From the NCBI GenBank assembly GCA_009840005.1, contig VXOR01000073.1, positions 84,427-148,426 of the forward strand: a stretch of 64,000 bases of DNA, read 5' to 3'. Every line of letters begins with the position of its first letter. Within the stretch, counting starts at the first letter, position 1. The position numbers and the translations under genes were made by a program. Positions 1 to 64,000 of the stretch are shown here, piece by piece. Source of the DNA: Gemmatimonadota bacterium (GTDB lineage: Bacteria; Latescibacterota; UBA2968; UBA8231). Below the pieces are notes generated by a model, which was given only the letters and a program-made list of their open reading frames with translations, was not told the origin of the DNA and searched no databases.

Positions 1-519
1 GAAACCCACTTGCGCCGCGCCCTCGCACTCAATCCGCAGGATGTGGACGCTTGCCGGAAATTGATCGAAGTACTCACGCCACAGGGACGCTACGAAGAAG
101 CGATTGACCTTACGGCGCAGGCGGTGGCGCTGGCCCCGGCCTCGCCGCAGGCGATCGAGTTGCAGTTTATTATGGGACAGATAGCACAGGAAAACGGACA
201 ACCCGAGGTGGCGACAGAATACTACATGCGCGCCTTGGAGATAGACCCACATTATGCGAAGGCTATTCGTAGGCTAGCCCATCTGAGGTCGGAGCAGCAG
301 CGCTACGACGAGGCGCTGGAACTTTTTCAGCGCCTCATCGACATTGATCCGAGCGACGCAGTGGCTCATGGCAATATGGGCATCGTCCTCTTCTACTTGG
401 GCAGAAGCAACAAGGCGCTGCAAAGCTTCGACCAAGCACTTTTCCTCAATCCGAACCTAGAAACCGCACGTGCCAATCGAGAAACTCTGTTGGAGGTGAT
501 AGAAGGAAATCGTCAGTGA
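1..519 (+). CDS. TPR-repeat protein, 3' end only
   Basis: The reading frame is open at the left edge, so the true start lies outside the window. About 172 residues are visible, ending with TGA at 517-519. They contain consecutive 34-residue tetratricopeptide repeats with the usual A-L-x-L-x-P spacing (ALALNPQD, ALEIDPHY, LIDIDPSD, ALFLNPNL). TPR arrays form helical solenoids that hold protein partners, so the job cannot be deduced from this fragment. There is no visible catalytic domain or C-terminal anchor. A convergent gene on the other strand ends 22 bases downstream. Confidence 0.85.
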   Translation, partial: ETHLRRALALNPQDVDACRKLIEVLTPQGRYEEAIDLTAQAVALAPASPQAIELQFIMGQIAQENGQPEVATEYYMRALEIDPHYAKAIRRLAHLRSEQQRYDEALELFQRLIDIDPSDAVAHGNMGIVLFYLGRSNKALQSFDQALFLNPNLETARANRETLLEVIEGNRQ

Positions 520-541
520 CGAGACGGTCGCTAGCTACTTC

Positions 542-1420
542 TCAGGGAATGCCCAACTCCCGCCGATACACCTCATCTGTGTTAGCCTGCAACTGCCAGT
601 AGGGCACTCTTATCGTCCGCATCAATTCGCCGCGCCCGCCATCGCTGTCCTCCCAGCGCAGAATCCGATGCGGATAGGCTTTTTCCGTCCACAGTGTCCG
701 CTGCCGCTGGCCGATATGCAACTCCCACCGGACGCTGGCCAGCGCGCCGGTTTCCGTCTCAATCTGCTCCTCGGCGGCCTTGTGGATCCGCCCGGCCACG
801 GTCGCATGGGGCTGATGCGCCTGCCGAAGCTGCCAAAAGCTCGGTAGTACCTCCATCTCCCGCGCCTCGCCTAGCTCCATAAATGGTCCTTGCAGCTCTC
901 GGATGCGGATCAGCAGATGATCCTCGCTCGCAAAGTGCTCCGGCTGCTTTAGCTGATAGGCCCCCCGGCCCTCACTGGCAAAATAGCTGCTGATATGTCC
1001 GTCGATCTGCCCGTTGCGGAACAGGGCCTCGTCAAAGACCTGCCCGCACCACTCTTGGGCGCTGAACGAAATGCGCCGCAGCGCAAAAGGATGCCGCTCG
1101 CCCGCCACTTGGCTGAAAACCGAGGTCATTACCGAATAGTCGTAGATCCCGGTCGTAAAGTTGAGGATGTGGTTGAGCTTGAGCGCGTAGAATTGGTCGG
1201 CCTCCGGCGTCGGCGGATCGGCCTTGATAAAGGTCTGCCGGTGCAGGCTCTCGGTCACGAAAATCATCACTCCATACCCCTGCCGCAGCTCGCCGTAGCG
1301 CGGTTGAATCACCTCATAGCTAGAGATCTCGGCCTTCCCGTCGGCCCAGTGCGCGTAAAAATCCACCGCGCCTACGTGAGCCGCGCCGAGCAACAGCACC
1401 CCTATAATCCACTTTGTCAT
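542..1420 (-). CDS. secreted protein, family known from Bacteroidetes
   Basis: The 292-residue product begins with a clear Sec signal peptide (MTKWIIGVLLLGAAHVGA, cleavage near residue 18). The mature part has the pattern YAHWADGKAEISSYEV..RYGELRQG..VMIFVTE near the N-terminus, SAQEWCG near residue 125, and FPY-like / WEDS segments near the C-terminus. I recall this pattern from a family of Bacteroidetes secreted proteins often mislabelled as a Maf septum inhibitor; it has nothing to do with Maf nucleotide pyrophosphatases. The true function is unknown. It is monocistronic and divergent from feoA. The Bacteroidetes-like identity supports an FCB-group host. Confidence 0.7.
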   Translation of the reverse strand: MTKWIIGVLLLGAAHVGAVDFYAHWADGKAEISSYEVIQPRYGELRQGYGVMIFVTESLHRQTFIKADPPTPEADQFYALKLNHILNFTTGIYDYSVMTSVFSQVAGERHPFALRRISFSAQEWCGQVFDEALFRNGQIDGHISSYFASEGRGAYQLKQPEHFASEDHLLIRIRELQGPFMELGEAREMEVLPSFWQLRQAHQPHATVAGRIHKAAEEQIETETGALASVRWELHIGQRQRTLWTEKAYPHRILRWEDSDGGRGELMRTIRVPYWQLQANTDEVYRRELGIP

Positions 1421-1548
1421 AGCTCACCCTGCTTTCTTTTGGCAAAATCGCATTTTGTAGATCGGAACTTAAAATGGATAAGGTATTATCGCTTGTCGAA
1501 TCCGTTACTAGCCGGTTGATATTTTTTTAAAATCACATAAAAAACGCA

Positions 1549-1578
1549 TTGACGTATTGCTCCTCGGTTGACTATATT
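1549..1578 (+). promoter_or_regulatory. candidate promoter of feoAB
   Basis: TTGACG at 1549-1554 and TATATT at 1573-1578 are separated by 18 bases. They lie in an AT-rich stretch of about 130 bases (1470-1600) between the divergent secreted-protein gene and feoA. The feoA start is about 97 bases downstream. I could not make out a convincing Fur box. A second weak pair (TTGACT 1568, TATATA 1593) overlaps it. Confidence 0.4.
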
Positions 1579-1674
1579 CTACAGAAGTTTGGTATATAGA
1601 ACAGCTTATTGGTATCTTAAACACTTATTCCCGCAGCCAATCTGATTGTCGCCTTATCTAGCCGGAGCTATATC

Positions 1675-1932
1675 GTGGAACTTAGCAAAACCCCCTGCCC
1701 CTCAGACTCCCCGCTCGACTTGTCGCAACTGCCTCGGCACGCCGAAGCTGTCGTCGCCGAAATTTTGGCCCCGGCGCGCTTGGCCGCCCGCCTGCGCGAA
1801 TTGGGCTTTTTGCCCGGCGAGCACTTGCGCGTTTTGCGCTCCGGCACCGCGATCATCGTCCAAATAGGACAGACCCGCCTTGCGCTGCGGCGCCGGGATG
1901 CTGCCGCCATCCGCCTCGTCCCCTTCGGCTGA
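1675..1932 (+). CDS. feoA: FeoA, ferrous iron transport accessory protein
   Basis: This 85-residue protein is a single SH3-like FeoA domain. The segment RLRELGFLPGEHLRVLRSG, about residues 40-58, is the family signature, and the C-terminal part runs IVQIGQTRLALRRRDAAAIRL. FeoA is a small cytoplasmic protein that works with FeoB in Fe(II) uptake. The start is GTG at 1675, preceded by GGAG at a suitable distance. The protein has an N-terminal extension of about 15 Ser/Pro-rich residues before the domain. feoB follows after 42 bases in the same direction, so the two form an operon. Confidence 0.92.
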   Translation: MELSKTPCPSDSPLDLSQLPRHAEAVVAEILAPARLAARLRELGFLPGEHLRVLRSGTAIIVQIGQTRLALRRRDAAAIRLVPFG

Positions 1933-1974
1933 GCTCAGGTCGAAGCCTAGTTTTTCCTGCTCAGCAGACGCTCC

Positions 1975-4131
1975 GTGCGGACCCTCGCACTTATTGGCAA
2001 TCCCAACACGGGCAAAACCACGCTTTTTAACGCGCTGACCGGCCTTGCGCAGCACGCCGGCAACTACCCAGGCGTCACGGTGGAATACAAAGTGGGGACC
2101 CTGACGCTGGATGGGGGCGACGCGCTCGAGTTAATTGACCTGCCCGGTGCCTATAGCCTCGCTGCGCACTCCCCCGACGAGATGCTGGCCATTGACGTGC
2201 TCTTGGGCCAACAGCAAGACGCGCCGCCCATAGATGGTATCTTGGCGGTCGTCGATGCCAGCAATCTGCGGCGCAATTTTTACTTGGTTTCTCAGCTTGC
2301 GGAAATAGGGTTGCCCCTGGTCGTGGCCCTCAATATGGGGGACATAGCCATCCGGCGGGGCATTCGCATCGACGCCCGTGCTTTGTCTGAGGCGCTTGGT
2401 GCGCCAGTGGTACCCATCTGCGCCCACCGGCGGCAGGGATTGGACGAGTTGCGGCGCACTTTGGCGGATTTGAGCGTGGATCCGGCACCTACGCGGCCAC
2501 AGCAGGTGGCCTTGCCCGACCAACTCCAGCGCGCCACTGCCGAGTTGCAAGCCGCAGTCCCCGGGCCGCTCTCTTCGGCAGAGGCCCTACGCGCTCTAGT
2601 CGATGAAGACGGCTATGCCGAGCGCCGCTTGTTGGCGGCTTCGGCAAGCTCAGCCGAGTCGTCGGCTAGTGATGGAGTCGCGGACCGCTTGCACGACCTA
2701 CGCATGGCCGGTGCGGATGCTCTGTCTGAGCTAGAAAGTAACGCCCGCTATGCTTGGATCGATGGTCTGCTCGCGCAGGCGATTGACCAGCCCAGTCGCC
2801 TAGAGGGCCGACGATCGGATCGGGCCGACCGCATTCTCGCGCACCGTCTCTTCGGCGTGGCGATTTTTGTGCTGGTCAACGTCTTGGTATTTGAAGCCAT
2901 TTACACGTGGTCGGGGCCGCTGATGGATGGCATTGACGCGCTCTTTGCCGCCTGCGGCGACCGCGCCGCGGCGTTCATCCCCCCCGGGGCCCTGCAAAGC
3001 CTCGTCGTCGATGGCCTCATTGCCGGCGTCGGCGGCGTGCTCATCTTCCTGCCACAGATCGCCATTTTGTTCTTTTTTATCGCCCTGCTCGAAGACAGCG
3101 GTTACATGGCCCGCGCCGCGCTGTTGATGGATCGGCTGCTCACCCGCGTGGGGCTGTCTGGCACGGCCTTCATGCCCCTGCTGTCCAGCTTTGCCTGCGC
3201 CGTTCCGGGCATCATGGCCACCCGCACCATTGAAGACCGGCGCGACCGCTTTGCCACCATCTTGGTCGCGCCGCTGATGAGTTGTTCGGCGCGCCTGCCG
3301 GTGTACGTGCTCTTCATCGGGGCCTTTGTCCCGGACAGCCCGCTGTTGGGTGGGGTCATTGGCTTGCAGGCGCTGACTCTATTGGCGTTCTATTGCCTCG
3401 GCGCACTTGTCGCCATCCCAGTGGCTTGGTTGCTCAAGCGGACCTTGCTCAAAGGCGATCCTCCGCCCTTTTTGCTGGAGTTACCTTCCTACAAGACGCC
3501 CGATCCGCGCACAGTGTTGCTGCGCGTGTACCACAGCAGCCGGGCCTTTGTCGTCCGCGCTGGCAGTCTCATCTTGGCTACTACGATTGCGATGTGGGCG
3601 CTGGCGTACTTCCCGCGCTCGGGAGACGTGGTCGAGCGCCACCAAGTTGAGCGCCAAGCGGTTGCGCCCGCAGCCCTCGACGCCTTGGAAAAGCGCCAAG
3701 CGGCTGAGTTGGTAGAAAACAGCTATCTGGGCCAAGCCGGGCACTGGGTCGCGCCGGCCGTGCGCCCTTTGGGCTGGGATTGGCGCATTGGGATGGCGGT
3801 CATCGCCTCTTTCCCGGCTCGCGAAGTCATCATCTCGGCCTTGGGCACCATCTACAGCCTCGGCGCGGGCGAAGACGAAGGGTCTGAGACGCTGCGCACG
3901 ACCTTGGCCGCTGCTACGTGGCCGGATGGCCGCCCGATCTACACGCTGCCGGTGGCGCTGTCGATCATGGTATTTTTCGCCCTCTGCGCTCAGTGTCTAT
4001 CGACCCTAGTCGTCATCAAAAAAGAGACCGGCTCCTATGGCTGGTCTCTGTTCAGCTTTGGCTATATGACGGCCTTCGCATATCTCGGTGCGCTGGCGAC
4101 CTATCAAGTCGGCACGGCCTTGGGCTTTTGA
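1975..4131 (+). CDS. feoB: FeoB, ferrous iron transporter GTPase
   Basis: The 718-residue protein is a full-length FeoB. The N-terminal G domain has G1 GNPNTGKT (residues 8-15), the switch segment NYPGVTVE, G3 DLPGAYSL and G4 NMGD. A four-helix insertion domain follows at about 170-270. The membrane domain then has paired Gate motifs (FLPQIAILFFFIALLEDSGYMAR and SSFACAVPGIMATR). FeoB imports Fe(II) across the inner membrane. The start is GTG at 1975, directly before the P-loop strand, with no strong ribosome site. The linker at about residues 220-230 is unusually Ser/Ala-rich. No Cys-rich regulator FeoC is seen nearby. Confidence 0.95.
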   Translation: MRTLALIGNPNTGKTTLFNALTGLAQHAGNYPGVTVEYKVGTLTLDGGDALELIDLPGAYSLAAHSPDEMLAIDVLLGQQQDAPPIDGILAVVDASNLRRNFYLVSQLAEIGLPLVVALNMGDIAIRRGIRIDARALSEALGAPVVPICAHRRQGLDELRRTLADLSVDPAPTRPQQVALPDQLQRATAELQAAVPGPLSSAEALRALVDEDGYAERRLLAASASSAESSASDGVADRLHDLRMAGADALSELESNARYAWIDGLLAQAIDQPSRLEGRRSDRADRILAHRLFGVAIFVLVNVLVFEAIYTWSGPLMDGIDALFAACGDRAAAFIPPGALQSLVVDGLIAGVGGVLIFLPQIAILFFFIALLEDSGYMARAALLMDRLLTRVGLSGTAFMPLLSSFACAVPGIMATRTIEDRRDRFATILVAPLMSCSARLPVYVLFIGAFVPDSPLLGGVIGLQALTLLAFYCLGALVAIPVAWLLKRTLLKGDPPPFLLELPSYKTPDPRTVLLRVYHSSRAFVVRAGSLILATTIAMWALAYFPRSGDVVERHQVERQAVAPAALDALEKRQAAELVENSYLGQAGHWVAPAVRPLGWDWRIGMAVIASFPAREVIISALGTIYSLGAGEDEGSETLRTTLAAATWPDGRPIYTLPVALSIMVFFALCAQCLSTLVVIKKETGSYGWSLFSFGYMTAFAYLGALATYQVGTALGF

Positions 4132-4132
4132 C

Positions 4133-4279
4133 GTGGACTGGCAAACGCCGGTGGCCGTCGCCGTTGCCGCGCTCGCCGCAGCGTACGTGCTGTGGCGTTT
4201 GGCGCGGCCTTTTTTTCAAGACAAATCCCAACGCGATGAACCGTTGCAAATAGAGAACTCGGATGATAGTGGCCAGTGA
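4133..4279 (+). CDS. small single-pass membrane protein behind feoB
   Basis: A 48-residue frame opens with GTG at 4133, one base after the feoB stop. It encodes one hydrophobic helix (VAVAVAALAAAYVLWRLA, residues 6-23) and then a short polar tail. Size, position and topology resemble the small FeoB-associated membrane proteins found at the end of many feo operons. Those usually end in a Cys-rich cluster, and this one has no cysteine. Its last residues (DDSGQ) are encoded by a dispersed intergenic repeat, so the original C-terminus may have been lost. No independent ribosome site is visible, and translation would depend on coupling to feoB. Confidence 0.5.
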   Translation: MDWQTPVAVAVAALAAAYVLWRLARPFFQDKSQRDEPLQIENSDDSGQ

Positions 4280-4364
4280 TCTGTGACCAGTGGCCAGTCC
4301 CTGCATCACGCCCCAAGGCCGGGGGTTGGGACGGACCACAGATCACTAACCACTGATCGCTGGA
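4270..4364. repeat. GTGGCCAGTG-type intergenic repeat, inverted arrangement
   Basis: The region between convergent feoB and dprA is built from short related units such as gtggccagtg, gtgaccagtg, cactaaccactg. AGTGATCTGTG at 4275-4285 is repeated in inverted form as CACAGATCACT at 4337-4347, so transcripts from either side could fold into a hairpin. A related array of GTTAGTG units sits at 46490-46524. It may be a REP-like dispersed element. Confidence 0.6.
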
Positions 4365-5447
4365 TTACCCGGCGCGCCGCAAAAATCGCTTGCCTGCGAG
4401 CTGATCGACTAGGCCGTCGAGTTCCAACCTCAGCAGCACGTCGAGTAGGGTCGCGGGCGGCAGGGCGCTGTGTTGGGCGAGTTCGTCGATGTGCCGGGGT
4501 TGGCGCGAGAGTAGGGCATAGACGCTCTCGTCCTCCGGGGGGAGAGTAGGCGTGGGTACGGGTGCGCTTTGCGGGCGGGGTACTGCCCACATGGTCAATT
4601 CCTCTAGCACATCTTCCACGTTCTCCACCAACTTCGCTCCGTCCTTGATGAGCCGATGGCAGCCTGCGTTGCGGCCCGAACGCACGTCTCCGGGGACGGC
4701 AAATACCTCGCGGTTTTGCTCTAGGGCGTGTTGGACTGTAATCAGTGCGCCGCTCTTTTGCGGGGCCTCGACGATGACCACCCCCAAGCTCAGCCCGCTG
4801 ATGATGCGATTGCGGCGCGGGAAGGCCCCCCGCTCTGGCTGCGCCCCCCAAGCAAACTCGGAGACAATGGCTCCGCGCTCGCGAATTTGGCGGTAGAGTG
4901 GGGTGTGGGTGCGGGGATAGGGCACGTCGGCCCCGCAGCCCAACACGGCGATGGTGCGCCCGCCGGCTGCGAGCGCGGCTTGGTGGGCGGCTGCGTCGAT
5001 GCCGAAAGCCATGCCGCTGACGATGCAGATGCCTTGCGCCACCAGCTCGCGGGCCAACTCGGCGGCGATTAGCTTGCCGCTATCCGATGCTTTGCGCGAG
5101 CCGACGATGGCTATGGTGGGCGGGACCAAGTCGTCCGGCCCCAGCGCAAACAGCACGGGGGGTGGCGCGGCGATTTGGCCCAGCAGTTGGGGATAGTCCG
5201 CGTCTGCTGGGGCTAGACAGCGTCCACCGGCCGCGCAGAGCCGTTGCCATTGCTCGGCAGCCCAAGCGAAGTCGGCCGGCGTGGGACGTTGCTCGGGCGC
5301 GTTGGCCCCCACGGCCGCAGTCCAATTTGTAGCGGCAAGGGCTTCTTGCGCCGAGCCAAAGTGGGCGAGCAAGCGCCGCACGCGCTTGGGCCGCTCGGCT
5401 TGGTTCAGTGCGAGTAGCGCCTGCACTTCGCGTTGGGACTCAGGCAT
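4365..5447 (-). CDS. dprA: DprA, DNA-processing protein (natural transformation)
   Basis: The 360-residue product has the DprA Rossmann/SLOG core. It contains AIVGSRKASDSG, then SGMAFGIDAAAH, then LGCGADVPYPR, then FPRRNRIISGLS and EAPQKSGALITVQHALEQNREVFAVPG, followed by CHRLIKDGAKLVE. An N-terminal helical region and a C-terminal winged-helix (DML1-like) domain flank it. DprA binds incoming single-stranded DNA and loads RecA. The ATG at 5447 is preferred over longer frames because the conserved N-terminal helices start there. It overlaps the coaD stop by 8 bases, indicating translational coupling in the sprA-comEA-pilM operon. Confidence 0.93.
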   Translation of the reverse strand: MPESQREVQALLALNQAERPKRVRRLLAHFGSAQEALAATNWTAAVGANAPEQRPTPADFAWAAEQWQRLCAAGGRCLAPADADYPQLLGQIAAPPPVLFALGPDDLVPPTIAIVGSRKASDSGKLIAAELARELVAQGICIVSGMAFGIDAAAHQAALAAGGRTIAVLGCGADVPYPRTHTPLYRQIRERGAIVSEFAWGAQPERGAFPRRNRIISGLSLGVVIVEAPQKSGALITVQHALEQNREVFAVPGDVRSGRNAGCHRLIKDGAKLVENVEDVLEELTMWAVPRPQSAPVPTPTLPPEDESVYALLSRQPRHIDELAQHSALPPATLLDVLLRLELDGLVDQLAGKRFLRRAG

Positions 5448-5931
5448 TGTGGAATTTCTCCCGCAGGCGGCGCTCGATACAAGGCGGCACGAACTGGTCC
5501 AACTGCCCGCCCATTTGCGCCACTTGGCGCACAACCGACGAACTGAGATACATGTACTCGGCCTTGGTCATTAGAAAGACTGTGTCGAACTCTGGCCACA
5601 GCGAGCGGTTGGTCAAGGCCATGGCAAACTCGTGCTCGAAGTCGGTCACCGCCCGCAGGCCCCGCACGGCCGTGCGGATGTTGTGCTGCCGCGCATAGTC
5701 AACGGTCAGGCCGTCGTGGAAATCGACCTTGGCTTGGGGCCAGTCGCTAATGGCCTCGGAGATCATCGCCCGGCTCTCGGCCAGCGAAAAGAGCGGCCTT
5801 TTGTTGGGATTGATCGCCACCAGCAGGGTGACTTGGGAGAAGATGCCCAAGGCCCGCTCTAGGATGTTCAGGTGGCCAAAGGTGATGGGGTCGAAGCTGC
5901 CGGGATAGATGGCCGCGTCTGCGTTGTTCAT
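5440..5931 (-). CDS. coaD: CoaD, phosphopantetheine adenylyltransferase
   Basis: The 163-residue protein has the nucleotidyltransferase motif PGSFDPITFGHLNI near the N-terminus (T/HxGH type) and the C-terminal signature YLSSSVVRQVAQMGG. Length and motifs match bacterial CoaD exactly. It catalyses ATP + 4'-phosphopantetheine to dephospho-CoA, the penultimate step of CoA synthesis, in the cytoplasm. Its ATG overlaps the stop of the pilN/O-like gene (ATGA at 5928-5931), and its own stop overlaps dprA. This housekeeping gene is therefore embedded in an operon of pilus and competence genes. Confidence 0.96.
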   Translation of the reverse strand: MNNADAAIYPGSFDPITFGHLNILERALGIFSQVTLLVAINPNKRPLFSLAESRAMISEAISDWPQAKVDFHDGLTVDYARQHNIRTAVRGLRAVTDFEHEFAMALTNRSLWPEFDTVFLMTKAEYMYLSSSVVRQVAQMGGQLDQFVPPCIERRLREKFHNA

Positions 5932-6935
5932 TCGGAGACTTCTACTAAGATGTCCACGGCCGCGTAGAGCCGCGCTTGCACCCAGCCGCGCTCGTCGCTT
6001 GTGACGGGCAAGAGCAAAACCTCGCCGAGAGTGGCGACGGCCTCGGCCTGTTGCAACTGCTGCAAGAAGGCGTCGATCTGCTGCGGGGAGCCAATGCTCC
6101 GCAGTTTTTGCCGCTGGTGCGTGCTCACCGACGACAAGGCCCTATGGGTGGGCTCTTCGATCGAGAGGCTGTCTAAGCCACTGGCGTCGGCCCAGCGGGC
6201 TACCTTGCCGAAGAATTGCTCCGCTTGGTCGGGCGAGAGGACAGCCAGTGGAGGAGTATCCCGCTCGGCAAAGCGGCCTTGAAATAAAAAGCGCAGCGTG
6301 CGCTCTTCCCGCCAAGTCGAAAACGAAATCCGCGATGGCAACGCCTGCAAGCGAAGCCGAAACTCGCGCAGCGCTTTGTACGAGGGGCTGGTTCCCTCCA
6401 GCCAGTACTCTCCACGCGAAGTGCAGTTCAGCGAAGACATGCGAATCCCGACAGGAATCTTTTCGTTGATCCGCATGACTTGGTGGCAGGCTGTGCTGCG
6501 CTGGGATGAGGGGTCTTGGGACAGCGTTGGGGCGGAGGTGGCTTCTGGTTGGACCACAGGCTTGGTCGTGGTTTCTTGTTGCACTACAGGACTGGAAGTG
6601 GCCTCTTGCTGTGCCGTGGGTTCGGGCGGGTTCTCTGGCTGCGCTATGGGCTTGGAGACGACCTCTTGTGCCGAGCTTAGTGTAGTTTCTTGCTGTGCCG
6701 TGGGTTCGGGCGGGCTCTCTGGCTGGATTTCGGAGCTTGAAATGGCCTCCCGCTGTGGTGCGATTTCTTGCTGCACTGCGGCAATGAGGGCGGAACTCGC
6801 GCTAAAAATCGGCCCCGTCAGCGCGGGGAAGAAGTGGTGAAGGCCGTATAGTCCGCCACAGACGACTAGTACCGAAAGCAAGGCTTTGGACCAAGGCGAC
6901 CGCCCTTGGCGACCGAGAAGCTCAACGCGGATCAT
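5928..6935 (-). CDS. PilN/PilO-like inner-membrane platform protein
   Basis: The 335-residue protein starts MIRVELLGRQ, like PilN. It has one transmembrane helix at about residues 17-38, a long Pro/Glu/Gln/Thr linker (about 60-135) with repeated PPEPTAQQE units, and then two consecutive alpha/beta segments. The first (about 150-220, YKALREFRLRLQALP...LRFLFQGRF) resembles the PilN periplasmic fold. The second (IGSPQQIDAFLQQLQQAEAV...ARLYAAVDILVE) resembles PilO. I infer a fused or degenerate PilN-PilO; similarity is by pattern only. ATG at 6935 overlaps the pilM-like stop (ATGA), so the pair is coupled. A longer upstream frame (to 7109) would overlap the neighbour and has no support. Confidence 0.6.
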   Translation of the reverse strand: MIRVELLGRQGRSPWSKALLSVLVVCGGLYGLHHFFPALTGPIFSASSALIAAVQQEIAPQREAISSSEIQPESPPEPTAQQETTLSSAQEVVSKPIAQPENPPEPTAQQEATSSPVVQQETTTKPVVQPEATSAPTLSQDPSSQRSTACHQVMRINEKIPVGIRMSSLNCTSRGEYWLEGTSPSYKALREFRLRLQALPSRISFSTWREERTLRFLFQGRFAERDTPPLAVLSPDQAEQFFGKVARWADASGLDSLSIEEPTHRALSSVSTHQRQKLRSIGSPQQIDAFLQQLQQAEAVATLGEVLLLPVTSDERGWVQARLYAAVDILVEVSE

Positions 6936-7825
6936 CGCACCAACCCCCGCTGAGCCAGCCCGACGGCAATGGCATACTCGGATCGCTGCGCGGGCGGGGT
7001 GCTGCCGAGCAGCTTGGGTTTGACTGCGGCGAGTGGGTCGAGGATTGAATGCGGCACCCCCAAATGCGCGGCTAAGCCCTCGCTCCAGTACACAAAGCCG
7101 GCTCCCCACAGGCGTTGGAGGCCGTTGCCGCCCGCGCTTAGCAGCTTGTGCGCTGCGCCTTCTAAGGCTGCGGGCGCGTCATCATCTTGCTCCCAGCAGC
7201 AACTAGTCAGTGCACACAGTTCGCCTTCTTCTAGTAGCAGGAGCCAAGCCTCGCTCGCATCCGCGTAGAGCAGCAGCGAGAATGTATCTTTGGCGAGCAG
7301 ATTGGCGCATTCGCTGGCGTTGTACAGGGCAAAAGGCACTAGATCCACATCGAGCCGACCGACCCCTGCGGCCTTACCTAGGGCGCGGTAGCCATCGAGC
7401 GCATGGCGGCGCGCCGCCACCACAAAGCCCCATTGCGAGGTCAGCACGAAATCGCAGCTAAACGCCTTCGCGTCTTCGGTCAAGAGCTGCTCGACTTCCC
7501 ACAGGAGTTGTTGGCGGTTTTCGCGCTCAATCCTCGCTACGAGGGGCCGGCGCTGAATGAGACCCAAGCGTCGGTCTAGCGCGAAACAGGCCGTGCTATA
7601 GTCGAAGTTATAAGTCGCCGAGAGCGCGGCTAACTTGGTGGCTAGCTCTTGTCGCTGCTGCTCGTCGCCTAGGGACACCGGATCGAAAGGGCGCTCCAGC
7701 TCTTCGGCTGTCAAGACTAGCGGCCGGATGCCAGCGCGGTCAGCGTCTAGGGCGGCGATGCGCATGGTCTGGCCGCTGATGTGAATCCCGGTGGCCTTTG
7801 TCCTGCCAAGTCCAAACAATCCCAA
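6932..7825 (-). CDS. PilM-like actin-fold protein
   Basis: The protein of about 297 residues looks like PilM, the cytoplasmic actin-fold ATPase that binds the N-terminus of PilN in type IV pilus machines. Visible features are an N-terminal start (GLFGLGRTKATGIHISG), FALDRRL..RRPLV, LLWEVEQLL, and the typical DLVPFALYNASE segment. The canonical ATP-binding glycines are poorly preserved, so nucleotide binding is uncertain. A stop lies just upstream, so only non-ATG starts are possible. TTG at 7825 is the first, but TTG at 7819 has a better placed AAGGGG site. It couples by ATGA to the pilN/O-like gene. Confidence 0.6.
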   Translation of the reverse strand: MGLFGLGRTKATGIHISGQTMRIAALDADRAGIRPLVLTAEELERPFDPVSLGDEQQRQELATKLAALSATYNFDYSTACFALDRRLGLIQRRPLVARIERENRQQLLWEVEQLLTEDAKAFSCDFVLTSQWGFVVAARRHALDGYRALGKAAGVGRLDVDLVPFALYNASECANLLAKDTFSLLLYADASEAWLLLLEEGELCALTSCCWEQDDDAPAALEGAAHKLLSAGGNGLQRLWGAGFVYWSEGLAAHLGVPHSILDPLAAVKPKLLGSTPPAQRSEYAIAVGLAQRGLVR

Positions 7826-7848
7826 CCCCTTCTTCTACAAAGTGGCCT

Positions 7849-8214
7849 CTACTCCACTGTGAGCAAAGGACGGAGCTTTGCTAGCGTCTTCGCGCCGATG
7901 CCATTGACTTCGGTTAGTTGCTCCAGCCGGGCAAAAGGACCGCGCTCGCGGCGGAAGGCGACGATCCGCGCGGCGATCTTAGGGCCGATTGCCGGCAGTG
8001 CGACTAATTCTTCTACTGTAGCCGAATTGAGCGACAGCGGCCCCTGCTCGGCTACTACCACTTGACGCGGTGGCGGCGGAGCGACTGCGCGCGGCACGAC
8101 GCTAAATTCCTCTGACTGCGAGGGGCGATACCAATCGCCGATGGCGACGAGCATCCCAATGAGCAAGGCCGCTGTCAGGCCGATGAGCGCGCGTTGCTCG
8201 CGTTGATTGAACAA
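7849..8214 (-). CDS. comEA: ComEA-like helix-hairpin-helix protein
   Basis: The 121-residue protein has an N-terminal transmembrane anchor (ALIGLTAALLIGMLVAIG, residues 9-26), a short Pro-rich linker and a C-terminal double helix-hairpin-helix domain. That domain reads LNSATVEELVALPAIGPKIAARIVAFR, then FARLEQLTEVNGIGAKTLAKL. This is the ComEA architecture: a periplasm-facing dsDNA-binding protein that takes up DNA during natural transformation. It lies 35 bases after sprA and 24-30 bases before the pilM-like gene on the same strand. Together with dprA in the same operon it supports competence as one role of the cluster. The channel gene comEC is not in the window. Confidence 0.88.
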   Translation of the reverse strand: MFNQREQRALIGLTAALLIGMLVAIGDWYRPSQSEEFSVVPRAVAPPPPRQVVVAEQGPLSLNSATVEELVALPAIGPKIAARIVAFRRERGPFARLEQLTEVNGIGAKTLAKLRPLLTVE

Positions 8215-8249
8215 ATAATACCTCCCACAGCCGCGTCGGGCAACATGCT

Positions 8250-11200
8250 TTAGCGGAGGAAGAACGTGCCCGAAAGCCGCACTTCGCGGATTTTTCGCGT
8301 CTTGTCTCTGAGGTGGTCTTTGTTGTTTTCGATGCGAATCCGCCCCTCGCCGCGGAAATTCGTGCTGAAATTGTAGGTCATGGACAACTGAGTGCGCCAG
8401 CGGTTTTCTTTGCCATTGGGGACGCGCTCTTCGTCGCCGGTGGCGATGGAGCGCGTTTCTCCTTCAAACTTCTGTTCTAAGTTGAGGGTGACGTCGCTTT
8501 TGAGCCGGCCTATTAGGGGCAGTCGCCGCGGCTTGAGGTTATGGGTGATCTTGAAGGTGGTGGTCACCTGCTCTCGGTCGCGGGTGCCGCGCAAGGGCTG
8601 CTCGCCGCTGTCCTCTCCGGCAGTTGGTTCAAAATCGCGGCTCTCCGAGGTGGAGAGTACGCGCTCGATGGTCGTGGTCGGTCCCCAGCGCCAACGGCCA
8701 TTCCACGACGCCCTAAACTCGGTCTTGGTCTCCTCAGAGAGCAGGTGGCCGGGCGCGAGACTGCCCTCGCCCTCGCTGCCCTCCGAGGTCTCGAAACTCG
8801 CGTTTACCTGTGCGCTGTTGATCACTCGCTTTATCAACGGAATCCGGTCGGCTCGTCCCCAGCTAAGACTCACGCGCGGGTAGGTCCGCTCGTTGCGCAA
8901 GCGCAGCCGTTGCTGCGAAGCGCCGCTGCGCTCAGTGGTCTGCTCCCTGGAGTTGATCTTGACGCTAATGCCAAAGGGCAACCGCATCCCCGAGCCAGCC
9001 TCAAATGAGGATGTGTGCGACCAATTGTCTTGATGGGTCAGCCCTTGGGTCACTTGCCGCACTCGCAGGGTGTCTTCGAGGCCGAGTTGATAGGAAAGCG
9101 AAGGCCGCTGTAGCAAATTGAAGCGGCGCGAGTTGGTGTTGCGCCGCCAACTCGCGTTGACCGGCTCGACGAGGCGGCCAGTCCATCCGGCGAGGCGGCG
9201 GAGGATATTGGGACCTCGCGGCGGCTCGGCTTTGGTTGGCTCTTTCTCAGTTTGGTTTTTCTTTTGCTCGGCTTGGTTTTGCTCTTGTTCGGCTTGGTTT
9301 TGCTTCTCTCCGACTTGGTCTTCCTTCGAGGTTGGTGCGTCCTCGTCTATGTTTCGGTTTCGATTGCGATTGCGGTCTCGGTCGTCGCGCTGTTGCGCCT
9401 TGCGGCTTTGTCCCGGGGATTGGCCCAGGTTCTTGAGCAGGGTTGGGATTTTGAAATTGAGGCGTGCGGAGAGGTCATTCTGGTTGCGGATTTCGAGGGT
9501 ATTGAACGGCAGGCCGCTGATTGAATCGATCGGGGCCACTCCGCGCCGCTGCGCTGGGTCATTTTGCTCTTCGTAATTGGCCTTGAAGGTGTAGTTTTGG
9601 TCCAGCCACGAGACCAAGCGCAGCGAAAAGCCCAAGTCGGCTGTTTGTCGGCGCCCGACCTCGCGTCCAAAGCTGCGCTTGTCGGGAACGAACTTTTTGC
9701 GCAAGTCTCGGTCGATTTTGAGGTTGTAGTTGGCCGATAGACCGGAGAGCGGATTGAGCTTAGAGGCATAGGTTTCGACGAGCGTAAAGTCCTTCTGTGC
9801 GGTTGGTTCGTCGTCGCCGCGGCGCAAAAGCCGCGAGGTGCGTCGGCTGCCGTTGACCGCGTAGGTCAGGCTCGTCGGCAGCGGGCGAAACTCCATCCGC
9901 GTCCAGCCCGTGGGCATGAACTCCGGCAACCAGCGCATGATCCGCAGTTCTGGTTTGGGCAGGGGCATGCTGTAGTTGAAGTTCATGGTCTGGGCTTCGC
10001 GCTCGTTGATTGGGCGCACCGGATCCGAGCTGTGTTCGCGCGAATGCGACAGCCGCAGGTTCATCTGGTCGAGGGTCCAGCGCAAGAAGAAGTTTTTGCC
10101 CTGCCGCCGGCTGATGGACACGTCGTAGAATTCCTTGGAGCGAACGGCTTGTTGCTCTAGCTTCTCTTCGGCGGTCAGCTCCACGTCCGAGCCGGGGCCG
10201 AAGCGCGGCAAGCTGGTCGAGCGACTGAGATTTACCTTGAGCGGGATCAAAAATCCCCAGCTACTCGGCAGGAGTTTTTGCGCGTTGGTGGAGACCGACA
10301 GCGCGGCTTCGCGGTCGGTGCTGTTGCCGCCTTGGCCGGTAAAGCTGCGGAAGTTTTCCTGCCGCCAGAGCACGTTGCCGCCGAGGTTGGCAAAGTCGGC
10401 TAGCTTGGTGTTGAGCTGGGCGTACGCGGCCAGCCCGGGATCGTTGCGCGCCTCGTCGAGGCGCAGTTCGTCGAGGAAGATGCGGCCGCTGTACGCGCGG
10501 TTTGCAGCGCGATTGCGCAGGCCAATGCTCAGTTGTTTGATCGACTGCATGGACGGGTTGCCGCGCACCCGGTAAATGGCTTGCTCGCCGCTGCGCAGGC
10601 CCGACCGCGCAAAGACTTGGTCTAGGGAAAAGCGCTCGACTTGGGGATCGTAGCCAGCCATGTGCAGCGCCTCCAACTCGCGCTGAGCGATCAAGCTCTT
10701 GCCGTCTAGCGGTGCCCCGTGCGGGTCGATTACTCGGTAGGTGTAGTAGAACTCGCCTGTGGTGGTATCGGCCCGCCCAGATTGCAGCAGGGCCTTGAGT
10801 TGGGAGATGACCGGCAGGTCCACATCTACTTGATTGCCCTTCCAGCCCTTGCGCCCCCCGCTCCAACCCGGGAAAATGGGGCTGATGGTCTCGTAGTAGT
10901 TGGTCGAATCCACGCCAAAGCGCACGAAGAGCACCAAGTCGCTCGAATCGCCGTGGGCGTATTCAATGGTTCCGCTCGAATCGCCATAGACGTACATGCG
11001 CAGCCGCTCGTAGCTGGTGTAGTTGGCCGAGCGGGTCAGGATGCGAGTCGCCGACATCTGGTGTCCAGGCTCTAGGTTTTCGTAGGCCAGCACGAGGGAC
11101 TGCTCGCGTTCGCGGGTGCGCGACTGCACGTTGCGGCGGATCTTCACGCCGGGTGGCGGTCGGTAGCTCTGGCTCTTGTCGGTGCCGATGACCGTGACGT

Positions 11201-14200
11201 CGAGGGCCTCGCGGTCGCCGAGCGGGAAGCGATCATCGAGCCGCACTACTTCGTCTTCCTGCCACTTGTTGCCCACGATTTCCACCAGCGCGATCTCGGC
11301 CCGCACGGTGTCTGCCGCGTCCGACCGCGGCTCGCTTGAAAGCATCAGGCGCACGTATTCGATGCGGGTGGAGTCGGGCAAGCCCACGCGCTCGACGTGG
11401 GGGCCGAACAGGGGCACGCGGAGCTGGCGCCAGCCCTTGTTTTCGGTGCCGGCGACCTCGTAGTGGATCGAGGATAAGTCGATCTCGTAGTGGTAGTAGT
11501 TGTTGCGTCGGTCGAGTACGCCGTTGCCATTGAGGTCTTCCGTGTCCGGGCGGTCGCCGCTTTCAACGTCTTTTTTGTTGTTCTCGGTTCCGTTGATGTG
11601 GCTGTAATTGTTCTTGTTGCGCTGAGCGTCGTATTTCCAGTTGTCGCCCTCGGGGTCGTCGGGCGAGCGGTTGGGACGCAGGGGATCGGGGTCCGGGTAA
11701 AGCGCGGTGAAGGCCTGCTTCCGCTCGGCTAGGGAGCGGGTGGTGTCGAACGCAGCGTCTTGCAGCCGCAAGTAGAAGTTCAATTCGGCTTCGTCGTTGC
11801 GGCCGTCGATGCCCACGTCTTCCTCCCGCGACACCAACCCGTCCCCTGCGGCTTGCCCGGGGAAGGGTTCATCTTCGGTGTCGAGGCGGCCATTGGCGAT
11901 GTAGTCCTCGTTGATTTGGTCGCCCAAGTTCAGGTGCAAGGTGCCCTCTTGGCCCCGGACCCAGATCTCTAGGAACTTGGACTCGGACAAGTCGTTGACA
12001 GTCGAAAAGGCGAGGGAGACTCCTCCCCAAGACTCGGTGGCTTCGAGGCGCGGCAGCAGCTCTAGCGCTAGGATGTCGGTGCGCCGGTTTTGGGCTTCGA
12101 TTTGCTCTTCTTGGTTGGGCCAGATGTCGGTGCGCAGCACCCCGTTGTAGGGATTGTACCAGATGAAATGCGTGCGATTTTCCGCGCCGAAGCGTGCACC
12201 AACCGGTGCGCTAGCCGGTGCCCAGCGCGTGCGGTTGACGATTAGGGAAATGGGCCGCTCGCTGTCTTCAAAATCGTCGATATAGCCGCGCCCCTTGGTG
12301 TTGAGATTGGGGCGGCTTTGCGCGATTTCGGCGTCGAGGGTGACTTCCGAGGGAACGGCCGTCTTGACCAGCGGCAGCATATCGACGACGCGGGTGAGGA
12401 TTGGCACTTCGCGCCGGGCGCGCAGGTCGAGGTTCCAGATCACCGTGCGCGTCGGTTCATTGCCCACCCGCACCCGCCGGTCGCTCGAACGCTCGTTGTT
12501 GTAGATCATGGTGCTGCCCACGCGCCCGTCGCCACCCCAGAACTCGTACTCGGTGCGCAGGCCCAACAGGGTCTTTTGCTGACTGCCGATGTTGAAGACG
12601 TCCTCGGACTCAAAGGAGATTTCCAAGTCTGCGCCGGGGTCGGCCACTTCCTGAGCGACCGAGCCAATAAACGTCACGCTGCCTGTGTAATCGACTCGGT
12701 AGTCGGTGTCTCGCGTCAGGGGTCGGCCGTTTAGCTGGACCTCCACGGTCTCGGGCCGGACGCCGCCGAAGATGCCGCCCAGCCGGATGCGCTGCTCTGA
12801 GGAGGCGGCGCGGACGAGGATTTTGTAGCGGCTGGCCTCGATCTGGGCGCGCTGCTGCTGCTCGTCGTAGATAGCAGGGACGGGCTCGTCGAGTAGGCCG
12901 AGGTATTTGCCGGAGCGCGGATCAAAGGGGCGCTGGTCGGGGAAAATCAAGTGCCCACGGATGTCGTCTAGACCTATGTAGTCGGCGTCGATGACGCGGT
13001 CGGGCGCGCTGCCGGGGTCTTGGCCGCGCTCGTCCAAACCCAAAATCTGCAAATAGGAGCGACCCTGTTGCGAAAGTTGGTCCTCTTGGCCGGGCACTTC
13101 CTTGGCGATATCGACCTGCAAAGTCTTGGGGTCGAAGCGGCGACCAGTGGAAAAACCAGAGGCAATGCGGTACACGTTTTTCCACTCTAGGTTCCAAGTG
13201 GGAAAGCCCGGGCGGGGATTGCGGGCTTTGATCAGCTTCAGATACAAGGAGTCGGATTCGGCACCGGCTGTGAGCCGCGCTGTCTCTTGTTGGAGCGTGC
13301 CGTCGAAGTCCGGCACGTTGGTTTTGAAATGCACGGCCATGGCATAGGGGGCGGATACGGGCCTGTTGAGGATGATATAACCCGCCTCGGCCACGACCGA
13401 GTAGTCGTCGTCCGGGTCGAGCCGGTGCCAAGTTCCTTCCTCAAAGCAGCCGCTGTTGCGCAGGCGATTGCCCGCCGCGTCAAAGCACTCGATGGTGGAG
13501 AGGGAATCGGACGGATCGACCCACGCAACGCCGGGCTTGGCGAACAGTTCGGCGTCATTCCGCGTATTGAAGTCGTTGATATAGACTTCGAGGCGGCTGA
13601 TATCGACGAAGTTTTCCGGGCCAAACTGCACTCCTTCCAACAGACTGCGGAAGTCGGCAAGGTGGGCGCGGTAGAACTCGTGTAAGAAGAAATACGTGTT
13701 GCGGATGTATTGGTAGTCTCTTAGCTGGAGCGTGTCGATGGCCGCTCCGCCCTTGAAGGTCTGGCGGTTGGACTTGCTCTTTTCGTGGCTGGCTACGGTC
13801 GTAAAGGCCAGCGGCCCGACGTGCCCTTTAGCGCGGATGCCAAAGAGGCCCTTGTTCTTTTGCCGGAAGCCGACGAAGCGCGTGTTGGGCAGTTCTAGAG
13901 TGGTGTTGCCGGCCTGCACCTCTTGGAATATGGAGTCTTCCTCGCCTTCGTAGTCGAGCTTGATCTGGTTGGATAGTTGATCGCCCAAACCGGAGCCAAT
14001 GGCCGAGCCGAAGTTTTGGGTGTCTTGATCGATGCGGATGTTGATCAGCTCGCCGACTTTGCCTTCCACCGTGAAATCAGATTCCTGTTCGATGCCCAGC
14101 GAGGGAAACTTGGAACTGCGGCCAAACGAGGTCTGCACCTCGCCGTCGGTCCACTCGCTCTTGCCAGAAACGATGATGGTGCGCGAACCATTGAGCGCGA

Positions 14201-14684
14201 GGCTGGGGCCTTCGTCGCCGATAAAGCGCCGCAGGGGCTTGGGCGTGGAAAAGGGCACCGTCCACTCAAAGCGGCTGCCCCGGCGCTGGCGCTGCCCGGA
14301 AGCTGTGCTGCGAAAGTCGCGGCGGATTTGCTGGTGCCAAAGCTGTCGGTGCCTCGCTTGGTATTCCATGCGGAGATAGTGGTCTAGAGCCACGGCGACC
14401 GTTGGTCCCTCGGTGAATCCGCTGATGCGGCGGCCGTAGTGGGCCATTCCCAAGGAGTCCACTGCGGCTTGGTACGAGATCAGGGCGCGGTCGGGGGCGG
14501 GCAAGAGCGGCTGGCCAGTCCCAAAGGCAACTTGGCTAGGGACGGCAAAGCGCTGGGAAAGCGGGCCGTATAGCGGCTCGAAGTGCAGCTTAGGCTCGGC
14601 ACGCACCACTACCGCGAGCAAGCAAACACACAGCCACGAGGAAAACGCTTGGCGGGAAAAGCGGAGAAACACCTCTAAATTCAC
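8250..14684 (-). CDS. sprA: SprA-type giant outer-membrane translocon protein (type IX secretion)
   Basis: The 2144-residue protein has a signal peptide ending near ...VVVRA (about 29) and is beta-rich throughout. Near residues 190-300 it carries the segment typical of SprA: GKVGELINIRIDQDTQNFG, LDYEGEEDSIFQEVQAGN, LFGIRAKGHVGPLAFTTVASHEKSKS. Repeated FDA-like beta segments follow. SprA forms the very large barrel through which T9SS cargo crosses the outer membrane. Length is slightly below the 2300-2500 usual in Bacteroidetes. Residues about 1760-1815 form a charged low-complexity insert (RNRNRN, then NQAEQ repeats). It heads the operon running to dprA. Other T9SS genes (gldK-N, porV) are not in the window. 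Confidence 0.88.
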   Translation of the reverse strand: MNLEVFLRFSRQAFSSWLCVCLLAVVVRAEPKLHFEPLYGPLSQRFAVPSQVAFGTGQPLLPAPDRALISYQAAVDSLGMAHYGRRISGFTEGPTVAVALDHYLRMEYQARHRQLWHQQIRRDFRSTASGQRQRRGSRFEWTVPFSTPKPLRRFIGDEGPSLALNGSRTIIVSGKSEWTDGEVQTSFGRSSKFPSLGIEQESDFTVEGKVGELINIRIDQDTQNFGSAIGSGLGDQLSNQIKLDYEGEEDSIFQEVQAGNTTLELPNTRFVGFRQKNKGLFGIRAKGHVGPLAFTTVASHEKSKSNRQTFKGGAAIDTLQLRDYQYIRNTYFFLHEFYRAHLADFRSLLEGVQFGPENFVDISRLEVYINDFNTRNDAELFAKPGVAWVDPSDSLSTIECFDAAGNRLRNSGCFEEGTWHRLDPDDDYSVVAEAGYIILNRPVSAPYAMAVHFKTNVPDFDGTLQQETARLTAGAESDSLYLKLIKARNPRPGFPTWNLEWKNVYRIASGFSTGRRFDPKTLQVDIAKEVPGQEDQLSQQGRSYLQILGLDERGQDPGSAPDRVIDADYIGLDDIRGHLIFPDQRPFDPRSGKYLGLLDEPVPAIYDEQQQRAQIEASRYKILVRAASSEQRIRLGGIFGGVRPETVEVQLNGRPLTRDTDYRVDYTGSVTFIGSVAQEVADPGADLEISFESEDVFNIGSQQKTLLGLRTEYEFWGGDGRVGSTMIYNNERSSDRRVRVGNEPTRTVIWNLDLRARREVPILTRVVDMLPLVKTAVPSEVTLDAEIAQSRPNLNTKGRGYIDDFEDSERPISLIVNRTRWAPASAPVGARFGAENRTHFIWYNPYNGVLRTDIWPNQEEQIEAQNRRTDILALELLPRLEATESWGGVSLAFSTVNDLSESKFLEIWVRGQEGTLHLNLGDQINEDYIANGRLDTEDEPFPGQAAGDGLVSREEDVGIDGRNDEAELNFYLRLQDAAFDTTRSLAERKQAFTALYPDPDPLRPNRSPDDPEGDNWKYDAQRNKNNYSHINGTENNKKDVESGDRPDTEDLNGNGVLDRRNNYYHYEIDLSSIHYEVAGTENKGWRQLRVPLFGPHVERVGLPDSTRIEYVRLMLSSEPRSDAADTVRAEIALVEIVGNKWQEDEVVRLDDRFPLGDREALDVTVIGTDKSQSYRPPPGVKIRRNVQSRTREREQSLVLAYENLEPGHQMSATRILTRSANYTSYERLRMYVYGDSSGTIEYAHGDSSDLVLFVRFGVDSTNYYETISPIFPGWSGGRKGWKGNQVDVDLPVISQLKALLQSGRADTTTGEFYYTYRVIDPHGAPLDGKSLIAQRELEALHMAGYDPQVERFSLDQVFARSGLRSGEQAIYRVRGNPSMQSIKQLSIGLRNRAANRAYSGRIFLDELRLDEARNDPGLAAYAQLNTKLADFANLGGNVLWRQENFRSFTGQGGNSTDREAALSVSTNAQKLLPSSWGFLIPLKVNLSRSTSLPRFGPGSDVELTAEEKLEQQAVRSKEFYDVSISRRQGKNFFLRWTLDQMNLRLSHSREHSSDPVRPINEREAQTMNFNYSMPLPKPELRIMRWLPEFMPTGWTRMEFRPLPTSLTYAVNGSRRTSRLLRRGDDEPTAQKDFTLVETYASKLNPLSGLSANYNLKIDRDLRKKFVPDKRSFGREVGRRQTADLGFSLRLVSWLDQNYTFKANYEEQNDPAQRRGVAPIDSISGLPFNTLEIRNQNDLSARLNFKIPTLLKNLGQSPGQSRKAQQRDDRDRNRNRNRNIDEDAPTSKEDQVGEKQNQAEQEQNQAEQKKNQTEKEPTKAEPPRGPNILRRLAGWTGRLVEPVNASWRRNTNSRRFNLLQRPSLSYQLGLEDTLRVRQVTQGLTHQDNWSHTSSFEAGSGMRLPFGISVKINSREQTTERSGASQQRLRLRNERTYPRVSLSWGRADRIPLIKRVINSAQVNASFETSEGSEGEGSLAPGHLLSEETKTEFRASWNGRWRWGPTTTIERVLSTSESRDFEPTAGEDSGEQPLRGTRDREQVTTTFKITHNLKPRRLPLIGRLKSDVTLNLEQKFEGETRSIATGDEERVPNGKENRWRTQLSMTYNFSTNFRGEGRIRIENNKDHLRDKTRKIREVRLSGTFFLR

Positions 14685-15162
14685 ACCTATCGCCGTCTAT
14701 TGTTTGACGTGATCGCAAGCCCTAAAAGGTGGGAGCTCGCGGCGTCAAGCCGAATGTGCTCGGCAGTCTCAACTGCAGTCTCAACTAAAGAGCAGTCTTT
14801 CAATTGAGGTTTAGCGGAAACGACTCAGAAGCCTTCACTGGTGATTCGGCCATAGCCAAAGCAATGCGCCGAGCGGCTTCTGTATTAACCAAACGCGATA
14901 GGCGGTCTCCAGACCCAAAAACAGGAGGACGCTGCCCAGACGAAGCGGGCAACTACCTGAAAACATAGCACGCGGCTGCAATTATTTCAAGGAAGCCCTT
15001 GCAAAAACCATTCCTACCGCACGGTGCGGGGAGTGCTTTTTTAGTCGGCGGCCTAAGTCGTTATATTTGAGGGCACTAGGTCCGTGGCCGGTCCGAGTGT
15101 GCGCCGCTTGCAACGAGGTGCCCTGAGTGCTACGCGCCACAACCCCGTAACCCTTTCGACCC
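14685..15162. other. 478-base gene-free interval with inverted and direct repeats
   Basis: This divergent spacer between sprA (-) and lptF (+) has no credible frame. It holds a direct repeat CAGTCTCAACT at 14764-14774 and 14776-14786. A possible hairpin runs about 14781-14809 (CTCAA...AAGA/TCTT...TTGAG). A second hairpin has 8 perfect pairs (CAGAAGCC 14826-14833 with GGCTTCTG 14875-14882) and an inner stem TCGGC 14846-14850 with GCCGA 14868-14872. Near 15020-15045 CCGCACGGTGCGG is followed by a T run. I checked for the hallmarks of tmRNA, RNase P RNA, SRP RNA and 6S RNA and did not find them. It may be a long sprA leader or an unknown RNA. Confidence 0.4.
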
Positions 15163-16527
15163 ATGACGACCCTGTCCCGCTATGTGCTCAAAGAGCACGG
15201 TTGGCCCTTTGCGCTCGGCTTTGCGCTGATCCTCTTCATCCTGCTGATCGACGTCGTATTGCAGACGATGGATCAGGTGCTGAGCAAGGGGCTGACTCTG
15301 CTGGCGGCACTTCAACTTTTGCTCTTTAACTTGGCTTGGATCGTGGCGCTGGCCGTGCCTATGGCCGTGCTCATCGCCGTGCTGATGGCCTTTGCCCGCC
15401 TCGCCGCCGACGGGGAAATCATTGCGGCCAAAGCCTGCGGGGTGAGCTTTTGGCTGCTCCTACGGCCGGTGCTGGTAGCCGCGTTTTTGCTCACCCTGTT
15501 GATGGTGCTTTTTAACGACCAGATCCTCCCGGACTGGAACCACCAAGCCCGGGTCCTGTCGTCGAGCTTGCAACGGACGAAAGCGGCCTTGGTGCTGCGG
15601 GAAAAGGAAGGAGTCTTCATACCCGATTTGGGCGATTATCACCTACTGATCCGCCAGATTGAACCGGAGACGAACGAACTGGCTGGCATCGCACTTTACG
15701 ACGCCTCGCGCCCCGGGCCGCCGGTGATTGTCCACGCCCCCAGAGGCCGCCTCGCGCTGTTAGGCGATGGAGCTTACATCCGCTTGGAGTTGGAGGGAGG
15801 CCATGTCCAGCGCGTCGAAGCGGGCCAAGAGGAGCGCTTTTTCTACGGCACTTTTGCCCGCCAAGTGCTGCACATTAAGGACGAGCACCGCCGCTACGAA
15901 CACCGCCCCTCGTCCTACCGCAGCGACCGCGAGCTAGACATCGCGGCCATGCACCGCTTGGTGCAGGAGCGCCGCCGCGAGCAGGAGCGCGCCTACGGAC
16001 GCCTCGATTCGATTGCCGCGCGCTACCTCGAATTGCACCAAACAGACATCGCGGCCATGCACCGCTTGGTGCCGGAGCGTCGTGAGCAGGAGCGCGCCTT
16101 GCACCAAAGCCAGTTTGCCGACTCTACGGTCAATGAGCTGGAGCGAGAAAGGGAACAGGCGGCCGAGGCTCTGCGCCGACAGTGGCGGCACATAGACCGC
16201 CGTGCGGGGCGGATCAACGAGTACTTGGTCGAGATTCACAAGAAGCTATCCATCCCGGCCGCTTGCTTGGTTTTCGCGCTGGTCGGTGCCCCATTGGGGG
16301 CGCTGATTCGCCGCCGCGGTGCCGCCGTCTCCGTCGGCATCAGCCTGTTTTTCTTTTGGATCTACTGGATGTTCCTCATCGGCGGCGAGGAGTTAGCCGA
16401 CCGCGGCTATATTCCACCGCCGTTGGCGATGTGGGCACCCAATGGGGTTTTTGCCCTCGTCGGATGGGGGCTGTTGCGGGTGGTCGCGTACGACCGCGCT
16501 GGTCGCCGGGGGGCGAAAGAGACCTGA
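15163..16527 (+). CDS. lptF: LptF/LptG-family LPS export permease (first copy)
   Basis: The 454-residue protein has the YjgP/YjgQ layout. Three N-terminal membrane helices carry the conserved cytoplasmic segment MAFARLAADGEIIAAKACGVS. A periplasmic beta-jellyroll follows (about 140-245). Three C-terminal helices begin at EIHKKLSIPAACLVFALVGAPLG. With LptG and LptB it extracts lipopolysaccharide from the inner membrane. Between the jellyroll and the C-terminal helices is an extra Arg/Glu-rich helical region (about 255-350) that contains a 36-residue tandem duplication. The start ATG at 15163 has only a weak ribosome site. lptG starts 2 bases after the stop. Confidence 0.92.
   Translation: MTTLSRYVLKEHGWPFALGFALILFILLIDVVLQTMDQVLSKGLTLLAALQLLLFNLAWIVALAVPMAVLIAVLMAFARLAADGEIIAAKACGVSFWLLLRPVLVAAFLLTLLMVLFNDQILPDWNHQARVLSSSLQRTKAALVLREKEGVFIPDLGDYHLLIRQIEPETNELAGIALYDASRPGPPVIVHAPRGRLALLGDGAYIRLELEGGHVQRVEAGQEERFFYGTFARQVLHIKDEHRRYEHRPSSYRSDRELDIAAMHRLVQERRREQERAYGRLDSIAARYLELHQTDIAAMHRLVPERREQERALHQSQFADSTVNELEREREQAAEALRRQWRHIDRRAGRINEYLVEIHKKLSIPAACLVFALVGAPLGALIRRRGAAVSVGISLFFFWIYWMFLIGGEELADRGYIPPPLAMWAPNGVFALVGWGLLRVVAYDRAGRRGAKET
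15937..16152 (+). repeat. in-frame 108-base tandem duplication inside lptF
   Basis: Two adjacent units begin at 15937 and 16045 with the same 28 bases (encoding DIAAMHRLV), then diverge by a few substitutions and one codon (QERRREQER versus PERREQER). The period is 108 bases, or 36 residues, so the frame is kept. The repeat adds helical turns to the charged periplasmic or cytoplasmic linker before the last three membrane helices. Confidence 0.85.
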
Positions 16528-16528
16528 G

Positions 16529-17602
16529 ATGCGCATCCTCGACCTCTATCTGACGCGCCGCTTTCTGTTGTGTCTGGGAATTGCCGTGGTCAGCCTGTTG
16601 ATCATTGCGGTGATTATCGATCTCACCGAAAACATCGACACGTTTATCGACTTTGAAGCTCGTCCCGAGCAGATCTTGCTCTACTACGTCTATCGGCTCC
16701 CGTACTGGCTCATCTTGACCCTGCCCATCGCCGCGCTGCTGGGCGCGCTCTTTGCCTTGACCAGCTTGGCGCGCCAGAATGAAATTGCCGCCATGAAGGC
16801 CACTGGCATTAGCCTGTATCGGCTGTTGGCCCCGGTTTTGGCGTGTGCCCTCGTCGTTGCGGTCGCGGCCTTTTTCTTTACCGATTGGGTGGTGCCGTCC
16901 GCCACTTATCGCTACAACCAAATCAACGATGAGATTAAGTCCTATCACCGCAGCGATGGATCGCGCCGCCAAGTCCTGCTCCAAGATGCGGACAACCAGT
17001 TCGTGTACGCCCGCAGCTACGATGCGGAGCGGCAACGCGCCAGCGAAGTGTCTTGGGAGCGACTGCACGGCTACACGCCGCTGGAGCGTGCGGTGGCCCG
17101 GCGCATGGAGTGGCGGGAGGGCATGTGGGTGCTTTTCGAAGGCCGCCGCTTTCACTTTGCCGCGGACGAGGCTGTGGCGACTTCTTCTTTTGATACCCTA
17201 TCCTTGCCGAGTTTGTCGTTGCTCCCCAGCGACTTTGCCCGCCAGCAGAAGGACCCCGAGGAAATGAGCTACGCCGAGTTGGCCGACTACATTGCCCGCG
17301 CCACGCTCAACGGGGAGGACGCCACGCGCCAGCGCGTCGATTTGCATCTGAAAGTATCCTTTCCCCTGACTAGTTTCATCATCATCGCCCTTGGCGCGAT
17401 CCTCGGTGCCAATGCCCGCCGCGCTGGCTTGGCCAACAGCTTCGGCTTGGGGGTCCTGATCTGCTTTGTCTATTACAGTTGCGTCAAGGCCGGCCAAGCC
17501 CTCGGTTGGAATCAAATCCTCTCGCCTTGGCTGGGCGCGTGGATAGCCAACCTGTTGTTTGCCGTCTTGGCCTTGGTGCTGCTGTGGCGCGTGCACAAAT
17601 AA
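16529..17602 (+). CDS. lptG: LptF/LptG-family LPS export permease (second copy)
   Basis: The 357-residue protein has the same fold as its neighbour without the extra charged insert. It starts MRILDLYLTRRFL. The cytoplasmic loop ALTSLARQNEIAAMKATGIS is the LptG/F signature. A periplasmic jellyroll follows at about residues 130-240, and the C-terminal helices begin at LHLKVSFPLTSFIIIALGAILG. It forms the LptFG heterodimer. ATG at 16529 is chosen because the helix-1 motif begins there and the lptF stop is 2 bases upstream; a longer frame would overlap lptF by 86 bases. The ATPase LptB is not in the window. The last codons abut a terminator that serves the opposite strand. Confidence 0.93.
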   Translation: MRILDLYLTRRFLLCLGIAVVSLLIIAVIIDLTENIDTFIDFEARPEQILLYYVYRLPYWLILTLPIAALLGALFALTSLARQNEIAAMKATGISLYRLLAPVLACALVVAVAAFFFTDWVVPSATYRYNQINDEIKSYHRSDGSRRQVLLQDADNQFVYARSYDAERQRASEVSWERLHGYTPLERAVARRMEWREGMWVLFEGRRFHFAADEAVATSSFDTLSLPSLSLLPSDFARQQKDPEEMSYAELADYIARATLNGEDATRQRVDLHLKVSFPLTSFIIIALGAILGANARRAGLANSFGLGVLICFVYYSCVKAGQALGWNQILSPWLGAWIANLLFAVLALVLLWRVHK

Positions 17603-17631
17603 AAAGGCCGTTCGCCCGTCGACGAACGGCC
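17601..17631 (-). terminator. Rho-independent terminator of the helical-repeat gene
   Basis: GGCCGTTCG (17606-17614) and CGAACGGCC (17623-17631) form a 9-pair stem with an 8-base loop. Read on the minus strand it is followed by five T residues at 17605-17601. It lies 30 bases beyond the stop of the minus-strand gene and partly overlaps the end of lptG. On the plus strand there is no T run. Confidence 0.85.
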
Positions 17632-17660
17632 CTTGGGGAGACTCGTATTGGAACAAATGC

Positions 17661-18656
17661 TCAGCGGATGCCTTGCTCTAGGTGATAGATCTTGAGTTTG
17701 AGCGAAGCCGAGCGAGATTTCCAATTTTCTAGCAAGGCGGCCGCTTGCTGCCCTGCTTGTCCGTCGAGTCTCCCACTTAATCCGACTAATAGCTGGGCTA
17801 GGCGAGCGACCTTGTCTTCTGAGGCACCGGAGGTGAGCCGCTCGAAGTGGCCGATTAAATCGGCGTCCGACGAGGTGTCGGCGCGTTGGGTGATTTGGTG
17901 CAGGAAGCGGGCGTGGCTGCGGGCGAAAGCCGCGTCCTCGCCGCACTTGCTGAGCAGGTGGCGCAGCAGCTTGGCCGATGGAGCCTCTTGGAGGATTTCA
18001 GCGGCTATCCGCGCTGCCCGTTGCCAGACGCGGGTGGTCGAAGTCATAGTTTGCGGCAGCCCGGTTTCGACAAAGAGTGCGAAGAGCGGTATCTGCGGCA
18101 AGCGCGCCAAGAACGCGCGCAAGAGGCTCTCATTGGGATCGCACTTGAGGAGACAATCGACGGCATAAGGCACCATAGATGGATGCGTGCGGCGAATTTT
18201 GTCGAGCAATACGGCCGCGATGTCGGCTGGGAGATTCGCCGCTAGCGCCTCAGTGATCGGTGCGAGGGTTTGGCGGCTGATCGGCACGCCTCGTGCTGCT
18301 TCGCGGGCGACCGCACGCTCTTTGCTGGTTAGAAATTGGGCGACTTCGTCGCACTGGCGCAGTGCTTGCACCAAGGCCGCGGCTGGCCGAGAATCGAGTT
18401 CCTTGTGCGCCAACCGCACGATCCGGCGCAGCAGGCGCAGCGAAGACAGCCAGGAGCGGTGCTGACTCAAGATGTCGATGGCCGCTAGCCGGCGGCTGTC
18501 GCCCGAGTCCTCGGCGATGGTCAAGAGTTGCTCCAAATCGTCCGCGCTGAGCACCAGCCCATGTGGTTGGGCCTGTTCGGCGTGGAGCAATTGGTCTAGC
18601 GATGTTTCGGCGACTGGCGCAACCTGTTGGCGCAAGTCGCGGATGTCCAACACCAT
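17661..18656 (-). CDS. helical-repeat (HEAT-like) protein, function unknown
   Basis: The 331-residue product is almost entirely alpha-helical. It has repeating Leu-rich helix pairs with RLAAIDILSQHRSWLSSLRLL, AAALVQALRQCDEVAQFL and RAARIAAEILQEAP patterns, suggesting a HEAT- or ARM-like solenoid. There is no signal peptide, membrane segment or catalytic motif. I do not recognise the family. ATG at 18656 is preferred because TGAGGA sits about 10 bases upstream; the longer frame to 18698 has no such site. It is monocistronic with its own terminator at 17601-17631. Confidence 0.6.
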   Translation of the reverse strand: MVLDIRDLRQQVAPVAETSLDQLLHAEQAQPHGLVLSADDLEQLLTIAEDSGDSRRLAAIDILSQHRSWLSSLRLLRRIVRLAHKELDSRPAAALVQALRQCDEVAQFLTSKERAVAREAARGVPISRQTLAPITEALAANLPADIAAVLLDKIRRTHPSMVPYAVDCLLKCDPNESLLRAFLARLPQIPLFALFVETGLPQTMTSTTRVWQRAARIAAEILQEAPSAKLLRHLLSKCGEDAAFARSHARFLHQITQRADTSSDADLIGHFERLTSGASEDKVARLAQLLVGLSGRLDGQAGQQAAALLENWKSRSASLKLKIYHLEQGIR

Positions 18657-18826
18657 AGATTTTTGATCCTCATAGCTGTGCCAAAACGAGCGGCACAACT
18701 ACTAGACTATCGGGAAGTGCTCTATTAACTATGCAAGGGGAAAGTGCTGAAATTCATCGTGGGGATGTCAAACGTAAAACCCACCCCGCGATAAAGCAAG
18801 CGAAAATATTGCGCTCTCTTTAAAGC

Positions 18827-19276
18827 CTACGGAGACGCGCTGGCTACCTCTAGGCTGAAGGGGTCTGATTCATCCGCCAGGCGCACATTTAAGACCCAAT
18901 CGCCGTCAATCGAGACCCGGATCTTGCGCCGCACCCGAATCCCGTCTGCCGTGCGCGGCACGAGTACTAGGTCGAATTCCACTTCTAGACCGGCTGGCAG
19001 CACTCCGCCCGAAACCTCCGTACGCTGGCCGGCCGGTACGTGGGTGCGCACAATCCGCGGCGCGTCCGCATCGGTCTCGTTGAGATACGCCACTTCGAGA
19101 TCGTAGGCGGTGTGGTTGGCGACTGCGACGGTGCCGGCCCGGCCGGTAGGTTCGGCGGGCGCAGGTGCAAGCGGTGCGGTGGGGTCTTTGCCGCCGCAGC
19201 CGCTGAGCAGCCAAGCGGCTAGCAACAGCGCAGTTGTTACTGCGCGGTAACGTGCAACAATGCTTGGGCGATCCAT
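18827..19276 (-). CDS. small lipoprotein, function unknown
   Basis: The 149-residue product has a lipoprotein signal: a hydrophobic stretch (ALLLAAWLL) then the lipobox LSGC at about residue 27, followed by a Pro/Ala-rich spacer. The mature part (about residues 48-145) is beta-rich (AGTVAVANHTAYDLEVAYLNE..., KIRVSIDGDWVLNVRL) and could be an Ig-like or transthyretin-like sandwich. I do not recognise the family. Its start overlaps the last 40 bases of selA in another frame, so translation is probably coupled, though a function shared with SelA does not follow from that. Confidence 0.65.
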   Translation of the reverse strand: MDRPSIVARYRAVTTALLLAAWLLSGCGGKDPTAPLAPAPAEPTGRAGTVAVANHTAYDLEVAYLNETDADAPRIVRTHVPAGQRTEVSGGVLPAGLEVEFDLVLVPRTADGIRVRRKIRVSIDGDWVLNVRLADESDPFSLEVASASP

Positions 19277-20619
19277 TCCACCTCGTCGTCGCGCACGGTG
19301 CGCATGTCGAGCAGGAGCCGCTCGCGGGCGATGCGACCGACTACGCCCTGCCGCCTGAGCTGGCGACCTAGCTGCTCGACCTGGACCGCGCTTGGCTGGA
19401 GGACCACGGCTCGGCTGGGGATCTCGGCTAGAGGCAAAGACCCGCTGCCGGCTTGCGCTAGCGATTCGACCACCTTGAGACGCAGGGCGCGGCAGACTTC
19501 CTCGGGCAGAAGGGACAGCAGCCTCTGGGCACGCTCCTCTAACGTCTCGACCGTCGCTCGCAGCATGGCTAGCGCTGGCAGGGCCTGCATTAGCTTGTTC
19601 GGCGGTAGGCGATAGAGCGACAACACCGCTTCGAGCGCGGCATAGATCAGCTTGTCGCAGCGCAGGGCGCGCATGAGCGGATTTTGGCGCACCTGCTCTA
19701 CGTATAGGCGCTGGCCGGCGATGATACCGGCTTGCGGCCCGCCCAGCACTTTGTCGCCGCTAAAACTGACCGCGGCCACTCCGGCCTTGAGACTGGCGGC
19801 GACCACCGGCTCGGGCGGCAGCCCCCACTGCTCCAGATCAACTAGGGCACCGCTTCCTAAGTCGTGGACCAGCGGTACCCCTGCGCGCTGGCTCAGGGCG
19901 GCCAAGTCCTTTAGGGCCACCTCGGCGGTAAAGCCCTGCACCTTGTAATTGCTCGGATGCACCACTAAAACGGCACCGGTTTCCGGGCTAACGGCACGCT
20001 CGTAGTCGTGCAAATGCGTGCGGTTCGTCGTGCCAACCTCGCGCAGTTTGGCTCCGCTGGCCGCGATGATTTCGGGCAGGCGGAATGAGCCGCCGATCTC
20101 GACTTGTTGCCCCCGCGAGACCACCACTTCCCGTCCCCGTGCCAAGGTGTCGAGCAGCAAGAGCACGGCGGCGGCGTTGTTGTTGACCACGGCGGCAGCT
20201 TCCGCAGCGCTCGCCGAGCATATGAGGGCCTCAACGTGCGCGACGCGCTCGCCGCGTTTGCCCGACTCCAGTTCAAATTCGAGGTTGCAATAGCCGGTGC
20301 TCACCCGTGCGACGGCCGCTTGGGCCGCTTGGGGCAGCGGGGCTCGGCCCAAGCCGGTGTGCAGCACCACGCCGGTGGCGTTGACGACGCGGTGCAGCCG
20401 AGGTTTAGCCTCTTGTTCGATACAGTGGCGTACGGCCCGCTCGATCCGCATATATAGGGGTGCCCGCTCCTCTTCTACAGTGCCTGCCCGCACTTGGCGA
20501 CGCACATCTGCAATGCAGCGGCGCACCAGCTCGACGACATAGGCGCGGTCGTACTCTTGCAAGAGGTCGGCGACCTGCTTGAGTATCTGATCTACTGAGG
20601 GCAGCTTAGCTTCATTCAT
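19237..20619 (-). CDS. selA: SelA, L-seryl-tRNA(Sec) selenium transferase
   Basis: The 460-residue protein has the SelA layout. The N-terminal domain contains LPSVDQILKQ. The PLP aminotransferase-like core contains HRVVNATGVVLHTGLGRAPL, the V-NNNAAAVLL segment, VGTTNRTHLHDYERA, and the PLP-lysine motif SFSGDKVLGGPQAG with Lys near residue 290. It converts Ser-tRNA(Sec) to Sec-tRNA(Sec) with selenophosphate. The host therefore probably makes selenoproteins. selB, selC and selD are not in the window, and I saw no convincing internal UGA-containing gene. Confidence 0.95.
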   Translation of the reverse strand: MNEAKLPSVDQILKQVADLLQEYDRAYVVELVRRCIADVRRQVRAGTVEEERAPLYMRIERAVRHCIEQEAKPRLHRVVNATGVVLHTGLGRAPLPQAAQAAVARVSTGYCNLEFELESGKRGERVAHVEALICSASAAEAAAVVNNNAAAVLLLLDTLARGREVVVSRGQQVEIGGSFRLPEIIAASGAKLREVGTTNRTHLHDYERAVSPETGAVLVVHPSNYKVQGFTAEVALKDLAALSQRAGVPLVHDLGSGALVDLEQWGLPPEPVVAASLKAGVAAVSFSGDKVLGGPQAGIIAGQRLYVEQVRQNPLMRALRCDKLIYAALEAVLSLYRLPPNKLMQALPALAMLRATVETLEERAQRLLSLLPEEVCRALRLKVVESLAQAGSGSLPLAEIPSRAVVLQPSAVQVEQLGRQLRRQGVVGRIARERLLLDMRTVRDDEVEWIAQALLHVTAQ

Positions 20620-20735
20620 GGAGGCGAAGTATAGGTTGCCCCTCTGCGGCCAGCAAGTAGTCTTTGCGCAATAGCCTTAATAACCTTATACTTGCAAAAC
20701 CCCTTCCCCTGTTGTCCAATTCCAACTATTAGTCT

Positions 20736-22724
20736 ATGTCGCGCCCGGTTTACATCCTGGTGGCGCTGCTCCTGTGTGCTCTTGCACTGGACGCCGCCGA
20801 GCGCAGGAGTCCAAGTGTCCACGTGGTCAAACGAGGGGACACGCTGTCTGAGATAGCCGTGCGCTACCGAGTCTCGCAGGAGCAAATCAGGCGCTGGAAC
20901 AAGCTCCGTAGCAGTAGGATATACACTGGCCAGAAACTCAAAGTTGGGTCGCCAGCGCGAAGCGGCGATTGGTATCGCGTCCGCCGCGGCGACACGCTCT
21001 CGAAAATCGCACGACAGTTCGCCATCCCAGTCTATAAACTCAAGGCGATCAACCGCCTCGACGGGGATGTCATCCACGTCGGGCAAAAGCTCCGCCTGAA
21101 ATCGGCCGCGCCCGCTCGGAGTGCCTCAGCCGACGATCACGACGAAGAGCCGCGCGAATACACGGTTCGCCGCGGCGACACGCTCTCGAAAATCGCCCTG
21201 CGATTTGACGTGGGCTTGGGTTTTTTGCGCCAGCTCAACAAGCTCAAAAGCGACCTTATTCGGCCCGGCCAAAAGCTCCGCCTGCGCGCTTCGCGGTTAG
21301 AGGAAGCCGTCCACGTGGTGAAAGAGGGCGAAACCCTGACTGAGATTGCCCGGCGCTACCGAGTCTCGGTCAGCCAATTGCAGCGCCTCAACGCCCTTGT
21401 CGGCGACCGGATTCTCATCGGCCAGAAGCTCCGCCTCAAAGATGCGGCGAGCACGGTACACATCGTGGAGCGCGGGGACGCGCTGTGGGAAATTGCCCGT
21501 GCGTACGGCATCAGCGTCTATCGCCTCAAGATACTCAACGGCCTCCGGTCAAACCGCATCTACCCAGGCCAGGAACTCAAGCTCTACTCCGACCGAAAGC
21601 TCGAACCGAGCGGCCCGCGGCTGGCCACGTACGTGGTGAAGCGGGGCGATTACCTCGCGCAGATCGCCCGCCTGCACCAGATGAGCGTGGCTGAAATCAC
21701 CCGCCTCAACAAATTGAAAAAAAACGCCGTCATCCACCCGGGCGACCGGCTCAAGGTGCGGCCCATGCGCTGGGTGGAATTGTCTGAGATCAATTGGGAC
21801 GACCTGCAGATCCGCCGCGCTGACACGCCGAAAATTGCATCTGACAACGGCCCGTACTACTTCTCTAGGCCTCGCAATAAGCGTCAGCCGAGCAAGAAGT
21901 ATTACGAACCCCATCCAAGCTCGCCGCGTCAGACGTATCGCCAAGCAGCGCGCCTGTGGCGGGAATTCGAGCACAAGGTCGGGAGCATGGGGCGCTTGAG
22001 CTCCCGGTTGGAAGGCTGGCACATCGTCCTCGACCCGGGCCACGGCGGGCTGGACCCGGGCGCATTAGTTTCTGCTCGCGACGGCAAAGGCAACAGGCTC
22101 TATGTAGTAGAGGACGAGTACGTGTTCGACATCGCGCTGCGGGTCTATGTTTTGGCGCGCTTGCACGGGGCCCAAGTCACCATGACCCTACTCAGCCCCA
22201 ACCACCTAATTCGCCAAAGCGAGCCGCCGACCCAGACCTTTGTCCACGAAAAGAACGAAGTGTACAACTGGGCCGCTTACAACCAGACCAACAAGCTCAG
22301 TGCTTGGCCGTGCTACAACAATCTTGAGACTCGCGTGCGCATTGCCCGTCAAGCCTTTGCCAATGCGCCCCGGGGCCGGCGCATCTTTCTCTCCCTTCAC
22401 GCCGATAGCTCCCCCAAGGCCCCAGAAGCACCACTGGTTCTATACTACAAAAGCAGCAAGGGGCGCGTAGATCGCGTCTCGCGCCAGTTCGCCCGCTCCC
22501 TGCTCCCGGCCTTGGGGGCTGGTGCCCACGTCCGAGGGCAGGTGTTAGGAGTTTTGCGCAACAACCCGGCTGACGTCAAGGTCCTCATCGAAGTGCGCAA
22601 CATGGCGTACCGGGACCACGTCTGGGCTTTGCGCTTTGAGGATCTGCGCCACCGCGATGCCGAAAAAGTGGTGCGCGGCCTCCTCGACCACGCCGCGAGT
22701 TCTACACTCCGCGCTGGCTACTAA
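20736..22724 (+). CDS. N-acetylmuramoyl-L-alanine amidase with six LysM domains
   Basis: The 662-residue protein has a signal peptide (ILVALLLCALALDAA) and then six LysM domains at about residues 28-72, 80-125, 141-186, 193-236, 239-283 and 295-339. Each has the V-x-RGDTLSxIA...GQKLRL pattern. An Arg/Tyr-rich linker follows. The C-terminal Amidase_3 zinc hydrolase (about 428-655) shows DPGHGGLDPGA, a VEDEY glutamate, SLHAD and the catalytic-type Glu in VLIEVRNM. It cleaves the peptide from muramic acid in the periplasm, probably at the division septum. Six LysM modules is high for an amidase. The gene is monocistronic with its own terminator. Confidence 0.94.
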   Translation: MSRPVYILVALLLCALALDAAERRSPSVHVVKRGDTLSEIAVRYRVSQEQIRRWNKLRSSRIYTGQKLKVGSPARSGDWYRVRRGDTLSKIARQFAIPVYKLKAINRLDGDVIHVGQKLRLKSAAPARSASADDHDEEPREYTVRRGDTLSKIALRFDVGLGFLRQLNKLKSDLIRPGQKLRLRASRLEEAVHVVKEGETLTEIARRYRVSVSQLQRLNALVGDRILIGQKLRLKDAASTVHIVERGDALWEIARAYGISVYRLKILNGLRSNRIYPGQELKLYSDRKLEPSGPRLATYVVKRGDYLAQIARLHQMSVAEITRLNKLKKNAVIHPGDRLKVRPMRWVELSEINWDDLQIRRADTPKIASDNGPYYFSRPRNKRQPSKKYYEPHPSSPRQTYRQAARLWREFEHKVGSMGRLSSRLEGWHIVLDPGHGGLDPGALVSARDGKGNRLYVVEDEYVFDIALRVYVLARLHGAQVTMTLLSPNHLIRQSEPPTQTFVHEKNEVYNWAAYNQTNKLSAWPCYNNLETRVRIARQAFANAPRGRRIFLSLHADSSPKAPEAPLVLYYKSSKGRVDRVSRQFARSLLPALGAGAHVRGQVLGVLRNNPADVKVLIEVRNMAYRDHVWALRFEDLRHRDAEKVVRGLLDHAASSTLRAGY

Positions 22725-22733
22725 AAACAAAAA

Positions 22734-22766
22734 AGCTCCGGGAGTGTTCGTCCCGGAGCTTTTTTG
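22734..22766. terminator. bidirectional Rho-independent terminator
   Basis: AGCTCCGGGA (22734-22743) pairs perfectly with TCCCGGAGCT (22751-22760) around a 7-base loop. It has A residues on the left and T residues on the right, so it can end both the amidase transcript and the convergent 83-residue gene. Confidence 0.92.
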
Positions 22767-22786
22767 TTGGTTTGTGCTATGCGGTG

Positions 22787-23038
22787 CTAAAAAGGTCGTT
22801 CTTCTATCAGCCGTTTAGCGGCCTTGCGCACGACTTCGGGTTCGAGGCCAGCCAGCTCGCACCAAGGATCAATCCTAGAGCTTTCGACAAAGGCCATCTC
22901 CGGGGTGTCATCTGGGGTTACCACGATCTCATCCATCTTGGATATTTCGCGTAAAGTACTGAGAATCATAGCGTTAGCAAGGCGTCGATAAGCCATCGCA
23001 ATGCGTTCCACTTGGGCAATATCCTGATCTGTTCTCAT
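22787..23038 (-). CDS. small helical protein, function unknown
   Basis: The 83-residue product is predicted to be mostly helical: RTDQDIAQVERIAMAYRRLANAMILSTLREI, then a short acidic linker, then a LEPEVVRKAAKRLIEERPF helix. There is no signal peptide. ATG at 23038 has an AGGAAG site 6 bases upstream, which makes it credible as a gene. I do not recognise it. Upstream lies an AT-rich spacer with a palindrome and a direct repeat at 23176-23227. Confidence 0.55.
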   Translation of the reverse strand: MRTDQDIAQVERIAMAYRRLANAMILSTLREISKMDEIVVTPDDTPEMAFVESSRIDPWCELAGLEPEVVRKAAKRLIEERPF

Positions 23039-23175
23039 AGCACTTCCTGCGGGGTTAAGAGTATATGATATGCGACAAATAAAGAATCGAGGTGCTTAAC
23101 TTCGTCTAAAAGCGTTCCTTCCTTTCTATAGACATAAAGAGTAGTGTTTACCGTCTAGCTATCTATAATGGTAAG

Positions 23176-23227
23176 AAATTTTCGCGCAAAATTTTCAAAA
23201 AAATAACGCGCCCGACAAAAAAATAAC
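23176..23227. repeat. palindrome and direct repeat in AT-rich spacer
   Basis: AAATTTT (23176-23182) and AAAATTT (23188-23194) form an inverted repeat around CGCGC. Directly next to it the 12-mer CAAAAAAATAAC occurs at 23196-23207 and again at 23216-23227, exactly 20 bases apart, which is about two helical turns. It lies between the 83-residue gene and the end of the dehydrogenase gene. It may be a protein-binding site; nothing else is seen in this 238-base spacer. Confidence 0.45.
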
Positions 23228-23276
23228 CGCAGCACCTGATGGCGCGGCGGCTATACTATTCGTAACTCGTTTTTTT

Positions 23277-24296
23277 TTAAATGTTTAGAAATTCTTCCCG
23301 CCGCACCGAGCGCTTTTCGGCAGCGGCCCGGTAGAGGCGGTAAACCCACTCGATAGTCTCCAAAGCCTCCGGTCCAAGCGAATAAGGGGTGCCCGCACCG
23401 GCTAGGCCACGCAAAAAATCGGCCCACTCCAGTTCCCACGAGCGATCCTCGCTTGGGTAGTCGAAGCACTCGATGTCCGGTGCGCCGCCTTGGGGATTGC
23501 GCCGCCCTACTACGGCGCGTTCTGGCCCATAAGCTCCCCCCAAGCCTTCAGCGCAGACGTAGCCGTCGCGCCCGAAAACCTCAAAGCTGAAGAGGTTTTT
23601 CCACTGGGTCCAACTCGCGTGCAGCGAGGCGATCTGTCCGGTAGCTGTGCGAAAGAGACCGTAGGCGTTGTCCTCCACGGGCGAGTCCCAGAAATGGGTC
23701 TCGACATAGCCTGTGACTTCGGCAAAGTCCCCCAAGAGCCACTTGGCCAAGTCGATTAGATGCGCTCCTTGGTCCAAAAGCTCGCCGCCGCCCGCCTTTT
23801 CGGGATTGGTCCGCCACTCGCGCTCGTAGCCGGGCCGCCCACCGTGGCCGTAGCGCACCCGGATACTCAGCAGCGGGCCGATCTCGCCCGCCGTGCAGAC
23901 CTCGTGCAGCTTTTGGACGGCGGGGTGATAGCGGTGGTTGTAGCCGACCTTGAGCACGCGCCCGCTCTGCTCGGCTGCGGCGACGGCCTGCCGGGCCTCT
24001 TGGGGGTTGCGTCCCAGCGGCTTTTCGCACAAGACGTGTTTGCCGGCCAAGAGGGCGGCGGTGCTGATGGAGGCTAGTGCGTCGTGCGTCGTCGCGACCA
24101 CCGCGATGTCGAGATCGGCCGCGATTAGCTCCTCCCGCGAAGCGGCGACTGCGGCCCTGCATTCGTCGGCTAGTTCGATCGCGGCGGGCGCGTGCTCGTC
24201 GTAAATCAGGGTCACTGCGGACGCGGGATGGGCGTGGGCCGTAGCCGCCCGCCGCCGCCCCATGCGACCCGCTCCGACGATTCCCACCTTGTACAC
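23277..24296 (-). CDS. Gfo/Idh/MocA-family NAD(P)-dependent dehydrogenase
   Basis: The 339-residue protein has the N-terminal Rossmann motif VGIVGAGRMGRRRA and the family hallmark CEKPLGRNPQEA near residue 92. The second domain is alpha/beta, with a GYNHRYHPAVQKL segment and the catalytic-type GGGELLDQGAHLIDLAKWL (His/Asp near 180). Members oxidise sugars, inositols or related polyols. The substrate cannot be read from sequence. The start is GTG at 24296, immediately after the stop of the SDR gene, so the two are co-translated and probably act on the same substrate. Confidence 0.88.
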   Translation of the reverse strand: MYKVGIVGAGRMGRRRAATAHAHPASAVTLIYDEHAPAAIELADECRAAVAASREELIAADLDIAVVATTHDALASISTAALLAGKHVLCEKPLGRNPQEARQAVAAAEQSGRVLKVGYNHRYHPAVQKLHEVCTAGEIGPLLSIRVRYGHGGRPGYEREWRTNPEKAGGGELLDQGAHLIDLAKWLLGDFAEVTGYVETHFWDSPVEDNAYGLFRTATGQIASLHASWTQWKNLFSFEVFGRDGYVCAEGLGGAYGPERAVVGRRNPQGGAPDIECFDYPSEDRSWELEWADFLRGLAGAGTPYSLGPEALETIEWVYRLYRAAAEKRSVRREEFLNI

Positions 24297-25127
24297 TCAG
24301 TCCTCCTGCTGTTGGACGCGCCGCACGGCAAAGGCCTCTGTGGCCATGACCGCCTCGACATCGAAGGTTTTCCACGGGTCCCAAACCGCTGACAGCAGCC
24401 GCCCCGTTAGCCCGTCTGAGCGCGCCGAGGCCAGATAGACTGCCAGCTCGGCCGCTCGCTCGCCCGTAGCGTCGCCCTCGCGCAGCAGGCGCTGATCCCG
24501 CTCGCGTTCCTCTGCGCTCACGGCCGCGCCGGCCGCTAACCGTTGGTCTAGCATCCGCGTGTTGATCGCTCCGGGGGCAATGGCGTTGACGTCAATGCCG
24601 TGCTCAGCCACTTCTCCAGCCAAGTTCTCGCTAAAGCGCACGACTGCGGCCTTGGAGGCGCTATACGCACTAAAGAAGGGCCGCGGCCCCACGGCACCGC
24701 CGCCCGAGAGGTTGATGATCTTGCCGTAGTGCTGGGCGATCATGGCCGGCAGGACCTTGCGGGTGCAGTAGAAACAGCCGCCGAGATTGACCTGTACCAC
24801 CTGTATCCAAGCCTCTGGATCGACCTCTTCCACTCGCCCGATAGGCCCCTGAATTCCCGCGTTATTGACCAGCACATCGATCCCACCCCAAGCGGCGAGC
24901 ACGTGCTCAATGGCCGAATCCACTTCCTCGCGCCGTCCCACATCCGCCTGTAGTTTCAATGCTGTTTGGCCTTGGTCTGCCAAAAGCGCGGCTGTCTCGT
25001 CCAGCTCTGATCCGGTGCGGGCCAAGATCGCCACGTGCGCCCCTTCCTGCGCCAAGGCCAAAGCAATGGCCCGACCAATGCCGCGCCCGCCGCCGGTCAC
25101 TAGGCAACGCCTGCCTATCAGCTCCAT
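24297..25127 (-). CDS. short-chain dehydrogenase/reductase
   Basis: The 276-residue protein is a classical SDR. It has the cofactor motif TGGGRGIGRA near residue 10, NNAGI near 87, a catalytic Ser in the INLSGGG region, and YSASK (Tyr/Lys) near 155-159. The C-terminal tail extends about 40 residues past the usual core (ARSDGLTGRLLSAVWDPWKTFD). Substrate unknown. ATG at 25127 has a strong GGAGG site, while the longer frame to 25220 lacks one. It forms a two-gene unit with the Gfo/Idh/MocA dehydrogenase. Confidence 0.9.
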   Translation of the reverse strand: MELIGRRCLVTGGGRGIGRAIALALAQEGAHVAILARTGSELDETAALLADQGQTALKLQADVGRREEVDSAIEHVLAAWGGIDVLVNNAGIQGPIGRVEEVDPEAWIQVVQVNLGGCFYCTRKVLPAMIAQHYGKIINLSGGGAVGPRPFFSAYSASKAAVVRFSENLAGEVAEHGIDVNAIAPGAINTRMLDQRLAAGAAVSAEERERDQRLLREGDATGERAAELAVYLASARSDGLTGRLLSAVWDPWKTFDVEAVMATEAFAVRRVQQQED

Positions 25128-25258
25128 ATCGCGCTCCTCCGTCGCTTGAGCAAATATGCGGTGTTGGCTTGTTCTTGCCAAAGGCCAACAGGCCCGTCGT
25201 TGACCTAGCGTACCATTCATCCTAAATTAATAGGCATACATCTTAGCGAGCCTATTCG

Positions 25259-26707
25259 ATGTTCCTGCCCAGTACTGCACCCGACCTCAAAGCGCTCTGC
25301 CTCCACATCAATGCCCATTGTCCCACCGGCGGCCTTTTTGAAGGCGACCGCACCCATTTACACCCGGACAGTAATCTGCCGTGGCGCATTGCCCCGGAGC
25401 CGTTCTGGCTCTCGCCGGCGCAATATCGCTACCTAGACCAACTCGGCGGCGTCCTCCATCAGTTTTACAAGGCCTCCAACCAGCTCTACCACCAGAGCGT
25501 CAAAGGCGTCGAGCCGCCTTGGATTCACGAGTACTTGGATTTGGGCAAACCGAGTGCCGTGCGCGAAATGGGCCTCTGGAATCGCATCAAGTCCCAGTTG
25601 CCTTTGGTCATCCGTCCGGACCTGCTGCTCACCGAGGACGGCTTCAAGCTAGTCGAGCTAGACGCCATTCCCGGCGGCATGGGCTTCACCGCCCAAGTTT
25701 CGGAGGTTTATGCGGATCTCGGCTACGACATCATCGGCGGTGCCCGCGGCCTGATTGACCCGTTCTACGAAGCCATTGCCGCTGCCGCCAAGGTGGATGA
25801 GCCGCATTTCGCCCTCTTTGTCTCGGACGAATCCGAGGCCTATCGCCGCGAAATGGAATGGCTGGTCGAGCGCTTGCAGGCGGCTGGCAAGCCGGCCCGC
25901 AGTGCCCACCCGCGCGAGGCCCGCTTTGACGAAAATGGCCTCTTCCTCCAAAGCGCTGACGAGCCAGCCCCTTGGCGCATTGACGCGGCCTATCGCTTCT
26001 TTGAGTTGTTCGACCTCAAAAACATTCCCAGGGCCGAGCTGTTTACCTATTTCACCAAGAAAAACGCCCTGTGCTTGACTCCGCCGCCGAAGGCATACCT
26101 CGAAGAAAAGCTCTGGCTGGCGTTCTACCACCACCCCGCGCTCAAATCCTATTGGCGCCGCACCTTGGGCAAGGAGCCTTTTGCCGCCTTAGACAGCTTG
26201 ATTCCGCGCTCGTGGATTGTCGATGCGCGGCCACTGCCGCCCCACGCTATCATTCCCGGTCTCGACATTGGCGGCCAGCCCGTCAGCGACTGGCAGCAGT
26301 TGAAGCACCTAACCAAGAAGCAGCGCGAGTTGGTGCTCAAGCCCTCGGGTTTTTCCAACATCGCGTATGAGAGCAAGGGCGTATCCATCGGCCACGATCT
26401 GTCCGAAGCCGAGTGGGCCGAGCGCGTGCAAGAGGCCCTCGACCGCTTTGCACACCAGCCCTACATCTTACAGGAATTCCACAAGGCCGCCCGTCGCAGT
26501 GTGCGCTACTACGACTTCCACCGCGACGAGGTCGTGCCCATGCGGGGCCGGGTGATGCTGCGTCCTTATTACTACGTCATCGGCGATGTGCCGCACCTGT
26601 GCGGCATCCAAGCCCTAGTGTTCCCGGCCGACAAGAAGATCCTGCACGGCATGGTTGACGCCGCGATCATGCCCTGTGCTGTGTCCGCGGAAAAATCCCC
26701 TTTCTGA
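25259..26707 (+). CDS. ATP-grasp-like protein of unknown substrate
   Basis: The 482-residue protein has no signal peptide. I see features of an ATP-grasp ligase related to the glutathionylspermidine-synthase type. RPDLLLTEDGFKLVELDAIPGGMG lies near residues 120-143. LVLKPSGFSNIAYESKGVSIG (nucleotide-binding Lys plus glycine-rich loop) lies near 360. YILQEF follows near 401, then RGRVMLRPYYYVIGD and CGIQALVFP. It ends 5 bases before larE, so the two are likely made together. The substrate is unknown. A peptide-bond or thio-acid activating role next to a sulfur transferase is possible but is inference. Confidence 0.55.
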   Translation: MFLPSTAPDLKALCLHINAHCPTGGLFEGDRTHLHPDSNLPWRIAPEPFWLSPAQYRYLDQLGGVLHQFYKASNQLYHQSVKGVEPPWIHEYLDLGKPSAVREMGLWNRIKSQLPLVIRPDLLLTEDGFKLVELDAIPGGMGFTAQVSEVYADLGYDIIGGARGLIDPFYEAIAAAAKVDEPHFALFVSDESEAYRREMEWLVERLQAAGKPARSAHPREARFDENGLFLQSADEPAPWRIDAAYRFFELFDLKNIPRAELFTYFTKKNALCLTPPPKAYLEEKLWLAFYHHPALKSYWRRTLGKEPFAALDSLIPRSWIVDARPLPPHAIIPGLDIGGQPVSDWQQLKHLTKKQRELVLKPSGFSNIAYESKGVSIGHDLSEAEWAERVQEALDRFAHQPYILQEFHKAARRSVRYYDFHRDEVVPMRGRVMLRPYYYVIGDVPHLCGIQALVFPADKKILHGMVDAAIMPCAVSAEKSPF

Positions 26708-26712
26708 CCGCC

Positions 26713-27762
26713 ATGATTTCCCTAGACGAAAAACTAGCGCATCTCGAAGATATTTTGCGCCCGATGGGACAGGTGCTGGTCGGCTATTCGGGCGGGGTCG
26801 ATAGTGCCACGCTGGCAGTGGCGGCCCAGCGGGTCTTGGGCGAGGGGGCCATCTGCGTCACCGCGGACTCTGAGAGCTATGCCACCGGCGAGCTGGAGAA
26901 GGCCGCTGAGATCACCCGCGAGTTCGGCATCCGCCACGAGGTGGTCAAGACCCGCGAGTTGGACAATCCCGACTACGCCAAAAACGCGCCCAACCGCTGC
27001 TACTACTGCAAGCAAGAGCTTTTCACCCACATGGAGCAGCTAGCGCGCAGCCTCAGTATCGATTACATCCTCTACGGCCAAAACGCCGACGATATTGGCG
27101 ATTTCCGCCCTGGGGCTGCGGCTGCCCGCGAGCGCGGCGTCCACGCGCCCTTAGCCGAAGCGGGCCTGACCAAGGACGACGTGCGTGCCCTAGCCAAGCG
27201 CTGGGGGCTGACGGTGTGGGACCGCCCGGCCATGGCCTGCCTGTCGTCGCGCTTCCCCTACGGCACGCCAGTTACTGCCGAGGGCCTGCGCCAAATTGAC
27301 TGTGCCGAGCGCTATCTGCGCGAGGTCTGTGGCTTCGATCAGGTCCGCGCCCGCCACCACGAGACGCTGTCGCGCATTGAGTTGCCCGCTGAGGACTTGA
27401 CGCGCCTGCTGGGCGATCCGGGTGTGCGCCGGTCTTTGATGGAGCACTTGCGGGAAATTGGCTATCTGAAAACTACCGTCGATTTGTGCGGCTTTCGCTC
27501 CGGTAGCATGAACGAGGCGCTGCTATCCATCTCCGACTCCGGTGCCGACGAGCCGCTCTTTGCGCGGGTCAATCCACTGCTCGCAGCGCATTCGCTGCTG
27601 CCGGCCGCGTACGAACAGCGCGACCAAATGCTCGTCCTGCGCTTGCCCGCCGCAGGCATTGCCCGCCTCGCTGAAGTCCGGCTACGCTCGGCCCTAGTGG
27701 CTGCGCTCGCCGACTTGGGCCTGCGCTATGTTGCCCTCGAATTAGATCCCTTGGACGCATGA
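26713..27762 (+). CDS. larE: LarE-type ATP-dependent sacrificial sulfur transferase
   Basis: The 349-residue protein has the PP-loop SGGVDS at residues 26-31, NRCYYCKQEL near 96, GQNADD near 118, and MACLSSRFPYG. The Cys at 176 matches the sacrificial cysteine position of Lactobacillus LarE. LarE adenylates and sulfurates the carboxylates of the nickel-pincer precursor for lactate racemase-type enzymes. The usual LarE ends with a YLKTTVDLCGFRSGSMNE-like segment, present at about 250-270. Here about 75 more residues follow and end in a second segment of similar type (LGLRYVALELDPLD). larB and larC are absent from the window. The stop overlaps def (ATGA). Confidence 0.85.
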   Translation: MISLDEKLAHLEDILRPMGQVLVGYSGGVDSATLAVAAQRVLGEGAICVTADSESYATGELEKAAEITREFGIRHEVVKTRELDNPDYAKNAPNRCYYCKQELFTHMEQLARSLSIDYILYGQNADDIGDFRPGAAAARERGVHAPLAEAGLTKDDVRALAKRWGLTVWDRPAMACLSSRFPYGTPVTAEGLRQIDCAERYLREVCGFDQVRARHHETLSRIELPAEDLTRLLGDPGVRRSLMEHLREIGYLKTTVDLCGFRSGSMNEALLSISDSGADEPLFARVNPLLAAHSLLPAAYEQRDQMLVLRLPAAGIARLAEVRLRSALVAALADLGLRYVALELDPLDA

Positions 27763-28286
27763 AACGCGAGATCGCACTGTTCGGAGCGCATTGCCTCCGC
27801 CAGAAGTGTGCGCGGGTTGCAGAGGTGGATGACACCATTCGCGCCCTCGTCGCCGACCTCTTCGACTCCATGCGCACCGCGGAGGGGGTCGGGCTTGCCG
27901 CTCCGCAGATTGGCGTCCTCAAGCGGGTCTGCGTCGTTGATGTGACCGCTCATCAGCCAAGCTACCAACCCGTGGCCTTAATCAATCCCAAGATCACGGG
28001 CCATGAGGGCGAGCAAATCGGCGAGGAGGGCTGTCTGAGCTTTCCCGACCTGTACGGCGATGTCAAGCGCTACGCTTGGGTCGAAGTCGAGGCCATTGGC
28101 TTGGATGGCCAGCCTTTCAAAACCTCGGGCGAAGGTTTTTACGCCCGCGCCCTCCAGCACGAAATCGACCACCTCGACGGCAAGCTCTTCATCGACCACC
28201 TCAGCCCGCTCAAGCGCCAGCTCATGCGCGGCGCGCTCAAGCGGTTAAAAAAAGAGAGTCAGGCCAAAGCCTCGGCCATCCATTGA
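27759..28286 (+). CDS. def: peptide deformylase
   Basis: The 175-residue protein carries all three deformylase motifs: GVGLAAPQIG, EGCLSFP (metal Cys) and the zinc/iron motif HEIDHLDG (two His and the catalytic Glu). It removes the formyl group from nascent proteins on the ribosome. ATG overlaps the larE stop. No methionyl-tRNA formyltransferase gene (fmt), its usual neighbour, is nearby; this copy is instead behind larE. It may be the housekeeping copy or a paralogue; sequence alone does not say. Confidence 0.95.
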   Translation: MKREIALFGAHCLRQKCARVAEVDDTIRALVADLFDSMRTAEGVGLAAPQIGVLKRVCVVDVTAHQPSYQPVALINPKITGHEGEQIGEEGCLSFPDLYGDVKRYAWVEVEAIGLDGQPFKTSGEGFYARALQHEIDHLDGKLFIDHLSPLKRQLMRGALKRLKKESQAKASAIH

Positions 28287-28323
28287 CAGCATTTAGTCCG
28301 GCTCTTACCTTATCAAACGAAAT

Positions 28324-28400
28324 GGGGGCGTAGTTCAGTTGGTTAGAACGTCGGCCTGTCACGCCGAAGGTCGCGAGTTCGAGTCTCGTCGTCCCCGCCA
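28324..28400 (+). tRNA. tRNA-Asp (anticodon GTC)
   Basis: The 77-base cloverleaf has a 7-pair acceptor stem (GGGGGCG with CGTCCCC), discriminator G and encoded CCA. The anticodon stem is TCGGC/GCCGA around the loop CTGTCAC, with GTC at 28358-28360. The T arm has GGTCGCGAGTTCGAGTC. G at the discriminator position fits tRNA-Asp. A terminator follows directly. Confidence 0.97.
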
Positions 28401-28407
28401 TTTTGCC

Positions 28408-28450
28408 AGCTCCTTGAGCGCGCTTTGCGCGGTTGAGGAGCTTTTCTTTT
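28408..28450 (+). terminator. Rho-independent terminator of tRNA-Asp
   Basis: A stem of about 14 pairs with one mismatch joins 28408-28422 to 28428-28442 (AGCTCCT with AGGAGCT at the base, GCGCG with CGCG at the top), followed by TTTTCTTTT. It separates the tRNA from the aldolase gene. Its T run overlaps the first codons of a longer aldolase frame, which argues against that longer start. Confidence 0.9.
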
Positions 28451-28487
28451 GTCAATTTCTACTTCTCACATGCGAGAAAGGTACAAA

Positions 28488-29402
28488 ATGCAAGATCGCA
28501 TCCGCGAAATTCTAAGCTGGTATGGCAGCGACAACCCCGGCACCTTGACCAACTTGGCGCGCCTACTCAACCACGGCGCGCTCGGCGGCACCGGTAAGCT
28601 GGTCATTCTCCCCGTAGATCAAGGCGTCGAGCACGGGCCCGGACGCAGCTTCGCCCCCAACCCGCCCGCGTACGATCCGCGCTATCACTTTGAGTTGGCT
28701 ATTGACGCTGGCCTCAGTGCATACGCCGCCCCGCTCGGGTTCCTCGAAGCCGGCGCGCGCGACTACGCCGGCGATTTGCCACTGATTCTCAAGCTCAACA
28801 ACCGCGAAAACCTCCACTCCGACGCAGACCCCACGCAGTCGCTGACCGGCTCCATTGCCGCCGCTCTGCGCTTGGGTTGCGTTGGCATTGGCTACACGGT
28901 CTATCCGGGTTCGGCCCTGCGGCAGGAGATGTACGAGAAGCTGCAAGCTTTGGCTGAAGAGGCCAAGCGGTACGGTTTGGTCGTGGTAGTCTGGTCTTAT
29001 CCGCGCGGCACGGACTTGAGCAAGGAAGGGGAAACCGCGCTCGACGTCACTGCGTACGCCGCTCAAATCGCCGCCCAGCTAGGGGCCCATGTCATCAAGG
29101 TCAAACCGCCGACAGCTCACATTGAGCAGGACGAAGCCTGCAAGGCGTATGCAGATGTGCCGGCTGGCACTTTGGCCGAGTGCGTGAGCCACGTGGTGCA
29201 ATCGGCTTTTAACGGGCGGCGCGTGGTGATCTTTTCTGGCGGCCCGGCCAAGGGCGAAGAGGAAATTATCGCGGAGATCACTGGCATCCGCGATGGCGGC
29301 GGGTTTGGCTCCATCATCGGCCGCAACGCCTTTCAGCGCGAGCGCGGGCAGGCTCTGGATCTGTTGCAGCGGATTGTGGGGATCTACGCCGACGAGCAAT
29401 AG
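28488..29402 (+). CDS. fbaB: class I fructose-bisphosphate aldolase, DhnA/FbaB type
   Basis: The 304-residue protein is of the archaeal/DhnA type class I aldolase. Motifs are LVILPVDQGVEHGPG near residue 40, LKLNNRENL near 102, GCVGIGYTVYPGS near 127, VVVWSYPRG, and HVIKVKPP with the Schiff-base lysine near 200. The phosphate-binding end contains VIFSGGP and GSIIGRNAFQR. It splits fructose-1,6-bisphosphate in glycolysis or runs the reverse reaction. The start ATG at 28488 has AGAAAGG upstream; the longer frame from 28449 overlaps the tRNA terminator. Confidence 0.93.
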   Translation: MQDRIREILSWYGSDNPGTLTNLARLLNHGALGGTGKLVILPVDQGVEHGPGRSFAPNPPAYDPRYHFELAIDAGLSAYAAPLGFLEAGARDYAGDLPLILKLNNRENLHSDADPTQSLTGSIAAALRLGCVGIGYTVYPGSALRQEMYEKLQALAEEAKRYGLVVVVWSYPRGTDLSKEGETALDVTAYAAQIAAQLGAHVIKVKPPTAHIEQDEACKAYADVPAGTLAECVSHVVQSAFNGRRVVIFSGGPAKGEEEIIAEITGIRDGGGFGSIIGRNAFQRERGQALDLLQRIVGIYADEQ

Positions 29403-29499
29403 CAGTCCTACATTCATAAAAGAATCCGCAGATGGACGCAGAAGTAGAAACAAGACGATCTGCATATCGAATCGTTCAAGTCATTCAGGATTGTTATAG

Positions 29500-30948
29500 A
29501 TGCACATCACCGACGCCCAACTTGCCACGTACAAAGAACAGGGCTTCCTGATCGTCGAGAACTTCCTTACTAAAGACGAGCAGCAAGCCGCGCTCGATGG
29601 CTTCTTCACTCATTTTGCCCCGCCCTACGACCAATACCTAGCCAACGACCGCCGCAACGACACCCCTCAGCAAATACTTTTCCCTTGGGACCACTCCGGC
29701 CTCAATCACGTCACCGTCCATCCCGATCTGATTGACGCGGCTGAGCGGGTCTTAGGTACGCGCGAGATTCGCCTCTGCGAGGGCCACCTAGGTATGAAAT
29801 ACGCCGGCGAGGAATACGGAACCAATTTTCACATCGACTACGGCAATAACACATTGGGGCCGATTATTGAGCCCGACGATTTTATGAACTTGGTGTGTTT
29901 CTACTGCTTTGACGATGTCGAAGAAGGGATGGCACCGATCCGCATGGTGCCCAAGGGCTGCTCCGATGCGGAAGCCGTGCCGATGATCGTCCCCGGCGGT
30001 TCGGTGTGCCTCTACAGCGTCTTTACCCGCCACGCTGCCTCGGATTTCACTGCGCCAGCAGGGCACCGCCCGGTTATGTGGGTGGGCTTCACTCGCAAGG
30101 ACCGCCCTTGGGACGGCGGTCGCACCTTCACGTATAAGAGCGGTGCTCAAGGCGCGGCCATGAATCGCTTCATGGCTGAGGCCACTCCGCGCCAGCGCGA
30201 ACTGTTGGGCTTCCCGCCGCCGGGCGACTCGCTATGGACGGAAGAATTTATCGCGGGGATGGCGACGCGGTATCCGGGATTTGATCCTGCCCCCTATCGC
30301 ACGGCGAGGAACGACGATGCGGGAACGCTTAACCCCCGCTACGTGAATCGTCGCGTCGTCCTTCCCTACGGACTCAAAGTAGAAGAGATAGAACAGGCGG
30401 TGGAGGAGATGTACCGACTGTTTCACGGATTGAACAACTCCCTCGAAAGCAGCGGCTTCCGTCCATTGGAGGAATTGCTGCTGGGCAATTCGCTGTCCGG
30501 TATGATCTCCGAGTTTCTCGTAAAAAATATCGCCCGCGCTGCTGAAACGCTGGAGGCCAATGCGAAGGTAGGAGGACATCCCGATCTGCTGCCGCAAGGC
30601 CATTACGCATCGAATCTAGTGTTAAAAGGGGACGAAGGTATCGAAATCAAGTCGTCCATTCAAAGCGGTGGGTGGGGGCACAACCCAGAGGACTGCTGGC
30701 TAATGGTATTTCGCTATGCGATTGGCGAGCAGGAAAAAGGGACTTCTACTCCGCTGACATTCCTCGAAATTCTCTGCGCCAAGCTCGACGAAGCGGATTG
30801 GTCATTCTCAGGCCGCACCGGTGATTCGCGCAGGACGCCCACGGCGTCCATAACGGCTGCTGGTGTCGAGAAGCTACGAAACAATTTTCTCTACCGGCTG
30901 CCCGGCGTCGGCGTCGGTCGCCATCGAGCCATCCTCGCCGACCCCTAA
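29500..30948 (+). CDS. chimera: phytanoyl-CoA dioxygenase domain read through into a type II restriction endonuclease
   Basis: One frame of 482 residues contains two unrelated proteins. Residues 1 to about 268 are a PhyH-family Fe(II)/2-oxoglutarate dioxygenase: FHIDYGNN gives the HxD iron ligands near 111-113, and RHAASD and GHRPVMW lie near 190. It ends with RYPGFDPAPYR, close to the normal family end. Residues about 282-482 look like a PD-(D/E)XK nuclease: Pro361-Asp362, Glu382-Ile-Lys384, inside HPDLLPQ...GIEIKSS. The nuclease may be translated separately from GTG at 30343 or ATG at 30409. Its partner methylase is convergent, 6 bases away. I infer that an R-M cassette inserted at the 3' end of phyH and removed its stop. 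Confidence 0.7.
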   Translation: MHITDAQLATYKEQGFLIVENFLTKDEQQAALDGFFTHFAPPYDQYLANDRRNDTPQQILFPWDHSGLNHVTVHPDLIDAAERVLGTREIRLCEGHLGMKYAGEEYGTNFHIDYGNNTLGPIIEPDDFMNLVCFYCFDDVEEGMAPIRMVPKGCSDAEAVPMIVPGGSVCLYSVFTRHAASDFTAPAGHRPVMWVGFTRKDRPWDGGRTFTYKSGAQGAAMNRFMAEATPRQRELLGFPPPGDSLWTEEFIAGMATRYPGFDPAPYRTARNDDAGTLNPRYVNRRVVLPYGLKVEEIEQAVEEMYRLFHGLNNSLESSGFRPLEELLLGNSLSGMISEFLVKNIARAAETLEANAKVGGHPDLLPQGHYASNLVLKGDEGIEIKSSIQSGGWGHNPEDCWLMVFRYAIGEQEKGTSTPLTFLEILCAKLDEADWSFSGRTGDSRRTPTASITAAGVEKLRNNFLYRLPGVGVGRHRAILADP

Positions 30949-30954
30949 GCGCCT

Positions 30955-32208
30955 TCAGCCGAACAAGCTTGGCTGTTCCCCTGCTTTCGGAACCAGCTTG
31001 CTTTCTCCGTTGACCTCCAGCATGACCAATTGCGGAATTGCGGCTTTTGCGGTCTCGAAAAACGCAGGGTCGCTTTCAATACCAATACTCTCGTAACCCA
31101 CTGCACACGCGGCAGCGATGGTCGAACCCCCTCCCATGAAGGGATCGAGCACTACTCCCTCACCCAACGGCAGAGCTGCGCGCACGATTTGGCGCATAAA
31201 GCTCTGCGGCTTAAGGGAGGGATGCGGCGCAATGTCGCGTTCCGCTGGCCGAGTGGGCGCACTGCGAATGACGTCGCCGAAAGGACGCTCGGCATTGATC
31301 CGTCTCAGTCCGCCCGTCTTCCACACGCGCAGGTTGTCCTGTACACGCCCCTCGCACGGCTTGCGAAATAGGCCCCAAGGCTCCCAACCGGAGCGAGGCA
31401 TAACGGTGACGTCCGCAAATTCGTCGTGTGCATTTTTAGGACGATCGCCGCCCCGCAGTGTCTGTACTAGGCGGATGATCTCACCGCGTTTCTCAAAGCC
31501 GCTTTCGACGAGGGCGGCATAGACCAAGTGCGACAACAGGGGGTTGGCGGCAATGAAAACGTGCCCTCCAGGCACAAGCACTCGCAATGCCCGCTCGCCC
31601 CATTGTCCAAAGAATGCGGCAAGCTGCTGCTTGTCGCCGTTACTGAGGACGGTAAAGCGAGGTAAGGGCTGGCGGACGCAGCCGTCTAAAGCTGGGGGGA
31701 TGCGCCAGACGCCACCCCGTCCGCGCCGGAGTTTGTCCTTTTCCTGAGTGGTGTACTCTTTCAGGCCGTAGGGCGGGTCGGTGACGATGGCGTGGACGCT
31801 ATTGGGGGGGCGGTGCTCCATCCATGAAAAACAATCTTCTTGAATGAGTTGATATGAAGCTTCGCCGGTCTGGTAGAGCGCTTGGGACTCGGCGACAGTA
31901 GGAGGTGCATCTTGCGGATGGTCGGTACGCCCAAAGGTGCCGCGCAGGATCGCCGACACTTCGGCAGGATGCTGCGATAGAATTTCTCGAAGATCGGAGG
32001 GCAGGTAATCGGCCAAGATGAGGAGCGGATCAGGATCGGTCTCACAGATTTGGGCTAGACGTCGGACTGTCGCTTCGGCGGGTCGGGCCTTGCCACTTTC
32101 GAGGCGGGAGATGTACCCTTTCGAGACCCCAAGGCGGTTCGCCACATCGGCTTGGGTCAATCCGCTTTCGAGGCGAGTTTGCCGCAGGTGATCCCCAAAC
32201 TGGACCAT
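30955..32208 (-). CDS. HTH-fused DNA methyltransferase (type II R-M)
   Basis: The 417-residue protein begins with an XRE-type helix-turn-helix domain (about 1-60: RLESGLTQADVANRLGVSKG, YISRLESGKARP). A beta-class amino-methyltransferase follows. Its motif IV, TDPPYG, near residue 142 precedes the AdoMet motif DPFMGGGST near 354; the DPPY form suggests N6-adenine or N4-cytosine methylation. Fusion of a controller-like HTH to the methylase suggests that it represses its own cassette. ATG at 32208 has GGAGGAG 9 bases upstream; longer starts (32226, 32280) lack a site. It is convergent with the nuclease half of the neighbouring chimera, which is its likely partner. Confidence 0.85.
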   Translation of the reverse strand: MVQFGDHLRQTRLESGLTQADVANRLGVSKGYISRLESGKARPAEATVRRLAQICETDPDPLLILADYLPSDLREILSQHPAEVSAILRGTFGRTDHPQDAPPTVAESQALYQTGEASYQLIQEDCFSWMEHRPPNSVHAIVTDPPYGLKEYTTQEKDKLRRGRGGVWRIPPALDGCVRQPLPRFTVLSNGDKQQLAAFFGQWGERALRVLVPGGHVFIAANPLLSHLVYAALVESGFEKRGEIIRLVQTLRGGDRPKNAHDEFADVTVMPRSGWEPWGLFRKPCEGRVQDNLRVWKTGGLRRINAERPFGDVIRSAPTRPAERDIAPHPSLKPQSFMRQIVRAALPLGEGVVLDPFMGGGSTIAAACAVGYESIGIESDPAFFETAKAAIPQLVMLEVNGESKLVPKAGEQPSLFG

Positions 32209-32290
32209 GCAGACGTTCTCCTCCATGAGGGTGGATGATCTTCGCGTAATATAGTTCGGTTTACTTGTTTGGTCAACCATGTTCGTATCG

Positions 32291-33304
<1,014 letters not shown>

Positions 33305-33308
33305 CGGG

Positions 33309-34316
33309 CTAATCCCCTCCTTCTTCGGTGTGGATGAAACAACGGGCGCGGTGATGTGGCCCTACTTCTGCGGACGCGGGCATTTGCTGTTCGCAAATGG
33401 GGCCGACCTTTTGCGTGCAGCGGGTGTGGAAGGGGCACCCCTCGGGCAGGGCGTACGCGCTGGGGACGCTGCCCTCAATCGGCTCGATGTGTCGGCGTTT
33501 GCCCGTCAGGCTGGGGATGGATTGCAATAGGGCCGCGGTATAGGGATGTGCCGGGCTGTCGAAAATTGCGGCTACTGGCCCCTCTTCGACGATCCGCCCC
33601 ATGTACATCACATAGACGTATTCGACTGTGTGAGCGATCACGCCTAGATCGTGAGTAATCAGCATCAGCGCTAGTCCCAACTCGCGCTGGAGTCGCTGGA
33701 TTAGCTTGAGCACCCGCGCTTGGACGGTCACGTCGAGTGCCGTGGTTGGCTCGTCGGCGATTAAGAGCCGCGGATTGCTCGCCAGTGCCATGGCAATCAT
33801 CGCCCGCTGGCGCATGCCGCCCGAAAGCTGGAAGGGGTAGTCGTCGGCGCGGTCCTGTGGATCGGGGATGCCGACTAAGTGCAATAGTTCGACGACTCGC
33901 TGCCGCGTTGCTTCTGAGGACAGCGAGTCGTGGAGCTGGATCATCTCGGCGATTTGGTTGCCAATGGTGTGCACCGGCGAGAACGCGGTCATTGGCTCTT
34001 GGAAGATCATGGAGATGTCGCCGCCTCTGATCTGGTGCATCTCGTCGCTGTGCGCGTCGAGCGCGGCGAGGTCGATTTCTCGCTCGTCCAGCTTGCGGCG
34101 GTAGCGGATGTGGCCGCTGGTTATCTCGGCTGCTGGCGGCAAAATCTGTAGCAGGGCGTTGGAGGTCATGGTCTTGCCGCAACCGCTTTCGCCGACGATG
34201 CCCACAGCTTGGCCGGTGTTGATGCGGAAGCTGACGCCGTTGAGCGGCCGCACCACGCCCTCGTCGCGAGTGATGCGCACGCTCAGGTCGTGGACGTCGA
34301 GTAGGGGAGCGGTCAT
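33309..34316 (-). CDS. oppD: oligopeptide ABC transporter ATPase, OppD type
   Basis: The 335-residue protein has Walker [13 protein letters not shown] near residue 40, [15 protein letters not shown], the signature [15 protein letters not shown], Walker [13 protein letters not shown], and the H-loop [11 protein letters not shown]. The C-terminus ([18 protein letters not shown]) is the Cys-containing OppD tail. It partners with OppF. Only 6 bases separate its ATG from the stop of the DUF2283 gene upstream, and there is no clear ribosome site, so its expression now depends on the inserted island or on coupling. In intact operons this position is directly behind oppC. Confidence 0.94.
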
Positions 34317-34322
34317 AGGTAG

Positions 34323-34523
34323 CTAAGCGGTCTCGAATTCCAAGGCAGAGAGATTCAGATTGGACGAGCGTTTCGACAGATAGAGCATTTCCACGCCCAC
34401 TACTTCGTTTGATTCGTTGTAATCGAGTACCACTCCCGGCGAGACCTCTGCGGACTCGACGATGGTAGAATCATCGAGGCGCAGGTAGAGCGCATCGGCT
34501 TCTTTATCGACATGTAGTTTCAT
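34323..34523 (-). CDS. DUF2283 protein, probable antitoxin
   Basis: The 66-residue protein matches the DUF2283 pattern: KEADALYLRLDD near the N-terminus, then SAEVSPGVVLDYNESNEVVGVEML, then a short Leu-rich tail. These small proteins are commonly found immediately behind DUF4258 genes and are thought to be antitoxins. Its ATG overlaps the stop of the DUF4258 gene (ATGA), showing coupled translation. oppD follows after 6 bases. Confidence 0.8.
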   Translation of the reverse strand: MKLHVDKEADALYLRLDDSTIVESAEVSPGVVLDYNESNEVVGVEMLYLSKRSSNLNLSALEFETA

Positions 34524-34795
34524 AATTTTCCTTTCATGTTTCGGTCAAAAAATACGCTCACCACCCGCCAAGGTGCAACGCGGGTGTTGACAGCGACGCG
34601 CAGTATTCGATTGTCCCGCTCTGGGATAGAACGGAAAAAACGCTCTACCTCGGGGTCGTTTGGGTCGGGCATGCGCAATGCTGGTTCGGCTACTGCTAGT
34701 TTGACCCACTCTATGGGGATCATTCGTTCGGCCATCGCATGAACCGCGTGCTTGGTACATTCCAGTTTTCCCGATTCGGATGGCATGTTACTCAC
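34520..34795 (-). CDS. DUF4258 protein, probable toxin
   Basis: The 91-residue protein has the DUF4258 pattern: CTKHAVHAMAERMIPIEWVKLAVAEP with the conserved His-Ala-x-x-x-M-x-x-R region, then RVAVNTRVAPWRVVSVFFDR at the C-terminus. The family resembles RelE-like RNases and pairs with DUF2283. Starts at GTG 34795 or ATG 34786 are both possible; the first overlaps the end of the SLOG gene by 8 bases. Toxin activity is inferred from the gene pair and not from visible catalytic residues. Confidence 0.75.
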   Translation of the reverse strand: MSNMPSESGKLECTKHAVHAMAERMIPIEWVKLAVAEPALRMPDPNDPEVERFFRSIPERDNRILRVAVNTRVAPWRVVSVFFDRNMKGKL

Positions 34796-35459
34796 TTATA
34801 TCCATAACCAGAGACGCAAAATTTTCGGCATGGATCGGCACAACGCCAAGCTCCACCAGATGCGCGTTGTCTGGCGAGTCTATGGCAAACACCGGCTTTC
34901 CAGCGGCGAGTGCGTCCTTGCACAGTGCCTCAGTTTTGCCGCCTTTTTCGGCGTGGGCGACGAGGATGTGGTCGGCGAACGCGGCGATATAGGCATTGCG
35001 CTGAGCAGCGATTGCTGCGGTGGGGCGACGAATGCGGTCGGCAAAAAAGGACAGAATCATCAAGCGCCCTTCGGCTAACGGCTCCTGCCAGTTTTTGGGA
35101 ATCCGCATTAGGCCAAGCCCTCGCGCAGGACAGACCACGACGGACGCCGAGCCGCGCAACAGCAAGTCCAAGCACTCCTTCTCCATGGGCGACTGAAAAC
35201 CGCCGATAATCGCGGCATCAGTTTCGCGCAGCATCCGCGCAAGATCGTAGGTTTTGAGGATTACGTCGCCTGGACAGCGCACAGAACAGAAGAAGCCAAT
35301 CCGGGTGCTGTCAAGTATGCCGGGGTTGCCCTTCAATGTGAACGTAGGCGCACTCCCAGCGTCAGCACAACGCCGCAACGCTACCGGGGTATCCGGTGCT
35401 CCCGATTCATAGTGTCTAGTCTTCAATTGCTGCTGAAGCACCTTGTTCGGCGAACACAT
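34788..35459 (-). CDS. SLOG/DprA-like nucleotide-binding protein
   Basis: The 223-residue protein resembles the Rossmann/SLOG core of DprA but lacks its other domains. It has GFFCSVRCPGDVILKTYDLARML near residue 55, AIIGGFQSPMEKECLDLLLRG near 85, VVVCPARGLG, ILSFFADRIRRPTAAIAAQRNAYIAAFADHILVAHAEKGGKTEALCKDAL, and AGKPVFAID. SLOG proteins bind nucleotides or nucleotide signals and often sit in defence or conflict loci. The role here is unknown. It is 4 bases after the PIN gene, in line with the methylase, so it is probably part of one transcript. It is distinct from the true dprA at 4365-5447. Confidence 0.65.
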   Translation of the reverse strand: MCSPNKVLQQQLKTRHYESGAPDTPVALRRCADAGSAPTFTLKGNPGILDSTRIGFFCSVRCPGDVILKTYDLARMLRETDAAIIGGFQSPMEKECLDLLLRGSASVVVCPARGLGLMRIPKNWQEPLAEGRLMILSFFADRIRRPTAAIAAQRNAYIAAFADHILVAHAEKGGKTEALCKDALAAGKPVFAIDSPDNAHLVELGVVPIHAENFASLVMDISE

Positions 35460-35463
35460 ATCT

Positions 35464-35877
35464 TCAAGCCTGCAACCAATTTTCTACATGGAGCTCGGAA
35501 ATTCTTTGAAAATGCTTCTCATTATTGGTGACGATCCCAAGTTTGTTCACTATTGCTGTGGCCGCGATCAAAATGTCTGCATCGCCAATCAATTCCCCTC
35601 GTTTTCGCAGGTCTGCGTATATTTCAGCGGCTTTTGAGATTATCTCTTCGCTCAGGGAGAGGATGGTATTCTGCGAACAGAAGTTCTCAAAGACTGCTAG
35701 CTGTTTAGTCGCTCCCTTTGCTTTTAGGCCGCGCAGAATCTCATACTGTGTGATGATGGAAAAGTGGAATCTGTGGTGCTCTTTGAGATAGGCTTGAGCC
35801 TTGGAGGTGACTGTGGGATCTTGTCGCATAACTGCGGTTAGAATATCCGTGTCCAACATCGCGCTTCGTAAGGCCAT
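35464..35877 (-). CDS. PIN-domain RNase, VapC-like
   Basis: The 137-residue PIN domain shows the acidic residues of the active site: MLDTDIL near residue 8, a Glu in QYEILRG near 45, and GDADILIAATA (two Asp) near 97, plus a C-terminal TNNEKHF. PIN proteins cut RNA, most often tRNA. The usual small antitoxin gene upstream is missing; instead its ATG overlaps the stop of the 1156-residue methylase (TAATG at 35875-35879). Either the antitoxin has been lost or this PIN protein belongs to the methylase system. Confidence 0.8.
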   Translation of the reverse strand: MALRSAMLDTDILTAVMRQDPTVTSKAQAYLKEHHRFHFSIITQYEILRGLKAKGATKQLAVFENFCSQNTILSLSEEIISKAAEIYADLRKRGELIGDADILIAATAIVNKLGIVTNNEKHFQRISELHVENWLQA

Positions 35878-38800
35878 TATGGAGTTCTATCTCCGAAAAA
35901 ATTGCGACGATCATGAATAATTTCTTCCATGTCATCCAAGTCATCATCGGAGAGTCCTTCATAAACCTTGGCCGCTAGCTTGAGGAGATCACTGCTATTT
36001 TCTTCAAAGGAGGTTTTTAGTCCCATGCGATACTTGATGTCGTAGTTGATGATGAAATCTAATTCCTCGTCGGTGAAGCCATAGTGTTCGGCGAGTACGC
36101 GGTCAATTTCGTCGATAATGGGTTTAGATTTGGACGCATAATACTCGTAATACGAGATTGAATCTCCGCTCTGAGTACTAATCTTTTTCTTTTTCGCGTT
36201 TGCTTGCAAGTCTTTCATCAACCTCGCACTTAGTTCTACTAAAATCCTATCCTCGACAATGCTTTGTTTTATGGGAAGACTCCGTATTACTGTATCGCTC
36301 AAATGAAAACAATCACTATAAGAAATAAAATACATATAGAACAAAGAACTATTCAAAATAGCACAAACAGCATGTGCTATATCCGAATCAAAAAAATATA
36401 AATATCGACCGTGAGGAGGAGATCCTACGATCCCATTCTTTGAATAATAAGGAAATCCATACTTAACCTTTGTCCAATACTGGGTTGCTTCTTGATAAAA
36501 TATAAAATTGCTAGTCTTTTTACTCGAGACAAATAAAGATATTGGACAGGACGAGGATATTTTTAGTTTTCGGAAAATATCACTTTCAACACTGTCCGAG
36601 CATTTGGGAAAAACTCCGTCAATTATAGGAGTATATGAATACGATGTATATCTAATTTTATTGAAGAGATGATGTCGAGCCTCTCCATACCATCTTTGGT
36701 AGCAAGCTGCTAGCAGACTACTACTAGGATCCTCTCGTTTTCGTCGTGAAAGAAAAACTACGCTTCTGCAATGTTGTAAGCCAGAAAAGAGCTTTCCAGG
36801 TCGATCATCAAATGGAATAACGTACAACTGATTAGTTTTTTCTTTCAAAAGTTTCCGCAACAAAGCCATACGCGAAGAGCTCATCATTGGGAGCTGAACG
36901 ATAAAGCTAAATTGTCCACCTGAACATACAAGATTGATGGCTCTTTCTGTACATAGATTGTGGAGATTGCCGCATTTTTCTGTTTCATAGCCTCTGATGA
37001 CGTACGATTTTTTTATAGTCGAATATTCCTTCCACGGCGGATTCCCAATAATCACGTCAAACCCACCGCCGTCCATAATCCCATAAAACTCGACAAACCA
37101 GTGAAATGGCTGGTGGCTGTCCCGCCATTTCCGGTACGCTCGTTCATCTCCGGTCTTGACGCCGTAATCACCCGCCAAATAGTGATCCAATTCGTCTCGC
37201 AGGTTGTCGAGCCATTTTCGCAATTTCGTCTTGGCGTTGGTGAATTCAACCGCATCCATCTCGCGCTCAGTCTGCATCTCTCGAAACTGACGAAAGGCCC
37301 GGTCGGCAATTTCGGCGTCCTCTTCAATGCGTTTCAGCTTGGCCTTATCTTCCGGATAGAGCATTCTTTGCTGGCCATCCGAGGTGGCGACGAATGCATC
37401 CTGTATTTCCTTGAGCGTCGTGAATCCGACAAGTGTATTCCCAGCGCGGACATTGAAATCAACGTCGGGCAGCGGCTCGATCTGCTCGTAACTCTCCAAC
37501 TGAGCGACCAGCTTTAGGAAGAGCCGTAGCTTGCAGATTTCCACAGCCTCTTCCATGATGTCCACGCCATAGAGGTTATCGACGATAATGGACTTGAGAA
37601 TGAAGTACCGCTCGCTGGCGTGGCTGGCAACCTGTTCCAGCACCTTGCGGAAATCACTTAGTTTCTCTGGACGATGCTTGCGTTTCGAGCGTTCCAGATC
37701 GTCGAGGAATCCCTGCATGGTTTCTAAGCAGGCAGTGTATATCGGCTCCAAGATGTTGAGCGCGGCAAACAAAAAGGCACCGGAACCGCAGGTGGGATCA
37801 AGGATGGAGACCTGAGTAATCGCCTTCCAAAAGGCGCGAATGAGTTCAGGCCCCTCGCTTCCCGCGATCACGTCTTGGGCGAATTTCTCGATGTCCAGAT
37901 TGTACGTGATGAGATCATTGACCGACGTGACCTCGCCGGCAGTGAGCTTAGCGCGGACTTCTTCATAGTGCTGACGGCGGGCTACGTGCTCGCGCCAAGT
38001 TTCAGTGGGAAGAGCATAGTCGGGCGGGGCCGCCTTGTTCCAATCTCCGCGCTTGGACACGTCTTGCAGGCCAACAGCTATCTCAGGCGGTAACTCGCGC
38101 TTTTTCGCAAGAGCTTCCCCTTTATGGATGTCGTAGGTAATGCCGTGGCGAACTGCCTCGTAAAAATACCGGTCTGGGTCGTCCGCTAATAGCTGCCACA
38201 CCCCGCCGCCGGGCTTGAAGGCGATGGAGCACTCCTTCTTCGCCCGATCAAACAGGAAGGGAATGATGGTGTTGCGGCTGATGTAGCCGGTGATGTCCTC
38301 CTTAGTATAGTAGGCCCCCATCTGCTTCTGATTGATGTACTTCTCGAAGATGTAGCCGAGGACATCGGGATTGATCTCGTTGTCATTGCGAAGCGGCCGA
38401 TCGTCGAGATGCCACTGGTAAGCGTCGAAGAAATCGAATATCTGCTGAAATGCCTCATCCGGGATGTGGATGTCTTCGTTGTCGCGTTCTAGGTCGTGGA
38501 CTTCAAAGAGGCCGCCGTTAAGATAGGGAATCTCGCCCAGCAGTTCGGCCAACTCGGGTGTGCGGTCGGCCTCTGGCTGCCCCAGTCCCTCGTGAAACAG
38601 CCGCAGAAGAAACAGTCGGTAGAACGTCTGAAAGCGATCCTCCCCGTACGCTGTCTGCATACGTTGCAGGCGGTTTTGCAGATAATCTGTATCGCCGTCT
38701 AGGAAGCCGCGCTTCTGAATGAAGTAAATGAACATCATCCGGTTTAGCATCAGCGAAGCGTACCATTCGCGGTCGGCTACGTTCTCGATTCCTTCGATGA

Positions 38801-39347
38801 AGCTGAGGAAGGCGAGGTGTTCTTTCTTGAAGCGGTCGTAGAACCTCTTTGTGACCTTCTCGACATCAAAGGCCGCGCGCACCCGCCCCGATACATCGAC
38901 GATGGTCAGGTCGTCTTCTTCGTCCAGCGTGAAGACGATTTGCTCCAATTTCTGGATCAGTGCTTCTCCCGTCTTACCCCTTTCGTAGATATGCGAGCGA
39001 GAGCGGTCGGGCTGGCCGGGTTCGCGCTTCACCCATTGCCAATGGTGCGTGCTCCTGTCGGATAAGGCGTACACGATGATGTGTTCGCGGACCTTCTTGG
39101 CGACGGTTCTTTCGATCTTCTGGCGAGTGGGATGGTCGGGGAAAGCGGCGTCCGCGTCGGCCACGTACTGATAGGCCACCAATCCGCGCTTGTGGGCGAC
39201 GGCTTGGAGAGCGTAGGTCACGTCGGCGACCGGGATTTCTAGGCCCTCGCCGCCACGGTCCCAGCCCAGTTCCTCAATGAACAAGGATCGGAGGTCGAAT
39301 CGCTCCAGCGATGCTCTGATTTTAGGGCGGTCGAGGTGTGTCGGCAT
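35877..39347 (-). CDS. large Eco57I-type adenine methyltransferase (type IIG/ISP-like)
   Basis: The 1156-residue protein has an N-terminal alpha/beta region (1-130) of the kind found ahead of such methylases, possibly a nuclease. A helical region follows (VTKRFYDRFKKEHLAFLSFIEGI...NRMMFIYFIQKRGFL). The N6-adenine methylase core has DPTCGSGAFLFAAL near 517 and NPPWKEY near 766. Residues about 770-1060 are the presumed target-recognition domain, encoded by strikingly AT-rich DNA (36180-37030). The protein probably modifies, and perhaps cuts, DNA together with the PLD-SNF2 helicase gene. It is divergent from the AbiEi-like gene (125-base spacer) and overlaps the PIN gene downstream. Confidence 0.85.
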   Translation of the reverse strand: MPTHLDRPKIRASLERFDLRSLFIEELGWDRGGEGLEIPVADVTYALQAVAHKRGLVAYQYVADADAAFPDHPTRQKIERTVAKKVREHIIVYALSDRSTHHWQWVKREPGQPDRSRSHIYERGKTGEALIQKLEQIVFTLDEEDDLTIVDVSGRVRAAFDVEKVTKRFYDRFKKEHLAFLSFIEGIENVADREWYASLMLNRMMFIYFIQKRGFLDGDTDYLQNRLQRMQTAYGEDRFQTFYRLFLLRLFHEGLGQPEADRTPELAELLGEIPYLNGGLFEVHDLERDNEDIHIPDEAFQQIFDFFDAYQWHLDDRPLRNDNEINPDVLGYIFEKYINQKQMGAYYTKEDITGYISRNTIIPFLFDRAKKECSIAFKPGGGVWQLLADDPDRYFYEAVRHGITYDIHKGEALAKKRELPPEIAVGLQDVSKRGDWNKAAPPDYALPTETWREHVARRQHYEEVRAKLTAGEVTSVNDLITYNLDIEKFAQDVIAGSEGPELIRAFWKAITQVSILDPTCGSGAFLFAALNILEPIYTACLETMQGFLDDLERSKRKHRPEKLSDFRKVLEQVASHASERYFILKSIIVDNLYGVDIMEEAVEICKLRLFLKLVAQLESYEQIEPLPDVDFNVRAGNTLVGFTTLKEIQDAFVATSDGQQRMLYPEDKAKLKRIEEDAEIADRAFRQFREMQTEREMDAVEFTNAKTKLRKWLDNLRDELDHYLAGDYGVKTGDERAYRKWRDSHQPFHWFVEFYGIMDGGGFDVIIGNPPWKEYSTIKKSYVIRGYETEKCGNLHNLCTERAINLVCSGGQFSFIVQLPMMSSSRMALLRKLLKEKTNQLYVIPFDDRPGKLFSGLQHCRSVVFLSRRKREDPSSSLLAACYQRWYGEARHHLFNKIRYTSYSYTPIIDGVFPKCSDSVESDIFRKLKISSSCPISLFVSSKKTSNFIFYQEATQYWTKVKYGFPYYSKNGIVGSPPHGRYLYFFDSDIAHAVCAILNSSLFYMYFISYSDCFHLSDTVIRSLPIKQSIVEDRILVELSARLMKDLQANAKKKKISTQSGDSISYYEYYASKSKPIIDEIDRVLAEHYGFTDEELDFIINYDIKYRMGLKTSFEENSSDLLKLAAKVYEGLSDDDLDDMEEIIHDRRNFFGDRTP

Positions 39348-39472
39348 TGGGAATGTCCTCGATTAGATCTTCGTTTTTAGCACCTTAAAATTTAGTTCAC
39401 TGTGCCTATATTATCCAACTATACCAACATAAGTATATTATATTTGACAAAATTCTCTAAAAATGTGAATTT
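39348..39472. promoter_or_regulatory. divergent AT-rich control region of the methylase and AbiEi-like genes
   Basis: The 125-base spacer is far richer in A+T than its surroundings. It contains a near-direct repeat tatCCAAC / tataCCAAC (about 39412-39429), a short inverted pair ATAC...GTAT (39421-39436), TATATTA elements and a TTGACA at 39444. The paired CCAAC boxes are a candidate operator for the AbiEi-like protein, whose family autoregulates. Exact promoter boxes cannot be fixed by eye. Confidence 0.4.
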
Positions 39473-40294
39473 ATGAATATGGAATATACTTATTCTTCCG
39501 AAGATGTGCTGCCAATCGGTCGGCGGAGGCTCGCAGCCGTAATACGGGCTGCCAACGATGTTATCCAAATTGCCGATGTCGCGGCGGCACTTGCCATCGG
39601 CAGGCTTGAAGCCTCCAAGCTCTTGTCCCGATGGGCAGGCCAAGGCTGGTTGCGGCGCGTTGGTCGAGGGGCCTATATCCCCGTGCCTATGGATTCGCTC
39701 GACAGCCAACATGTGCTCGAAGACCCTTGGGTACTTGTTCCCGCCCTTTTCACCCCGGCCTATATCGGAGGTTGGACGGCCGCTGAGCACTGGGACCTTA
39801 CTGAGCAGTTGTTCCGCGACATCGTCATAATGACGACGCAGACGGTGCGCGAAAAGCATCAGGTCCGCCACGGAGCGCACTTTATGTTGTACCACGTCCA
39901 AGAGCGCAAAGTCTTCGGTACGAGGCCCGTTTGGCGAGGCCGTTCCAGAGTACTGCTCTCGGATGTTCACCGGACCGTGATCGACATGCTGGACAATCCC
40001 GCCCTCGGAGGAGGGATTCAACACGTGTCCGACTGCCTCAATGCCTACCTGAAACGCCCTGATCGCAGCGATGATACGCTCACTGCCTACGCTGAGAGAC
40101 TTGGCAATGGAGCAGTATTCAAGCGCCTTGGCTTTCTGGTCGACCAACATTCCGATACTTCCCATATCACCGATGTTTGCCGGGCGCATCTGACAGCAGG
40201 CAACGCTAAGCTCGATACCACCCTCAGATGCCCCCGTCTGATTTCCAAATGGCACCTCTGGGTCCCGTCAACTTGGGCGGGAAAATCGAATTAG
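39473..40294 (+). CDS. AbiEi-like antitoxin/transcription regulator, no AbiEii partner
   Basis: The 273-residue protein has an N-terminal winged-helix domain (about 15-70: IQIADVAAALAIGRLEASKLLSRWAGQGWLRRVGRGAYIPVP) and a C-terminal AbiEi domain (LVPALFTPAYIGGWTAAEHWDLTEQLFRDIVIMTTQ..., LSDVHRTVIDMLDNP...). In type IV toxin-antitoxin systems the AbiEi antitoxin is followed by the AbiEii nucleotidyltransferase. Here the next gene converges from the other strand after 18 bases and no such enzyme exists. It probably regulates the divergent methylase operon. Start ATG 39473 or 39479. Confidence 0.8.
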   Translation: MNMEYTYSSEDVLPIGRRRLAAVIRAANDVIQIADVAAALAIGRLEASKLLSRWAGQGWLRRVGRGAYIPVPMDSLDSQHVLEDPWVLVPALFTPAYIGGWTAAEHWDLTEQLFRDIVIMTTQTVREKHQVRHGAHFMLYHVQERKVFGTRPVWRGRSRVLLSDVHRTVIDMLDNPALGGGIQHVSDCLNAYLKRPDRSDDTLTAYAERLGNGAVFKRLGFLVDQHSDTSHITDVCRAHLTAGNAKLDTTLRCPRLISKWHLWVPSTWAGKSN

Positions 40295-40312
40295 CACTAT
40301 CCTGACGAGATT

Positions 40313-43300
40313 TCAGTTCCCAGTCCGTCCAATTAGGCCCAGCGAGCAGACAATACTCGGTTCTTGGCGTTCATCTTCTTCATGGACGATGCAGAGCCGA
40401 TCCTCATCCCTGAGCGTGATGACCAACTCGGCAAGTGCCTCATCAGAAACCCCGCTACGCAACTGCCGGTTTAGCGTATCCAGCGCAGCTTGACGCAAGG
40501 GATAGCGATAGATGTCGTCAATTGCCCGACGTAGAGGCTCCGTATCGAACAGTGTACCTTCGACCTGTTCGGCATGGCTCTTGAGCCGATCGTAGGTGCG
40601 AAATCGAGCTCCAGACGGTCGCCCAAGCTGGCCTCCTACCTGTTTTTCCTGACGGGAAATGTACTCTACAGCCTTACTTACTAGATCGTGATGGGTGTCG
40701 TGACGCGGTAAGGCCGGCGTGTCGGGCGAGCATTCGGCAGTCCGCAAAATCTCGAATTGACTCTCGGTAATGCTCCTACCATCGCGGTTAATCCAAGCCA
40801 ATGCATCGTTTCCTTGCTCGGTACGCATATAAACGAGAGCTCCTTCCGGTCGCTCCGGTCGTTCATGGTAGGCTTTCGAGGAATACACCACCGAGGGTAA
40901 GCCCTCAATCTTCTTTTTGAGCGGCGGGTCGGCCTCCGTTGCGTTTTTCCAGATTTGATAGGCGTAGGATGAGAGATCAACTTCTGTATCATCGTCACCA
41001 TCGAGAATTCCAGCCTTCTCATTATAGAGGTCGAATATGGCCCGTTGGTCCTCATCCTCGAAGAATGCCTCATCCGTCCCTACGACCTCGGCGTTTTCTT
41101 GGAGGCGCTCCCGTACACGCTCCCGCAGCCGGATCAGACGTTCGACCCCTTCGGCGGGAAGAAAGGAGTAGCACAGGATGTTGTCCGCCTTTTGACCAAT
41201 ACGGTCAACGCGGCCAGCACGTTGAATCAGGCGGATGATGGCCCACGGCAGGTCGTAGTTCACCACGATGGCGCAATCTTGCAGGTTCTGCCCTTCGCTG
41301 AGCACATCAGTCGCAATCAGTATGCGTAGTTCCTCATTGCCGAGATCGTCTTTCTCGTTGCTCCTCGGGCTAAAGCGCCAAGCGAGTTTTGTCACGTCTG
41401 GCGAGTCCCCTGTTGCGGCGGCCATGTCTAGCACTCCGCGTGTCTTCAACTCGCTTTCTAGGTAGTGCACTGTGTCGGCGAATTGGGTAAAGACTAGAAC
41501 TTTTCGGTTCGCATGTTCGTCCCTCAGCAATTCTTCCAGTGCACCTAGCTTGGCATCCTTGGCCGCGTGCCACTCGCCGAATTCGGCTAGGAGGTCGAGA
41601 AGTGTCTTGGCGTCGGCCTTTAGGGCACTACCGAGGTTTGTGACGAAGTGGTGTGGCGGCAGCCAGCGGAATCGCCTCTTGTAGCGATCAGCATAGAGCG
41701 CATAGACCTCGGCAGCTCGCTGGCGGAAATCGGCCTCAGTTCGCAGTGGGGTTGCTCCGTTGGACTCTTCACTCTCGTCTTCATCTCCCGTATCGAAAAA
41801 GTCCCCGACTCCCTCATCAGCATCTCTATCGAAGGATTGCGTATCCAAGAGTCCGGCATCGATCGTTCCGATGGGGAGCGGCAAGTCATTCTCAATGGCG
41901 TGAAGAAAGATGAAGTTCCTGAGAACGTGCCGTTCGACCGACAGCAGAAAGGCATGGCCGCTGCTCTCCAGACGTTTAAACAGGTTGGTTCGGCAAAAGC
42001 CCATGAGGCGCTTCCCAGCGCGCGATAAGTCGTCTATGACCTTTGTCTCAGTCTCGGTGGGTGGCGTGGGCGGCGATGGCTCGACGTAATTGCCCAGACC
42101 ATAGCGCGGGAGTTCCAAACCGTTTATGGCCTCAACGACGTTGTCCGCGAACAGCCGGGCATATTGCTCATCTATATCAAACCGAAGCGTCTTTGGGACT
42201 CGTGCTGGGAAATAGGAGCGCGTGCCGTCTTCAAAGGTCAGATATTTTCGCCCACTGGTCTCGTCGGTGGCAGCATAGTTGTCTTGGATGAAGCTGCGAG
42301 TCCGACGCACAAGGTACAGGCGCATTAGCTCCCGCCAGTCGTCGGTATGCTCAGATTTTTCAAATGCCGCTAGGGATCGAATGGGGGCTTGATGCTGGCG
42401 CACGAACTCGGTTTCACCCATCTGCTGAAGCAAGCGTTCTGGGCGAATGCCGAGATCTGTATCCTCAGCTACAAATAAGCGAAGCTGGCTAGATAAATCT
42501 AGGTAAGTCTTGTTGTACGGGGTCGCCGACAACAGGATGCACTTACTGTCGTTTTCCGTGATGTATTCTTGGATAGCGCGGTATCTCTTGCCTTCGCGGT
42601 TTCTCAGATTGTGGCTCTCATCGATGAGTACCAGCCGGTAACGGCGCATATTGGGCAATTCGTTAATCACGCGGCTGATCGACAGTACGCGAGCCCGCAT
42701 ACGGTACTGCCCGCGATAATCCTCCCACATTGGAACGAGATTCTTCGGACAAATGATTAAGGTCTCAAGGCCGTGATCGTCTTCAAATACTCGGGCTAGA
42801 GCGGTTGCCATGAGCGTCTTGCCCAGCCCGACGACATCGCCGATAATGACACCGCCGCGTTTGTTCAGGAGATGGGCCGCGATTTTTACCGCAGCCGTCT
42901 GGAAGTCGAGCAGTTTGTTGCCGAAGTCTGTGGGGATACGAAACTCGTTCAGGCCGGCCCGTGCTTCCTGTGATAGGTGATAGGCTATCTTAACGTAGAT
43001 ATGGTACGGCGGAATTGGTTCCTCTCTCGCCCAACTCTCATTAATAATTTCGATAAGCTCTTCCGAGATATCGATGCACCAACGGTCATCCCAGCGTTCC
43101 TCAAACCATTGAGCGAGCTTCTGACAGGCGTCGTGCTCCAGCACATCGACGTTGAGTTCACCCTGACCAGACAGCCCCGCTTGGGTGAGATTGCTGCTGC
43201 CTAAGTATCCGACGGTCGGATTGATCGGATCGGGGCGGAACAACAGGTAGAGCTTGGCGTGAAGCGGATGCTTGAGAAACAGCTTGACCACGACCTTCTT

Positions 43301-43669
43301 TGCTTCGAGCTGTCGCGCTAGTCTGCGCAGGCCCGCCTCGTCCGCGTTGCTAGGAACGCCGATCGTCAATTGCTCTCGAAACTCTTCTGCTAGCTTGCGT
43401 TTCAATCGCAACGCCGTCTGGTTGTCTAGCTGCTCTTCACTGAGATTTCTCGCAATGCGAAGCTCTTCATGGGGCAACCGCTGCATGCCGACTAGCAGAC
43501 GGCAGCAATGACCGTCTCCACCATCCCATTTCTCGACGTATTCGTCGATGGCGCGCCAGCCGCGCAGGTTGAAGTAGCCCACGCAGAAGTCCGCCCGGTC
43601 GGAAACTTCTATAGTTTCTGCTAGAGCTGGAAGAAGAGGTTGTTCAATATTGTCGAAAATTCGCGGCAC
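40313..43669 (-). CDS. PLD-fused SNF2-family helicase
   Basis: The 1118-residue protein begins with a phospholipase-D-like domain ([11 protein letters not shown] near 28, HAKLYLLF at about 136, [10 protein letters not shown]), with one clear HxK motif. The SNF2 ATPase follows: Walker [10 protein letters not shown] near 277, DESH near 349, [11 protein letters not shown] near 381, and in the second lobe [26 protein letters not shown] and [11 protein letters not shown] near 816. The C-terminal 250 residues are helical and unassigned. Such enzymes translocate on duplex DNA, and the PLD part may cut DNA. With the Eco57I-type methylase this is a probable anti-phage system related to, but smaller than, DISARM. 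Confidence 0.88.
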
Positions 43670-43740
43670 TGTACTCGTTTACAGCGTTCGGTTTTGGTCG
43701 GCTATCAAGGCGGGGAGCGTCGGGCACTCCACAACCCGCA

Positions 43741-44127
43741 TCACACATCAATCTGCAACTCTGTATGGCGCGAGATCGCGTTGAAGTCGGAGTCATTGTG
43801 AAGGATGGGAACGCCGGCGCGTATAGCTATGGATGAGATGAGACAGTCTATCAGTTTGCGAACGGTCTCCCCTTCCCGCCGACAACGGCGGTAGAGGGCC
43901 GCGGCATCATCGTAGTCCGTTGGCAGCGTCGGAATGATGGCTGCCCGTGCGAGCAGTCGGCGCAGACTTTGCAAATGAGATTCGTCCCGCGCACCGGCGC
44001 AGACCTCCATCCGCACGGCATCACAAATGGCAATCTCTTGTGCCAATAGGACGTCGACGCGGATGCAGACTGCGGAGCCGGTGCCGCGCAGAAATTCGAC
44101 CCAAGCTGAAGTGTCGATCAGAATCAT
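43741..44127 (-). CDS. vapC: VapC toxin, PIN-domain RNase
   Basis: The 128-residue PIN protein shows the expected acidic residues: [13 protein letters not shown] near residue 4, a Glu in VRMEVCAG near 42, and [13 protein letters not shown] near 94 with HNDSDF near 110. It is coupled to the VapB gene upstream (GTGA-type overlap at 44124-44127), so this is a complete VapBC module. VapC cuts tRNA or rRNA when VapB is degraded. It sits at the oppC-side edge of the inserted cassette. Confidence 0.9.
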
Positions 44128-44327
44128 GTGGTGCGACTAGAACGCAACGCGTCGAGGTCGCCCTCCCAACCCGACCCGCGAAGCTGACGAGCCTCGTCAA
44201 TGGACAGGGGCTCGGCCGCGAGTGAGCGTAGCGCGAAGTTGATCGCCTCCCTCTTGGTCGTCAGCCGATAGCGGCGCATCACCTCTGCACACGCCTGATC
44301 GTCGATATTTACGTTGGTGCGGGACAT
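44124..44327 (-). CDS. vapB: VapB-type antitoxin (DUF2191-like)
   Basis: The 67-residue protein has a ribbon-helix-helix start ([20 protein letters not shown], then [15 protein letters not shown]) and an acidic Trp-containing tail ([12 protein letters not shown]) that would bind the toxin. ATG at 44327 is chosen because the family motif begins there and a promoter lies just upstream; a longer frame to 44507 would run into oppC. It is coupled to vapC. Confidence 0.88.
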
Positions 44328-44333
44328 ACACCT

Positions 44334-44362
44334 AATATACACCAAAAGGAAAATGGCTACAA
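44334..44362 (-). promoter_or_regulatory. promoter of vapBC
   Basis: On the minus strand TTGTAG (44362-44357) and TATATT (44339-44334) are 17 bases apart, and the vapB ATG follows closely. GGTGTAT occurs twice around the -10 box (GGTGTATATTAGGTGTATG), a candidate VapBC operator overlapping the promoter. Confidence 0.55.
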
Positions 44363-44404
44363 AGATTCGCTGGGCCGAAGTTTTCTCGCCTCGCCAAAAG
44401 GCAA

Positions 44405-45511
44405 TTAATGGCTCGCATACGGATCGGCTGCGTCGCGCATCCCATCGCCGACCAAGTTGAAGGCCAAGACCGCGATGACCACGAAAAGCCCGGGCAGCAA
44501 CAGCCACGGTGCCATGGCCACGGCCTGAAAGTTCTGCGCCTTTTGCAGCAGCACCCCCCAGCTAACCACGGGTGCCCGCAGCCCAATCCCCAAAAAGCTC
44601 AGCGCGGTCTCGCCGAGAATCATCCCCGGCACCGCTAGGGTGGCCGAGGTGATCACATGGCTGAGGAACGACGGCAGCAGGTGTTTGAAAATGATCTTCA
44701 ACTCGTGGGTGCCCGACAGGCGGGCGGCAACCACGAAATCCTCGTCGCGCAGCGACAGAAAGCGGCCGCGCACCACCCGCGCCAACCCAGTCCAGCCCAT
44801 CAACGAGAGAATGATGGTGACGCCAAAGTAAATATGCAGCGGCGGCCAGTGCGCTGGCAGCGCCGCGCTCAGAGCCATCCACAGCGGTAGCTGCGGCACG
44901 GCCATCAGGACCTCAATGATCCGCTGCACCACCACATCGACCCAGCCGCTGTAATAACCCGCCAATCCCCCGAGCAAGATGCCGATGAGGAAGGTCAGGG
45001 CCACGCCGATTAGCCCAATGGTGAGCGAAATGCGCGCCCCATGTATGATTCGGCTGAACAGGTCGCGGCCCAAGTCGTCGGTGCCAAAGAGGAACAATGG
45101 CCCGCTGTCCGCGCTGAACAGGTGCCAGTCCGCGTTGAAAAGCCCCCAAAACTCGTAGGCCGGGCCGCGCGCAAAAAAGCGGATCGGATACACGGCCTCG
45201 GTATCGACGAGATATTCACGCTGCCACGGACCGGCGGCTGTGTCTTGCCGCACACCGTGGACAAAGGGCCGCCAATGAAAGCGCCCCTCGCCGTCGAAGA
45301 AGCGAATCGACTGCGGCGGACAGAGGACGTATTGCGCGTGGCGCTGGTCGGGCTGGTAAGGCGAGACAAATTCGCACAAGGCCGCGAGGCCGTAGAGCGC
45401 AATCAACACCGCACTGCCGGCCAGCGCCAGCCGATGGCGGCGGAAGCGCATCCACATCAGACGCCATTGCGAGGCGTCGGCTAGTTGAGTTGTGGGGCGG
45501 TCTTCACTCAT
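44405..45511 (-). CDS. oppC: oligopeptide ABC transporter permease, OppC type
   Basis: The 368-residue protein has an N-terminal helix ([22 protein letters not shown]), an unusually long periplasmic loop of about 120 residues, then [26 protein letters not shown] and four further helices. The EAA-type loop [22 protein letters not shown] contacts the ATPase, and ALSFLGIGL follows. It forms the inner-membrane channel with OppB. ATG at 45511 overlaps the oppB stop by 8 bases. oppD should come next but the defence cassette intervenes. Confidence 0.93.
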
Positions 45512-46487
45512 AGCGGATGCGCGGGTCGGCAATGGCCAAGAGAATGTCCGACAGCAGGGTACCGATCACCGTCAGGACGCTGAGCATGAGCAGGAAACTG
45601 CCAGCCAAATACATGTCTTGGTTGCGGAGGGATTCGAGCAGCAAGGGGCCGGTTGTCGGCAGGCTCAACACCACGCTGGTGATGGCCGAGCCGGAGATCA
45701 GGTGCGGCAGCATCCAGCCGACCGTGCTGATAAAGGGATTGATCGCAATGCGCAATGGGTACTTAATCACCAAGCGGACCGGACCAAGGCCCTTGGCCAG
45801 CGCCGTTGTTACGTAGGGTTTGCCTAGCTCGTCGAGTAGATTGGCGCGCATGATCCGCATCAGCCCGGCCATGCCGGCCGTGCCGACGACCACGGCCGGG
45901 ATCCACAGATGCCCGAGCAAATCGCCGAACTTGGCCAAGCTCCACGGCGCACTCGCGTACTCGGGGGAAAACAACCCGCCCACGGCGATCCCAAACCACT
46001 CGTAGCCCAGGTACATCAAAACCAGCGCCAGCAGGAAGTTGGGCGTCGCCAAGCCGACGAAGGCCGCGAGGGTTGCCGTGTAGTCGAGCGCCGAGTACTG
46101 GCGCAGGGCCGAATAGATGCCTACCGGGAAGGCCACCAGCCAAGTCAACAAGGTCGCGGTCGAGGTAATCAGCAAGGTGTAGCCAAGCCGCTCCCAAATC
46201 AGGTTGTTGACCGACTGGCCGTACATCACCGAATAGCCCATATCGCCTTGGAGGAAGCCACCCATCCACTTGAAGTATTGGATAACCATCGGGTCGTCGA
46301 GGTGGTAGCGGGCGCGCAGGGCGGCGATCTGTTCCTCGGATATGTCTTGGCCCTCGGCCTGTAGCTCTTGCAGGCGCGACGTGATGATGTCCCCGGGCGG
46401 CAACTGGATGACGACAAATACCAGCACCGAAACGGCCAGCAGGGTGGGGATCATAATTAGGACGCGGCGGATGATGTAGTTGATCAT
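45504..46487 (-). CDS. oppB: oligopeptide ABC transporter permease, OppB type
   Basis: The 327-residue protein begins with the family start MINYIIRRVLIMIPTLLAVSV and has five further helices. The EAA loop LLDELGKPYVTTALAKGLG..RLVIKYPLR and the C-terminal IADPRIRYE are typical of OppB/DppB. It pairs with OppC. The spacer to the upstream binding-protein gene is a short tandem-repeat array that overlaps that gene's stop. Confidence 0.93.
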   Translation of the reverse strand: MINYIIRRVLIMIPTLLAVSVLVFVVIQLPPGDIITSRLQELQAEGQDISEEQIAALRARYHLDDPMVIQYFKWMGGFLQGDMGYSVMYGQSVNNLIWERLGYTLLITSTATLLTWLVAFPVGIYSALRQYSALDYTATLAAFVGLATPNFLLALVLMYLGYEWFGIAVGGLFSPEYASAPWSLAKFGDLLGHLWIPAVVVGTAGMAGLMRIMRANLLDELGKPYVTTALAKGLGPVRLVIKYPLRIAINPFISTVGWMLPHLISGSAITSVVLSLPTTGPLLLESLRNQDMYLAGSFLLMLSVLTVIGTLLSDILLAIADPRIRYE

Positions 46488-46489
46488 GG

Positions 46490-46524
46490 GTTAGTGGTTA
46501 GTGGTTAGTGGTCACTGTCCACTG
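46490..46524. repeat. GTTAGTG tandem heptamer array
   Basis: Three perfect copies of GTTAGTG at 46490-46496, 46497-46503 and 46504-46510 are followed by the related GTCACTG and TCCACTG, so the array is also partly palindromic. It supplies the stop codon and last residues (DSDH) of the peptide-binding protein. It is related to the repeat at 4270-4364. Confidence 0.8.
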
Positions 46525-48475
46525 CTAGATACCAAGTCTCTGGATAGTAGGGCCAAGACCAGCGCGAATCCCACCCCCAATAGCCTTGGCGCGGGACATT
46601 GCGCAGCCGGTTGCTAACAATGACGGGATGTGGCCCTAGGCCGATGACGCCGAGCGCCCACAGGTTGTCGGCTTGGCTCTGGAGAATTTTCTTGCCCATG
46701 GCGATGCGCTCTTGGAGGTCGGATGTGCGGCGGAGCACCTCCCACCAAGCGATTAGGTCCCGGACCTTGCCGGGCGGCATCCAGCCGCGCACTCCGTCCG
46801 ACCGGTACCACCGCGACCACTCCGGCCACTGGGTCACCTCCTGCCCCACGTGCATGGGCACGTACCAAAAAGGCTCGATGGGAAAGAGGATGTCGGCATT
46901 GCGGTCAGCGTGCCAGATGCTCATGTCCATAACCCCGCCTCGAGTGCGGATGCCTTGTAGCGCGCCGCTTATTTGCTTGCGGTTGATGTGCAGCCCCACT
47001 TCGCGCCAATGGGCGGTCACCAAATCCACCGTAACTTGCTTTGGCGTCTCCCCGATTGTGTACTCCAGCGTGATTTCGAGGGGGCGGCCATCGGGATGCT
47101 CGCGCCGGCCATCGCCGTTGCGGTCAATCAGCCCCATCTCGTCGAGCAGGGCGCGGGCGCGTTGCGGATCGTACTCGGCCCAAGCTGCGGCAAAGGAAGG
47201 CTCAAAGTAGCGGCTCGAAGATACGACCGTCAACTGGCGTGGAACCCCTTGCCCGTAATAGGCGATGTCGTTGATCTCGGCGCGGTTGATGGCCAGCGAG
47301 AGGGCGCGGCGAAAGCGCACGTCCTGAAAAATCTGCCGGAGCCGCTCGTCGGGGTGGGTCATGTTGGGCATGAAGGTCACGTCCGAGCCGTAGGGACGAG
47401 GCCAGAGGTAGGTCTCGTAGTCGTTGTCCTGCTCGAAGCGCTTAAACAGCGGGATGTCGGCGGTCTTAAACTGCCGCCCGGCAAAATCGACCTGCCCGGT
47501 GGCGGCCTTGGCCGCCATGATCTCGGGGCTGTCAACCCGCTGGACTTCGAGGTAATCGATATAGGGCAGTTGGTTGCCGGCCGGATCTACTTTGGGGTAG
47601 TAGGGGTTGCGGCGGTAGCGGACGCGCGTCGAAGTCTTGCTAACCACCACGTAAGCGGTCTGCACCGGCTTGTAAAAGACCATTAGGTCTCGAGTGTTGA
47701 TAACGGCTTGGAAGTAAGTTCGCCAGTCTTGCACGCCGAGTTCTTCTGCTTCGTGCGCTAGCTGATCTGCGTCGGTAAAGTCGGGGTGATAGCGGCGCAT
47801 AAAGTGTGCTGGTGCCGACAGGTGCGAGCTGTTGTGGGCGAGGTGCTTGACAAAGAGCGGCATCGGCTGGGGAAAGTGATAGCTAAAGACGTGGGGACTG
47901 TGTTTTTCGATGCGGGCTCCCTTAAAGCGGGGCGACACCACGGGCGTGAGGCTTTTGTTCTGATGGACGCGATCGAACCAAAAGACAAAGTCGTCGGCCG
48001 TCACTGGGTGGCCGTCAGACCACTTGTGACCGGGCCGGAGGAAGACCATCAGGGTCTGCGCGTCGTTGTGGTACTCGACCCGTGCGGCAAAGTTGGGTAG
48101 GGTTAGCTGGAGCTGCGGCCCCGGGCGCAGGGTTCCTTCGGGCACGTTGAGGAGTTGTTCGCCGGCGAGAAACAGCCGCGCGGTGCCCCCGTAGGTCCCA
48201 ATTCCATTAATCGGCTCGACGACAATCGGGTCGTCGGGGAGCCGCTCCGCCACCGGCGGCAACTCGCCGCTGGCCACCAGCTCGTCGAGCATGGGCGACT
48301 GGCGAAAGGTAGTTAAGCCGACTTCCGAGGCCGTGCGCGGCGGATGGAACCAGCTTTCGGGCCACGCAGTGCGCGGGATATCGCCCTCGGCCGCAGGGGG
48401 TGCCGCTTGACTTTCTCGGCCGCATCCTACTAGGACCACGAGCATTAGTAGGAACCCAGCCTGCACTCCATTCAT
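46505..48475 (-). CDS. oppA: peptide-binding lipoprotein of the ABC transporter (OppA-like)
   Basis: The protein of about 656 residues has a lipoprotein signal (MNGVQAGFLLMLVVLVGC) and the SBP_bac_5 fold. Typical segments are LRPGHKWSDGHPVTADDFVFWFDRV, IDYLEVQRVDSPEIMAAKAATGQVDFAG, DVRFRRALSLAINRAEIND and ARALLDEMGLIDRNGDGRREHPDG. It captures peptides or related solutes in the periplasm for OppBCDF. At about 650 residues it is longer than E. coli OppA, like those of many FCB and Thermus-type bacteria. ATG 48475 fits the signal peptide best; GTG 48490 is possible. The C-terminal DSDH comes from a repeat. Confidence 0.9.
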   Translation of the reverse strand: MNGVQAGFLLMLVVLVGCGRESQAAPPAAEGDIPRTAWPESWFHPPRTASEVGLTTFRQSPMLDELVASGELPPVAERLPDDPIVVEPINGIGTYGGTARLFLAGEQLLNVPEGTLRPGPQLQLTLPNFAARVEYHNDAQTLMVFLRPGHKWSDGHPVTADDFVFWFDRVHQNKSLTPVVSPRFKGARIEKHSPHVFSYHFPQPMPLFVKHLAHNSSHLSAPAHFMRRYHPDFTDADQLAHEAEELGVQDWRTYFQAVINTRDLMVFYKPVQTAYVVVSKTSTRVRYRRNPYYPKVDPAGNQLPYIDYLEVQRVDSPEIMAAKAATGQVDFAGRQFKTADIPLFKRFEQDNDYETYLWPRPYGSDVTFMPNMTHPDERLRQIFQDVRFRRALSLAINRAEINDIAYYGQGVPRQLTVVSSSRYFEPSFAAAWAEYDPQRARALLDEMGLIDRNGDGRREHPDGRPLEITLEYTIGETPKQVTVDLVTAHWREVGLHINRKQISGALQGIRTRGGVMDMSIWHADRNADILFPIEPFWYVPMHVGQEVTQWPEWSRWYRSDGVRGWMPPGKVRDLIAWWEVLRRTSDLQERIAMGKKILQSQADNLWALGVIGLGPHPVIVSNRLRNVPRQGYWGWDSRWSWPYYPETWYLAVDSDH

Positions 48476-48621
48476 CAAAATTTGTACCACCCGGAAAGAG
48501 GCGCACCGCCTGAGAGCGGCTAATAATCAAAGGCCAAAAAGTCTAAAGCGATTCCGACCATTGCGCCAGAGGGAGCGACGACCTACTTTTTTCACGCATC
48601 AACACGCGAGGAGATGGCGAT

Positions 48622-48960
48622 ATGAAAATGCTAATGTGCGTAGTAAGGCCCAATGCACTGGACGCGATCAAAGAAGCACTGAGCAAGTTGGGCATCCAGG
48701 GCATAACAGTCAGCGAGGTCAAGGGGTTTGGCCGCCAGAAGGGCCACAAGGAGATCTATCGCGGTGCCGAGTACGTCGTCGATTTTACGCCTAAAATCAA
48801 GGTCGAGGTGGTGGTGAAAAACGACCTCGCCGAGCAGTGCGTGGATGCGGTGTGCGGGGCTGCGCGCACGGGTCAGATCGGCGATGGCAAAATTTTCATG
48901 CTGTCGGTGGATGAGGTCGTGCGGATCCGCACCGGGGAGACCGGCGACGCGGCTATTTAG
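48622..48960 (+). CDS. glnB: PII nitrogen-regulatory protein
   Basis: The 112-residue protein is a standard PII trimer subunit. It has the T-loop segment GRQKGHKEIYRGAEYVVDF with the modifiable Tyr near residue 51, the B-loop GAARTGQIGDGKIF, and the C-terminal EVVRIRTGETG. PII senses ATP/ADP and 2-oxoglutarate and controls nitrogen enzymes. A GGAG site precedes ATG at 48622. No amtB, glnA or glnD is adjacent, so its partner here cannot be named. It ends at its own terminator. Confidence 0.95.
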   Translation: MKMLMCVVRPNALDAIKEALSKLGIQGITVSEVKGFGRQKGHKEIYRGAEYVVDFTPKIKVEVVVKNDLAEQCVDAVCGAARTGQIGDGKIFMLSVDEVVRIRTGETGDAAI

Positions 48961-49011
48961 CGGGCGGGACGCTCTATAGGGTAACAAGTAGAAAAACAAC
49001 AACTAACCCCA

Positions 49012-49052
49012 ATGCGGGCGAGGGACGTGGTTCCCTCGCCCGCATTTTTTTT
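49012..49052 (+). terminator. Rho-independent terminator of the PII gene
   Basis: ATGCGGGCGAGGGA (49012-49025) pairs perfectly with TCCCTCGCCCGCAT (49032-49045) around a 6-base loop, followed by eight T residues. A near-copy of the stem occurs at the end of purF (60290-60315). Confidence 0.95.
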
Positions 49053-49063
49053 GCAAAAAGTGC

Positions 49064-49091
49064 TTGACAAATTTTTTTGGTTCTGTATTAA
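49064..49091 (+). promoter_or_regulatory. promoter of the GntR-ABC operon
   Basis: TTGACA (49064-49069) and TATTAA (49086-49091) are spaced by 16 bases. A second perfect TATAAT stands at 49116-49121 but has no good -35 box. The -10 element of the first lies inside a palindromic operator. Confidence 0.7.
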
Positions 49092-49104
49092 TGATTTAAT
49101 ACAG
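49083..49104. promoter_or_regulatory. palindromic operator for the GntR/YtrA-type regulator
   Basis: CTGTATTAA (49083-49091) is perfectly repeated in inverted form as TTAATACAG (49096-49104) with TGAT between. It overlaps the -10 box and lies 32 bases before the regulator gene, so it is probably the binding site for autorepression and control of the whole operon. Confidence 0.8.
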
Positions 49105-49135
49105 TAAATCACTTGTATAATCTGGAAAGATGCTC

Positions 49136-49555
49136 ATGGCTAAACGCAAGATCGCACGGGGAGGGGACGCGCTGCATCTGCGCCTCGATACCGCTGTAGG
49201 GGTGCCGATCTACCTACAACTGATCGAGCAGATCAAGTACCACATCGCCACCGGTACCCTCAAAGCCGACGACGATTTGCCCTCGGTGCGAGCCGTGGCC
49301 AGCGCCCAGCTAATCAACCCGAACACCGTCGCCCGCGCTTACCTCGAATTGGAGCGCGAGGGCGTCATCTACAAAAGGCGCGGCATGGGAACGTACGTCG
49401 CCGAAAAGGGGGTCTCGATGAGTACTGAAGAGCGGCTGAATATCGTGCGCAACATAATGGAAAAGGCACTGGTAGAAGGGACGCAGCTTGGGCTGGACGC
49501 GGCGAGCCTGCGCCGAGTGTTTGAGGAAACCCTAGAAAAATTTAGCAGCCAATAG
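49136..49555 (+). CDS. GntR-family repressor, YtrA subfamily
   Basis: The 139-residue protein has the GntR winged helix (PIYLQLIEQIKYHIATGTLKADDDLPSVRAVASAQLINPNTVARAYLELEREGVIYKRRGMGTYVA, about residues 22-88). The short C-terminal helical tail (about 45 residues) is characteristic of YtrA-type regulators, which lack a large ligand domain and usually control ABC transporters encoded with them. ATG 49136 is preferred, with GGAAAG 6 bases upstream; ATG 49130 lies inside that site. It likely binds the palindrome at 49083-49104. Confidence 0.9.
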   Translation: MAKRKIARGGDALHLRLDTAVGVPIYLQLIEQIKYHIATGTLKADDDLPSVRAVASAQLINPNTVARAYLELEREGVIYKRRGMGTYVAEKGVSMSTEERLNIVRNIMEKALVEGTQLGLDAASLRRVFEETLEKFSSQ

Positions 49556-49566
49556 GAGAAGCAACT

Positions 49567-50463
49567 ATGGCAGCAGCGGCGATTCGCATTGCAGGCTTGG
49601 TTAAAACCTTTGGCAAACACCGAGCGGTAGATGGGCTAGACTTAGAGGTGCCCGAGGGCAGTATCTTCGGCTTTTTGGGGCGCAACGGGGCCGGCAAGAC
49701 TACGACCATCAAAATACTGATGAATATGCTCAAACCCACCGCCGGCGCGGTGGAGGTGCTGGGCCAAGACCCGCACATCCACGAAAAGGAACTCAAGGAG
49801 CGGGTGGGCTACATCTCGGACAATCCGGTGCTGTACGACTGGATGAAGGTCGAGGAGGTGGCGTGGTTTGCCGGGCAGTTGTATCCGCGTTGGGATCAGC
49901 AGAAGGTCGCCGCACTGATCGAGCACTTTGGGCTGGACCCCAAGCAGAAGATCAAGCACCTGTCGCGGGGCATGAACGCCCAACTCAATCTGGCGTTGGT
50001 GCTGGGCCACGACCCGGAGTTGTTGATCCTCGACGAGCCGGCTTCGGGGCTGGACGTGATCGTGCGCCGCGACGTGCTCGAAAGCATCATCCAAGTCATC
50101 AGTGCGGAAGGCCGGACGGTGTTTTTCTCGTCGCATTTGGTGCACGAAGTCGAGCGGGTGGCCGATCAGGTCGCCATTATCGACCAAGGCAAGTTGTTGG
50201 TTTGCGGCGAGTTGGATGCGGTGCGGCAGCAGGTTAAGCGGGTGCTGGTGCGGACCGAGGACGCGGTGGATTTTGCCGGAGTGGCCGGGCTGCGCGGCGT
50301 GCAGGGCGAGGGCCGCCAGCGGCTGTTGACGATTTTCGACTACGGAGACGAGGCCAAAGCGCAGATTGAACAGGCGGGTGGACAAGTTGTCGAGGTGATC
50401 GACTTGAGTTTGGAGGAAAGTTTCGTCGAACACGTGACGCCGCAAGGGGGAATTCCATCGTGA
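49567..50463 (+). CDS. ABC transporter ATPase
   Basis: The 298-residue protein has Walker A GRNGAGKTTTIKILM near residue 40, the Q-loop region VGYISDNPVLYDWM, signature LSRGMNAQLNLALVLGH, Walker B LLILDEPASGLD and H-loop FFSSHLVHEVERVAD. A C-terminal domain of about 75 residues is typical of ABC-2 type exporters. The signature LSRGM deviates from LSGGQ, as in other YtrB-type ATPases. Its stop overlaps the GTG of the next gene (GTGA). It must energise the two propeller-bearing permeases downstream. Confidence 0.93.
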   Translation: MAAAAIRIAGLVKTFGKHRAVDGLDLEVPEGSIFGFLGRNGAGKTTTIKILMNMLKPTAGAVEVLGQDPHIHEKELKERVGYISDNPVLYDWMKVEEVAWFAGQLYPRWDQQKVAALIEHFGLDPKQKIKHLSRGMNAQLNLALVLGHDPELLILDEPASGLDVIVRRDVLESIIQVISAEGRTVFFSSHLVHEVERVADQVAIIDQGKLLVCGELDAVRQQVKRVLVRTEDAVDFAGVAGLRGVQGEGRQRLLTIFDYGDEAKAQIEQAGGQVVEVIDLSLEESFVEHVTPQGGIPS

Positions 50464-52331
50464 GGGCTTGGCGCGCATTGCTGTGGAAGGAGAGCCGCGA
50501 GGAGCTGCCGAAAGTGCTGGTGGGGTTGGGGTTGTGTGCGGTGGTAGTGGCGCTGCGGCAGAACGCGGAGTTCAACGAGGAATTTGCCCGAGACTTTGCT
50601 CGCTGGATTACGAATTTTATCGTGGTCTGCGGCGTCGCGTTGGGCATGGGCTTGGTCGCCAAGGAAAGCAGCAAGGGCACCTTGTCGTTTTTGTTGGGCA
50701 AACCCCTGTCGGCAGTGGATGTGTTGCTGCCCAAGTACGTCGTCGGCGCGGTGGTCCTGTTGGTGCTGGCCGCTGGGGCTTGGGTGACGGTGTATGTGGA
50801 CTTGGAGGGGCTGGCGTCTAAGAGCTATAGCTTCTACAGCTATACCGGCTCTTGGTACTTCCCTCTAAAGCAGTTCGCCGAGGAAGTAGGTTATGTCAAC
50901 ATGTTGCTGGTCCACCTTACGACGGGATTGGTAGCCTACAGCTTGATCTTCGCCAGTTCGACAGTGTCCGATCACCCGCTCAAAGGGGCGGCCTTGGGCA
51001 TTTTGCTGCTGGTCGTCTTGGACATGTTATCCGACAGCGTGCTTCACTATTTCCCCGCGCTCAAGCCATCCCTCGCGTTTCTTTCAAATCGGACTACGAT
51101 AGTCCGCATGGTGAGCGACCCTTGGCTCTATTTCGTGCGACTAAGCGCCACAGCGGCGGTTATGGCCGCTTGTGCGGCGGTTTCCATCGCGCTTTGGTGC
51201 CGCTTCCGTGGGGTCAGCATCGGTTGGAAGCCCATTGTCATCGGCTGGCTGGGTCTGATCGCTTGCATAAATCTCGGTGATCTGACCCGTGAACCTCCGC
51301 CGCCAAAATCGGGACCGCTGAGTGTTCTTACCCCGGAGGAAGGGACCTATCTCGACTTGGCCGTCGTCGGGGAGCGGGGGTATGTGGCGACTGAAGGGGG
51401 CTTGGCGGTCATAGATTTGCGCGATCCTACCAAGCCTGAGCTACTAGTTGCCGTGGAGGTGCCACTGTGGTCAATGCGCCGGATCGCGGTCGTGGACTCG
51501 CTGGCCTACCTCCTCGGCCAGCACAAGGGGTTGCCCGCTGACAGCCTCGGCATCGCCGTCTTCAGCATCGGCGATCCGGTCGACCCGGTCTTCAAAGGGT
51601 ACCGGATAATTGGCGGTGATATAGAGGCATCTTGGGACTGGGAGCGCTGCGGCGCGGGATTGATCCTCAGCGGGCGTTGGGGTGGTAAGTTGGGATTAGT
51701 GTCGTTTGCGTTAGATGCGGAAGGGCTGCCAGCACGGGCGGACGAACTGGTCGTCGAGGAGCTACCAGAAGGCTACAAGGATGACTTCCGAGGCTGGTGG
51801 GAACACAAACTGTCCATGCACGTACACAACGAGCGGATATGGGTAGGATACAGGGCCGGTTTCCTCGCGGTGAATGCCCAGAATTTGGGAGCGCTGCGAG
51901 AGATCGTGCGAGTGGAAATGGACGACTACAACAGTGCTTACGACTCGAATAAGAGCCGCCCGATAGCTCGTGAGGGCAACACGCTCTACGTCCGACGGTA
52001 CTGGCCCGGAGACTTGGTAGCCTTCGACATCACTGATCCCAACAGGCCGCGCGAAATCGGATACTGGTCTTTTAGTGCTGGAACTACCATAAAAGTAATT
52101 GACTCTTGGGTGTACAGTACGAGGTCGAATGGGTTAGTCGTCCATCGGTTGACCGATTATCACGCCTACGAGGATGTGGGATCTTGGGAAGTGCCCGATG
52201 AGCTACAGTCTCGGTATTCTTTTAGTCGTGGTTGGAGACGGCTCCATCTCGTCCGCGACCATTTCTATACCCTGATCGGGCGTTCGCTCATGGTGTTCCC
52301 GCTGAAGCTAACCGAAGGGAGCCAGCTATGA
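50460..52331 (+). CDS. ABC-2 type permease with fused C-terminal beta-propeller (first copy)
   Basis: The 623-residue protein has about six membrane helices in residues 1-275. It starts RAWRALLWKESREELPKVL and contains AKESSKGTLSFLLGKPLSAVDVLLPKYV, typical of ABC-2 permeases. A soluble domain of about 340 residues follows, with repeated LVIVD-like blades (GGLAVIDLRDPTKPELL, LGIAVFSIGDPVDPVFKGY, GDLVAFDITDPNRPREIGYW). By topology this domain should be outside the inner membrane. I know of no named transporter with this fusion. It is a paralogue of the next gene and coupled to it by ATGA; the start GTG overlaps the ATPase stop. Confidence 0.8.
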   Translation: MRAWRALLWKESREELPKVLVGLGLCAVVVALRQNAEFNEEFARDFARWITNFIVVCGVALGMGLVAKESSKGTLSFLLGKPLSAVDVLLPKYVVGAVVLLVLAAGAWVTVYVDLEGLASKSYSFYSYTGSWYFPLKQFAEEVGYVNMLLVHLTTGLVAYSLIFASSTVSDHPLKGAALGILLLVVLDMLSDSVLHYFPALKPSLAFLSNRTTIVRMVSDPWLYFVRLSATAAVMAACAAVSIALWCRFRGVSIGWKPIVIGWLGLIACINLGDLTREPPPPKSGPLSVLTPEEGTYLDLAVVGERGYVATEGGLAVIDLRDPTKPELLVAVEVPLWSMRRIAVVDSLAYLLGQHKGLPADSLGIAVFSIGDPVDPVFKGYRIIGGDIEASWDWERCGAGLILSGRWGGKLGLVSFALDAEGLPARADELVVEELPEGYKDDFRGWWEHKLSMHVHNERIWVGYRAGFLAVNAQNLGALREIVRVEMDDYNSAYDSNKSRPIAREGNTLYVRRYWPGDLVAFDITDPNRPREIGYWSFSAGTTIKVIDSWVYSTRSNGLVVHRLTDYHAYEDVGSWEVPDELQSRYSFSRGWRRLHLVRDHFYTLIGRSLMVFPLKLTEGSQL

Positions 52332-54214
52332 GTGCCTTATACGCGCTGTTGTGGAAAGAGGGCCGTGAAATCCTGCCCAAGATGCTAGGAATCGTCGCGC
52401 TCGCCGCGCTGATCTATCTGATGCGGCACCATGCCGATTTCAACCGCGTGTTCTCAGAAAATTACCTCCTAACTGCTCCTAGAGGTATTCTGGTGTGGAT
52501 GGCGATCATGCTGGCTATGGACGCCATCGCCCGCGAGCGCAGCACCGGCACCCTATCCTTCCTCCTAGACAAGCCGGTAGCGGGCGCGACAGTGCTGGCG
52601 ATCAAGTTCTTGTTAGGGCTTGGCGGCCTGCTGTTGGTCGCGCTAGTGGCTTGGGCGACGGTGTATCTGGGTCTAGATAATCTCGAAGTGGGCCAAGGGT
52701 GGGAGGCATATCAACTGACCACCGTGCAGAGCATTGACTATGCCTCAATGGTCGCCCTGTCGTTTACTCAATTCTCATTGCTCTACGCTCTGATTTTTAT
52801 TGGCTCGGTGATAACGGACCATCCCTTCAAGGGTGCCGCCGTGGGGATTGCGCTGGCCGTGGTGTTGGGGGGATTCCTTACAGGCTCGGCAACGGCCATC
52901 TTTCCGCTTCTCAATCACTATCCACTCGTCGCAATCGGCTTGGATAATGAAGGGCATTTGGTGCGCTTGGCGACGGACTCAGCTCGGTTTTGGGTGACGG
53001 TCTTGGCCAGTCTGGGTTTGACAGCGACGGCACTGGTGGTGGCGGCAATGCTTTTGCGCCGCTACCGCGACGCTATCCTCTCGTGGCGCACGGTGGCGAT
53101 AGGGTGGGGTGGGGCAATTGCCGCCGTTTTTGTGATCCCCTACATCGCGGTCCCTGTTGCCAACCAACGAATGCCTGCTGGGGTGCTAGAGGCTCCCGAT
53201 AAGCAGTACTATGGGGATCTCGCGGTCCAAGGCGGGCTCGCCTATATGACCAACGGGCAAGGAGGTGTCTCCATCGCCGACTTGAGCAATCCGCAGCAGA
53301 TGCGCCTGCTCGGCAGCACTAGAATAGACTCCCATGCGTTGAGCTTTACCGAAATATGTGTGGCTGATTCTCTGGTATATAGCGTCGGATGGCGCAAAGG
53401 GCTACCCAGCGACAGCCTCGGGGTGGCCGTCTTCGACGTCAGCGACCCAGCCGCGCCCATGCTCAAGGGCTACCTTATGTTCACCGCCATTAAAAAGAGG
53501 AAGTGGGCCTACCAGTATTGGGGGGCCACAGACGGCGGTTTACTCCTCGTCCGGGAGCGGGGCGATGCCTTGATTGCCGAGTCGTTCGCCTTTGATGAAA
53601 AGGGCATGCCAGTGGTGGGCGATGAGCGAGTGATAATGACCATACCCGATCCCTTCAACGATCCCTCTGTATGGAGTCGCCGATGCCATGTAAATGTGCG
53701 CGGAAGTCGCGCCTACATAGGGACCAAGCATGAATTGGTGGTCATTGATGTGACCGATGCGCGTGCTTTGCACGAGGTCGAGCGGCATACTCTAGAGTCC
53801 TTTCGGCCTCGGTCTTACTACGGGTCTAAGTTGGTAGCTATTGATGGCGACAAGCTCTATGTTGAGCGCTTTTGGCCGCAAGAGTTGGTCGAGTTCGATA
53901 TCACCAATTCCGATCAACTGCGCGAAGTGGGATACCTGCCGTTGTCTCGGAGCGATAAAAACGGACTTGATAAGCAGTTGCTGATTGCCGATGGGGTAGC
54001 CTATGGCCTAGCCGATGGAGTAGCCTACGGTCGGCCATACGATGAAGTGAGAGTGTGGACCATAGCCGAGTACGGGGCGCTGATCGAAAGTGATCCCTTG
54101 GTCGAACCCGAAGGACCCGGCAGGGAACGTTGGGGCTTTGAATATCTATCCGTGGCCCATGGGTATCTTTACGCGACTTGGGGTGGTGCGCTGCTAGCGT
54201 ACCGTTTGGATTAG
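52328..54214 (+). CDS. ABC-2 type permease with fused C-terminal beta-propeller (second copy)
   Basis: The 628-residue protein repeats the layout of its neighbour. It starts SALYALLWKEGREILPKML; ARERSTGTLSFLLDKPVAGATVLAIKF aligns with the first copy. About six helices end near residue 285. The propeller region includes GGVSIADLSNPQQMRLLGS, LGVAVFDVSDPAAPMLKGY and QELVEFDITNSDQLREVGYLP. The two were probably produced by duplication and form a heterodimer with one ATPase. A short duplication (VAYGLADGVAYG) occurs near residue 560. ATG 52328 overlaps the previous stop. The longer frame from 52232 lies inside the previous gene and is not used. Confidence 0.8.
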   Translation: MSALYALLWKEGREILPKMLGIVALAALIYLMRHHADFNRVFSENYLLTAPRGILVWMAIMLAMDAIARERSTGTLSFLLDKPVAGATVLAIKFLLGLGGLLLVALVAWATVYLGLDNLEVGQGWEAYQLTTVQSIDYASMVALSFTQFSLLYALIFIGSVITDHPFKGAAVGIALAVVLGGFLTGSATAIFPLLNHYPLVAIGLDNEGHLVRLATDSARFWVTVLASLGLTATALVVAAMLLRRYRDAILSWRTVAIGWGGAIAAVFVIPYIAVPVANQRMPAGVLEAPDKQYYGDLAVQGGLAYMTNGQGGVSIADLSNPQQMRLLGSTRIDSHALSFTEICVADSLVYSVGWRKGLPSDSLGVAVFDVSDPAAPMLKGYLMFTAIKKRKWAYQYWGATDGGLLLVRERGDALIAESFAFDEKGMPVVGDERVIMTIPDPFNDPSVWSRRCHVNVRGSRAYIGTKHELVVIDVTDARALHEVERHTLESFRPRSYYGSKLVAIDGDKLYVERFWPQELVEFDITNSDQLREVGYLPLSRSDKNGLDKQLLIADGVAYGLADGVAYGRPYDEVRVWTIAEYGALIESDPLVEPEGPGRERWGFEYLSVAHGYLYATWGGALLAYRLD

Positions 54215-54354
54215 GGCGAGACTAGGGAAGGTCGGCTTTGAGGGGACGGAGCTCCTATGGGCGCAATGTTAGACGACGTTACTCCGGCCTCTCATGCGCT
54301 CGGTTACCGAGTCGATGCGATTTTCAAGAAGGGTTCCAATCAAGGAGAAGTCTG

Positions 54355-56400
54355 ATGAAACTATACCTTAGCATCCTCGTCGCTCTGCTCAGCACAGCGA
54401 GCATGGGGCTGGCCCAAGCACCACGCGCCGCGACCATCACGGGAAAGATACACAACCCTCCAGCGCGGGAAATCGAGTTTGGCTACCGATCCTCGCTGTC
54501 GCCAACAAGGTCTGAACACCTCGTCGTGCTGGACAGTGAAAACCGCTTCGCCCTCACCTTTCCGGTTCCCCGAGGAACGCTCGTCATGGGACGCTACAAA
54601 GACCCACAACCTCCCAAGTGGAGATGGCTGGAGGGGCTGCGATCTTTCGTCTTTGGGCCGCGCGCTCAGTTGATCCTCTTTGTCGAGCCTGGGGACAGTC
54701 TGCACATCGAGATGAATGAAGGCCGTTTCTCTTCCTCCCCTGAGTTCAGCGGCCAAGGCGCGGACAACAACCGCTTCATAGCCGAGATTCTGCCCGCCTA
54801 CCTCGACTACCGCCCCGACTACGAGGGGCTGGAGTTGGAGGATTTCATTCGCCAAGCGGATCAGCGGCGACAGGATGAGTTTGAGTGGCTCGCCAAGGGG
54901 CGTGAGAAATACGCGCTTTCTGCGGGGTTTATCGACTATGCAACGGCCCGCTTCAACTACGAGTGGGCTAATGAGATGATTTCCTACCCGACGCATTACA
55001 GATTTGCCAATGACCACGACAACAGGGACATCACCTCGGAGTACTACGACTTTCTACAAGACATTCCCTTGGTCGATGAGAAGGCCATAGGCACAAGCGA
55101 ATATCGCACCTTTCTGACGCGCACCTTGGACTGGGAATTAGACAAGGAGAGGCTTAAACCTCCCACGCTGTCCGAGATGTACGATTTTTCGGGTTTGGAA
55201 TTGTCAGACGCCGACCAGATTCAACTCGACTCCCTATACGAAAAGGAGGGCCGAAGGCCCAGCCTGTCGAAAATGGTCGATTTGTCGGCATTGGGTTTGT
55301 CGGATTCGGAGCAGATCCAACTGGAGTCCCTGTACGAAAATCGCCGCTCGCTCAGGCTGTCCGAAAGATTCGATTTGTCGAAATTCGATCTGTCAGACGC
55401 CGCCATAGCCCAACTCGACTCGTTCTACGAAAGGTCGGATAAATCCTATGGTACTGCGAAGTCAAGCGGGTACGAATCGTCTAGCATTGATACGATGGGC
55501 ACGAGGGTGGTGTTCCACCTACCTATGGAAGAAGAGCTTGAGGGAACGGGTGAGAGAGTCCCGCTATCTGAGCTACTCGATTGGTCGGAGTTGAGTCTAT
55601 CGGCCGCTGCCGTGGCTCGCCTCGACTCCCTGTACGAACAGCGCCGCTCGCTCAAGCTGTCCGAGAAACTCGACTTGTCGGAATTTGGTCTGTCGGAAGC
55701 GGCTCAAGCCCAACTCGACTCCATGTATGCCGCGCCTTGGATGAGGAGGATTAGTTTTGGTGGGAAACGCTACGCTCTAGCTAAGCAAAAACTGGACGGG
55801 AAAGTACTCTATTGGTTTCTGGCCGGCGAGCTGATTAATGGGTTTGAGCGCGGCCACACAGACTTTGCCTTGGTCCATGAAAGGTGGGAGGAATTCAAAG
55901 AAACTAACCCCTATCCAGAATACAACGAAGCTATCGAGGCGGCATTGACCAAGGCGCTGGTTCTACAACCGGGGCAACCTGCGCCCGACTTCACGCTCGA
56001 CGACCTCGATGGCCAGCCGGTATCGCTGAACCAATTCAAAGGGAAGGCGATATTCATCGATTTCTGGGCGAGTTGGTGCGGGCCATGTATCAGCGATCTG
56101 CCCTATATACAGAAAATCAAGGCCGAGATGGCCGAGCAGCCGGTCGTCTTCCTCAACATTTCGTTGGACGACGATGAGGCAGCTTGGAGAAAAGCGATTG
56201 CCAAACACGAGATCAAAGGTGTCCATCTGCGGGCGGCTGGGTGGAGTGCGGACGTAGCAAAAGCCTATAGCATCAGTAGTTTGCCTTCGTATTACGTGGT
56301 GGATGCACAAGGGCGAATCGCGGAACGGCTGCGCGTATTGGACGATACTCAAGGGATCGTCGCCATAATCGCGGAGAGCACCAAAGCAGCGGGCGGCTAA
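54355..56400 (+). CDS. TlpA-type thioredoxin-fold protein with internal 31-residue repeats
   Basis: The 681-residue exported protein has a signal peptide (LYLSILVALLSTASMGLAQA). The N-terminal DUF4369-like beta domain is at about 25-130. A helical region follows with five repeats of the form LSE-x-x-DLSELGLSDAAQAQLDSLYE (about 272-462). The C-terminal thioredoxin domain (about 540-681) carries the redox motif WASWCGPC near 575 and YSISSLPSYYVVD. Periplasmic TlpA-like proteins reduce disulphides. ATG 54355 follows AAGGAG at a good distance. It lies 140 bases after the second permease and is probably the last gene of the GntR operon. Confidence 0.82.
   Translation: MKLYLSILVALLSTASMGLAQAPRAATITGKIHNPPAREIEFGYRSSLSPTRSEHLVVLDSENRFALTFPVPRGTLVMGRYKDPQPPKWRWLEGLRSFVFGPRAQLILFVEPGDSLHIEMNEGRFSSSPEFSGQGADNNRFIAEILPAYLDYRPDYEGLELEDFIRQADQRRQDEFEWLAKGREKYALSAGFIDYATARFNYEWANEMISYPTHYRFANDHDNRDITSEYYDFLQDIPLVDEKAIGTSEYRTFLTRTLDWELDKERLKPPTLSEMYDFSGLELSDADQIQLDSLYEKEGRRPSLSKMVDLSALGLSDSEQIQLESLYENRRSLRLSERFDLSKFDLSDAAIAQLDSFYERSDKSYGTAKSSGYESSSIDTMGTRVVFHLPMEEELEGTGERVPLSELLDWSELSLSAAAVARLDSLYEQRRSLKLSEKLDLSEFGLSEAAQAQLDSMYAAPWMRRISFGGKRYALAKQKLDGKVLYWFLAGELINGFERGHTDFALVHERWEEFKETNPYPEYNEAIEAALTKALVLQPGQPAPDFTLDDLDGQPVSLNQFKGKAIFIDFWASWCGPCISDLPYIQKIKAEMAEQPVVFLNISLDDDEAAWRKAIAKHEIKGVHLRAAGWSADVAKAYSISSLPSYYVVDAQGRIAERLRVLDDTQGIVAIIAESTKAAGG
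55168..55740 (+). repeat. five intragenic repeats of about 93 bases
   Basis: Units begin at 55168, 55264, 55357, 55564 and 55657. Each encodes LSE/K, a D-F/L/W-S block, two Leu-Ser turns, and then QLDSLYE-like ends. The first three and last two are contiguous, and the third and fourth are separated by about 38 unrelated residues (SYGTAKSSGY...). Confidence 0.85.
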
Positions 56401-56425
56401 TCGCCAGACTAGCCGAAGTTCAAGC

Positions 56426-56457
56426 AAAGGGGTCGGGATTGCTCCCGGCCCCTTTTT
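56426..56457 (+). terminator. Rho-independent terminator of the TlpA-like gene
   Basis: AAAGGGGTCGGGA (56426-56438) pairs with TCCCGGCCCCTTT (56443-56455), with one T-G pair, around TTGC and ending in a T run. It closes the GntR-ABC operon. Confidence 0.88.
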
Positions 56458-56501
56458 GCGCTATCATCAAAATCTCTCCCCAACAACGAAAGCCAACGCA
56501 C

Positions 56502-57251
56502 ATGACCACCGAGATATTTGCCGGGCGCACCGCCTTAGTAACGGGCGGCAGTCGCGGCATCGGCCGCGCCATCGTCCGAATGCTGGCCGAACACGGAGCC
56601 AAAGTCGCCATCAACTACCAACACAATGCCGAGGCCGCGCAGGAGATCTTAGCGCAGGTCGAGTCGTGCGGCACTGAGGGCATGGTCGTCCAAGCCGACG
56701 TGTCGCAGCAGGCAGAAGTCGAGCAGATGATCGCCCAAGTGCGCGCGGCATTCGGGCCGGTCGAACTACTGGTCAACAACGCCGGGATCGCCTATACCCA
56801 AGAGCACGGCGAGTTCGGCTTTGCCGAGTGGGAGAGGATGTTTGCGGTCAACGTCCACGGGCCGTTTTTGACCACTTGGGCCGTCAAGGACGAGATGATT
56901 GCGCGGCGCTTTGGGCGAATCGTCAATATCTCCTCGCTGGCCGCTTGGCTGCTCAAGCCGAACATGATCCACTACGCCACGACCAAGGCGGCCGTCATCG
57001 CCTTCACCCGGCAATGCGCCCAAGCGTTTGCCGAGCACAATGTGCGGATCAACTGCCTAGCGCCGGGGCTGACGGATACCGAGCTGGCGCGCTCGGCTAA
57101 TCCCGGCCAAGTCGCCGAACTCATCGCCAGCACTCCGTTGGGACGGATGGCCGATCCGGCGGAGATGGCGTCGGTGGTGCGCTTTTTATTGTCTGAAGAA
57201 TCCAGTTTTATCACCGGACAGACGATTACCGCCTGCGGCGGCCGGTCGTAA
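56502..57251 (+). CDS. SDR, 3-oxoacyl-ACP reductase-like
   Basis: The 249-residue protein is a classical SDR with TGGSRGIGRA near residue 13, NNAGI near 90, the active-site Ser in IVNISSLA, YATTK near 157, and SSFITGQTITACGGR at the C-terminus. The pattern is close to FabG, but single-gene SDRs of this type act on many alcohols, so the substrate is open. ATG 56502 starts the Rossmann strand at the usual distance. It lies between a terminator and the aminotransferase gene. Confidence 0.9.
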   Translation: MTTEIFAGRTALVTGGSRGIGRAIVRMLAEHGAKVAINYQHNAEAAQEILAQVESCGTEGMVVQADVSQQAEVEQMIAQVRAAFGPVELLVNNAGIAYTQEHGEFGFAEWERMFAVNVHGPFLTTWAVKDEMIARRFGRIVNISSLAAWLLKPNMIHYATTKAAVIAFTRQCAQAFAEHNVRINCLAPGLTDTELARSANPGQVAELIASTPLGRMADPAEMASVVRFLLSEESSFITGQTITACGGRS

Positions 57252-57346
57252 CGTAGGGGCAACCCTTGTGGTTGCCCAAGCTCCGACCCTAAAGGCTACA
57301 CCTAACGGAAATCTGGGTGTCGTATATTGAAGAAAGGCAACGGTCC

Positions 57347-58711
57347 ATGAGCAACCAGATATACAAGCAATACGGCGCGGCGCGGCCCCGGTCGCAGGAG
57401 TACTTTGACCGCGCCTGTAAGACGCTCGGCGGCAAGGTGGGACACGATTTGCGCTACGCAACGCCGATGCCGCTCTATATCGAGCGGGGGGCTGGCGGTC
57501 GCAAGTGGGATGTCGATGGCAACGAGTATATCGACTTCCTACTTGGGAATGGTGCCCTGCTCTTGGGGCACGCGCCCGCCGAAGTCGTAGAAGCCATCGC
57601 CGAGGCAGTGGGGCGTGGAACGCACTTTGGCAACGACCATCCACTGCACATCGAATGGGCCGAGCGCATACAGGCGCTGGTTCCCTCGGCCGAGCGCGTG
57701 CGCTTGGTCAATTCGGGAACGGAGGCAACCCTGCTGGCGCTGCGCTTGGCGCGGGCGTTTACCGGTCGCCGCAAGATCCTGCGCTTTGCCGGCCACTTCC
57801 ACGGGTGGCACGACGACGTGATGCGCGGCGTGCAGCCGCCCTTTGACGCGGACGGCTCGTTGGGCATCCCGCCGCACGTGCGCGAGCACGTGGTCTGCGT
57901 GCCGGCAGGGGATGCGGACCAAGTCGCCGCTGTCCTCGACGCCGACAGCGATATTGCGGCGGTGATTATCGAGCCGTCAGGGGGGTCGTGGGGAAGAGTG
58001 CCTTTGGTGCCGGAGTTTTTGCGCGATCTGCAAGCAATGACTAGGGAGTGCGGAGTAGTGCTGATTTTCGACGAAGTGGTCACCGGCTTCCGCTTTAGTC
58101 CGGGCGGCGCGCAAGTGCTCTACGGGCTGCGGCCGGACCTGTCTTGTTTTGCCAAGGTGGTCGCCGGCGGCATGCCCGGCGGGGCCGTGGTGGGACGAGC
58201 AGACATTATGGAACTCTTCGACGTAACGGACGATGCCCGCCCGCGCGTGGCGCACCAAGGGACTTTTAACGGGGCACCGCTTTCGGCCGCGGCTGGGATC
58301 GCCGTGCTCGAGCGCGTGGCTACGGGCGAGCCGATAGACCAAGCCAACGCCCGCGCTGCTGAACTGCGCGCTGCCTGGGACGAAGTACTGGAGCGCCGAG
58401 GCATCGCCGGGTACGTGTACGGGGTGTGTTCGACGTTCCATGTCTATTTTGAGACCGATCGCCAGCGCGTGCAAAAAGCCCAGAGCCGGGCGGATTTGCA
58501 CACGACCGAGGCCGAGCGGCTCAAGGGGATGCCGGGGCAGTTGATCGAAGAGTACCAGCGCAGTTTGCGCTTTTACGGAGTCGATAACATGAGCTCCACC
58601 GGCGGCGTGCTCTCGTCGGCGCACACGGCCCAAGATGTCGAGGAAGCGACCGCGGCGTTTGCCCAGACGGTTGATTCGCTGTTGGCGCAAGGGCTGATTT
58701 TGGCGTTGTAG
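57347..58711 (+). CDS. class III aminotransferase, HemL-like
   Basis: The 454-residue PLP enzyme has the glutamate-1-semialdehyde aminomutase-like layout. It contains GGRKWDVDGNEYIDFLLGNGALLLGHAP near residue 47, RLVNSGTEATLLALRLARAFTGRRKI near 120, FHGWHDD near 148, VLIFDEVVTGFR near 237, and the PLP lysine in CFAKVVAGGMPGGAVVG near 267. A T-loop residue lies in HQGTFNGAPLSAAAG. Without haem-pathway neighbours I would not call it hemL; many HemL-like enzymes act on other amino compounds. The C-terminal part (QSRADLHTTEAERLKGMPGQ) is longer than in HemL. An AAAGG site precedes ATG 57347. Confidence 0.88.
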   Translation: MSNQIYKQYGAARPRSQEYFDRACKTLGGKVGHDLRYATPMPLYIERGAGGRKWDVDGNEYIDFLLGNGALLLGHAPAEVVEAIAEAVGRGTHFGNDHPLHIEWAERIQALVPSAERVRLVNSGTEATLLALRLARAFTGRRKILRFAGHFHGWHDDVMRGVQPPFDADGSLGIPPHVREHVVCVPAGDADQVAAVLDADSDIAAVIIEPSGGSWGRVPLVPEFLRDLQAMTRECGVVLIFDEVVTGFRFSPGGAQVLYGLRPDLSCFAKVVAGGMPGGAVVGRADIMELFDVTDDARPRVAHQGTFNGAPLSAAAGIAVLERVATGEPIDQANARAAELRAAWDEVLERRGIAGYVYGVCSTFHVYFETDRQRVQKAQSRADLHTTEAERLKGMPGQLIEEYQRSLRFYGVDNMSSTGGVLSSAHTAQDVEEATAAFAQTVDSLLAQGLILAL

Positions 58712-58790
58712 CACTGCGGCCTTGCCGGATGGCGCGGTCGGCTATAATTTTTTGTTACATTCCCTTGACATTTTGCCGCGAGGAACGTCT

Positions 58791-60266
58791 ATGGCCGAAG
58801 TCGTTCGCCACAACTGTGGTTTGACCGTAGCCCACTCTCTGCACGACGCCTACCGCTTTATTCATTCGCTACAGCATCGGGGCCGGGAGGCGGCCGGTAT
58901 TGCTGCAGTAGGAGATGGCCGCATCGACGTGATCAAGTGGAAGGGTGGGGTCTCGCGCTTTGACGTAACCGACCTCCACAAAATTTTCCTCAGCCCCAAT
59001 TACCATACCTACATGGCCCACGTGCGCTACGCCACCCGCGGCTCGAAGGACAAAATCCTCGAGGAGGCGCATCCGCACGTCATCGGCGGCACGGTCGAAC
59101 ACCGCGACAACCACATCCTGATCTGGGACTGCGACATGGCGGCCGTCCACAACGGCCAAGTCGATCGGGCTTTCTTCCAAGACTCGGCTCCTTTGTACCT
59201 GTATTCGAGTTGCGATACTGAAGCTTTGCTCTACCTCTACCGCGAGCGCGGCGCGCACAACTTTCTCAAGGAAGTGCCCGGTGCCTATACCTTGGCCATT
59301 GCCGACAAGCGCGAGCGCGACGTGATCGCAATCCGCGATCGCACTGGGATCAAACCCGGAGTGCTCGGCTGGAAGGACGGCAAGTACGTGATGGCCTCAG
59401 AGGACATCGCCTTCCGCAAAAACGGCGGCGAATACGTCGAAGATTTGGAGCCGGGAGCGATCTACTCTCTCACGCCCGAAGGGAACTACCACAAGGAAGT
59501 CGTGGTCTCGACCAACCTCGCCTATTGCTTTTTTGAGTGGAACTACATCACCGACCTCGACTCGATCATCAACGGCGTCAGCGTGCGCCGCATCCGCGAA
59601 TCGCTGGGCGAGATACTCAGTGAGGAGTTTCGGCCGCCTGACGTCGATCTGGTTACGTACTTGCCGCGCTGTCCCGAGGTGGCGGCCCGCGCCTATGCCA
59701 AGCAGGCGGAACTGCCCTTTGAACCCGTGTTCTACAAGATGCGCGGCGAGCGCTCGTTCCAAGGCTCGACTGCTGGCGAGCGCAAAGAGTCGATCGACCA
59801 GAACCTGCACCTTTTGCCCGGGATGGCGCAAAAGCTCAAGGGCAAGACCGTAATCCTGATCGATGACAGCATCATCCGCGGCAACAACTCCAAGCGCGCC
59901 TGCGACCTGCTCTACGAGGAAGCTGGCGTCGGGCAGGCCTATTTGGTGAGCTACACGCCGCCGATTGGCATTATTGGCGACGATGGTGTGCCGAGGGGAT
60001 GCACCTTTGGGGTGGATATGCCGCCGGACCCGCCGCCGGACGACGAGTTTATCGCGCGTGGGCGCACGGCCGAGGCCATTAGCGAGGCGATGGGGATGCC
60101 GGTGATTTACTTGTCGCAGCAGGGGATGCTAGATGCCTTTGCGCGCGCCGGCCTGCCCGAGCGCGACTTGTGTACGTACTGCATTGGTGGGTGCATGCCC
60201 TTTGAAGCGGCTGGGTCGTTGATCCAAATTGGCGACAGGCCGCAACTCGACTTGTGGCGGGCGTGA
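58791..60266 (+). CDS. purF: amidophosphoribosyltransferase
   Basis: The 491-residue protein starts the first step of purine synthesis (PRPP + glutamine to phosphoribosylamine). The N-terminal Ntn glutaminase has a propeptide-like MAEVVRHN before Cys9 (NCGLTV), which would be exposed by processing. HVRYATRGS and the VHNGQV segment follow. The PRPP-binding loop is VILIDDSIIRGNNSKRA near residue 355. The C-terminal CTYCIGGC near 462 suggests the [4Fe-4S] cluster seen in the Bacillus-type enzyme. ATG 58791 follows AGGAA. A longer frame from 58722 lacks a site. It ends at a strong terminator. Confidence 0.93.
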   Translation: MAEVVRHNCGLTVAHSLHDAYRFIHSLQHRGREAAGIAAVGDGRIDVIKWKGGVSRFDVTDLHKIFLSPNYHTYMAHVRYATRGSKDKILEEAHPHVIGGTVEHRDNHILIWDCDMAAVHNGQVDRAFFQDSAPLYLYSSCDTEALLYLYRERGAHNFLKEVPGAYTLAIADKRERDVIAIRDRTGIKPGVLGWKDGKYVMASEDIAFRKNGGEYVEDLEPGAIYSLTPEGNYHKEVVVSTNLAYCFFEWNYITDLDSIINGVSVRRIRESLGEILSEEFRPPDVDLVTYLPRCPEVAARAYAKQAELPFEPVFYKMRGERSFQGSTAGERKESIDQNLHLLPGMAQKLKGKTVILIDDSIIRGNNSKRACDLLYEEAGVGQAYLVSYTPPIGIIGDDGVPRGCTFGVDMPPDPPPDDEFIARGRTAEAISEAMGMPVIYLSQQGMLDAFARAGLPERDLCTYCIGGCMPFEAAGSLIQIGDRPQLDLWRA

Positions 60267-60289
60267 CCGAGAGACAATTTGGACGGCAG

Positions 60290-60324
60290 CGGGCGAGGAT
60301 TTCTTTCCTCGCCCGTATTTTTTT
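60290..60324 (+). terminator. Rho-independent terminator of purF
   Basis: CGGGCGAGGA (60290-60299) pairs perfectly with TCCTCGCCCG (60306-60315) around TTTCTT, followed by TATTTTTTT. It is nearly identical to the terminator at 49012-49052. Confidence 0.93.
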
Positions 60325-60334
60325 GCAGGATAGG

Positions 60335-62017
60335 CTAGTCCCGTACGATGGCTAGACGGTGCAGTGCCGTCTGACCGTCGGCTTCTAGGACGAGATGATA
60401 GACGCCACTGGCGACGAACTTGCCGGCGGCATTGCGCCCGTCCCACGGCACCATGTGGTTTTCGCGGGCGGCGCGGGGGCCTAAGTCTTTCGACCAGACC
60501 AAGTCGCCGTTGGTCGAAAAGATCGACAGGCGGGTCTGGGTGCTAGGGGAGGCCAAGTCGAAGACTAGGTGGGTCTGTTGGTATTGGCCGGGGCGGAAGG
60601 GGTTGGGGTAGCTGGGTTTGAACAGGGTGGCGAGGGCCGCTCGCGCGTCGGTCAGTTCGGGGTCAAATTCCACGGACACTTGGTAGGGATAGGCTGCGCC
60701 GTGGTCTTCGGCTGAGGAGATTACTAGGACGACCTCTTCGTATTGGTCCCAGCTAACGACGCGAACCGTCGGCTCTGCAACCGGCCGCACCGCGATGCTG
60801 TCGGGGGCGATTAATAGCAGATGGCGACGCCAAGCACCACGGGAAGACTCAAAGGCAAGGGTAACGCCGCCTAGGCGGAGCTGCGGCGCGAGGCGCAGAT
60901 AGTTGCTGCCGGTGGCGTCGAGCCGGTTCGAATCGCGGACTACTGCCTTGGCAGCGACTGCGATGTCGTGAGTGGGGACGAGCGGATACTTGTTTCCTTC
61001 GGCGTAAAATCCGCGGCGATGGCGGCGGCCGGTGAAGTAATTCCAGACGGCAAATTCGCCAATAGCAACCCCCAAGCCGCCCGGCTCAACGCGGCGGATG
61101 ACGCGGTCGAAGTGATCGAGGTTGACGCTTTGGCGCTCCTTGAGTTCTTCCCAGATCAGGCGGTTGAGATCGCGGCCATAGTGCTGGTCGAGGAAGTGGG
61201 AAAAAATTGCACTGCCGTAGGTGTGGGAGGCATTGACGTTGGAGTTGAGGGCGCGGTGGGGTATGCTCAGGAAGTGCGGCAAATACTGGAGATAATCGTC
61301 GATGTGCGGATAGGCCACTTCCTCCATCCAAGTCGAGGTTGATTCCTGCCACCAACTGCCATCTCTACCTGCGTAGTAGCCAAACTGAATGGCATGGTGG
61401 AACTCGTGGGCGATGGTCACGCGCAGAGCGTCTAGTCCGCGAGTCTGTACGTAGCTGGAATCGGTGAAATTGTTGTCGATTTCGAGGTGGCTATGCGTGA
61501 CCGCGTTGGACGACCCGGGATAGGCACAGCCGTAAATAGGAGCCGAGAACCCACATCCTCCGTGCCCTAAGTCTATGACGTAAACGTCGTATTCCTCGCC
61601 GCCGCCCAAGCCGTTGTCCGAAGGCGGCGGGTTGTAGCCAAGCTGTTCTACTTCCAACTCCCAAGTGCTATCGAGGACGGTGGCGGCGAGGTCAATGTAG
61701 TCTGGGATGCCGTTAGCATCGTCGTCGGTAGGATCAACCGCGTCGCTACCTTCGGTGTCGTAGTGGACGCGAAAATGACCCGAAGGCGTTAGCAAGCTGT
61801 GCTGAGTGCTAGGTCGGCGCTGTACGAGTTTTAGACGCTGGTGCCCGGTGCTCAGCTCTGAGGCCGCGTCCATGGCTTGGAGCAAGTAGGGGGTGCCGCA
61901 GCGCAGTGCGGTCGGTGCGCTTTCTGCATGGCCGTCCACTGTGCCGAGAGACAACAGGACGATGAGCAGTTTGGGTACGACAGCAATACCTGCCCGCTCC
62001 GCGCAAACCCCTTTCAT
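60335..62017 (-). CDS. secreted zinc metalloprotease-like protein with T9SS-type C-terminal domain
   Basis: The 560-residue exported protein has a signal peptide (PKLLIVLLSLGTVDG). A Ca-binding-like DPTDDDANGIPDYID lies near residue 100. The metal motif HEFHHAIQ (HExxH) is near 200, and WWQESTSTWMEE may supply the third ligand. A mid-region beta domain follows. The C-terminal 90 residues have YPNPFRPG...LSIFSTNGDLVW...WDGRNAAGKFVASGVYHL, a FlgD/T9SS type A sorting domain. It looks like the MXAN_6640-type putative metalloproteases. With sprA in the same window it is a likely type IX cargo. ATG 62017 has AAAGGAG 7 bases upstream; GTG 62047 is less likely. Confidence 0.8.
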   Translation of the reverse strand: MKGVCAERAGIAVVPKLLIVLLSLGTVDGHAESAPTALRCGTPYLLQAMDAASELSTGHQRLKLVQRRPSTQHSLLTPSGHFRVHYDTEGSDAVDPTDDDANGIPDYIDLAATVLDSTWELEVEQLGYNPPPSDNGLGGGEEYDVYVIDLGHGGCGFSAPIYGCAYPGSSNAVTHSHLEIDNNFTDSSYVQTRGLDALRVTIAHEFHHAIQFGYYAGRDGSWWQESTSTWMEEVAYPHIDDYLQYLPHFLSIPHRALNSNVNASHTYGSAIFSHFLDQHYGRDLNRLIWEELKERQSVNLDHFDRVIRRVEPGGLGVAIGEFAVWNYFTGRRHRRGFYAEGNKYPLVPTHDIAVAAKAVVRDSNRLDATGSNYLRLAPQLRLGGVTLAFESSRGAWRRHLLLIAPDSIAVRPVAEPTVRVVSWDQYEEVVLVISSAEDHGAAYPYQVSVEFDPELTDARAALATLFKPSYPNPFRPGQYQQTHLVFDLASPSTQTRLSIFSTNGDLVWSKDLGPRAARENHMVPWDGRNAAGKFVASGVYHLVLEADGQTALHRLAIVRD

Positions 62018-62046
62018 CGCCCTGCTCCTTTTCTTGCGTTGGGACA

Positions 62047-62958
62047 CTATTTGCCCAGCATTTCGACCCAGCTTTCGGGATCGTCGCCGTCAATTCCGAC
62101 GATCAATTCCAATGTTTGTTCCATCCACAAGGTGTCCCCCGGCATCAGCTCGCTCAGCGGGCCGACGTTTTCGATTTCGCCAAAGCGCGGCTTGCCGTCG
62201 AACACTTCGGGCGTGGAATTGAACATCGTCACCGTGCCGCCGTCTTCGGGGTATTCGGCATCGGCGACATGGGCGACGGTGGATTTGAGCGCGGTCTCGT
62301 TCCAGACGAAGGCGATCCAGCCAGCGTTGCCGTTGGTGCCGACCTTGTGCCAGCCGTTTTGCGGCTCGATCCGATAGTCGAGCGCGAGAGCGTGAGGCCC
62401 TAGGTGGATACCGGCTTCGTTGGGGTCGGTGCTCGGCCAGAATAGCAGACTGCGGCGGCCCTTTGTGCGCCAGGGGGTGACGCCGACGCCCGCATCGGGG
62501 CGGATGACGTTGAGGGCCCAGCAGGCGATGCGGCGCGGTTTGTCGCGCATGTTTTTGAAGCCGTGGCGGATGTGGAGCATTGGTCGTTCGGCGTCGAGCG
62601 CAATCTCCATAGTCAAGCGCAAACCCGAGCTATCGTCTGGGGCGGCGGTGAGGCGCACGGCGCGTGCGCCGGTCCTCTCAGCGGTGGCCGGTTGCAGGGC
62701 CGGCAGCCCGGATTCGGGAATCTGGGTCGGCTCGAAAAACCACGAGCGCACGCCGATGTATTCGTATTCGCGATAGACGTGGAGGGGGTTTTCGCCGCCT
62801 TTGAGGCGGAAGGCGAGGACTCGCGGATAAGGTTCGGCGATGGCAAAAGCCTCGGCGCGGTCGTTTTTGAGCCAAAAGCCAGTAAAGCCTTCGTACTGGT
62901 CGGTTTGGGCGGCTAGGGGTAAGGCGGCTAAGAGTAAAAAACAGCAAGCGATGTGCAT
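62047..62958 (-). CDS. secreted DUF4380-like sugar-mutarotase-fold protein
   Basis: The 303-residue protein has a signal peptide (MHIACCFLLLAALPLAAQ). The mature part is all-beta with VLAFRLKGGENPLHVY near residue 48, LTMEIALDAERPMLHIRHGFKN near 113, WALNVIRPDAGV, DYRIEPQNGWHKVGTNGNAGWIAF and GDTLWMEQTLELI. This matches the DUF4380 family, related in fold to galactose mutarotase; activity unknown. It ends where the upstream start region of the metalloprotease gene begins, so the two are probably co-transcribed. Confidence 0.75.
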   Translation of the reverse strand: MHIACCFLLLAALPLAAQTDQYEGFTGFWLKNDRAEAFAIAEPYPRVLAFRLKGGENPLHVYREYEYIGVRSWFFEPTQIPESGLPALQPATAERTGARAVRLTAAPDDSSGLRLTMEIALDAERPMLHIRHGFKNMRDKPRRIACWALNVIRPDAGVGVTPWRTKGRRSLLFWPSTDPNEAGIHLGPHALALDYRIEPQNGWHKVGTNGNAGWIAFVWNETALKSTVAHVADAEYPEDGGTVTMFNSTPEVFDGKPRFGEIENVGPLSELMPGDTLWMEQTLELIVGIDGDDPESWVEMLGK

Positions 62959-63059
62959 GGGATTCCTCTGCTTTAAGGGTAGGGAGTTGTCGGCGACCGA
63001 TTAATTGTGCATGATAGGGCCTCCGAATATGCCCGTCAACGCAACAAAGGAGAAAACCA

Positions 63060-63791
63060 ATGATCGTCGAAGAAGTACGGCTGTGGAAATTGACTCGTCG
63101 CCATGTGCGCGAGCGGCTGGAACAGGGCCTGATTAAGGGGGCAATCCTGCCCACTGGTAGTACCGAGCAGCACAACGAGCACTTAGCCATGGAGCACGAT
63201 ACCGCCAGCGCGGCGCATGTGGCGCACCAAGCGGCTTTGCAGCTCTATCCGCAAGTGGTAGTGGCCACGCCTCTATCCATAGGCATATCCGAGCATTGGA
63301 TGGAGTTCCCCGGCACCTTGAGCCTGCGGCCAGAGACCTTTTTTGCCGTGGCCTACGACGTGTGTGAGTCGCTCAAGCGGCACGGGGTTGAGCACATCCT
63401 GATATGCAATGGCCACGCTGGCAACGGCCCGTTGGGCGGCCAAGTCGAGGAGTTCAGCCAGCGGCTGGACATGGATGTGCAGTTTTATTCGTATTGGGCG
63501 GCGTATTCAGAGGAACTGGTCGCCGAGGTGCTGGAATCGGGGGATTGCCCAGCGCACGCGGCCGAGTTTGAGACCTCGTTTGCCATGGCGGCGTTTCCCG
63601 AGAACGTGCACTGGAAAGGGGTCGATTACGAAGGGGCCAATCTCCAGATCCAGAGCGAGAGCTACGCGCCGCGCGACCCAGTTTACTTTGAGGCGGGCCG
63701 CGACTTGGCCACACCCAAGAAAGGCCGAGTGATGGCCGATGTGGCCATTGACTGGGTCGCTGCTAAGATGAAGGAGATGATCGGCACTTAG
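63060..63791 (+). CDS. creatininase-family amidohydrolase
   Basis: The 243-residue protein shows the creatininase fold signature. ILPTGSTEQHNEHLAMEHDT (metal-ligand Glu, His, Asp) starts near residue 29, SEHWMEFPGTLSL lies near 80, LICNGHAGNG (His) near 117, and HAAEFETS (Glu) near 166. Members open cyclic amides (creatinine, FAPy intermediates, mycofactocin peptides). No mycofactocin or riboflavin genes are adjacent, so the substrate is open. A strong AAAGGAG site precedes ATG 63060. Confidence 0.9.
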   Translation: MIVEEVRLWKLTRRHVRERLEQGLIKGAILPTGSTEQHNEHLAMEHDTASAAHVAHQAALQLYPQVVVATPLSIGISEHWMEFPGTLSLRPETFFAVAYDVCESLKRHGVEHILICNGHAGNGPLGGQVEEFSQRLDMDVQFYSYWAAYSEELVAEVLESGDCPAHAAEFETSFAMAAFPENVHWKGVDYEGANLQIQSESYAPRDPVYFEAGRDLATPKKGRVMADVAIDWVAAKMKEMIGT

Positions 63792-63818
63792 GGAAGCGAC
63801 TGAGCGTTGGTGGCCCTC

Positions 63819-63848
63819 TTGACAAGGATATTTTCTGTATGGTACTGT
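63819..63848 (+). promoter_or_regulatory. candidate promoter of the coiled-coil gene
   Basis: TTGACA at 63819-63824 is followed after 18 bases by TACTGT at 63843-63848. The gene start lies 37 bases further, with AAAGGAGAT as ribosome site. Confidence 0.5.
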
Positions 63849-63884
63849 TGGGTATGACTTCAACCCAATAGAAAGGAGATATTT

Positions 63885-64000
63885 ATGACGGAGCTTACGG
63901 AGCGGGTTGCTCGGCTCGAAGGAGCGTATGACCATCTGGCGACCAAAGCCGATATTGCCGAACTCAAAGTAGCCACTCAAGCCGATATTGCCGAACTCAA
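63885..64000 (+). CDS. coiled-coil protein, 5' end only
   Basis: ATG at 63885 follows a strong AAAGGAG site. The visible 38 residues (starting MTELTERVARLEGAYDHL) form a heptad coiled coil and contain a near-tandem unit, ATKADIAELK then ATQADIAELK, with a period of 10 codons. The frame runs off the right edge. Such short repeat coiled-coil proteins often end in one membrane helix, but that cannot be seen here. Confidence 0.75.
   Translation, partial: MTELTERVARLEGAYDHLATKADIAELKVATQADIAEL

Follow-up and report, generated by a model that had tools for sequence, protein, structure and literature searches.

Analysis of a 64,000-nucleotide stretch of DNA (the window) revealed a conserved unit that consists, in this order, of a helicase-nuclease (HEL), a large DNA methyltransferase (MTase), variable genes and a DprA-like protein. 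It has the appearance of a modular restriction system against viruses, built from one motor that hardly varies and DNA-recognition enzymes that can be swapped, and the HEL-MTase set combines known parts in a new way without being a wholly new kind of system. Databases label the two halves as unrelated, HEL as a helicase-related protein or a member of the NgoFVII family and MTase as type IIG. HEL is very common, yet the pair is nameless in the open-access literature that we searched.

The helicase-methylase pair

HEL (40313..43669, minus strand) has a GTG start and 1118 residues and, as the first-pass annotation had read it, is one protein with a PLD nuclease-like domain at its amino-terminus. 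We identified the Pfam domains PLDc_2 (residues 109-193), SNF2-rel_dom and Helicase_C, an HKD/PLD nuclease fused to a RapA-like SNF2 helicase; RapA also provided the top Foldseek matches of the HEL model, which is of low confidence (pLDDT 69). The HKD active-site stretch (43190..43261, minus strand; residues 137-160) contains H137, K139 and G157-S-S-N160, which like the key helicase motif residues are invariant in 40 of 40 sequences, a conservation that is biased upward because the loci were chosen for their closeness to the query helicase, namely the best 80 of 290 relatives (63-91% identity), with no random draw and with 210 relatives left out. Less constant helicase motif positions are H353 (35/40), S381 (34/40) and G277 (39/40). 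At least 8000 relatives of HEL exist, conserved well across phyla, and a search of phage records gave no match at E 1e-20.

MTase (35877..39347, minus strand, 1156 residues) is an N6-adenine-type DNA methyltransferase and carries a target-recognition region of its own. It is the giant adenine methylase already noticed on the strand of the helicase, with Pfam Eco57I at residues 591-847. The core motif residues are invariant in 44 of 44 sequences, and no nuclease family was matched when MTase was searched against domain families.

A survey of the neighbourhoods of both genes by gene clusters found, among 68 loci offering 1.5 kb of room or more, 66 in which MTase lies 3' of HEL and shares its strand; tblastn recovered the pair in the remaining two. 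The gap between the genes has a median of 9 bp (73 gaps). Three gene families are widespread in the 81 loci, HEL (81), MTase (74) and the DprA-like protein (42), the next family reaching 8; no further large recurrent family was found beside the pair. Co-occurrence across genomes had been set beforehand as the test of the pairing, and a conserved pair was found in all four samples. Sampled genomes with MTase or its N1 domain (described below) have HEL, mostly adjacent, in 10/10, 12/13, 3/3 and 25/26 cases. The pair recurs across many phyla and more than by chance (Fisher, 4e-10, 3e-17, 2e-7 and 5e-17, with related genomes treated as independent). The N1 profile includes loci from some of the sampled genomes (G004, G005, G011), and distant HEL matches (28-36% identity) were set aside in the first sample (G017, G019 and the second match of G051) and the second (G210), as were distant-only matches in the Poribacteria-like sample (G575, G586, G591, G614).

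Exceptions occur in both directions. N1 is found without a close HEL in G138, at a contig edge, and in G629, and HEL without N1 or MTase in G014 (contig edge), G034, G083 (truncated HEL), G605, G651 and G613 (partial HEL); a six-frame search of the G034 locus (L118) found neither N1 nor the methylase core, with HEL present. In Dolichospermum HEL sits beside a 285-residue MTase remnant that consists of N1 only, and in Paenarthrobacter and Microbacterium HEL is kept, while MTase is shortened and has transposase genes within it or after it. Survival of HEL after loss or breakage of MTase fits a nuclease that depends on MTase, and also plain decay.

The N1 domain and exchange of the recognition region

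The target-recognition region (36141..36947, minus strand; MTase residues 801-1069) is the most variable part of MTase in the alignment and is exchanged relative to a second locus, L001. Here the two loci share 28% identity, against 83% and 80% in the flanks, 96% in MTase residues 161-370 and 91% in HEL; our pairwise comparison of regions between loci covers 24 loci (276 pairs). The GC content of the region is 36.6%, compared with 53-60% in MTase residues 1-800. At the level of sequence this indicates a swap of the recognition region between loci that are otherwise nearly identical.

The first 160 residues of MTase (38868..39347, minus strand) form the N1 domain, which we propose to be a coupling domain. 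The N1 profile was found heading Eco57I-type and MmeI-type methylases behind HEL, so that N1 is present on three MTase bodies, Eco57I-type A, Eco57I-type B and MmeI-type. The amino-terminal region of MmeI is a nuclease. In the MmeI-type partners behind actinobacterial helicases, which carry MmeI domains, N1 replaces this nuclease, and a Rhodococcus partner aligns to MmeI from MmeI residue 161 onward. The type-B bodies require six changes on the HEL tree, at least four of them forced; the tree was built by a quick method with SH-aLRT only and uses 76 of 96 loci, omitting nine with a cut MTase and 11 in which N1 had not been found. Among these 11, a six-frame search recovers N1 in L030, L032 and L038, and none in L074. 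The VIA structure comparison barely covers residues 1-163 of the MTase model, the N1 part.

It is possible, and we put this forward tentatively, that N1 is a portable licence domain, such that any large DNA methyltransferase fused to it, whether Eco57I-type A or B or MmeI-type, becomes the subunit that sets the specificity of a single helicase-nuclease, itself nearly constant and widely transferred. The target site would therefore be changed by swapping the methylase body or the recognition region behind N1, leaving HEL unchanged, and the DprA-like protein would guard a second effector that the operon also encodes and that can be exchanged. If N1 is indeed a coupling domain, restriction specificity could be exchanged without touching the motor, M.Ssp6803IV of Synechocystis, apparently a solitary methylase, would be half of a restriction system, and the question could be tested in this cyanobacterium, a standard organism of the laboratory.

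Between Synechocystis 6803 and 7338, a stretch of 4545 nt that spans HEL, a VapBC-like pair and the start of MTase (~315 nt) is 94% identical at the DNA level; past that point only two short matches follow. The available text of PMC7296061 gives GA(m6A)GGC as the sequence methylated by M.Ssp6803IV, and that of PMC6604393 places the enzyme on pSYSX together with M.Ssp6803V. Two DNA methyltransferases appear in the pSYSX gene table (PLSDB), which is incomplete, and two is thus the number listed; since only these two are listed, the HEL-linked methylase of pSYSX is by elimination M.Ssp6803IV, which makes this enzyme a member of the HEL-MTase set. M.Ssp6803IV (slr6050) is said, in work by Hagemann from 2018, to be essential, which fits a self-protecting methylase and sits awkwardly with the losses of MTase elsewhere.

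The DprA-like protein, the variable slot and local passengers

The DprA/Smf-like protein (34788..35459, minus strand) is the conserved third component of the unit, and was overlooked in the first-pass annotation. It gave 26.3 bits to the Pfam family, below the cut-off of 29.6, and 51.5 bits to PADLOC PsyrA, and it matched the ShosA chain 9vzo at 20.7 bits and an ordinary DprA, 3uqz, higher, at 28 bits. PsyrT or ShosT toxin partners were absent among the matches listed (the first 25 of 74 and of 430 families). Of the 35 loci with room, 26 carry a DprA-like gene no more than 8 kb 3' of MTase and nine lack it. Genomes with a DprA match above 150 bits and without HEL number 2/12 (G036, G044) and 6/13 (G128, G155, G189, G215, G241, G257), and in G044, G155, G189, G241 and G257 the match is near a contig edge; in G116 the DprA match and HEL are on different contigs.

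The gene that precedes the DprA-like gene varies, being a PIN gene here and elsewhere HNH, OLD/Gabija-type, Schlafen or Mrr-like. The PIN-domain (VapC-like) protein (35464..35877, minus strand; Pfam PIN 52.6 bits) has no adjoining VapB partner, and its gene does overlap the methylase stop as had been observed, by one base (TAATG). The suggestion that such a ribonuclease is a general third effector did not hold: among the loci listed, gene clusters show PIN following the methylase in no locus but the window and L001, PIN domains occur in 2 of a further 71 slot proteins, and we rejected PIN as a core effector and as part of the conserved unit. These 71 proteins are a selection that omits the PIN proteins of the window and L001, minus-strand ORFs, ORFs of less than 100 residues, extra HEL or MTase copies and some others, and in loci without DprA they are the first two ORFs that follow MTase on the plus strand.

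Between HEL and MTase a small regulator on the shared strand had been proposed. The ORF in question (39419-40255, minus strand) had no family match in profile searches and is the antisense of an AbiEi antitoxin/regulator gene on the plus strand (39473..40294; PADLOC PDLC02271, E=9e-124). Against its L001 relative the plus frame shows 25/13/51 substitutions at codon positions 1/2/3 over 271 codons, and given this codon-position bias and the PADLOC match there is no supported shared-strand gene between HEL and MTase. In L001 the gene after AbiEi is AbiEii (Pfam 111 bits), which would not fit into the space available in the window; the window AbiEi is a remnant of an AbiE pair. Upstream of HEL lie VapC (43741..44127, minus strand; NF047959 128.6 bits, cut-off 80) and VapB (44124..44507, minus strand; Pfam VapB_antitoxin 51.7 bits), the latter probably starting at the internal ATG of MSRTNV.... 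We rejected VapBC as part of the unit, as VapC and the VapB core had no match in L001, where only the VapB N-terminal extension overlapping the next gene matched. PIN, AbiEi and VapBC are local passengers.

Proposed mechanism and relation to known systems

We consider it probable that HEL and MTase are the two subunits of an ATP-dependent restriction-modification system that also has a secondary arm. This reading draws, as far as sequence can speak, on the conservation of the pair, intact catalytic motifs, the exchange of recognition regions and the tracking of N1 with HEL; from these we infer a contact between N1 and HEL, translocation, cleavage and a role for the DprA arm. The C-terminal region of MTase would recognise a short asymmetric site, at which MTase would methylate adenine. 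At unmethylated sites MTase may recruit or activate HEL via N1, after which the SNF2 motor of HEL would travel along the DNA and its HKD nuclease would cut. The DprA-like protein and the changeable gene preceding it may supply a sensor or antitoxin together with a back-up effector.

An unlikely alternative is a BREX-like system, in which the methylase marks self and a complex stops the replication of phage DNA but does not cut it, HEL being a BrxHII/HmaA-type helicase. The predicted MTase model matches BrxX across residues 161-1113, and in the available text of PMC12839542 BrxHII aligns to RapA, as HEL does, and Type-2 BR systems have an HKD-Snf2 fusion, present here as HEL. Against this, no DUF499 ATPase adjoins the pair in 12 carrier genomes, with no match in seven and matches away from HEL in the other five (46 kb away in G001; two borderline short matches on stretches without HEL in G007), no third large gene family recurs, and the PADLOC matches listed for the scanned ORFs of the window include neither PglZ nor BrxC. 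We therefore rejected membership of both BR/Hma Type-2 and BREX.

MTase carries the PADLOC label REase_MTase_IIG (1145.8 bits), as would a type IIG enzyme that cuts alone beside an unrelated helicase-nuclease. We regard this as very improbable given the co-occurrence of HEL and MTase in all four samples, the absence of nuclease-family matches in MTase and the alignment of a Rhodococcus partner, in which the first 160 residues of MmeI are not matched. Enzymes of the PD-(D/E)XK type have the catalytic pattern (D/E)xK, and at the possible (D/E)xK strand, if N1 has that fold, MTase has AxK (A51 in 42/44, K53 in 43/44). A degenerate DISARM is hardly credible. In its favour HEL matches DrmD (104 bits) and MTase matches DrmMI (84 bits), both weakly and partially; against it, better matches lie elsewhere (166 bits for HEL to PADLOC C3a139 'HKD+Snf2', 1146 bits for MTase to the type IIG family). 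The likeness to DISARM had been drawn with DrmA and DrmB missing, and indeed neither gene appears among the PADLOC matches listed for the scanned ORFs of the window, save for HEL's own helicase domain, and no further large gene family recurs in the 81 loci; membership was rejected on the absence of these defining genes.

The preferred reading, an ATP-dependent restriction-modification system, has a layout like that of type III enzymes, a methylase with its own recognition region and a separate predicted ATP-dependent helicase-nuclease, which is a likeness and not membership because HEL matches ResIII only weakly (29.4 bits). C3a139 and NF042964 (143 bits, far under the cut-off of 1100) have the same domain combination as HEL, with no system definition seen, and MTase resembles type IIL MmeI and type IIG enzymes in the fold of its methylase and recognition regions. 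ShosTA and PsyrTA likewise have a DprA-like protein after an effector gene; as noted above, their toxin partners were not found here among the matches listed. CglI has a nuclease of the PLD type and a C5 methylase, and SauUSI has a PLD-type nuclease, itself recognises methylated DNA and to our knowledge has no methylase partner. In the available text on CglI and NgoAVII (PMC5737866; PMC4267653) a nuclease and a helicase-like ATPase act with a methylase gene, as separate proteins where HEL is one; CglI has an asymmetric site and requires nucleotide hydrolysis (PMC5737866). SauUSI, a type IV enzyme, resembles HEL in joining a nuclease domain and a translocating helicase-like ATPase in one protein, according to the available part of PMC7913695. 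The DUF499-centred BR/Hma Type-2 systems, as described in PMC12839542, share with our pair an N6-methylase and an HKD nuclease fused N-terminally to a Swi2/Snf2 RapA-like helicase, whereas the pair here has no adjoining DUF499 in the 12 carrier genomes and has a DprA-like gene, a variable slot and N1 on MTase. We found no open-access paper that describes or names the set of HEL, MTase and DprA, and a published name elsewhere is possible; the available portions of PMC12715929 and PMC7641849 do not describe the HEL-MTase set, the latter describing a DUF499-linked cousin. The closest systems are ATP-dependent restriction-modification and the BREX-related HKD-Snf2 systems, rather than DISARM.

A helicase-methylase pair kept together across genomes

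The first-pass annotation described two large reading frames, and both are present on the minus strand. One encodes an SNF2 helicase with an N-terminal HKD/PLD nuclease (40313-43669; hereafter HEL), in which PLDc_2 at residues 109-193 precedes SNF2 and Helicase_C, and the other a methylase of 1156 residues (35877-39347) with its Eco57I domain at residues 591-847. The PIN gene does overlap the methylase stop, its start lying inside the stop codon (TAATG). The small same-strand regulator placed between the two large genes fared less well, as that reading frame has no family match, and the antisense gene at 39473-40294 (+) matches AbiEi (E=9e-124). Compared with its relative at locus L001, AbiEi carries 25/13/51 substitutions by codon position over 271 codons, a third-position-rich pattern. 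At L001, where HEL is 91% identical, AbiEi is followed by AbiEii; in the window AbiEii is missing and HEL ends 18 bases past AbiEi. In this lineage, therefore, an AbiE pair once stood between HEL and the methylase, and the window has since lost one half. The sole tRNA found in the window is a tRNA-Asp (28324-28400).

Scanning one genome for each GTDB species turned up 290 HEL relatives, of which the best 80, spanning many phyla at 63-91% identity, were analysed. When the reading frames of these loci and of the window were clustered, three families proved widespread, HEL (81 loci), the methylase (74) and a DprA-like protein (42; 34788-35459, minus strand, in the window); the next family reached 8. 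Where 1.5 kb of room or more was available (68 loci), the methylase sits 3' of HEL in the same orientation at 66, and tblastn detected it at the other two (L032 and L039). The median gap between the genes is 9 bp (73 gaps). Of 35 loci offering 6 kb of room or more, 26 have a DprA-like gene no further than 8 kb downstream.

Four groups, which take their names here from the titles of loci, were also searched by whole genome, so that the choice was not made by locus. Among 64 Latescibacterota-like genomes, 12 have a close HEL and 10 the methylase, all ten with HEL on the same contig (Fisher, 4e-10). In the other three samples we followed N1, the first 160 residues of the methylase, and the Fisher values given for them are for HEL with N1. 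In the Nitrospirota-like sample (198 genomes; 13 with a close HEL) HEL accompanies 11 of 12 methylases and 12 of 13 N1 matches (3e-17). The 299 Pseudomonadota-like genomes hold three HEL and three N1, adjoining in the same three genomes, one of them (G004) a seed (2e-7). Of 84 Poribacteria-like genomes, 28 have a close HEL, 26 have N1 and 25 have both, on the same contig in 23 (5e-17). The proposed association was borne out in all four groups, for HEL with the methylase or with its N1. Co-occurrence with the DprA-like gene is looser, with HEL in 10/12 and 7/13 genomes having a strong match to it (two samples).

The nuclease residues H137, K139 and N160 of HEL are invariant in 40/40 aligned sequences, as are the motor residues G281/G283/K284/T285, D350/E351, A382-T-P384, D788, S791-E-G793, Q816-R817 and G819-R820; H353 (35/40) and S381 (34/40) are not. 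Column identity averages 68% for HEL, 49% for the methylase and 30% for the DprA-like protein, a comparison that favours HEL because loci were chosen by likeness to it. The structure model of HEL was poor (pLDDT 69), and its best two Foldseek matches were RapA. HEL is retained at L118 (genome G034), L136, L139 and L140, where the methylase is absent, cut down to N1, or shortened with transposase genes next to it. Distant HEL relatives at L125, L124 and L121 (26-32% identity) make up a sister family, perhaps a separate system; L125 has an adjoining methylase without detectable N1.

Exchange of target recognition and of methylase bodies

The methylase model was better (pLDDT 81); over residues about 161-1113 it aligns with BrxX, CamA and MmeI, and with type ISP enzymes in their methylase part. 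Motif I (D-P and G-S-G-A-F) and motif IV (N-P-P) are invariant in 44/44 sequences, and variability is greatest at residues 850-1100. Between the window and L001 methylase identity is 79% over residues 1-160, 96% over 161-370, 83% over 371-800, 28% over 801-1069 and 80% over 1070-1109, against the 91% of HEL. The exchanged stretch has 36.6% GC in the window and 46.5% at L001, compared with 52-61% for residues 1-800. This drop in identity, with its shift in composition, is the sequence signature of an exchange of target recognition. The exchange is larger between the plasmids of Synechocystis PCC 6803 and 7338, which are 94% identical in DNA across a 4545-nt stretch that takes in HEL, a VapBC-like pair and some 315 nt at the start of the methylase, and beyond this have only two short matches; the methylase proteins are alike over residues 1-372 (59%).

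N1 is also found at the head of other methylases. HEL relatives occur in 24 plasmid records (27 with the Synechocystis query), and we examined the annotations around 17. Behind HEL in Rhodococcus, Pseudarthrobacter, Gordonia and Paenarthrobacter lies a gene with MmeI_hel and MmeI_Mtase domains, and in the uncut ones also MmeI_TRD. The MmeI match of the Rhodococcus protein at L130 begins at MmeI residue 161, and its own N-terminal 150 residues are matched by the N1 profile (E=4e-27). All 16 plasmid records tested have N1 behind HEL, either in the gene there or in the gap; in Dolichospermum it is carried by a 285-aa remnant, and in Ornithinimicrobium by a reading frame between HEL and the MmeI gene. 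The seventeenth, from Leptolyngbya, where HEL is shortened, was left out. The profile detected nothing in the distant pairs at L124 and L125. A tree of 76 HEL sequences puts the MmeI-type partners in a single clade, and on it type B, one of two Eco57I-type methylase bodies, requires 6 changes, at least 4 of them forced by well-supported branches. Methylase bodies have therefore been swapped behind N1 and HEL. We infer that N1 binds HEL, though it could alternatively be an inactivated nuclease or a domain that binds DNA.

Variable genes within and around the cluster

Gene content varies between the methylase and the DprA-like gene. Among 71 proteins chosen from this slot, the 25 most frequent of 74 families include AAA_15 (8), HNH_2 (5), OLD-like TOPRIM (4), MTaX1 (4), Schlafen AlbA_2 (3), Mrr_N (2), PIN (2) and PLDc_2 (2); Gabija- and AriA-type PADLOC matches are also among those listed. 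DprA-like antitoxins are a known kind, and a ShosA chain is among the matches listed for this protein. At eight loci, including L058 with its cut methylase, the slot holds no reading frame of at least 75 aa, so the DprA-like protein is not merely the antitoxin of a slot gene. The second variable place is the HEL-methylase interval, which in some lineages holds toxin-antitoxin genes: AbiE at L001, reduced to AbiEi in the window; VapC beside a small partner in both Synechocystis and Picosynechococcus; and a Zeta-toxin-like protein at L027. The window's PIN, AbiEi and VapBC did not recur as a set among the loci compared. At L003 (13970-21574) one HEL is followed by two same-family methylases with another gene in between, whose cluster mate in L002 has MTaX1 and HNH_2 domains.

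The defence cluster lies inside an apparent single oligopeptide ABC transporter operon (32291-48490), with genes for 661-, 327- and 375-aa proteins at 44405-48490 and ATPases at 32291-34316. In genome G044 (L116, 3383-9467) relatives of these five genes run uninterrupted, with a DprA-like gene upstream. The cluster has probably been inserted into this operon. A 441-aa protein (30955-32280) encoded some 2.5 kb past the DprA-like gene has an N-terminal helix-turn-helix and a DNA methyltransferase region (382 bits to PADLOC MTase_II), and is a possible second modification enzyme. Upstream, two overlapping genes (49567-52331; 298 and 623 aa), the first matching mad3 (71 bits) and weakly AriA, are possibly another small defence pair.

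A characterised relative and known systems

Plasmid pSYSX of Synechocystis 6803 carries HEL, a VapBC-like pair and a methylase 47% identical to that of the window. A table in PMC4963859 names the pair at the matching place ssr6048/slr6049, so the next gene is presumably slr6050. PMC6604393 places M.Ssp6803IV and V on pSYSX, and PMC7296061 assigns GA(m6A)GGC to the former and the type I genes slr6095-97 to the latter. The pSYSX gene table, possibly incomplete, lists two DNA methyltransferases, one HEL-linked and one type I; with V assigned to the type I genes, the HEL-linked enzyme is by elimination M.Ssp6803IV. Hagemann (2018) reportedly named slr6050 as the probable enzyme and found the gene essential. 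A multiubiquitin/E1/E2 cassette, discussed in PMC4963859, adjoins the Synechocystis pair (L127, 17924-20545).

The HEL-methylase set is widespread and apparently has no name in the literature searched; its modular feature is testable and fairly unusual. In parts and order it is closest to the Type-2 BREX-related systems (DUF499, N6-methylase and HKD-Snf2 helicase; PMC12839542), but differs from them in that none of the 12 carrier genomes tested has the DUF499 ATPase next to the pair. Its logic comes nearest to that of ATP-dependent restriction-modification in which methylase and helicase-nuclease are separate.
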